Positions 1-27,041 of a DNA stretch of 27,041 bases are shown here, piece by piece (position 1 is the stretch's first letter; every line of letters begins with the position of its first letter). The notes beneath the pieces were generated by a model. The model saw only the letters and a list, made by a program, of their open reading frames with translations, was not told the origin of the DNA and did no database searches. Position numbers and translations under genes: made by a program. This stretch comes from a virus. The stretch is from positions 1 to 27,041 of IMG/VR virus record IMGVR_UViG_3300007735_000557. The stretch is one strand, 5' to 3'.

Positions 1-592
1 TGAAGAAGCGACCATCCATAGGAGTGTCGTTGTCGTCCAAACGCTGAATGGTGCGACGGATAGCGGCATCAGTCAATGCGGCTGCATTGGAAGATGTGCT
101 GTTGTAAGCAGTAGTACCATCAGAACCGATGAAGGCTTTGGTGGATGTATTGCTTGTTGCGTAGTCGTTAGTACCGACAGTAGCACCATTGAATGCACGA
201 CCCAATTGGATCAAGCTAGTGTCTACTTGCTTGGCAAGCGCATAGCCCGCATCAGCAGTGTAGAACTGGCGCAAGCTGTTCAAGGCTTGTGCTTCAACGA
301 TGTCCTCAATGAAACGTGAGTATTCAAAGTGTTGGTTAATCAACACTAGAACTTCTGTCTCAGTATCTGCAATCAAAGTGACGGCAGTAGAGGCGGCTTT
401 TGCAGAAGCTGAACCACGGGTAGGAGCGGGAATGTGAACAGTGTCACCTTTCTTGCCCTTGAAGTTCATCTTCATTACGATGTTAGCCAATACAAGGTTT
501 TTCTTGTAAGCGGCTACGATTTCATCACTCCAAATTTCTGGAATGAACGTTGCTGCGGTGGTTGTGGTTACCGCTGGTGTTGGATATGCCAT
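1..592 (-). CDS. Major capsid protein, N-terminal part (runs off the left edge)
   Basis: An open frame starts at the ATG at 592 with an AGGAG ribosome site eight bases upstream (601-606 region) and stays open to the window edge, giving about 197 residues. The protein begins MAYPTPAVTTTTAATFIPEI, followed by WSDEIVAAYKKNLVLANIV, a KGKKGDTVHIPAPTRG stretch and an INQHFEYSRFIEDI segment. This is the typical N-terminal arm and early core of HK97-fold major capsid proteins in podovirus-like phages, where the WSDEI/LVLAN and GDTVHIP motifs recur. It would form the icosahedral shell. It lies directly downstream of the scaffold gene, the expected order. The C-terminal half is outside the window. Family assignment is from recognition of these motifs; the exact subfamily is uncertain. 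Confidence 0.85.
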   Translation of the reverse strand, partial: MAYPTPAVTTTTAATFIPEIWSDEIVAAYKKNLVLANIVMKMNFKGKKGDTVHIPAPTRGSASAKAASTAVTLIADTETEVLVLINQHFEYSRFIEDIVEAQALNSLRQFYTADAGYALAKQVDTSLIQLGRAFNGATVGTNDYATSNTSTKAFIGSDGTTAYNSTSSNAAALTDAAIRRTIQRLDDNDTPMDGRFF

Positions 593-610
593 GATTAAAT
601 CTCCTAAAGT

Positions 611-1351
611 TTAACGAACTCGACCTTCTTGATATGCTGCCATAATTTCTTGACTTAGGGCGTCATAACGATCTGGGTCTTGCATTTTCAGCCGAATAAG
701 GTCTGCCCTTCGGTATACCTTCTTTGATGATTCACCAGAACCACCTACATCAACACCTACTGCTTTTAAGTTCTGTTTGCGAGTTACCTCACCCTCATCA
801 CTTACTTGCTTCTGTTTAACAGAACGTAGCTGTTTATAGGTCGATAGCAATTCATTGGCAGAGTCAAAATCATATCCCGCATCGGCTTGCTCAAAAATTT
901 TAATGCGAACAGGGCTAGACTTCACCCAATTTGCAAAATCCTGATCTCTGGCAATTTCACCAAAGTCGGGATGCTCTTGCGCTAACCTCTGCTGAATTTG
1001 TGACCTTTTCATCTCAAGAGTCGCCATGCGAGCCGCTTGGATGTCGGGGTGATTATCAACAGTCCTCTGAATTGCCTTCTGTGGATTCTCAAAGAAATCT
1101 ACTTCAGGCTCTTCTTGCCTAGTTTGTTGTCGTGAACCAAGGTTCTGTTTGATGAGTTCATCGGCTAACTTTCTGACCTCGCCTACTTCTTGTGCTTGCT
1201 TTCCAATGAGCTTCTCAGCCTCTTGGTGCATCCTCACAATGTCGTCTAAACTTTTATCCCTGTATTTCTCAGGGAGTTCAGGCTTTTGCTCGATCTTTTG
1301 CTGTTCAATCTCTAACTCACCCAACTCTTCTTTGTCGTCATCAATCAACAT
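611..1351 (-). CDS. Capsid scaffolding protein
   Basis: This is a 246-residue, highly charged, mostly helical protein rich in Glu, Gln, Lys and Arg, with no hydrophobic segment. The stretch PEKYRDKSLDDIVRMHQEAE followed by KLIGKQAQEVGEVRKLADEL (about residues 28-67) is a recurrent signature of phage scaffold proteins. It is predicted to form a long helix or coiled coil. The basic C-terminus (DPDRYDALSQEIMAAYQEGRVR) is the kind of tail that contacts the coat protein. The ATG at 1351 has AAGGAAAG upstream. The gene sits between the portal group and the major capsid gene, 18 nt ahead of the latter, as expected for a protein that guides procapsid assembly and is lost from the mature head. No protease domain is visible. 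Confidence 0.82.
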   Translation of the reverse strand: MLIDDDKEELGELEIEQQKIEQKPELPEKYRDKSLDDIVRMHQEAEKLIGKQAQEVGEVRKLADELIKQNLGSRQQTRQEEPEVDFFENPQKAIQRTVDNHPDIQAARMATLEMKRSQIQQRLAQEHPDFGEIARDQDFANWVKSSPVRIKIFEQADAGYDFDSANELLSTYKQLRSVKQKQVSDEGEVTRKQNLKAVGVDVGGSGESSKKVYRRADLIRLKMQDPDRYDALSQEIMAAYQEGRVR

Positions 1352-1409
1352 ACTTCTTTCCTTTTCCTGCCGTTGTTCGGTTGTAGGAGATTCAACTCGG
1401 CATAATTGC

Positions 1410-1637
1410 TTATGAGTTGAGTTTGCGCTCAGCCTTTAACTTATCCAAATGGCTTTTCTCGAACTTCCCATGCGATGATGGAAACGCTCCAGACCACCCT
1501 TCTAGCTTAAAAGCTGGCGCTGAGAGAATGCGATGAGATTCCTCACCACACTCACACTTCAGACTTGTTGTCTCATAAACAACAAATCTATCTGTCTTAT
1601 GCCCGTTTATACAGGCAAATTCATACATTCTTCTCAT
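1410..1637 (-). CDS. FmdB-like small zinc-ribbon protein
   Basis: This is a 75-residue protein with Cys9, His13, Cys28 and Cys30 in an FmdB/zinc-ribbon arrangement: MYEFAC near the start, then an NGH knuckle, KCECG, and the downstream HRILSAPAFKL typical of this phage family. The role is unknown; zinc-ribbon proteins of this size recur in head gene clusters of environmental phages. The ATG at 1637 is preferred because GAGGA lies five bases upstream; an internal ATG at 1628 is possible. The start overlaps the end of the upstream 79-residue gene by 17 nt, so translation is probably coupled. The C-terminal third is Lys-rich and has no recognisable domain. Confidence 0.7.
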   Translation of the reverse strand: MRRMYEFACINGHKTDRFVVYETTSLKCECGEESHRILSAPAFKLEGWSGAFPSSHGKFEKSHLDKLKAERKLNS

Positions 1638-1860
1638 TTAAGTCCTCAAATGCTCTTTCGCTGACTTGTTTTAAGTTTTTCAGCCAAATAAGTATAGATA
1701 ACTCACCTTTTCTGAATTGTAGACTTTTTTCATCTGCAATCGTTGAAATATTATTCAAAGGTTCTATCATTTTGTCAACATCTTCCATCAAATCTATCCA
1801 ACCTTGAGTGGACATTGTGGAAAATCTCTCTTCGTAGTACTTTTGAAGTTCTGGATTCAT
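1621..1860 (-). CDS. Conserved-looking small head-cluster protein, function unknown
   Basis: This is a 79-residue acidic, helical protein beginning MNPELQKYYEERFSTMSTQG. The YYEERF..MSTQGW..LMEDV pattern recalls a small protein often found just after the portal gene in podovirus-like environmental phages, but no function is known to me. The start overlaps the portal stop as ATGA, which implies translational coupling. The end overlaps the zinc-ribbon gene by 17 nt. There is no membrane segment and no cysteine. A role in head assembly or as a portal accessory is a guess from position only. Confidence 0.65.
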   Translation of the reverse strand: MNPELQKYYEERFSTMSTQGWIDLMEDVDKMIEPLNNISTIADEKSLQFRKGELSILIWLKNLKQVSERAFEDLNEKNV

Positions 1861-3824
1861 TGTCTAGTCATCTGTTTTTCAACAATCTTAGCCTTATTCT
1901 GAATATCTGCCTCTTTAAGCATCAATTCAGCAATCTTGACCCGCTTATCAAACTCTTTTGAAGCCAAAGCATCGTCATTAGGAAGGTTCTTGGTGTTAGC
2001 CGCCATACTCTTTGCTTGCAACTCAATAGGCATCAATTGCGCTTCAGTCAATAACTTCTGAGCCTCTGCCTTGTTCTGCTCTGCTTGAGTGGTTTGGACA
2101 GCAATCTGAGCCTGTGCCAGTTGCAAAGCCAATTGTTGTTGCATCTGAGCCGCTTGTTGAGCCTGTGGATCAGCCTGAGACATCTTGTCTAGCATCTCAA
2201 TCAACTCAAATCTGTTTGACAGAGAAGAATTAGCCATGATGCCCTTCAAAATGATAGGCAAAACAGGTGTATTCGGGCCAAGAGTTTGGAGTAGCGCAAT
2301 GAACTGTTGTTGCTCATGCTCTCTAGCAATGATTCCAAGCGCTGCCGTAGGAATGAACTTCATGTCCACAGTAGGATAACGCTCGGGGTCGAACTGCATA
2401 TACCGATAAGCGGCTTTGGTGATGAAGGGGATCATGAAGTCCTCTTGGAAGTTCACCAAGGTACGCTTGTATTTCTTGATAATCGAGGCAGTAGCCATCG
2501 AAATACCACCCTGACCCGCATCTCTGGACACCGCAGTAATCATTCCCTGAGAGTCAAGAGTGCCTGTTGCCATCAAAAGCATACGCTCAAACTCTTTGGC
2601 AGTTGTCAGGTTAGAACCATCCGTATTGCCAAACTTGAACGGGAAAAGAATCTCATTTGGATTTCCGTTTGTCAGAATAGCCTTGCCTGGCTTAACTTCA
2701 AACTTAGCACCACGGGGGAGGCGGGTAGCATCCATAGCCATCATTGGGCTAGTTGTGAGGGCTAGAGAATCTAAGTGGCTACGCACTTGGGCATCAATAG
2801 CCTTCTGTGAGTTGTAAGCCTTCTCTACAGTACCACGACCCAATAAACGATTAGGAACTGTGTCGTCCTGATAGGCTAGGATTGGTCTATCCTTCATCAT
2901 GTATGGGTTCTTTTCTGCTTTGAGAAGAACACCATCATTGGCAATCACAATAATTGCCTCAACCAAATCGGAATACTCATCCTGAATAGAGTCTTCAGGG
3001 AATAAATCCTCTACTTCTGCTCCATCTTCGATCTCATCAAGGTACTCACGGGGAACGAGTCCATAGTACGTTAGGAGTTTTACCTTATCATCTTCGTATT
3101 GAGTAATCTCTTGAGTAGGCTCTAAGTCTGTATCCATAGAGTCCGTACCGACCTTTACCTTGCGATAAATGCCATCTTCTTGACCTTTGACGATCTTGTG
3201 GATAGAGACGTACTTCTCAATAGCCACACCCATACAGTCATCAATAGACGTACCATTAGGATCAAACAAGAAGTTACGGGGATTAACAGGAACAATCTTG
3301 ACTGCAATTCGGTCTTTTTCTACCACTCCGATAGCTGCTTGACCGATTTGACCAGGTATTGCTTGGGTACTAGGAACAAAGATTTTCTCTGTTTTAACAA
3401 CAATCTCACCGATTCCAGTGCCATACAGTTCAGCAAGCAGTTCAATTTGGTCAATAGATTTGCGAATCTTATCAACCTTGAAGTCTTCCATCAGTTGAGC
3501 CTTGATAGCTTCAACGTCTAGGGGACTACCATTGACATCACGAATATCATCTTGGATGTCAAAGAACTCTCCTTGACCAAAGATGGCTTCCATGATCTCG
3601 GCATGGCGTGTCTCTACGGCTTGTTGGGTAGCGGGAGTAACGATTCTTGAACGTTCAGATTCACGGGTCTTGTCTTGGGAGTCCCATTCACCATTAAAGA
3701 TACGCTCGTATTCAAGCCAATCATCAAGGTAGTTTGTGTCCCGATAGTCCCTCCAGCGATCACAATGATCTACAACGAAGGAAACCAGTTCCTTATCTGA
3801 GTCGCTAGGTTCTTGGAATTCCAT
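1857..3824 (-). CDS. Portal (head-to-tail connector) protein
   Basis: This is a 655-residue protein immediately after TerL. Its N-terminus has SDKELVSFVVDHCDRWRDYR and WLEYERIFNGEWDSQDKTRE, followed by RSRIVTPATQQAVETRHAEI and MEAIFGQGEFFDI. These are hallmarks of portal proteins of podovirus-like phages: an N-terminal wing, then the V.P...Q.VE..HAEI..A.FG segment. The middle holds the RP.LAY.D...P....GRG stem/crown region and MATGTLDSQGMITAVSRDAG. The last 120 residues are a Gln/Ala-rich coiled coil that may form a barrel. The portal dodecamer is the DNA channel and docks the terminase motor. TerL ends two bases upstream (TAA-GA-ATG), and the GGGG ribosome site lies inside the TerL stop region. 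The 4-nt overlap with the next gene supports one operon. Confidence 0.88.
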   Translation of the reverse strand: MEFQEPSDSDKELVSFVVDHCDRWRDYRDTNYLDDWLEYERIFNGEWDSQDKTRESERSRIVTPATQQAVETRHAEIMEAIFGQGEFFDIQDDIRDVNGSPLDVEAIKAQLMEDFKVDKIRKSIDQIELLAELYGTGIGEIVVKTEKIFVPSTQAIPGQIGQAAIGVVEKDRIAVKIVPVNPRNFLFDPNGTSIDDCMGVAIEKYVSIHKIVKGQEDGIYRKVKVGTDSMDTDLEPTQEITQYEDDKVKLLTYYGLVPREYLDEIEDGAEVEDLFPEDSIQDEYSDLVEAIIVIANDGVLLKAEKNPYMMKDRPILAYQDDTVPNRLLGRGTVEKAYNSQKAIDAQVRSHLDSLALTTSPMMAMDATRLPRGAKFEVKPGKAILTNGNPNEILFPFKFGNTDGSNLTTAKEFERMLLMATGTLDSQGMITAVSRDAGQGGISMATASIIKKYKRTLVNFQEDFMIPFITKAAYRYMQFDPERYPTVDMKFIPTAALGIIAREHEQQQFIALLQTLGPNTPVLPIILKGIMANSSLSNRFELIEMLDKMSQADPQAQQAAQMQQQLALQLAQAQIAVQTTQAEQNKAEAQKLLTEAQLMPIELQAKSMAANTKNLPNDDALASKEFDKRVKIAELMLKEADIQNKAKIVEKQMTRQ

Positions 3825-3826
3825 TC

Positions 3827-5086
3827 TTATACCCCACTAATAATATCTACTGGTTCCCACTCCTCGGAGTCATCTTCTTCCATATACGAAGTGACAGCAA
3901 GTTGGTCAATGTAACTAAGGGAGTCAGGCAAGTCATCGTGAACCCCTTGTGCGGGGAACAGGATTAACTGGTCTACGAACTCATCCCAATCTTCTTCCGA
4001 ATTTAACACAATTCTGCCATGCTCGAACCTACCTTGTAAAGCCCAGATGATTCGATCCGCTTTTTTTCTATTTCCGTGGGTCAAATCTACGATATGGGCA
4101 TAGGTGTTGTTCTTTCGCATAAGGTCGCTCAGATAGGGCAAAACAGCGTTCTTGAGTGCCCCCCTCTCTATCCCTACACTAAGGGGTCGGTAGTCCCTAA
4201 TGGCTATCAGAATCTTAGAAGCCGTCTCACGGATGTCCCATCTTCCGTGTTCAATCTTCTCAACAAACCACTTCCCATCGTCTGTGACCTTCACGATTGA
4301 AATAGCAGACTCATCCAGACGCTTCTTAGAATTAGCCGCTTGTTTGGCAACTTCCTCAAATCCTGCAAGGTCAACAGCGATGTAATAGCTTCCGTGTTCA
4401 GGCTTAACCCCGTATTTGATCCACTCTTCCTTGAAGATGTCAGAGCCAGCGTTGGTAAACGAAGCCATGTACTCCTGTTTAAAAGCAAAGGTGCTTAGGG
4501 TCTTTTTAGCACTTTCTATCTCTTTTTGGTCAATCAAGGGGTTATCAGCAGTGGTGAAGTGCCAACTCTTCCAATCAGGATCATCCTCGCTTTCGCCCAA
4601 CTTAAAGGTATCGTAGAACCAGTTTCTGCCCTTTGGAGTTCCGATGAAGAGTGCTCTCCCCCGTTTATCAGACAAACTGGCTCGAATGACCTGTTCCCAT
4701 GCTTCGGGTTTGATATCGGCTACCTCGTCTAGTACGGCATAGGTTAAAGATACTCCACGAAGGGTATCAGGTCTATCCGCACCACGAACGTAGATTCTTG
4801 CTCCGTTTATCAGGGTAATGTCTAAGTTGTTAACGTGACTGCTCTGGATCACCTCTCTGCCAAGGTCTAACAGTAAGTCCCAAATGATTTGCCTTGACTG
4901 TCCCATAGTGGGACTGACGTACAGCACAGCAGAGCCTTGTGGACACTTGAGTCCTTCAATCAGTAGGGTAACTGCCGCCATCCTACTTTTGCCACAACGT
5001 CTTCCGGCAGCTACTACTTTGAATCTTGTTTGGTCTTTGAAGACTTCTTGTTGCCAAGGAAGAAGGGAGAAGTTGAGGTCAGCCAT
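3827..5086 (-). CDS. terL: Terminase large subunit (packaging ATPase and nuclease)
   Basis: This is a 419-residue protein with the full two-domain terminase layout. The ATPase domain has Walker A AGRRCGKS (residues 27-34), Walker B YAVLDE (116-121, catalytic Glu121) and the coupling motif FIGTPKG (147-153). The RNase H-like nuclease domain has the first acidic residue in IAVDLAG (Asp239), SVGIERG (Glu307) and HDDLPDSLSY (Asp384/385 and Asp388). It translocates DNA through the portal and cuts the concatemer. At 419 residues it is a compact TerL but nothing essential appears missing. The start at 5086 overlaps the end of the upstream gene by 8 nt (ATGGCTGA), so the two are likely co-translated. 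Confidence 0.96.
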   Translation of the reverse strand: MADLNFSLLPWQQEVFKDQTRFKVVAAGRRCGKSRMAAVTLLIEGLKCPQGSAVLYVSPTMGQSRQIIWDLLLDLGREVIQSSHVNNLDITLINGARIYVRGADRPDTLRGVSLTYAVLDEVADIKPEAWEQVIRASLSDKRGRALFIGTPKGRNWFYDTFKLGESEDDPDWKSWHFTTADNPLIDQKEIESAKKTLSTFAFKQEYMASFTNAGSDIFKEEWIKYGVKPEHGSYYIAVDLAGFEEVAKQAANSKKRLDESAISIVKVTDDGKWFVEKIEHGRWDIRETASKILIAIRDYRPLSVGIERGALKNAVLPYLSDLMRKNNTYAHIVDLTHGNRKKADRIIWALQGRFEHGRIVLNSEEDWDEFVDQLILFPAQGVHDDLPDSLSYIDQLAVTSYMEEDDSEEWEPVDIISGV

Positions 5087-5501
5087 ACTTAGCCTCTACG
5101 TCTTGTGCATCAGGGTTGGTGTCGATGATCGTTGGCTCACCCAAGCCAGTGATGTTGATCGTCACGGCACTTCGTTGGCCTTTGTCTTTTTCAAACATTG
5201 AGATTGGCAGTGTGCGGTCAATGCACATCTTGAGCGCTGCCATCTGGCCTGGGTGGTCATCATTGAGCGCAATCTCAATCACCTTCTGCGCCACATCCTT
5301 GCCGCCAGACCGGATCATCAGCTCCTTCAACTCTTTCAGGCGCTGGTGGTCTGTCTTAGGCAAAACCTTGGGTGGGTTGTTCGCATAGCGCTGAATGGTC
5401 ATCTTGACCGAACCCTTGGGACGACCACGCCCCTTCTTGGCAGGGGTTTGTTGCGTTTGTTGCGTTTCTTGCGTTTCTTCGGTTGCAGGGGTGAATTCCA
5501 C
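5079..5501 (-). CDS. Probable small terminase subunit (AT-hook-like DNA-binding protein)
   Basis: This 140-residue protein lies directly upstream of TerL and overlaps it by 8 nt. A Gln/Thr/Glu-rich leader is followed by a basic AT-hook-like patch, KKGRGRPKGSVK (about residues 22-33), then a helical region (HQRLKELKELMIRSGGKDVA) and an acidic C-terminus. The small-subunit assignment is inference from position and the DNA-binding patch; no canonical TerS fold was recognised. The start is GTG at 5501, chosen because AAAGGA lies upstream and no ATG fits. The long non-coding region just upstream contains a large inverted repeat that could be a packaging site. Alternatively it is an unrelated head-cluster DNA-binding protein. 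Confidence 0.6.
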   Translation of the reverse strand: MEFTPATEETQETQQTQQTPAKKGRGRPKGSVKMTIQRYANNPPKVLPKTDHQRLKELKELMIRSGGKDVAQKVIEIALNDDHPGQMAALKMCIDRTLPISMFEKDKGQRSAVTINITGLGEPTIIDTNPDAQDVEAKYG

Positions 5502-5550
5502 TTTTTTCCTTTCGGGAAGCTGGGTTTGATGGATTCTAGTCCATTTTGCT

Positions 5551-5617
5551 TTTTGCGTGGGGGGGTGGCACCACCAATTTCACTAGCGAGGCCGACCCCC
5601 TCCCCCCCCATGCAAAA
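5551..5617. repeat. Imperfect inverted repeat with G/C runs upstream of the small terminase gene
   Basis: The left arm TTTTGCGTGGGGGGG (5551-5565) pairs with the complement of CCCCCCCATGCAAAA (ending at 5617), with one mismatch in the first 15 positions and partial pairing beyond. The loop is about 35-37 nt and holds a smaller GGTGG-CA-CCACC hairpin (5565-5576). It lies 50-116 nt upstream of the terS-like start, inside its leader. Such a structure could be a terminase (pac/cos) recognition site, an RNA structure controlling translation, or a block to transcription. No function is shown. Confidence 0.6.
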
Positions 5618-5685
5618 CAGCCCAAAACCAAGGGTTTTCCCGATTTTACTTTATACAACCTCCATTATGTTAAGTTGACGCAAAG

Positions 5686-5774
5686 ATATCCACAGATATT
5701 TGAATACTTTGTTTGTACCCAGCGAGTTATCCACAGGAAACTGTGGACAAGTTGAACAAAACCCTTGTGGATAA
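5686..5774. promoter_or_regulatory. Cluster of four DnaA-box-like sites (candidate replication origin)
   Basis: There are two exact TTATCCACA boxes: 5727-5735 on the plus strand and 5766-5774 on the minus strand. Two others differ by one base: ATATCCACA at 5686-5694 (plus) and TTGTCCACA at 5742-5750 (minus). The middle pair is a head-to-head inverted repeat, TTATCCACAG-GAAA-CTGTGGACAA (5727-5750). An AT-rich stretch lies immediately to the left (5640-5720), as expected for an unwinding element. Clusters of DnaA boxes beside AT-rich DNA mark bacterial, plasmid and some phage origins. The origin call is inference. Confidence 0.6.
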
Positions 5775-5857
5775 TTGGGTTCGGATCGATTTGAATTGGG
5801 GGCGGGAGAAAAAAGGGAAAGAGGCGGAGGGTGCATTCCACGCATACCTGACCACCA

Positions 5858-5878
5858 GTTATAGCATTTTGTTATAAC
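5858..5878. repeat. GTTATA/TATAAC inverted repeat
   Basis: GTTATA at 5858-5863 is mirrored by TATAAC at 5873-5878 across nine bases, and the right part is itself the 8-bp palindrome GTTATAAC (5871-5878). It sits 40 nt beyond the end of the 86-residue gene, between that gene and the DnaA-box cluster. It could be an operator or a small hairpin. No T-tract follows on the minus strand, so it is not a classical terminator. Confidence 0.35.
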
Positions 5879-5918
5879 CCAAAAAATTTGTGAGGAAAAC
5901 CCAAACCATCCAACCAGT

Positions 5919-6179
5919 TCAGGAATGCCCTTCAGGCGCATCAAAAGCCTCTACAACGCTCTCAGACGCTTGGTCTGTACCATTGCCTACCCTCAAGCAA
6001 TCAAGGCTCTTATGCGGTCTAAAACCTTGAGTCCATAAAAATGAATAGACTTCGAGTAGATGATGAAAGCCAGCGGACATATCGCCTCGGCCTGCGTGAA
6101 CCAAAATCTTTTTTTCTGCGGGTTTCAAAATGCGTTGAAAGTATTTTGACTTTGGACTAGCTGGTCTACCTACAGACAT
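5919..6179 (-). CDS. Small basic protein of unknown function
   Basis: The ATG at 6179 gives 86 residues (MSVGRPASPKSKYFQRILKP...). It is preferred over a TTG four codons upstream because GGGGG lies five bases before the ATG. The N-terminal half is basic, and the core KKILVHAGRGDMSAGFHHLL resembles short phage proteins that may carry a ribbon-helix-helix or related DNA-binding fold. This resemblance is weak and I do not assign a family. The C-terminus is acidic and probably disordered. It is the last gene of the leftward replication group, after rusA, and lies next to the putative origin, so a DNA-binding or origin-associated role is possible but unproven. Confidence 0.6.
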   Translation of the reverse strand: MSVGRPASPKSKYFQRILKPAEKKILVHAGRGDMSAGFHHLLEVYSFLWTQGFRPHKSLDCLRVGNGTDQASESVVEAFDAPEGHS

Positions 6180-6188
6180 ACGAACCCC

Positions 6189-6226
6189 CAAAAAAAAGGG
6201 TACTCACGCCCGAAGGCGCTTTCCCC
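6189..6226 (-). terminator. Possible weak terminator or attenuator hairpin after rusA
   Basis: On the minus strand CGCC-TTCG-GGCG (6207-6218) forms a short stem with a UUCG-type tetraloop. It is enclosed by GGGG (6223-6226) and CCC, and followed by a run of eight T residues (about 6190-6197). The T-run directly precedes the GGGGG ribosome site of the next gene, so partial termination could tune it. The long gap between the inner stem and the T-run makes a standard terminator doubtful. CCCGAAGGCGC is directly repeated at 6209-6219 and 6224-6234. Confidence 0.3.
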
Positions 6227-6260
6227 GAAGGCGCAACAATCAATGGCAACTGCGCGCATC

Positions 6261-6590
6261 TCATCGTATCACCTCGATCTCAACTTTGTAAACTTTGGGG
6301 CCAGCAGCCCTTTGAGCGTATTGCCAATCAATGAGGCCATTGCCATCGTCTACGCCAAGCCAATCAGCGACACCATCCCTGACGGCCTTAAATCCAGACT
6401 GTAGGTTATCGCCGTCCAAGCGCCGTGGTGCGACTCTGGTCAAAACGACAGTAAGGGGTAGCTCCAAACCAGATGACTGAGCCGCAGCATTCAGGCTCAT
6501 CCGAGTCCTGGTTCTCTGATCCCGAGCCAGCTTTGCCTTGACTGCCCAATGCAACCTCAAGTTCGCCACGCTGACGATTTTCATGTTCAT
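6261..6590 (-). CDS. rusA: RusA-like Holliday junction resolvase
   Basis: The protein is about 109 residues from the ATG at 6590 (a second ATG at 6584 and an upstream TTG at 6605 are also possible). RRLDGDNLQSGFKAVRDGVA followed by DWLGVDDGNGLIDWQY is the RusA signature: the DGDN acidic pair, the Lys seven residues after the DGDN Asp, and the later VDD motif, which together form the metal-binding active site. RusA dimers cut four-way junctions symmetrically. In phages they resolve recombination intermediates or debranch DNA before packaging. The gene lies downstream of the TOPRIM-helicase, with the TCGGTAC array in between, and complements the annealing and nuclease genes on the other strand. 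All expected catalytic residues are present. Confidence 0.9.
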   Translation of the reverse strand: MNMKIVSVANLRLHWAVKAKLARDQRTRTRMSLNAAAQSSGLELPLTVVLTRVAPRRLDGDNLQSGFKAVRDGVADWLGVDDGNGLIDWQYAQRAAGPKVYKVEIEVIR

Positions 6591-6650
6591 TTCCACTTCA
6601 ATCAAGCCACAACTCCAATCCTATCAAAACCACCCCAAAATCCGCCGGAC

Positions 6651-6840
6651 TGTACCGAAACCCTTTTTGTACCGAACCTGAACGTGTCTATAGACACGTT
6701 CGGTACGTTTCGGTACACCAGAGGGGGTTTGCTTCGGTACATTTCGGTACGTTTCGGTACATTTCGGTACACGCTTCGGTACATCACACCTCATTACCGA
6801 CTGTACCGACTTCGGTACATTTCGGTACACTTCGGTACAT
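6651..6840. repeat. Iteron-like array of TCGGTAC repeats
   Basis: The 7-mer TCGGTAC occurs 13 times in 190 bp. Ten copies are on the plus strand, starting at 6700, 6710, 6734, 6744, 6754, 6764, 6776, 6812, 6822 and 6832. Three are inverted (GTACCGA at 6652, 6669 and 6803). Many copies are exactly 10 bp apart, about one helical turn, with the unit (A/G)TTTCGGTAC; 6731-6770 is four such units in tandem. Inverted pairs occur at 6669-6706 and 6802-6819. The array fills the gap between the helicase and rusA and covers the last codons of the helicase gene. Regular same-face spacing suggests binding sites for a protein, as in iterons. Confidence 0.9.
6680..6701. repeat. 22-bp perfect palindrome inside the TCGGTAC array
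   Basis: GAACGTGTCTA (6680-6690) is followed without a gap by its exact reverse complement (6691-6701). It is nested between an outer inverted pair, GTACCGAAC (6669-6677) and GTTCGGTAC (6698-6706). As RNA or cruciform DNA it could form a 9-bp stem with a TATA loop. No T-tract follows on either strand, so a terminator is unlikely. A dimeric-protein operator or nicking/cruciform site is more plausible. Confidence 0.85.
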
Positions 6841-8841
6841 CCCAGAGTTCTCCAAAACCATGTTTTTCTTGGTTAGTGCTTCCAAACATTCCTTGAACCG
6901 CCGAGCGTTTAGACCATGCCCTTTGGCTGAATCTCGCCATTCGTCGTAGTCCACCATGGCAGCAAAACCCTCGATGCCGTCACTGGCTCGTTTGGCCTCA
7001 ATCGCCACCAAGCAGTTTAATGCAATGCGCTGGTTGCCTGAAAGAACTGTGCGCTTTTGGATGTTACCGATCAGGCCGGAGATGTCTACTGCCGTGAGAT
7101 ACGCGCCCCGAACTGGCGCTCCATTCTTGTCTTGGATCGGCAAATCCACTTGGGTGATCTGGAAGTTTTTGGGTGCAGGCATCTCTGCATCCTTCATTTT
7201 TTTGGATTCAAAGGCTATTGATTTGGTTCCCGAATCCAACTGGCAGCGATACTCTGCATCAAGCGCACCCTTCAAGGCTGTGCTACCTCTAGACCTATCC
7301 TTATCTGCCACGCCGGAGTGATGCACTACTAAGACACAGCATTTCCAAGGTTGGCGAAGGTACACATCCAAGTGTTGGATAAACGCATTCATGTCTTGGG
7401 TGGAGTTCTCATCACCGCCATGATTTCTGGCTAAAGTATCAATGATGATCAAACTTGGAGTTGTCCCTGCTTGCGCTGACAGCTCCTTGATGCTCTCAGC
7501 CACCACTGCCGCCTCTGTTGCATCGTACAACTGCGCTGCCCTATGGCTCTTGTACAGAGGCGCACCATCCAAAGTCTGCCCATTACCTAGCTGCCATGCC
7601 TTGAACCGCCTAGCTAGGCCGTTATGGCCTTCACCTGCGATGTAGAACACCGAGCCTTGCTTGACATCATGCCCATGCCACGCCTTGCCAGTGGCAACGC
7701 AGCAAGCTATGTCAATTGAGACAAAGGACTTACCACCGCCTGGGTCGCCAAACACCTGCGCCAAAGAGTCGCTCTCGATGTAGTCATCCACAATCCAATT
7801 GATCTGTGCCAACTCCAAGCTATCTATTCTGGAGAACTCAAAAGCCAGTTTGTCCCGCATAGGGCCAGCCACACGCTCGATCTGCTCTTTGACCGCATCC
7901 AAGCCTTGCAGGCAGTGAAGGTCATTGAAGTCTGTTGGCTTGTTGTCCACCATGTCAGACTCCCCAAATGATGGGTACACAATCTCACCAAACACCAAGG
8001 CAGCCGCCGCACGGCCCTTCGTTACACCAGGGTTGCCCTCCGTGAACTGGTCATTGTCTGCACCGATGATGATCTTCGAGCCTGGGAACATCTCTTTCGC
8101 GCTCTTAGCCACCTTGGCTAAGTTCCCACAATCAAACGCCACCATGACCGTGTAACCAGTCGCCTCATGGATACTGGCGCAGGTGGCAAACCCTTCACCC
8201 ACAAATACAATCTTCCGATTGCCCCTGAGTTCATAAAACCCACCCTCAATCTTGCCACCCTTTAAGAACCTTTTGTTGCCATCTGCATCAATGGTCTGAT
8301 ATGAGAGAATTTCCCCTGCTTGATTGATCACAGGCACAACCAGCCTGCCTGCCCTGTCAATCTTGATCCCATGCGCCCCAACGTGCTTCCTGACAAGGTA
8401 AGGATGATCGTCAGACGCATCTGCATACGTCCCTACCTCATCCTCTGCACGTTCGGCAGCCACCGCCTGCGATGCCAACCTGTCAGCATCCTTCTTGGCT
8501 TTCACCTCTACCAACCACTTGTCATGCTCAAAGCGCTCAGTAAAAGACATTTGCCTGCCAGTGTCTGCTATCCATTTACTCTCAAACACTGGCTCCTTCC
8601 AACAGCCTGCAATGCCCACAGGCACTTTGCCACTGGAGTGCAAGATGTACCAACCATCAAGCGCACCCTTCTTGCTCGACACATGAGCCACCCTGTGAAT
8701 CTCACCATCTGCGATGATCTCCTTGATCAGCAGGCCAGATGCCTCACAGTGCTTCCTGAACCCCTCTTCAGGGTTGATTAGGTCTTGCGATTCTGTGGCA
8801 GCTGCGAAGCCGTTGGGGAAAATAGATGTAAGACTGCTCAT
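6784..8841 (-). CDS. TOPRIM primase-like/RecA-fold helicase fusion (replication protein)
   Basis: The ATG at 8841 overlaps the regulator's stop as ATGA and gives 685 residues; an upstream in-frame start at 8892 lies inside that gene and is less likely. A TOPRIM-like domain has VFVGEGFAT (Glu216) and IIGADND (Asp262, Asp264). A RecA/AAA_25-type helicase domain has Walker A GDPGGGKS (365-372), Walker B LIIIDT (Asp468) and VVHHSG (His517-518). The layout resembles T7 gp4 and plasmid RepA-type proteins, but no zinc-finger (CHC2) domain was recognised, so active priming is uncertain. It probably unwinds and may prime phage DNA. The C-terminus (SGMYRSVPKCTEVGTVGNEV) is encoded by the TCGGTAC array and looks like a recent low-complexity extension. 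Confidence 0.86.
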   Translation of the reverse strand: MSSLTSIFPNGFAAATESQDLINPEEGFRKHCEASGLLIKEIIADGEIHRVAHVSSKKGALDGWYILHSSGKVPVGIAGCWKEPVFESKWIADTGRQMSFTERFEHDKWLVEVKAKKDADRLASQAVAAERAEDEVGTYADASDDHPYLVRKHVGAHGIKIDRAGRLVVPVINQAGEILSYQTIDADGNKRFLKGGKIEGGFYELRGNRKIVFVGEGFATCASIHEATGYTVMVAFDCGNLAKVAKSAKEMFPGSKIIIGADNDQFTEGNPGVTKGRAAAALVFGEIVYPSFGESDMVDNKPTDFNDLHCLQGLDAVKEQIERVAGPMRDKLAFEFSRIDSLELAQINWIVDDYIESDSLAQVFGDPGGGKSFVSIDIACCVATGKAWHGHDVKQGSVFYIAGEGHNGLARRFKAWQLGNGQTLDGAPLYKSHRAAQLYDATEAAVVAESIKELSAQAGTTPSLIIIDTLARNHGGDENSTQDMNAFIQHLDVYLRQPWKCCVLVVHHSGVADKDRSRGSTALKGALDAEYRCQLDSGTKSIAFESKKMKDAEMPAPKNFQITQVDLPIQDKNGAPVRGAYLTAVDISGLIGNIQKRTVLSGNQRIALNCLVAIEAKRASDGIEGFAAMVDYDEWRDSAKGHGLNARRFKECLEALTKKNMVLENSGMYRSVPKCTEVGTVGNEV

Positions 8842-9056
8842 GCTTTGGCCTCCACAAGTTCTGGCCAAATAGACTGCCAACTGCCCTGGCACACCATCTG
8901 CCGAGTAAGCCTGCCCTCACTGGCCTGTTCTACCCGAACGGCCTCCCAAGCTGACATTTCTCGCCTGCCAGTGAGACATTGGTAAAGGTACTGCTCATTG
9001 ATGCCAACTTTTTCTGCCAGTTGTCGGCGCTCATCTGGTGGTATTTGTGTGTTCAT
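8838..9056 (-). CDS. Cro/YdaS-like helix-turn-helix regulator
   Basis: The ATG at 9056 gives a 72-residue protein; a GTG 17 codons upstream is possible but the extra residues do not resemble the family. RRQLAEKVGINEQYLYQCLT is a helix-turn-helix, followed by GRREMSAWEAVRVEQASEGR and ending QGSWQSIWPELVEA. This is the usual plan of Cro/YdaS-type phage regulators (…A..IE.AT.G..TR..L....W..IWPEL). It is the first gene leftward from the divergent control region, which carries repeated TCTAGC half-sites, and overlaps the helicase start by 4 nt. It is likely to repress its own and/or the rightward promoter. No CI-type partner repressor or integrase is in the window. Confidence 0.8.
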   Translation of the reverse strand: MNTQIPPDERRQLAEKVGINEQYLYQCLTGRREMSAWEAVRVEQASEGRLTRQMVCQGSWQSIWPELVEAKA

Positions 9057-9066
9057 AGCTATCCAC

Positions 9067-9159
9067 TCTAGCACATTGATAGATTCTTTTGGCAATAGGG
9101 AAAACACCTATGAAAATAATTCTAGCAAAGGGCTTGACAACATCTAGCAACTCGCTAGA
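9067..9159. promoter_or_regulatory. Operator-like TCTAGC half-sites
   Basis: TCTAGCA occurs at 9067-9073, 9121-9127 and 9143-9149, and the reverse half-site GCTAGA at 9154-9159. The last two form a perfect inverted repeat TCTAGC-AACTC-GCTAGA (9143-9159) that covers the spacer and overlaps the -10 box of the rightward promoter. AATTCTAGC (9118-9126) and GCTAGAATT (9154-9162) form a wider 9-bp inverted repeat. This is the expected arrangement for a Cro-like dimer repressing the rightward promoter. Confidence 0.6.
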
Positions 9160-9161
9160 AT
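9134..9161 (+). promoter_or_regulatory. Sigma70-type promoter for the rightward early operon
   Basis: TTGACA at 9134-9139 matches the -35 consensus exactly. TAGAAT at 9156-9161 matches the -10 consensus at five of six positions, with a 16-bp spacer. Transcription would start near 9168 and give a leader of about 60 nt before the ATG at 9227. The operator-like inverted repeat lies between and over the promoter elements. Confidence 0.7.
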
Positions 9162-9226
9162 TCAAAGCGTGGCAGGGAAATTGGTTCTCTGTCCATCACG
9201 CCGAAAGGCCATAAAGGAAACACAAA

Positions 9227-9607
9227 ATGAACACAACTTACACAGCTTATCCATGGAGCGATTTATACAACGCCGGTTTTTCATGCGATGGTCAGCCCTT
9301 CATCGCCGAACAGTATTACGTTGTGATTGAAAACGAAGCCGGTCGCCGCTTCCGTCATCAAGCCACTTTTAATGGCACTCAAGAAGTTGTTTGCCCTGAG
9401 TCTGGCGATTCTTATTTTCCCGATATGCGCGATCAAGCGAAAGCTAAAGCCAGCAAGTTGGCTATTCGCGTCAACGCTTCTCTCAAAGCTGGTAAAACAT
9501 TATCACCATCTTTTTGGTACGAAATTGATCCTGCTTATGGTTCTGACTCTTACGTTGATCAGGGCACAGAAGCCACACGCTTATTTGCTGAGAAAGCCGC
9601 AGCCTAA
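9227..9607 (+). CDS. Early protein of unknown function
   Basis: This is a 126-residue protein with a good ribosome site (AAAGGAAA) eight bases before the ATG. It is rich in aromatic residues at the N-terminus (YTAYPWSDLYNAGF), with a central GRRFRHQATF segment and a helical AKAKASKLAIRVNASLKAG stretch. There is no membrane segment and no recognised domain. It is the first gene after the operator-controlled promoter, the usual place for small host-takeover or anti-host proteins in phages, so it may be one; this is from position only. It is followed by a UUCG hairpin rather than by immediate coupling to the next gene. Confidence 0.7.
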   Translation: MNTTYTAYPWSDLYNAGFSCDGQPFIAEQYYVVIENEAGRRFRHQATFNGTQEVVCPESGDSYFPDMRDQAKAKASKLAIRVNASLKAGKTLSPSFWYEIDPAYGSDSYVDQGTEATRLFAEKAAA

Positions 9608-9617
9608 TCCAATCCAC

Positions 9618-9631
9618 GGGGCTTCGGCCCC
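9618..9631 (+). other. UUCG-tetraloop hairpin after the first early gene
   Basis: GGGGC-TTCG-GCCCC (9618-9631) forms a perfect 5-bp G/C stem with a very stable UUCG tetraloop, 10 nt after the stop codon. It is not followed by a T-run, so it is unlikely to be a full intrinsic terminator. It may protect the upstream mRNA from 3' decay or partly attenuate the operon. Confidence 0.55.
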
Positions 9632-9643
9632 CGAAAGCACAAC

Positions 9644-9787
9644 ATGAAACACCATAAACATTTCCACTACCCTGAAGTCAAGAGCGCCAGGCTAACCGCC
9701 TGCGCAGAAGCAGGACTTGACCTTCTCACCGCCCTTGCCATTGGCATCAGCTTGGCCGCCTTACTGGTTGCATGGTGGTCAACATGA
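9644..9787 (+). CDS. Small single-pass membrane protein
   Basis: This 47-residue frame begins MKHHKHFHYPEVKSARLTAC, with a His-rich cytoplasmic-looking start, and continues with a hydrophobic segment LLTALAIGISLAALLVAWW (about residues 27-45) that would span the membrane. The stop overlaps the next start as ATGA, which supports it being translated. The ribosome site is weak. The function is unknown; small early membrane proteins of phages sometimes affect superinfection or host physiology, but nothing here shows that. Confidence 0.5.
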   Translation: MKHHKHFHYPEVKSARLTACAEAGLDLLTALAIGISLAALLVAWWST

Positions 9788-9897
9788 AATCAGTTTTGAT
9801 ACCTATCAAACCTAAATTGACACGCTGTGAAATTCTTGGCGTATGTCAGTCCAAACACAACCCAGCCTGCAACAAACAATGTAGGAGAGCTGAATGA
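9784..9897 (+). CDS. Tiny cysteine-containing protein
   Basis: This 37-residue frame is linked by ATGA overlaps at both ends (with the 47-residue gene and the 91-residue gene). The two couplings in a row are the main evidence. It is basic and has four cysteines (15, 21, 29, 33) in CEILGVCQSKHNPACNKQC, which could bind a metal ion. No family is recognised. Confidence 0.5.
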   Translation: MKSVLIPIKPKLTRCEILGVCQSKHNPACNKQCRRAE

Positions 9898-10169
9898 ACC
9901 CCACACCCGCCTGCCCCCAAGGAATCATTGAGTTTGAGTGCGAACTCGAAGGTGTCGATTTGGTCTGCCACTTGGAGTACATCCCAGAAGAAATTGGCTC
10001 ACTCGATAGCCGTGGCTTACCTGATGAGCCTGACTACGCCGAAACTATGGAACTTGTCAGCGCTTACATCAAAGGCACAGACATAGACATTGGTCACTTG
10101 ATCTTGCAGGGCCTTGTTGACCACATCACAACCACAGCACTTGAGGACTACAAAAATGACGATCTCTGA
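9894..10169 (+). CDS. Acidic early protein of unknown function
   Basis: This 91-residue strongly acidic protein (many Asp/Glu; ends TALEDYKNDDL) has AGGAG six bases upstream of the ATG and an ATGA overlap with the preceding small gene. It begins with a beta-like GIIEFECELEGVDLVCHLEY segment. There is no membrane segment and no known domain. The 14-nt overlap with the following gene puts it in the same translational chain. High acidity is seen in DNA-mimic inhibitors, but it is not sufficient evidence for one. Confidence 0.65.
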   Translation: MNPTPACPQGIIEFECELEGVDLVCHLEYIPEEIGSLDSRGLPDEPDYAETMELVSAYIKGTDIDIGHLILQGLVDHITTTALEDYKNDDL

Positions 10170-10524
10170 ACTGGCAACCTTACTACGCAAAGCCAAGCAA
10201 GCCGAGACTGATGCCAAGGCCGAGCGCCTTCGCATTGAAAGCCTGATCACCGACCAATTTGCCAAGCCTGAGAATGGCGAAGGCACACACCAAGATGAAG
10301 ACTTCACCATCACTTGGAAACTGACCCGAGCAGTAGATACCGACCGCCTAGCCGCCGACTATGACGATCTGCCTACCAATGCACAAAAAGCCTTTCGTTG
10401 GAAAGCAGAAGTTAATTTGGCTTATCTGCGATCCCTCTCCGAAATTGACTCTTCTGCCTACAACAAGGCAGCAGTGTTCATCACCAGCAAACCCGCAAAA
10501 CCATCCATTGACTTGAAAGACTAA
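10156..10524 (+). CDS. DUF7173-like protein of the recombination cluster
   Basis: The ATG at 10156 gives 122 residues. The N-terminal half is a charged helix (LLRKAKQAETDAKAERLRIE), followed by a beta-like segment (EDFTITWKLTRAVD) and a C-terminus ending ITSKPAKPSIDLKD. The plan and the final KPAKPS motif recall DUF7173-type phage proteins that sit beside annealing and recombination genes. The assignment is from memory of the pattern. The gene overlaps the previous one by 14 nt and ends one base before the Sak4 gene. An upstream in-frame ATG at 10114 lies inside the previous gene and is not preferred. Confidence 0.6.
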   Translation: MTISELATLLRKAKQAETDAKAERLRIESLITDQFAKPENGEGTHQDEDFTITWKLTRAVDTDRLAADYDDLPTNAQKAFRWKAEVNLAYLRSLSEIDSSAYNKAAVFITSKPAKPSIDLKD

Positions 10525-10525
10525 C

Positions 10526-11272
10526 ATGGCATTCGACCTATCATCCATCTCCAAAACCAAACGTGTACGCTCACCCAAGATTGTGGTGGTGGGCCAAGGC
10601 AAGATTGGCAAGACCACTTTCGCGGCTATGGCTCCCAACGCCATTGGCATCCTGACTGAAGACGGCGCTGATGCGGTGGACGCAAACGCCTTCCCATTGG
10701 CTGCCAGCCTGCCCGAGGTTTATGCCGCCATCGACACGCTGATCAACCAAAAGCATGACTTCCAGACCTTGTTCATTGACAGTCTGGATTGGCTCGAACC
10801 CATGATCCAAGAGTATGTGTGCAAGCAGAACAATTGGAAGAACATTGAAGCACCAGGCTTCGGCAAGGGCTACGTTGCCGCCGCCGAGGAATGGCGTAAC
10901 CTGTTGTCTGGCCTAGAAGTCCTGCGTTCAGCCAAGGGCATGGGCATCATCCTGATTGCCCACGACAAGATCAAGCGCATAGAAGACCCGTTGACCGAGG
11001 GCTATGACAGCCATGTCCTTAAACTGCACGACAAAGCCGCTGGCCTAGTGCAAGAGTGGGCAGATGTCATTGGCTACGCAGGCTACCGCATTTTTACAAG
11101 CAAGACAGACGCAGGTTTCTCTAAGAAAGAAACCAAGGCCACGACAACTGGCGAGCGCATCTTGCACGTTGAACCTCATCCGGCTCATTGCGGTGGCAAC
11201 CGCTTTGGCCTTCAAAATATGCCGCTTGACTGGACGGCATTCCAAGCAGCGCTTACACAAGCGCAGTCTTGA
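10526..11272 (+). CDS. Sak4-type single-strand annealing ATPase
   Basis: This 248-residue RecA-core protein (AAA_24 type) has Walker A GQGKIGKTT (residues 23-31), Walker B TLFIDSLDW (Asp85) and an IILIAHDKIK segment (about 138-147) at the sensor position. The family (Sak4, UvsX/Rad51 superfamily) anneals single-stranded DNA in phages and usually works with an SSB-like partner. The next gene encodes a DUF669 protein of that kind, followed by an exonuclease-like gene, so the module is coherent. The start is one base after the preceding stop. The ribosome site is weak, suggesting coupling. Confidence 0.88.
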   Translation: MAFDLSSISKTKRVRSPKIVVVGQGKIGKTTFAAMAPNAIGILTEDGADAVDANAFPLAASLPEVYAAIDTLINQKHDFQTLFIDSLDWLEPMIQEYVCKQNNWKNIEAPGFGKGYVAAAEEWRNLLSGLEVLRSAKGMGIILIAHDKIKRIEDPLTEGYDSHVLKLHDKAAGLVQEWADVIGYAGYRIFTSKTDAGFSKKETKATTTGERILHVEPHPAHCGGNRFGLQNMPLDWTAFQAALTQAQS

Positions 11273-11311
11273 TCACCCCAGTTCGTAACTTAACTTTTTA
11301 GGAAATTTATC

Positions 11312-11839
11312 ATGGCTCAGTTTAATTTTGACGCATCCCAAGTCGCTCCCCAACAGTCCACAGGCCCACTGCCTGCCGGAACTTATTTGGCTCACATCAC
11401 CGAATCTGATGTGCAGCCTTTGAAGTCTGGCAATGGCGAAGGCTTGAAACTTACCTTTGAAATCCTCGATGGACAATACAAAGGCCGCAAGGTTTGGGAG
11501 AACTTGAACATCCGTCACGCCAACGAAGATACTCAACGCATTGCCCAAAGCCAGTTGTCTGCGCTTTGCCATGCCGTGAACGTGATCAAGTTGATGGACA
11601 CTGCCGCCCTGCACTTCAAGCCAGTTCGCATCAACGTGACTGTGCGCGAGGCCCAAGGCATTTACAAAGCAAGCAACAACATCAAGGGCTATGAGGCCGC
11701 AGGCGGTGGCATCAGCGCACCAGTTGCACCAGCTACTGCACCAACGCCTATGCCTACGATGGCAGACACAGTTGCATGGCCTACCGCCGAGCAAGAGGCC
11801 GCCAAGTCCAAAGCACCCGCATGGGCAAGGAAAGGCTGA
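11312..11839 (+). CDS. DUF669-family single-stranded DNA-binding-like protein
   Basis: This 175-residue protein starts MAQFNFDASQVAP, then PLPAGTYLAHITESDVQPLK, then LKLTFEILDGQYKGRKVWEN and LNIRHANEDTQRIAQSQLSA. This is the DUF669 plan of phage proteins that behave like single-stranded DNA-binding partners of Sak/RecT-type annealers. The C-terminus is Pro/Ala-rich and flexible (about residues 130-170), as in SSBs, but ends basic (WARKG) rather than with the usual acidic tip. It sits between Sak4 and the nuclease, 40 nt after Sak4, with TTTTAGGAAA as the ribosome site. Confidence 0.85.
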   Translation: MAQFNFDASQVAPQQSTGPLPAGTYLAHITESDVQPLKSGNGEGLKLTFEILDGQYKGRKVWENLNIRHANEDTQRIAQSQLSALCHAVNVIKLMDTAALHFKPVRINVTVREAQGIYKASNNIKGYEAAGGGISAPVAPATAPTPMPTMADTVAWPTAEQEAAKSKAPAWARKG

Positions 11840-11840
11840 C

Positions 11841-12929
11841 ATGGCCTTGCTTCCACAATCAGTTGTTGATCCTGTGGCTGATGCCATCTTTGCCCATTAC
11901 AAGGCAAAGTATGGCTCAGAAGCACAAAGACCTTACCTTGGTGCATCAAGCATTGGTAAGCCTTGCCTGCGCCAGCATTGGTACTCTTTCCGGTGGTCAA
12001 AGCCTGCCGAGTTCTCTGGCAGGCTTTACCGAGTGTTTCAGTCTGGTCACTTGCAGGAACCTAGAGTTTATGCAGACTTGGCAAGCATTGGCTGCACTGT
12101 CTACCAACTCAACCCCGCCACAGGCCGCCAGTGGTCATTCACCGAAGCGACCACAGGCCATCATTTCCAAGGCAATGCGGACGGCATTGTCACGGGCCTA
12201 CCGCAAGCGCCAAAGTCTCCGCACTTGTTGGAGATCAAGACCGCATCTGACAAGATGTTTAAAGATATGCAAAAAAATGGCGTAAAGAAGGCCAAGCCAG
12301 AGCATTACGCACAGATGCAAATATACATGAAATGGTCAATTGATGAGTTTGGAGAAGATGGGTGTAAACGTGCGCTTTACTTTGTCGTGAACAAAGACAA
12401 TGATGACATCTACACCGAGCGCATAGAATTTAACAAGGATGAGGCACAGGAGATTGTCGCCAAGGCAATGGCGGTGATTACCGCGCCCGAGCCGCCAGTT
12501 GGAGTGTCTACCGATCCAACTTGGTTTGAGTGCAAGTTCTGCGACTACCAGGCTATTTGCCACGGCACAGATGTCCCTATGCCAACGTGCCGTTCATGCG
12601 TTCACGCCACGCCTGAATTGGGTGGCAATGCAGTTTGGTCATGCGCTTCACATAGCACAGTTTTGTCAGAAGGAATGCAACGAAAAGGTTGCAATGATCA
12701 CCGCTACATCCCCATCTTGCTTGCTAAGACAGCCCATCCAGTTGACCTTGATCAAAATGACAATGTGATCTACAAAATGGCAGATGGCAAACAGTTTGTG
12801 AACGGCGACCCAGACAAAAACTTTGACCACATCAGTAGCGCAGAAATCCATGCCTGCACAGACAAGACCGCCTTGGTGGACGAGTTTGCTCTGGGCCTGC
12901 GTAAACAACACAATGCGAGGTTCGTATGA
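11841..12929 (+). CDS. PD-(D/E)XK nuclease, Cas4/AddB-like, with likely Fe-S cluster
   Basis: The ATG at 11841, one base after the DUF669 stop with AGGAAAGG upstream, gives 362 residues. Motifs: LGASSIGKPCLRQHW (Cys42), GNADGIV (Asp114), LLEIKTA (Glu131, Lys133) and a QMQIYM helix (about 158-163). Cys231, Cys234 and Cys240 (CKFCDYQAIC), with Cys42, match the four-cysteine Fe-S arrangement of Cas4 and AddB nucleases. A further Cys-rich tail (from about residue 250: CRSC, then WSC, KGC) is an unusual extra metal-binding candidate. The protein probably resects DNA ends for Sak4 annealing. The next gene starts within its stop codon (ATGA). Confidence 0.85.
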   Translation: MALLPQSVVDPVADAIFAHYKAKYGSEAQRPYLGASSIGKPCLRQHWYSFRWSKPAEFSGRLYRVFQSGHLQEPRVYADLASIGCTVYQLNPATGRQWSFTEATTGHHFQGNADGIVTGLPQAPKSPHLLEIKTASDKMFKDMQKNGVKKAKPEHYAQMQIYMKWSIDEFGEDGCKRALYFVVNKDNDDIYTERIEFNKDEAQEIVAKAMAVITAPEPPVGVSTDPTWFECKFCDYQAICHGTDVPMPTCRSCVHATPELGGNAVWSCASHSTVLSEGMQRKGCNDHRYIPILLAKTAHPVDLDQNDNVIYKMADGKQFVNGDPDKNFDHISSAEIHACTDKTALVDEFALGLRKQHNARFV

Positions 12930-13117
12930 AAACACCATCAATTAACAACATGACATTGCGTGACTTTTTTGCAGGGCAAGCTCTTGCTGGCGATCTCGAA
13001 CAAGGAACGCAAGATAATATGAGCTATAGCTGGTGGCATGAGCCTTCAAAGATTGCAGAAAGGGCATATAAAATTGCAGATGCAATGATCAAGGAGCGCG
13101 AGTTTGATCCTTCGTGA
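12926..13117 (+). CDS. Small phage protein of unknown function (MTLRDFFA type)
   Basis: This 63-residue protein has an ATGA overlap with the nuclease and GAGG five bases before the start. It contains MTLRDFFAGQALAGDL and ends with a helix ERAYKIADAMIKEREFD. Short proteins with an MTLRD(Y/F)FA...IADAM pattern are common in phage replication regions, with no function known to me. Its last codons contain the AAGGAG site used by the helicase gene. Confidence 0.7.
   Translation: MKTPSINNMTLRDFFAGQALAGDLEQGTQDNMSYSWWHEPSKIAERAYKIADAMIKEREFDPS
13091..13096 (+). promoter_or_regulatory. Ribosome site selecting a TTG start for the helicase
   Basis: AAGGAG at 13091-13096 lies seven bases before TTG at 13104, inside the 63-residue gene. 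No ATG or GTG nearby would preserve the conserved N-terminus (ILRDYQSRAV), so TTG is the likely start, coupled to the end of the upstream gene. Confidence 0.65.
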
Positions 13118-14714
13118 CTATCAGTCCCGCGCAGTCACAGACCTGTTTGCATGGTGGACAAAGCACCAAGAAAACACCGACATTCCTCTGTTGGTGCTAC
13201 CCACCGCCGCAGGCAAGTCGGTGATCTGCGCTGAGATTGTGCGCCAGATGTGGGATCAATGGCCTCTGTTTCACCCTCGCACTGTGGTGCTCGTTCCATC
13301 CAAGGAACTGGCAGAACAGAACGCTGCCAAACTTAGGGCCTTGCTTCCCCCAAACATCAGCGTTGGCTTTGTCAGCGCCAGTTTGGGCAAGAAACAGCAC
13401 CAAGCAGATGTGATTGTTGCCACCATTGGCAGCATCCACAGGGATGCTCAACTCTTGGGAAACATCAAGGCCGTGGTCATTGATGAGGCTCATCTGGTGA
13501 GCCAGAAGGGGGATCAAACTGGAATGTTCAGATCGTTTCTGTTTGACCTTAGCCAACTTTGCGAGTTCAGAACTGTTGGCATGACCGCCACGCCGTTTAG
13601 AGGTAATGGTGTTTGGTTGACTGATGGGGATGAGCCATTGTTCACAGGCATTGCAAGCCGAGTCTCCATGCGTGAATTGCTTGATGCCAAGTTCATTGCA
13701 CCACTGGTTCCACCAGACCGGATTGAAACCCGCATCGATGCCAGCCACGTTGGGATAGCCAATGGAGACTATAAGGTTGGCGAACTTTCCCGTGAGGTTG
13801 AAAAATACCTATCCAAAGTAGCCGCAGAAGCTACCAGAATCGCCTCAGAGCGTAAGAAATGGATCGCCTTTACACCGAGTGTCAAAAACGCTGAAAGCCT
13901 TGCAGATCGCTTAAATTATCGAGGCATTGTCAGCGCGGTGGTTTGCGGCGAAACCCCCAAACAAGAGCGTGAAGACTTGATTGCTCAATTTAGAAATGGT
14001 CAAATTCACTGTTTGGTCACTGTTTTGGCTTTGTCGGTTGGCTTTGATGTGCCAGACGTTGACTGCATTATTTGGTGTAGGCCCACGAGGTCGCCAGTGC
14101 TTTATGTACAAGGGATGGGCCGAGGCACTCGAATTGCAGATGGCAAGACTGACTGCCTGGTGCTTGACTTTACCGACACAGTTGAGCGCTTGGGGCCAGT
14201 CGATACCATCCAAGGCAGGGCTAAGAAGAGGTCAGGCACTCAGGAAGCGCCCTTCTGCATCTGCCCTAACTGCGGTGAGCGCAACGCACCCGCAGCTCTT
14301 ATTTGCATTCATTGTGGTGGTCAAATCCGAGAAGAAGAAGCCAAACCACTTGATGCCAAGGTTTCATTGGCAGCGCTCTTGTCAAGTCGGGCGAGTGTAG
14401 ATAATTTTGTTTGGCATGATGTGAGTAGGGTTGCCTATGCCATCCACCGCAAAGAAGGCAAGCCTGATTCATTAAGAGTGGACTATTACGCTGGCTTACT
14501 GATGGTCGCAAGTGAGTGGATTTGCTTCAGTCACGTTGGCTACGCTCGGCAAAAGGCCGAAAACTGGTGGATGCGAAGGGAAAAGAAGTCTATGCCATCA
14601 GGCACACAAGAGGCATTTACATGGACTGTTTTGCATAAAATCAAAGAACCAGACAGGATTTTGACCCGTAAAAATGGAAAATATACTGAGGTAAAAGAAT
14701 ATGAATTTTATTGA
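13104..14714 (+). CDS. Superfamily 2 DEAH-box helicase (SSL2/ResIII type)
   Basis: This is a 536-residue protein. Motif Q/I region LRDYQSRAV, Walker A LPTAAGKS (residues 32-39), DEAH (127-130), motif III TATPF (161-165), helicase-C motifs ending QGMGRGTRIADGKTDCLVLD, then a zinc-ribbon-like pair CPNCG...CIHCGG (about 387-407) and a C-terminal domain. Phage relatives act in DNA repair, replication restart or branch migration (UvsW-like). Here the gene follows the annealing/nuclease module and could process its intermediates. The TTG start has an exact AAGGAG upstream. The end overlaps the next gene by 14 nt. All key helicase motifs are intact. Confidence 0.92.
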   Translation: MILRDYQSRAVTDLFAWWTKHQENTDIPLLVLPTAAGKSVICAEIVRQMWDQWPLFHPRTVVLVPSKELAEQNAAKLRALLPPNISVGFVSASLGKKQHQADVIVATIGSIHRDAQLLGNIKAVVIDEAHLVSQKGDQTGMFRSFLFDLSQLCEFRTVGMTATPFRGNGVWLTDGDEPLFTGIASRVSMRELLDAKFIAPLVPPDRIETRIDASHVGIANGDYKVGELSREVEKYLSKVAAEATRIASERKKWIAFTPSVKNAESLADRLNYRGIVSAVVCGETPKQEREDLIAQFRNGQIHCLVTVLALSVGFDVPDVDCIIWCRPTRSPVLYVQGMGRGTRIADGKTDCLVLDFTDTVERLGPVDTIQGRAKKRSGTQEAPFCICPNCGERNAPAALICIHCGGQIREEEAKPLDAKVSLAALLSSRASVDNFVWHDVSRVAYAIHRKEGKPDSLRVDYYAGLLMVASEWICFSHVGYARQKAENWWMRREKKSMPSGTQEAFTWTVLHKIKEPDRILTRKNGKYTEVKEYEFY

Positions 14715-14901
14715 ACTAAGCGCTATCAAAAGGCATTTGGACAGTCAAGTCAAACAGATTAACACCATCCAAGTCAATTGCCGCCAGTGTAACAATTTTG
14801 AGACAGGCATCTGTCAACAATATGGAGCAAAGCCGCCGCTAGAGTGGATCACTGGCATAGTTGAGTGTGAGCATTGGGAATGGGATCAAATCCCCTTTTA
14901 A
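14701..14901 (+). CDS. Small cysteine-rich (possible zinc-binding) protein
   Basis: This 66-residue protein overlaps the helicase by 14 nt. It has Cys27, Cys30, Cys38 and Cys56 with a nearby His (CRQCNNFETGIC...ECEHWEW), a plausible metal site. GAGG lies nine bases before the ATG. No family is recognised. The coupling suggests that it works with, or is made alongside, the helicase. Confidence 0.65.
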   Translation: MNFIELSAIKRHLDSQVKQINTIQVNCRQCNNFETGICQQYGAKPPLEWITGIVECEHWEWDQIPF

Positions 14902-14910
14902 GGAGACATC

Positions 14911-15096
14911 ATGTTAGAAAAACCACCCTATTCAAAAATCAGCTACCCGTCAATTCCTGCTAAGGATTTTAAGTGGGAGTCCGGATCGGATGTGCAAGCC
15001 CTCTGGCGCAAACATGGTTGGACACCGCCTAGTGAGGGTATGCCGCCACCGCCGCCCGAGCGTGTGATGGATATGCCACTTAGGAGAGTCCGGTAA
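14911..15096 (+). CDS. Short proline-rich protein of unknown function
   Basis: This 61-residue frame has a strong AAGGAG site six bases before the ATG. It has a VQALWRKHGWTPPSEGMPPP segment, probably partly disordered. No domain is recognised. Its TAA stop is immediately followed by the next ATG, and its last codons carry the next gene's AGGAGA ribosome site. Confidence 0.6.
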   Translation: MLEKPPYSKISYPSIPAKDFKWESGSDVQALWRKHGWTPPSEGMPPPPPERVMDMPLRRVR

Positions 15097-15288
15097 ATGC
15101 CACGCCCCAAACCACCCGAGCCATTGATAGGACGACAGATCAGGATGTCTGACAGACATTGGATGATCTTGCAAGAACTTGGCGGCGCTGAGTGGCTGCG
15201 TAAGCAATTGGACAAGAAAGCCAAGATGCCTGCCAAGTATTACCGCCGTGAACTGGACGCACCTTCAAAGAAAGAAACCAATGACTAA
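15097..15288 (+). CDS. Small basic protein, possible DNA binder
   Basis: This 63-residue basic protein starts directly after the previous stop, with AGGAGA upstream. The core IGRQIRMSDRHWMILQELGG followed by AEWLRKQLDKKAK recurs in short phage proteins and has the look of a small helical DNA-binding unit, but no function is established. It overlaps the next start (ATGACTAA). Confidence 0.6.
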   Translation: MPRPKPPEPLIGRQIRMSDRHWMILQELGGAEWLRKQLDKKAKMPAKYYRRELDAPSKKETND

Positions 15289-15472
15289 CCAAAGTGGCTG
15301 GCGCAAGCGCCAAATTCAAATGCCCAAGTTTGACATTTGGGAGCGCGAGAGTTTGGTTGATTTTGCAGGCGAATGTTATGTCAAACTGTGCGAACAGGAT
15401 GACCGCATTCAGCAGTTGCAATGCGATCTGAAGACGGCTATTGAGGCTTATAGGGCGCTGGTTAAAGAATAA
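15281..15472 (+). CDS. Last early gene, small coiled-coil-like protein
   Basis: The ATG at 15281 gives 63 residues: MTNQSGWRKRQIQMPKFDIW, then a helix (CEQDDRIQQLQCDLKTAIEA) with heptad-like hydrophobics. It overlaps the upstream stop by 8 nt and, at its own end, overlaps the convergent endolysin gene by 11 nt. The ribosome site is weak, so coupling is likely. The function is unknown. Confidence 0.55.
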   Translation: MTNQSGWRKRQIQMPKFDIWERESLVDFAGECYVKLCEQDDRIQQLQCDLKTAIEAYRALVKE

Positions 15473-15905
15473 GAGCGCATTCGGCCTGTCTGCGTTTGAG
15501 TAAACCAGGCAAGACCTTACCGCCCCCTTTTGTCCACAGCATCAATTGCTCTTTTGCCCCGTCCCAATCCCCTGCGTTTATCTTGCGTTTGAGGGTTGAT
15601 GTTTGAAGTCTGCCAATTCCAAGGTTGTAGCAAAAATCCACAATAGCGTTGCACTTGCGCTCATCAGTTGCAAGAATTGGACAGTTACGCAAAGCGCCAG
15701 GCAGGTAGGTATGTTCCAGCTCAATCATCAAAAGCGCCCTAGCCGTGGGTTCATCCATTGGTGGGTCTTCCAAAGTCACTTTGCGTTTGTCTGCGTAGTA
15801 GGTAGAACCATAGCCAATCGTAGCCACGCCAGCCGGACACAAGTACGGCTTGGCGCGGTAGCCCTCAAATTGGCGGCACAAAGCGGCAGCTAACTCTAGG
15901 TTCAT
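15462..15905 (-). CDS. Endolysin, T4/P21-type lysozyme (GH24)
   Basis: This 147-residue protein has the GH24 catalytic pattern E-8aa-C-5aa-T: Glu14 in QFEGYRAKPYLC, Cys23, and Thr29 in VATIGYGST. Later family features include FCYNLGIGRLQTSTLKRKIN and a C-terminal helix LPGLLKRRQAEC. It cuts the glycan strands of peptidoglycan. The N-terminus has no signal or SAR segment, so export would need the holin encoded just upstream. The start overlaps the holin-like stop (ATGA). It ends tail-to-tail with the early operon, overlapping it by 11 nt with no terminator visible. The length is usual for the family. Confidence 0.93.
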   Translation of the reverse strand: MNLELAAALCRQFEGYRAKPYLCPAGVATIGYGSTYYADKRKVTLEDPPMDEPTARALLMIELEHTYLPGALRNCPILATDERKCNAIVDFCYNLGIGRLQTSTLKRKINAGDWDGAKEQLMLWTKGGGKVLPGLLKRRQAECALIL

Positions 15906-16396
15906 ATTCCACGCTTGGCAAGAGTTCTATCAAGGAACCAATAATTGATTGTTCCAGACAGCAGGGCTGAGAAATCAGGAGTCATCATGGTTTTAAACAC
16001 TTCTACAGCAGGCGCACCAGCAAGCCACGCATTCCATGCAAACCACACATGAATGAACGACCAGACAAATAGCACCCAATAAGTTACCAGCGGCCTGACA
16101 CTAGCACTCAATGATGCAACCCATCCACCTGCAGCCTTGACCATTTCGGCCTGCTGAGTGATGGCATTATTAAACGCATCCATCACGCCCACATCAATGG
16201 CAGCCTCTCTTTGAGCACCAATTTCAGCCAGCTTTTGCTGACCGCGCAGTTGCTCCAGTTCGCACTGACGGGAAAACATCAAGAGTTCATGCGCTCTTTC
16301 ATTTTTCTTATCGAGCCATTTGAGCACCTCTGGCGCCATCCTAAAGATGCCACCAAAGATAGAGCCTAATAAACCACCACTAAGAATATCTAACAT
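15902..16396 (-). CDS. Putative holin (GTA_holin_3TM-like membrane protein)
   Basis: The ATG at 16396 gives 164 residues; GGAGG lies seven bases upstream, so the TTG two codons earlier is not preferred. An N-terminal glycine-rich hydrophobic segment (LLGSIFGGIF), a charged amphipathic middle (KKNERAHELLMFSRQCELEQ), and two hydrophobic C-terminal segments (VTYWVLFVWSFIHVWFAW and the GTINYWFLDRTL region) with the ending FLDRTLAKRG match 3-TM holin-type phage proteins. It would open the inner membrane for the lysozyme encoded just downstream. The gene pair and 4-nt overlap support a lysis role. It could also be an antiholin or another membrane protein. Confidence 0.72.
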   Translation of the reverse strand: MLDILSGGLLGSIFGGIFRMAPEVLKWLDKKNERAHELLMFSRQCELEQLRGQQKLAEIGAQREAAIDVGVMDAFNNAITQQAEMVKAAGGWVASLSASVRPLVTYWVLFVWSFIHVWFAWNAWLAGAPAVEVFKTMMTPDFSALLSGTINYWFLDRTLAKRGI

Positions 16397-16398
16397 AA

Positions 16399-17130
16399 TC
16401 AATCCTCCGACATATCAGTTGCCGCCAAGTTAATCCGAGTCTTTAAAGCCGCAATATCTTCTGGCTTTTCCTTAAATCCAATCGCTACATACCCTGCAAA
16501 CTTACCCATATCTGGAGGAATCGAGCCTCTACACATAAACTTGATACCTTGCTTTACACCCCACTCACCTACCTTAGACGATGGGTTAAATTCCTCACAC
16601 AGAACCTCACCATTGAGCATAGCCACCATTGCGCCATTGCGGTCTGCGCTTGCGTTGAACAGGGACGTTACAGACCCTTCAACAGCCTTTTCTCGTGACC
16701 CATCAGCGTTCAAAGCTAAGACAGTAGTGCGTGAGTTTGTTGCTAAATTGGCTTTGTGAACCAAAAGAACAACCCCATCTACGTCCTTCATTAAGCTACG
16801 AGCAGGTGCAAGCAATGATTCTTGCTTTGCCAACTGTGGCATCTTATCTTGCGTTGTGATGGCGTGAAGAATGACCTGCCTAGAATCCCATGCAAACCAA
16901 CCAGCAAACGCTAGGAATGACAGCAAAATGACTGTAAACAGCTTAAATGGGCTATCCACCCACTCAATCAAGCCTATGACTTTACCTAATGTAGAGTCGT
17001 CTTTTTTGGCTTCAGTCTTTGGCGCAGGAGCTGGCGCAGCCATCGTCACATTGATAGTTTGTTCTGCTTTGGGTTTGGGTGTCCTGCGCTTAACAGGGGC
17101 TACCTTTGCAGGGGGTTTTTTAGTGACCAT
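16399..17130 (-). CDS. Membrane-anchored protein with a periplasmic domain, function unknown
   Basis: This is a 243-residue protein. A basic Pro/Lys-rich, Ala-rich cytoplasmic N-terminus (about 1-48) is followed by a hydrophobic segment, LFTVILLSFLAFAGWFAW (about 64-81), and a 160-residue soluble domain, probably periplasmic. That domain contains VLLVHKANLATNSRTTVLAL, DGSREKAVEGS and MVAMLNGEVLCEEF, with a second cysteine in KFMCRGSIPP. The fold is not recognised; a sensor-like (GAF/PAS) domain is only a loose impression. It lies in the lysis cluster. The start overlaps the upstream stop by one base (TAATG), and the holin start follows two bases after its stop. It could control lysis timing or exclude superinfecting phage, but the sequence does not decide. 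Confidence 0.65.
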   Translation of the reverse strand: MVTKKPPAKVAPVKRRTPKPKAEQTINVTMAAPAPAPKTEAKKDDSTLGKVIGLIEWVDSPFKLFTVILLSFLAFAGWFAWDSRQVILHAITTQDKMPQLAKQESLLAPARSLMKDVDGVVLLVHKANLATNSRTTVLALNADGSREKAVEGSVTSLFNASADRNGAMVAMLNGEVLCEEFNPSSKVGEWGVKQGIKFMCRGSIPPDMGKFAGYVAIGFKEKPEDIAALKTRINLAATDMSED

Positions 17131-17369
17131 TATGCGTATATATCCAGTTTGCGGTTGGTAAAAATCTCAAGGCTAAGTTGATTGCGTTCTGCCTTCTTGA
17201 CGTACAACTCAAACTCAAGGTCATCAATTTTGTCCTTCACCTTCTTCATTTTCAAGGCTTGTTTGTATTCTTCCGACAGACGCTCTGCCCTGCGTTCAAG
17301 CGCATCAGTCCTGTTTGGATAACCTTCTGGTTGTACCATTGGATACCATTTGTGTATGGGCGGTATCAT
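17130..17369 (-). CDS. Small coiled-coil protein of the lysis region
   Basis: This 79-residue protein has a long charged helix (about residues 25-65: ERRAERLSEEYKQALKMKKV and DKIDDLEFELYVKKAERNQL) likely to form a coiled coil, with no membrane segment. It overlaps its neighbours by 4 nt (ATGA) upstream and 1 nt downstream. Coiled coils are found in phage i-spanins, but a spanin would need a membrane anchor, which is absent. No function is assigned. Confidence 0.6.
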   Translation of the reverse strand: MIPPIHKWYPMVQPEGYPNRTDALERRAERLSEEYKQALKMKKVKDKIDDLEFELYVKKAERNQLSLEIFTNRKLDIYA

Positions 17370-17653
17370 TTCTTTTCACGCTCAAGTGCATCTTTGTATC
17401 CATGAACAACCAAACTTCTGGTTTCTGCTGAATCGGCTGTACCCGCCCACTCGGACAAGTTGTTCCAAATAACTACGTAATCTTGGCTCCTGCAATACTG
17501 AGCATTGTTTTTGAGCCACTGAATCATCTGCTGATGGCGCTCTGATGGGTTGTGAATTGTGTACGCTATCCCATAGAACTCGCGCACATGACAGCCATTC
17601 TTGGCCGTGGCACTGACCAGCGCCAGCAGTGTTAAAAGAATAAGCCAACGCAT
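17366..17653 (-). CDS. Exported (signal-peptide) protein, function unknown
   Basis: This 95-residue protein has a signal peptide: MRWLILLTLLALVSATAKNG, with likely cleavage after ATA (about residue 17). The mature part has two cysteines (21 and 54), possibly a disulfide, and a helical segment NPSERHQQMIQWLKNNAQYC. A lipobox is not convincing because residues before Cys21 are TAKNG, so it is probably soluble in the periplasm. Location in the lysis cluster suggests a role at the envelope (lysis or exclusion). It starts directly after the stop of the 31-residue gene and overlaps the next start by ATGA. Confidence 0.65.
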   Translation of the reverse strand: MRWLILLTLLALVSATAKNGCHVREFYGIAYTIHNPSERHQQMIQWLKNNAQYCRSQDYVVIWNNLSEWAGTADSAETRSLVVHGYKDALEREKK

Positions 17654-17749
17654 TTACCACGCCCAACTCCATGCAATCATGTATGTGCCAAAAATTACAA
17701 AAGCCACTATACAGGCCGCCGCAATGATTGCTTCAGCCCAGTCTTTCAT
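17654..17749 (-). CDS. Very short single-pass membrane protein (31 residues)
   Basis: This frame encodes MKDWAEAIIAAACIVAFVIF followed by GTYMIAWSWAW. It has one hydrophobic span (about residues 8-27) after a short charged start. It fits exactly between neighbours: one base after the preceding stop (17750) and directly before the ATG of the exported protein. The position and clear membrane span support it as a real gene, though no strong ribosome site is visible. It may be a pinholin-like or other small envelope protein; this is a guess. Confidence 0.5.
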   Translation of the reverse strand: MKDWAEAIIAAACIVAFVIFGTYMIAWSWAW

Positions 17750-17750
17750 G

Positions 17751-19808
17751 TTATTGACCAGACAACATACCTGTTGCCATTTGGTTAATATTGGGAGCAA
17801 CATTTCCACCAATTGAGCCAAGTGAGAACGGGCCAAGCAATGCTCTACCTAAAATTGGCAACACTTCTGGCGCTTCTTTTCGCAAAACAGTTCTGATGTC
17901 ATTACCCGCCAACTCTTTAGCAATTCTTTGCAATTTGGTTGGGTCACTTGTTGTTAAAACCCTTGCAATTTCACTGGCAGTAGCTTTGAGTTGTTGATCG
18001 CCAAGGTCTTGAAAATCTCTTTGCAAAGCTCTCATAATGAATTGTGCGCCCGTCATAACTGGTAACTCTCTTTGAGCGCCTTCTTTGATTGTTCTGATTG
18101 CCTCAGTACGTCCAGCAGTTTGTGAGCCTTGCAAAACAACTTTAGAAGTGGTTTTCATTTCCACCTCACTCATTAAGTTACTCATAAACTTGTTATAAGC
18201 CTTTTGACCAGCCTCATCACTATCAAATGTTGCTTTAATAATCCTAACATTTTTAGGATTTTTCAATATATCCATTGCAGGGTTTCCAACTGCGCTCACC
18301 ATTGTGTCTGCTGTTTGAGCGCCACCAAGACGATCAAGAAGACTTTGCATAGTGCCAAGTCTCAATGCGTCTTTTTCAGACTTTGACATGGTTTTTACAT
18401 CATTCAAAAGTGCATCTAAATCAGCAGGTTTTTTGCTAAAAATTGTTCTACCTTCATTCATGGCATCTAAAACAGCAGTATCGTTTGCCCAATAATTTCT
18501 AGCTCTTTTATAAGCAGGATTTGAATTATCTAGTAAATCAATAAATTCACCTCTTGTTTGCTTAATTGCACCAAGTTGTGTGCTGCCTATACCTGATGTT
18601 GGTGATTTTCCTGTATATACCAAATCATCAAGTCCCATTTTCATATAGTGCATGAAAGTAGTGTCTATGTCTGTAACTGGTAATCCTTTATCAGTTACTA
18701 ATTTACCCTCTGCACTAATTTGAACTTTAGGCAATTTGATGCCTTGTTCTTGAGCCAAATTAACTGCTCTGTCATAAGCCTGTTTCATGCTTGGGCGCTG
18801 AAGCAACTCAGTAAATTCGGTAGTAATCTCAACTGGCCTTGGCAAAGCAGCTCCGTACAACTTACCACCAATAGCTGAACGTGCTTCTTTTAAAGCATTG
18901 AACTCATCAAAGTAAGCAGCCTTGTTACCAAACGCAACTTGCATATCGCTTGTCAGGCGCTTAAGTAAACCCTTGTCTCTGTCTTCTAAAAATGTTTTGG
19001 CGGCTTGTTTGCCAGGCCCAGGCAACTGGTTTACAGCATCCAAATATGCCCTTGAATTAGGGCCAATATCTGCAAGCGTATAAGGCTTTCCAGCCTTGTC
19101 TAGGATCATCTTAATGGCCTCATCTACGCCACCAGCGTCTGCGCCTAAAGCCTCTCTAATCATTGCCCTAGATTGATCTACACCCATTCTTTGTGGGTTG
19201 TCAAACATGGCACTTACTGCTGATCTGTAACCTTTACCAATAACAAGCCCAAATCCTTTTGCAATTGGCACAGATGCCATTGCTATGCCAGTTCCTGTTA
19301 ATGCTTCTTTTCCTGTTTCTGGGCTAAACAATTCAGCCTCAGATTCACCAACACCAGAAGTAGCACCCACAAGGCCAGCTAAACCCATTTGACCAATCAT
19401 TGATTGTGGGCCTGGTCGTTTTGTCACAAGTGATGGAACCATTGCGCCACCGACTTGATAGGCAGCAGACCTAAAAGGATTTTCTTGTGAGTATTCTGAT
19501 TGAGCAACTCTCTCAAGAGCAGTACCAACTTCTCTTGGTGTTGGTTGTGGTTCTTGTGGGTTGATTTTCTTTATTGCTTCTGAAATAGCTTTTGGTTCAG
19601 ATGAAATAAAAGACTTTAAAGCACCAATTCCTTCATCTGAAAAGTTTGCTGTCATTCCTTTCAAGAATTGTCCAAAACCACCAGTTTGCCATTGCCCACT
19701 TTGAATTTGACCTAACAATTTCACGCCTTCTGGAGTTATTTTTCCTTCATCTTTTGCAACAAGGAGTTCATTTTGCAGGTCAGTAATTTGATCTTTTAGG
19801 GTTGCCAT
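17751..19808 (-). CDS. Large probable internal virion (ejection) protein
   Basis: This is a 685-residue protein. The N-terminal 90 residues are helical (MATLKDQITDLQNELLVAKD), then a Gly/Ala-rich region with hydrophobic stretches (about 120-200: QMGLAGLVGATSGVGESEA, TGTGIAMASVPIAKGFGLVI). A large helical remainder holds PYTLADIGPNSRAYLDAVNQ, LPGPGKQAAKTFLEDRDKG and AYKRARNYWANDTAVLDAMN. Proteins of this size and composition, coded between fibre and lysis genes, are often injected proteins or virion-associated enzymes in podoviruses. No lysozyme or transglycosylase motif was recognised. GGAG lies seven bases before the ATG. It ends one base before the 31-residue gene. Confidence 0.6.
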   Translation of the reverse strand: MATLKDQITDLQNELLVAKDEGKITPEGVKLLGQIQSGQWQTGGFGQFLKGMTANFSDEGIGALKSFISSEPKAISEAIKKINPQEPQPTPREVGTALERVAQSEYSQENPFRSAAYQVGGAMVPSLVTKRPGPQSMIGQMGLAGLVGATSGVGESEAELFSPETGKEALTGTGIAMASVPIAKGFGLVIGKGYRSAVSAMFDNPQRMGVDQSRAMIREALGADAGGVDEAIKMILDKAGKPYTLADIGPNSRAYLDAVNQLPGPGKQAAKTFLEDRDKGLLKRLTSDMQVAFGNKAAYFDEFNALKEARSAIGGKLYGAALPRPVEITTEFTELLQRPSMKQAYDRAVNLAQEQGIKLPKVQISAEGKLVTDKGLPVTDIDTTFMHYMKMGLDDLVYTGKSPTSGIGSTQLGAIKQTRGEFIDLLDNSNPAYKRARNYWANDTAVLDAMNEGRTIFSKKPADLDALLNDVKTMSKSEKDALRLGTMQSLLDRLGGAQTADTMVSAVGNPAMDILKNPKNVRIIKATFDSDEAGQKAYNKFMSNLMSEVEMKTTSKVVLQGSQTAGRTEAIRTIKEGAQRELPVMTGAQFIMRALQRDFQDLGDQQLKATASEIARVLTTSDPTKLQRIAKELAGNDIRTVLRKEAPEVLPILGRALLGPFSLGSIGGNVAPNINQMATGMLSGQ

Positions 19809-19820
19809 TTTTTTACTCCA

Positions 19821-21350
19821 TTAAGGATTTATGAAATTACCACGTTGCAATGTGTTTCGAGCAGGAGTTGGTGTTCTACCAGCGCCAGTTGTTTGCAATT
19901 GAATTATGCGTTGACGCAGTACATCTGCTTGTGGCTTGTAAAGTGGACTTGTTTGAACATAGTTATTAAACGCATCATTAAATTGTGTTTGAGCAATAAT
20001 TGGATTGTTTTTAACAGTATTAGCATTTTGGGCTAACCATTGATTGCTAAATTTAGCCAAGTCTTGTTCACGCTGAAGTTTTAACTCCAATGTGTCCAAC
20101 AGAATTAAGTTACCCTGCGGAGACTTTGAAAGACTTGGTGAGCCTTGAACAATAAACTTCAAGTCAGTATCAGTTGGATTAACTCCAAGTTTCTTCACCT
20201 CTGGCAAAATCACAGAATTGGAAAATGCTTGGAATGCTTCAGCACCTGCAACTCCTGAAACTTTAAAGTTTGGATCAAATGCTTGTCCTACTCTAGCTAA
20301 TTGAACCATAGTATCAGCACCAAATCCCGTCTTTGTTCCTTCTTCAATCAAGGCTTTCATGCTCTGTACAGTACCAAGAGTGTTTCCTGCAACTCTGCCA
20401 CCCCTTAAATTAGCGGTTAAAGTTTCAGTTAAATCTTCACCAAAACCTTTTTGCATATTGATTGAAACTGGAGCTGTTACATTGACAATTTGTCGTTTTG
20501 CTTCAGTCATTGTTAATGCTTTTTTCTCAACAGCGTCAATGCCTGCTTGACCATATTGAGCAAAAATTTTAGCCGGATCATCAGTTCTATACAAAGCATT
20601 TGCAGCATTTGCTAAATCGCCTGTAAATGGTCTTGGTTTTTCACCGCCAGTAGCAATTTCTTTGTAACTTTGACCAGCCTCAGTCGGAACTGTGTAAAGT
20701 TTCTCACCTTCTTTAAGCGAAACTGTCTCTGGTCTCATTGCTTTTTGTACTGCCAATGCAGCAGTTAATTGAGCAATGCCAGGCGCACCAAGTGCTTGCA
20801 ACTGAGGAGCAACTCTGCGAATGTCATAACTTGGTGCAACAGCAGGAATGTTCTCAGGCATTGGAGTGCCTTGATCTGACATCTGCTGACGTTCCTGAAC
20901 ATCCAACATCTGTGGTCTTTCGGGAATGCCAGGCTGATATGCACGTTGTGCAATAAGTTGGGCTAAAGAAGTCTGTTGTTGTGTTTGCATCTGCTGCGCT
21001 CTAACTTGAGCTGCATCTGATAAATCAAGTAATTTTATAGCCAATGGCGTATTACCCATTTGATTAGCTTGTATTGCCGCCGCTTCCAAAGATTGCGGAT
21101 CACGCAAATTCAAGCCTTGCAATAACTGCGCTTGTTGCGTAATCATCTTCAACTGAGGGTCTTCTATGCCCATAGCACCACCAATAGCAGTACCAAGACC
21201 TTTAGCACCAGCATAGGTCATTGCCGCACCCCTAGAAGCGGGGTCTAGTTGAGCAAGGTCAATGCCTTCTTGCAAAGCACTTCTACGCTGTTGCTCACCA
21301 TACATTTGTGGAGTTAGCCCAAATAAACCCGCTACGATATTTTCTGCCAT
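19821..21350 (-). CDS. Probable internal virion protein, Gln/Ala-rich
   Basis: This 509-residue protein starts MAENIVAGLFGLTPQMYGEQ and continues with QRRSALQEGIDLAQLDPASR, AMTYAGAKGLGTAIGGAMG and a Gln-rich helical stretch (about 100-160: AAQVRAQQMQTQQQTSLAQL). The C-terminal half has PNFKVSGVAGAEAFQAFSN and ends in a basic tail. The N-terminal pattern LFGLTP....Q....L..G..LAQLDP..RG....Y.G...LG.AIGG is typical of ejection-protein candidates in environmental podovirus-like phages. The role is inferred from that and from its place between two other large virion-like proteins. AAGGA lies seven bases before the ATG. A 12-nt gap follows before the 685-residue gene. Confidence 0.6.
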   Translation of the reverse strand: MAENIVAGLFGLTPQMYGEQQRRSALQEGIDLAQLDPASRGAAMTYAGAKGLGTAIGGAMGIEDPQLKMITQQAQLLQGLNLRDPQSLEAAAIQANQMGNTPLAIKLLDLSDAAQVRAQQMQTQQQTSLAQLIAQRAYQPGIPERPQMLDVQERQQMSDQGTPMPENIPAVAPSYDIRRVAPQLQALGAPGIAQLTAALAVQKAMRPETVSLKEGEKLYTVPTEAGQSYKEIATGGEKPRPFTGDLANAANALYRTDDPAKIFAQYGQAGIDAVEKKALTMTEAKRQIVNVTAPVSINMQKGFGEDLTETLTANLRGGRVAGNTLGTVQSMKALIEEGTKTGFGADTMVQLARVGQAFDPNFKVSGVAGAEAFQAFSNSVILPEVKKLGVNPTDTDLKFIVQGSPSLSKSPQGNLILLDTLELKLQREQDLAKFSNQWLAQNANTVKNNPIIAQTQFNDAFNNYVQTSPLYKPQADVLRQRIIQLQTTGAGRTPTPARNTLQRGNFINP

Positions 21351-21359
21351 GATGAATCC

Positions 21360-23930
21360 TTACAAATATAAGCCAAGGTCTTGACTGCCATAATAATCGC
21401 CAGTACCAAATGAGGTTGATGGTGTGCTCATAGCAGTGAATGATGGCACACCGCTAAATAATCCACCTAATAAACCACCCGCAGCCTGACCAAATGCAGG
21501 CGAAGCACCCAAACCACCTAATAATGTTGAATATGGATTAGTTGTAGCGGCTTTTCCAGTTGCAAGTGCCACACTTTGTTCTGCGCCACGCAGTCCTAAT
21601 TGACCAACATTAGCACCCGATTGCGCTTGTTGTTGAGCAAGAGATAAGCCCATAGTAAAAGGTTGTTGAGCAAGTTGCTCTAAGTTCTGAACACCACCTA
21701 AAGCAGTTGCATAAGGCGCATAAGCGGCTTGCTGACCACCATAATACTGACCCATTAGTGCTGAACCTTGGTTCAATAAGCCAGAACCAAAACCAAGTCT
21801 TTGTTGCTCTAATGCTTGTTGACTAGCCAAAGCATTCATACCGAACTGTTGACCTTGAATTCCTAACTGTTGACCTGCACCAATCAAGTTAGAGCCAAAC
21901 TGTTGACCTTGAATTCCTAATTGTTGTCCAGTACCAATCAAATTAGCACCAAATTGTTGACCTTGAATGCCAAGTTGTTGACCAGTTCCAACTAAACCCG
22001 CACCAAACTGAACTTGTTGTTGACCAGCTTGTTGAGCATTAGCCGCCAATTGAGCTTCTTGTTGCGCACGAGCGTTATACAAAGCCTGTAGTTCAGGAGT
22101 TGTAGCACCCAAATTACCGCCTTGAGCAACAGATAGACCTGCACGACCCTGTTGTTGAAGTTTGTTTTGCAAATTAGCTAACTCCAACTCTCTGCCTGGT
22201 TGCAACAAAGCCATCTGCTGATTCAGATAGTTCTGAGCAACTTGTTCAGGAGACTGAGCAAGATATTGACCTCCAAGCGCAGTTAAACGCTGGCTTTCTG
22301 GCGATAATGATAAATAACCCTGACCAAGAGTAGATATTTGTTTACTCTCTGGAGACTGCGTTAAATAATCACCACCAAGTGCAGTCAAACGCTTGCTCTC
22401 AGGAGATTGAGCTAAATATTGAGAAGCAATGTCTCCCAAACGTGTATCAGCTGGAGCATTAAGAATGCCTTGACCTAAACCAAAGAGACTCTGTGCGCCA
22501 GTTTGTAAGGGTGCATAAAGTGCTTGAGCACCCTCTGCTTGTTGCAAACCCTGTTCTGCCAACTTAACCAATCTGTCCTGAGCGTTTTTAGCTTGTGGAT
22601 CAAGGGTATACCCCGCACTGGTCAATCTACCTGTTACTGGATCAGTAACAAATTGAGAAGTTCCAAAACGAGTAGTCATGCCAATTGGTGTGAACGCTGC
22701 AGCTTGTTTGGCGGCAGCAGTTTCGGCATCAATTTTTTGTTGGGCAGCAAGTGCCGCTTCTTTAGAAGTCCCTTGTTGTAAAAGACCAGCACCAGTAGTT
22801 AAGCCACCTGAAAGCAAAGAACCAATTTGAGAGGCAGTTAAGCCGCCTGCCCCCGATAGCAAACCAGTAGTAGCCGCAGTAGTCAAACCAGTAGTAACTG
22901 CTCTAGCGGCAGTAGAAGCGGCAAGATTAGCAGCAGTGAGTCTTGCGGCAGCCGCATCTGCAGCGGCCTTGGCAGTGGCGGCATCTTGGGCGGCTTTAGC
23001 GGCAGCGGCAGCGGCAGCAGCTTTAGTAGCCGCATCAGCACCAATCGCAGCGTCAGCGGCAGCCTTTGCAGCAGCAGCGTCAGCCGCAGCCTTTGCAGCC
23101 GCAGCAGATTTAGCAGCAGCCGCATCAGCGGCAGCCTTAGCCGAAGCAGCATCAGCAGCAGTTTTTGTAGCAGCGGCATCAGCAGTTGCTTTTGCGGTAG
23201 CAGCGTCAGCAGCAGCTTTGGCGGCAGCAGCATCTGCGGTAATCTTAGCCTGAGCCGCAGCATCAGCCGCTAATTTATCTGCTACAGATTTACTTGTAAT
23301 ACCAGCCGCTTCACCTACTGTAACTCCACTGCCACCTGTTAAGTTTGTCAATGTTCCAACTTCAGCACCAGTAGTTAATGCACCTGCAAGACTTGTAGCT
23401 CCTGCAGTACCACCAGCACCACCAAGTGCTAAGTCTGTTGCGGCAAGTTGAGAAGCAGTTAAACCAGTAGTCCCAAGAGTTGTAGCACCAGTGCCAAGAC
23501 CTGCTAATGCTGCACCACCAAATAAACCTAATGCACCTAATGCAAACTCACCCAAACCACTTTCTACTTTTTGTTGTTTACCAGTTCTTTCAAGTTCACC
23601 AGTACCACTATATTGGTTATAAGAACCACCAGTTAGATTGTCGCCAACTTTGTATGTATAGACATTCTGCAAACCACCAATTTGTTGATCCTCACCAGAA
23701 CCAATAACTTGGTAATTAGGTTGAACAATGGTGTCGCCTAAAATGATGGTTTGACCAGGAGGTACATTTACCGCAACACGAGCCGCAACTGCGCCCTCAT
23801 CCAAGCCAACAGCTTGAGCCATTTGAGCAGGAGACACTCCATATTGCTCCATAGCAGAGACAATTTGGGCATCACTCATGCCTGGATTAGCAAGTAAAAA
23901 ATCTACAATTTGTGCGCTAGTAATGGCCAT
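21360..23930 (-). CDS. Large low-complexity virion protein with TolA-like alanine helix
   Basis: This is an 856-residue protein. Residues 1-50 are a small helical domain (FLLANPGMSDAQIVSAMEQY, then GVSPAQMAQAVG). Next is a soluble part, then a Gly/Ala/Thr-rich hydrophobic stretch (about 128-215). Residues about 217-335 are an Ala/Lys/Asp repeat (KAAADAAAAK units), like the long helix of TolA. Four 17-residue repeats (YLAQSPESKRLTALGGD type, about 501-560) and three 18-residue repeats (GTGQQLGIQGQQFGANLI type, about 640-697) follow. It is probably an internal virion or tail-needle-like protein. The ATG has GGAG six bases upstream. It ends nine bases before the next gene. Confidence 0.6.
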   Translation of the reverse strand: MAITSAQIVDFLLANPGMSDAQIVSAMEQYGVSPAQMAQAVGLDEGAVAARVAVNVPPGQTIILGDTIVQPNYQVIGSGEDQQIGGLQNVYTYKVGDNLTGGSYNQYSGTGELERTGKQQKVESGLGEFALGALGLFGGAALAGLGTGATTLGTTGLTASQLAATDLALGGAGGTAGATSLAGALTTGAEVGTLTNLTGGSGVTVGEAAGITSKSVADKLAADAAAQAKITADAAAAKAAADAATAKATADAAATKTAADAASAKAAADAAAAKSAAAAKAAADAAAAKAAADAAIGADAATKAAAAAAAAKAAQDAATAKAAADAAAARLTAANLAASTAARAVTTGLTTAATTGLLSGAGGLTASQIGSLLSGGLTTGAGLLQQGTSKEAALAAQQKIDAETAAAKQAAAFTPIGMTTRFGTSQFVTDPVTGRLTSAGYTLDPQAKNAQDRLVKLAEQGLQQAEGAQALYAPLQTGAQSLFGLGQGILNAPADTRLGDIASQYLAQSPESKRLTALGGDYLTQSPESKQISTLGQGYLSLSPESQRLTALGGQYLAQSPEQVAQNYLNQQMALLQPGRELELANLQNKLQQQGRAGLSVAQGGNLGATTPELQALYNARAQQEAQLAANAQQAGQQQVQFGAGLVGTGQQLGIQGQQFGANLIGTGQQLGIQGQQFGSNLIGAGQQLGIQGQQFGMNALASQQALEQQRLGFGSGLLNQGSALMGQYYGGQQAAYAPYATALGGVQNLEQLAQQPFTMGLSLAQQQAQSGANVGQLGLRGAEQSVALATGKAATTNPYSTLLGGLGASPAFGQAAGGLLGGLFSGVPSFTAMSTPSTSFGTGDYYGSQDLGLYL
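21838..22010 (-). repeat. Three 54-bp tandem repeats within the 856-residue gene
   Basis: Three consecutive copies encode GTGQQLGIQGQQFGANLI-like units of 18 residues; the DNA copies keep CAACTGTTGACC..GAAT.CC patterns on the plus strand, with scattered third-position changes. The set is a coding minisatellite and could vary in copy number between relatives. Confidence 0.75.
22255..22430 (-). repeat. Four 51-bp degenerate repeats within the 856-residue gene
   Basis: Units of 17 residues repeat as YLAQSPESKRLTALGGD, YLTQSPESKQISTLGQG, YLSLSPESQRLTALGGQ and a partial YLAQSPEQVAQ. The DNA is more diverged than the 54-bp set, so it is probably older. Confidence 0.7.
22925..23280 (-). repeat. Alanine-codon-rich repeat encoding a TolA-like helix
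   Basis: On the minus strand GCN codons broken by AAA/GCT/GAT recur, encoding about 118 residues of AAADAAAAKAAADA-type sequence. The long antisense open frames here are a by-product of this composition, not genes. The repeat is likely to be a long, rigid helix. Confidence 0.75.
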
Positions 23931-23948
23931 ATTTTTCTCCTGTGCTTA

Positions 23949-24441
23949 TTATGGCTTAACTGGCCATGTAATTGTCCAAGGAAAGCCTGTTTGGTCAGGA
24001 ACATCCCTCAATGCTTGGCAGTAGTCTTTCCACTCTTGAGATGGTGTCATATCACTGCGAAATCTCCAATCAGTCTCAGCTAACTTAGCATCCCTTGAAG
24101 AACGAACACTCTTAGCCTGTTCAGCATCCTTAGTAGCTTTGTAAGCCACTTCTTGTTCAGAAGCAGTAGTAGTTTCACCATCTAGGACTTGGTCAATGAA
24201 GATTGGGCCAAGAACATATTTTGTGTACCACTTACCATCAATTTGCTCAATACCAGAGCTTGAGAGTATTGATAAACAGTTCCGCCAGTTGCTTGTGCGC
24301 CTTCAAAGACTACATCAGCACCCAAGCCTCTAAGACTTCAGTTGTTGTTATTTCCCATGATGGGCCACCATTGGCTTTTGTGTATGCACGAAATTCACTT
24401 TCGTACATGACTGCGTTTGTTTCTCTAATTCGTACTTGCAT
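23949..24441 (-). pseudogene. Tail/fibre assembly chaperone gene broken by two frameshifts
   Basis: The ATG at 24441 (AGGAA five bases upstream) opens MQVRIRETNAVMYESEFRAY...TTTEVLEA, but the frame stops at 24310. The expected protein continues in a second frame (LGADVVFEGAQATGGTVYQY) and then a third (GIEQIDGKWYTKYVLGPIFI... to EWKDYCQALRDVPDQTGF and WPVKP*), ending at 23949. Joining these gives a chaperone-like protein of about 165 residues with the usual KWYTKYVLGPIF and QALRDVPDQTGFPW motifs of phage tail-fibre assembly/tail chaperone proteins. Both breaks are one-base losses, near 24323-24327 (after GAG-GC) and 24255-24261 (after CAA-GC). They may be real inactivation or sequencing errors; the last frame's GTG at 24149 could give a 66-residue product. 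Confidence 0.8.
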
Positions 24442-24449
24442 GATGTTCC

Positions 24450-26429
24450 TTATGCGATAGCCAAAAAGATGAATGTGCCACCACTTGCATTGATAGCGGC
24501 TGGTGCAGTTAAACTAATCTCAAACCCTAAACTGTAGGTGTCAATATAGTCGGTACTTGTCACTTCAGCGGCTGTGCTGTTTAAAAGCAAGTAAGGGTCA
24601 TTTCCCGCCACAATGCCTCGTGCTGAGTCCCACACATACCAGTCACCTGTGCTGTCTGTGCGCTTAATAAGAACAAACCTTGCCCCTGCTGTAAAGCCAC
24701 AATCAATTTGCTTTGTAGTTGCCGTTCCTGTGTAACTTCCTACTTTGGAAACACCTGCGCAAGTTGCAAATAGGTAGGCAACGTAAGTTGCGCCTGAAGC
24801 ATTAACAGTTGTGTGAGTACCAAGACTGAAAACAGAAGATGTAGGGGCAGTATTATTCCATCTCGTGGCAGAAACAGATGTAGCACCTGTAAGATTTAAT
24901 TCAATTATGTTGGTTGCCCCAAGTGCTGCTTGATATACTTCCCAATCAGCCGCCACACTACGTTTTTTAACAATTATCATTTCAGGCACGACACCCAAAT
25001 TGTGCGTTAGTGTTCTATTGGCCCCCGTCCCTGTATAGCAAACCTCATCCATAAAAGATGGCGCACGTCTAAAAAACCAATTTACATACGTATTGCCACT
25101 TGTATTTGTTTGCCCATTTACATCAGTACCTGTGTTATCAGCACCTAGAGTAACACCACTCATGTCATAAGATAGCAACCCATTTGTTGTGGTTGATGAT
25201 TCTGCATTGGTAGTGGTTGTTCTTAATGCTGGATTTGTTCCTCTCAGCCTGTCCCTAGTAACACCTTCATTTGCTGAACCTGCTGACCTACCTTTAGTAA
25301 TCATAAGGTCAGGAGGAAATCCAACACCTGTAAGTGCATTTGTTGTTCCATTGCCTGTGTAAGCAACAGGACTAAACACACTCGTCCCACTCGTAGGCAC
25401 TTTCATTGGGCCTCTACGAATGGCGATGTAGATGTACGTTCCAGAGCCACTATTTACCTGTTGGTCTAGTGTCTCTAATGAAAATCCTGTTGCGTTAATT
25501 GAAATAAAATTTGTAGCAGTTGTCTCAGCACCAACGTCTTGAGCCATTAAAAATGGGTCATTTCCACCAGTAACAATTCCACGCATATTGTCGTACATTG
25601 TCCATGCTTGCGCTGAATCCTCTCTCTTAATCATTAACCATTGAGGCTCATACCCAAGAGTAATTATGTTACCTGCCGCACCTGTTCCCGCATAAGACCC
25701 GCAAGAGATTACATTGTCTGTACCAGTTAGCCCAAAGCCTCCTGCGTCATTAGCAAACAAATATGCAACAAATGTCTGACCATTTGCGTTTGTGTTGTTT
25801 GCTGTTCCAACCCTAAAAGTCGTGCTAGTTGGTGCTGTTGTCGTAAAGTATGTTGAATCAGAAACTGAGGCATCTGTTGCGTTCAATACAAGATATGAGC
25901 CACTGGCTAATGACCTATGATACACCGCCCAACCACTAGCGGTACTTCTTGATTTAACAAGTATCATTGCTGGCACTGAGCCTAGATTATGAGCAATATT
26001 TCGGTTTGCTCCATTTCCAGTAAAAGTTACAACATCAAAAAATTTTGGTTGCTCTCTAAATGTCCAAGAAGCATAAGTATTTCCAGACCCATTAACATTT
26101 CCACTAGCACCTAATGCAAAACCAGAAGTTGTAAAACTTGTTAAAGTTGTAGCTCCAGTTGCTTGTGCGTTTGTTGCATTTGAAAATAAATAATTAGTTG
26201 CGCCTCTTGAAGTATCAAACAAATAGTGGTCTACAGCACCATTTCTGCTTTTAATCCATGTTAATCCACCTTTAGTAGACAAGTCAATACCATTGGTGAT
26301 GGTCTGTGTAGAGCCGTTGCCTGTGTAGAGGTATGTTGAAAACACATCCTCAATGTACTGAGGAACAGCAGCCGCACCACCACCAAAGGCATCATAAGAA
26401 GCTGCACCACTTGTTGCTTGTAATGGCAT
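24450..26429 (-). CDS. Receptor-binding/tail fibre protein with six tandem modules
   Basis: This is a 659-residue protein. Six modules of about 95-105 residues start at about 35, 136, 246, 357, 465 and 566. Each opens with (Y/F)TGxG, has a P..(M/L)I.K.R...W..Y core, and ends with a G.T(Y/F)..(Y/W).F-type strand. They are arranged ABC-ABC, so residues 34-341 and 356-659 are near-copies: TGNGANRNIAHNLG at 137 against TGTGANRTLTHNLG at 466, and DSAQAWTMYDNMRGIVTGGN at 271 against DSTGDWYVWDSARGIVAGN at 592. The modules resemble DUF7483-type phage fibre domains with a concanavalin-like fold. It probably binds the host surface. It starts four bases after the upstream fibre gene's stop. Confidence 0.8.
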   Translation of the reverse strand: MPLQATSGAASYDAFGGGAAAVPQYIEDVFSTYLYTGNGSTQTITNGIDLSTKGGLTWIKSRNGAVDHYLFDTSRGATNYLFSNATNAQATGATTLTSFTTSGFALGASGNVNGSGNTYASWTFREQPKFFDVVTFTGNGANRNIAHNLGSVPAMILVKSRSTASGWAVYHRSLASGSYLVLNATDASVSDSTYFTTTAPTSTTFRVGTANNTNANGQTFVAYLFANDAGGFGLTGTDNVISCGSYAGTGAAGNIITLGYEPQWLMIKREDSAQAWTMYDNMRGIVTGGNDPFLMAQDVGAETTATNFISINATGFSLETLDQQVNSGSGTYIYIAIRRGPMKVPTSGTSVFSPVAYTGNGTTNALTGVGFPPDLMITKGRSAGSANEGVTRDRLRGTNPALRTTTTNAESSTTTNGLLSYDMSGVTLGADNTGTDVNGQTNTSGNTYVNWFFRRAPSFMDEVCYTGTGANRTLTHNLGVVPEMIIVKKRSVAADWEVYQAALGATNIIELNLTGATSVSATRWNNTAPTSSVFSLGTHTTVNASGATYVAYLFATCAGVSKVGSYTGTATTKQIDCGFTAGARFVLIKRTDSTGDWYVWDSARGIVAGNDPYLLLNSTAAEVTSTDYIDTYSLGFEISLTAPAAINASGGTFIFLAIA

Positions 26430-26432
26430 GGT

Positions 26433-27041
26433 TTAAGCCTTAAATTGTGTGTTGCTTGCCAAGACTGTGAAAGTCGCACTACCTGTCTTAATAATCAAAT
26501 ATCTGTAAGAATCAATGCCACTAGCATTTCCCGCAGTAGGCGCACCACCTAGCCAACGAGTTGTAACTCCAGAGGTTGTACCATCAACTTGAACTACGTT
26601 GTTGTAGTAAGCCGTAGAGCCTTGAGTAACCAAGAAAGCTACAGTCATTGATTGACCCGTACTCATCAAAGTATTCAATGAAGTACCGCTAGAGGCTCTA
26701 AAGTTGACAGTCCAATTAGCACTTGCATTACTTGTGTAGTACAAGACTGACTGCGTGGTGATGTCATAGTTGATTGTGCCTGTAGCTGCTGTAGCTGATA
26801 CTGTTGCAACCTCTGCTGCATCGTTTAAGACAATGGCAGTAGCTGATGATGTGCCTGAGAATGTCTGTGTGCCAGTAAAGGTGTTGGCTACATTGACAAC
26901 AGGGATGTTAGCCCCTGCTAGAGTGGATGCACCCGTACCACCATTCCCAATAGGGAGAGTTCCTGTTACACCTGTAGACAAGGGAAGTCCACTGGCGTTA
27001 GTCAAAGTACCACTAGCAGGCGTTCCCAATACGGGAGCAGT
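26433..27041 (-). CDS. Tail fibre/spike protein, C-terminal part (runs off the right edge)
   Basis: The frame is open to the window edge, with the last visible codons reading [20 protein letters not shown] and then [20 protein letters not shown]. These [10 protein letters not shown] and NGGTGA motifs are standard in phage tail fibre and spike proteins, usually just before the C-terminal domain. About 203 residues are visible, ending [14 protein letters not shown]. The start lies beyond 27041. The C-terminal 120 residues ([20 protein letters not shown]..., [20 protein letters not shown]) form a beta-rich domain also seen at the end of other phage fibres. The receptor-binding gene follows after a 3-nt gap. 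Confidence 0.82.

Follow-up and report, generated by a model that had tools for sequence, protein, structure and literature searches.

A tail-fibre assembly chaperone gene of the Phage_tail_APC type is split in the freshwater phage record IMGVR_UViG_3300007735_000557, of which the whole stretch analysed here, 27,041 nucleotides in length, is called the window. The gene lies on the minus strand (24441-23949) and runs through three successive frames, being one base short at two spots that are 67 nt apart. It is an ordinary member of a known family, and the break in it is confirmed; among the sequences examined the break is private to this record, and it is either very recent or artefactual. We lean, if not strongly, towards the reading that both shortfalls are a local consensus error made when a mixed virome was sequenced or assembled; a real lesion of very recent date is somewhat less likely.

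Organisation of the split gene

The three pieces of the gene, the two breaks and the neighbouring genes are given in Table 1. When ORFs of related loci were used as tblastn queries, the matches passed through window frames -3, -2 and -1 in turn across the chaperone, with frame junctions near 24325-24334 (from 118 queries) and 24257-24262 (from 137 queries). Where the window has three frames, its relatives have a single open one, of about 140-171 codons. Piece 3 alone matches PF16778 (Phage_tail_APC) with an E-value of 7.7e-18 and 64.5 bits, above the Pfam cut-off of 26.6, over residues 49-103 of P0001; thus, the split gene is more than a chance succession of frames. Piece 3 also matches PHROG families of tail fiber and tail fiber assembly proteins. 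The first-pass annotation, made from the letters and their translations, had recognised a tail or fibre chaperone split across three frames and rebuilt by reversing two one-base losses; the domain in piece 3 and the order of the tblastn frames bear out the split, and the window is one base short of its relatives at each of two positions that agree with the earlier ones. A structure search returned 2kz6 (an uncharacterized protein, E 0.00019) and two unrelated phospholipase sequences (E 0.84). In bacterial genomes, 57 stretches fit a pattern, and the 2 of these that encode a chaperone relative are both partial.

Table 1. Features of the split chaperone gene and its surroundings (positions in the window)
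Feature	Positions	Strand	Description
Piece 1	24310..24441	-	ATG at 24441 and N-terminal part, 43 codons, then out-of-frame stop (24312-24310); homology until ~24325
Piece 2	24257..24334	-	Middle part, in the next (second) frame after piece 1: GADVVFEGAQATGGTVYQYSQ
Piece 3	23949..24260	-	C-terminal part in third frame (24260-23952); Phage_tail_APC (profile 1-59 of 60); natural stop (23951-23949)
First break	24323..24327	-	Window one base shorter than relatives
Second break	24255..24262	-	Window one base shorter than relatives
GTG-started 66-aa ORF inside piece 3	23949..24149	-	Contains PF16778 domain
Fibre-type gene, intact	24450..26429	-	Directly upstream; DUF7483; PHROGs 'virion structural protein' (best) and 'tail fiber protein'
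856-aa gene, intact	21360..23930	-	Directly downstream; no Pfam or PHROG match at E 0.001

The upstream gene is called a fibre gene because of its match to the 'tail fiber protein' PHROG and its position, and it is probably the client of the chaperone, which lies directly downstream of it. Of the best 80 fibre relatives, 9 had too short a flank; the other 71, with 600 nt or more of it, all have a chaperone relative within 2.5 kb downstream. Among the best 80 relatives, the fibre is at most 62% alike in its best segment. A domain search found no S74 chaperone domain in the window's own fibre. Judging from family and position, the intact form of the chaperone would be a single protein of about 164 aa, serving to fold the neighbouring fibre. 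In the downstream 856-aa gene, an alanine-rich repeat (22883-23263) is accompanied by long overlapping ORFs in other frames, which are probably a matter of composition.

The breaks compared with relatives

As both breaks lie upstream of piece 3 in the gene, searching with this piece carries no bias toward unbroken copies. It found at least 584 IMG/VR relatives, of which the best 80 were taken; all of these keep to a single frame upstream, 4 of them no farther than the contig end. Among the 295 loci whose piece-3 relative reached an E-value of 1e-8 or better, 283 are open through both spots (204 distinct sequences, as some contigs were taken more than once); of the remaining 12, 8 end at a contig edge and 4 are short, divergent or N-terminally truncated, with a stop close upstream. 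Two loci with such a stop, L354 and L358, look whole and just short, and a third, L426, has a different N-terminus. The fourth, locus L422, holds only the last 26 chaperone codons (1855-1932), behind another gene, perhaps as the scar of a module swap.

The same difference is seen in the DNA alignments, in which 189 of 206 blastn rows have exactly one extra base relative to the window at each spot; 15 rows span one spot or neither, and 2 are alignment exceptions in divergent stretches. A pattern for the first site with one optional base matched at least 119 contigs, with the longer form in all 119 matches listed. Over 201 loci, this pattern gave 147 longer-form matches and 53 loci without a match, and the shorter form was found only in the window's own locus. 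When a script chose the starts, lengths of 140-171 aa were obtained for 139 of 140 distinct relatives, and one, taken without a contig-end check, is 111 aa long; in the 25 best rows, the DNA identity of the chaperone to the window's is 83-90%. No other record in viral_contigs had the same 36 bases between the breaks, in a search that may skip records very close to the window. The comparison with homologues that had been proposed from the sequence thus points one way: the relatives are open and one base longer. The accompanying suggestion to look for indels in runs of T suits the first break but is off at the second, where relatives usually have no T-run.

Age of the breaks

The pN/pS ratio was determined with each piece in its own frame and the pieces unjoined, the sorting of codons with multiple hits being crude. 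A gap-free comparison at 75% or more in all three pieces was possible for 18 of the 140 distinct relatives. Between the window and its 12 nearest comparable relatives, pN/pS is 0.20-0.30; for intact pairs at similar distance (n=69), the median is 0.24, with a 5-95% range of 0.19-0.32. Changes private to the window comprise 5 synonymous and 7 non-synonymous ones, those private to the 18 relatives together 34 and 39. The normal pN/pS of the pieces implies that this sequence was evolving like that of a functional gene up to a very recent time, if not to the present. Two losses without an excess of non-synonymous change would be odd for a gene that had been dead long enough to acquire two lesions. 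The first reading had left a choice between recent decay and sequencing error, and the recency in it is upheld by these ratios.

Accuracy of the record and its closest contigs

Two contigs are about 99.4% identical to parts of the window: 3300011116_000039 (L202) to positions 4410 to 21392, and IMGVR_UViG_3300011113_000008 (L203) to positions 8306 to 21410 (13.1 kb). Over approximately 16.8 kb, up to about 21190, two indels separate the window from these two contigs, one of six and one of three bases, and there is none of a single base. A tblastn frame audit of the whole window, with 3096 ORFs from related loci at E below 1e-10, found no frame junction with more than two queries outside the chaperone in the stretches covered. 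Ten stretches lay without cover, the largest being 1352-2846 (two short ORFs and part of a 655-aa ORF) and 22857-23282 (within the 856-aa ORF). A generally indel-prone record was therefore rejected as the explanation, the only indels relative to the near-identical contigs being of three and six bases and the chaperone being the only well-supported break. Of random pairs of breaks in 27 kb, only 0.5% would be spaced by 67 nt or less; together with the accuracy of the record elsewhere, this implies that the trouble is local. There is no homopolymer of four or more bases at either break.

The viromes that gave L202 and L203 were sampled from Lake Soyang in September and November 2015. They are described as MiSeq data (2 x 300), in which 69% and 74% of the bases reached at least Q30, and the assembler was SPAdes 3.8.2 with the careful option (PMC7553992). 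The window may belong to the same sequencing series.

The near-identity of the window with L202 and L203 stops inside a 509-aa gene, from about 21.19 kb, and the tail modules beyond are different. L203 has an intact, separate chaperone, 90.4% identical to that of the window over 480 nt. Its fibre gene is flanked by GIY-YIG/NUMOD3 genes that resemble homing endonucleases (L203:199-795 and L203:2759-3442), one of which lies between fibre and chaperone. L202 has no chaperone relative at E 1 or better in the 20.9 of its 24.3 kb that were searched; its 999-aa fibre ends in Peptidase_S74, the chaperone of endosialidase. That near-identical backbones occur with at least two other tail modules implies that the strains mix.

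Origin of the breaks

A local consensus error accords with the single frame of the spanning relatives and with pieces that bear the constraint of an intact gene. The harm to be expected from a real loss, the mixing of strains, and the MiSeq and SPAdes origin of L202 and L203 also speak for it; this explanation is weakened by the accuracy of the record elsewhere and by the position of the breaks outside homopolymers of four or more. A route to such an error is plausible. The chaperone is common to strains at up to about 90% identity, next to a fibre that is highly variable, and reads from sister strains could then compete at the chaperone and leave a local error in the consensus. In a real infection, the gene would then be intact and would yield the single fibre-folding protein of about 164 aa described above.

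A real, very recent and private lesion is the second reading, and a substantial possibility, although the less expected of the two. The chaperone would then be dead, either in a defective or minority genome within particles or in a strain living on another chaperone. In favour of a real lesion are the accuracy of the record elsewhere and the differences in tail modules among three near-identical records, one of which, L202, has no chaperone relative in 20.9 kb. However, L202 has the S74 chaperone domain in its fibre and the window's fibre does not. The separate chaperone in L203 and the built-in S74 in L202 fit a rule of one chaperone per fibre, under which a true loss should be harmful; the same is to be expected from the presence of a chaperone beside every fibre relative counted and the lack of S74 in the window's fibre. 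Moreover, no examined relative is broken at these spots (the 12 loci that are not open through both being cut, short, divergent or truncated), and the gene has taken two hits without a sign of relaxed constraint.

The other chaperone on which such a strain might live is not within the 27 kb of the record, which holds no second copy. The record may be a fragment of a larger genome, and a second chaperone outside it is possible; a second chaperone-domain relative is present in 7 of 299 loci (relative at E 1e-6), which counts in favour of a real lesion. In these 7 loci (L329, L187, L018, L019, L349, L375 and L377), the second relative is more distant and lies approximately 1-3 kb from the first, and it aligns with the C-terminal part of the query only. 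L329 was considered as another split gene and rejected, as it has an intact chaperone and a second chaperone-domain relative. L018 and L081 are one 60.8-kb contig (IMGVR_UViG_3300046003_003173), with full-length chaperone relatives near both of its ends.

It is highly improbable that the lesion is both real and tolerated, the DUF7483 fibre being built with the C-terminal domain alone or by means of double -1 shifting; if this were true, the N-terminal part of the chaperone family would be dispensable. Harder still to credit is a reduced working product, in which translation would restart at GTG 24149 to give the 66-aa protein. This ORF keeps the Phage_tail_APC domain (2.4e-18, profile 1-59 of 60), and the second copies in the 7 loci likewise match only the C-terminal part of the query; however, among 140 distinct relatives, 14 of them not placed, just 26 have a GTG at that position. 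On visual inspection, the GTG lacks a strong Shine-Dalgarno-like sequence in front of it, whereas AAGGA stands before the ATG at 24441, and the full length is encoded by nearly all spanning relatives.

Programmed -1 frameshifting at both breaks, which would take the frameshifted tail chaperones known from siphophages one step further, is very unlikely and the least credible of the readings. Each of the two changes has the -1 sense, and the gene is called a tail assembly chaperone, but the relatives have a single frame and one more base at each spot, the window's gene sits behind a fibre gene, and the sole XXXYYYZ heptamer (with A or T for YYY), at 24356, lies about 30 nt away from the first break and is not in register. 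The G/GT tail chaperones that precede the tape measure gene are a different gene. No XXXYYYZ heptamer, the one motif scanned, is present at either break; with 283 of 295 loci open through both spots, no shift is conserved, and programmed frameshifting was rejected for the family. The same had been concluded earlier from the apparent lack of a slippery heptamer, and the interpretation given there is sound as a whole. XXXYYYZ is described as the canonical slippery motif, and PRFect also covers looser ones (PMC10885494).

The split gene carries little weight as a finding, as it belongs to a known family and its break is private to one assembled record. It serves as a warning that a lost or frameshifted chaperone is not safely predicted from a single metagenomic contig. 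More useful is the side result that one phage backbone occurs with alternative tail modules, in which the fibre is accompanied by a separate chaperone or has S74 built in.

Comparison with known systems

A published fibre that needs a chaperone is that of Alteromonas phage V22, where the domain is a different one, DUF4376 (PMC7289586). The nearest known system is the Phage_tail_APC family itself (PF16778; PHROGs 8716, 4912, 8746 and 4628), with which the window shares both the domain in piece 3 and the position of the gene behind a fibre gene. L203 differs from the window in its intact chaperone and in the GIY-YIG genes that flank its fibre gene. In phage records, the sole match was to MW202710.1 (Myoviridae sp. 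ctnlZ23, from Manatee Spring), which covers 67% of the query DNA, toward the 3′ end, at 69% identity. Its product UOF80793.1, annotated as a phage tail assembly chaperone protein and encoded by a single gene of 456 nt, is more distant from the window than the IMG/VR relatives are. The gene is intact in the relatives, whereas the copy in the window is interrupted twice.
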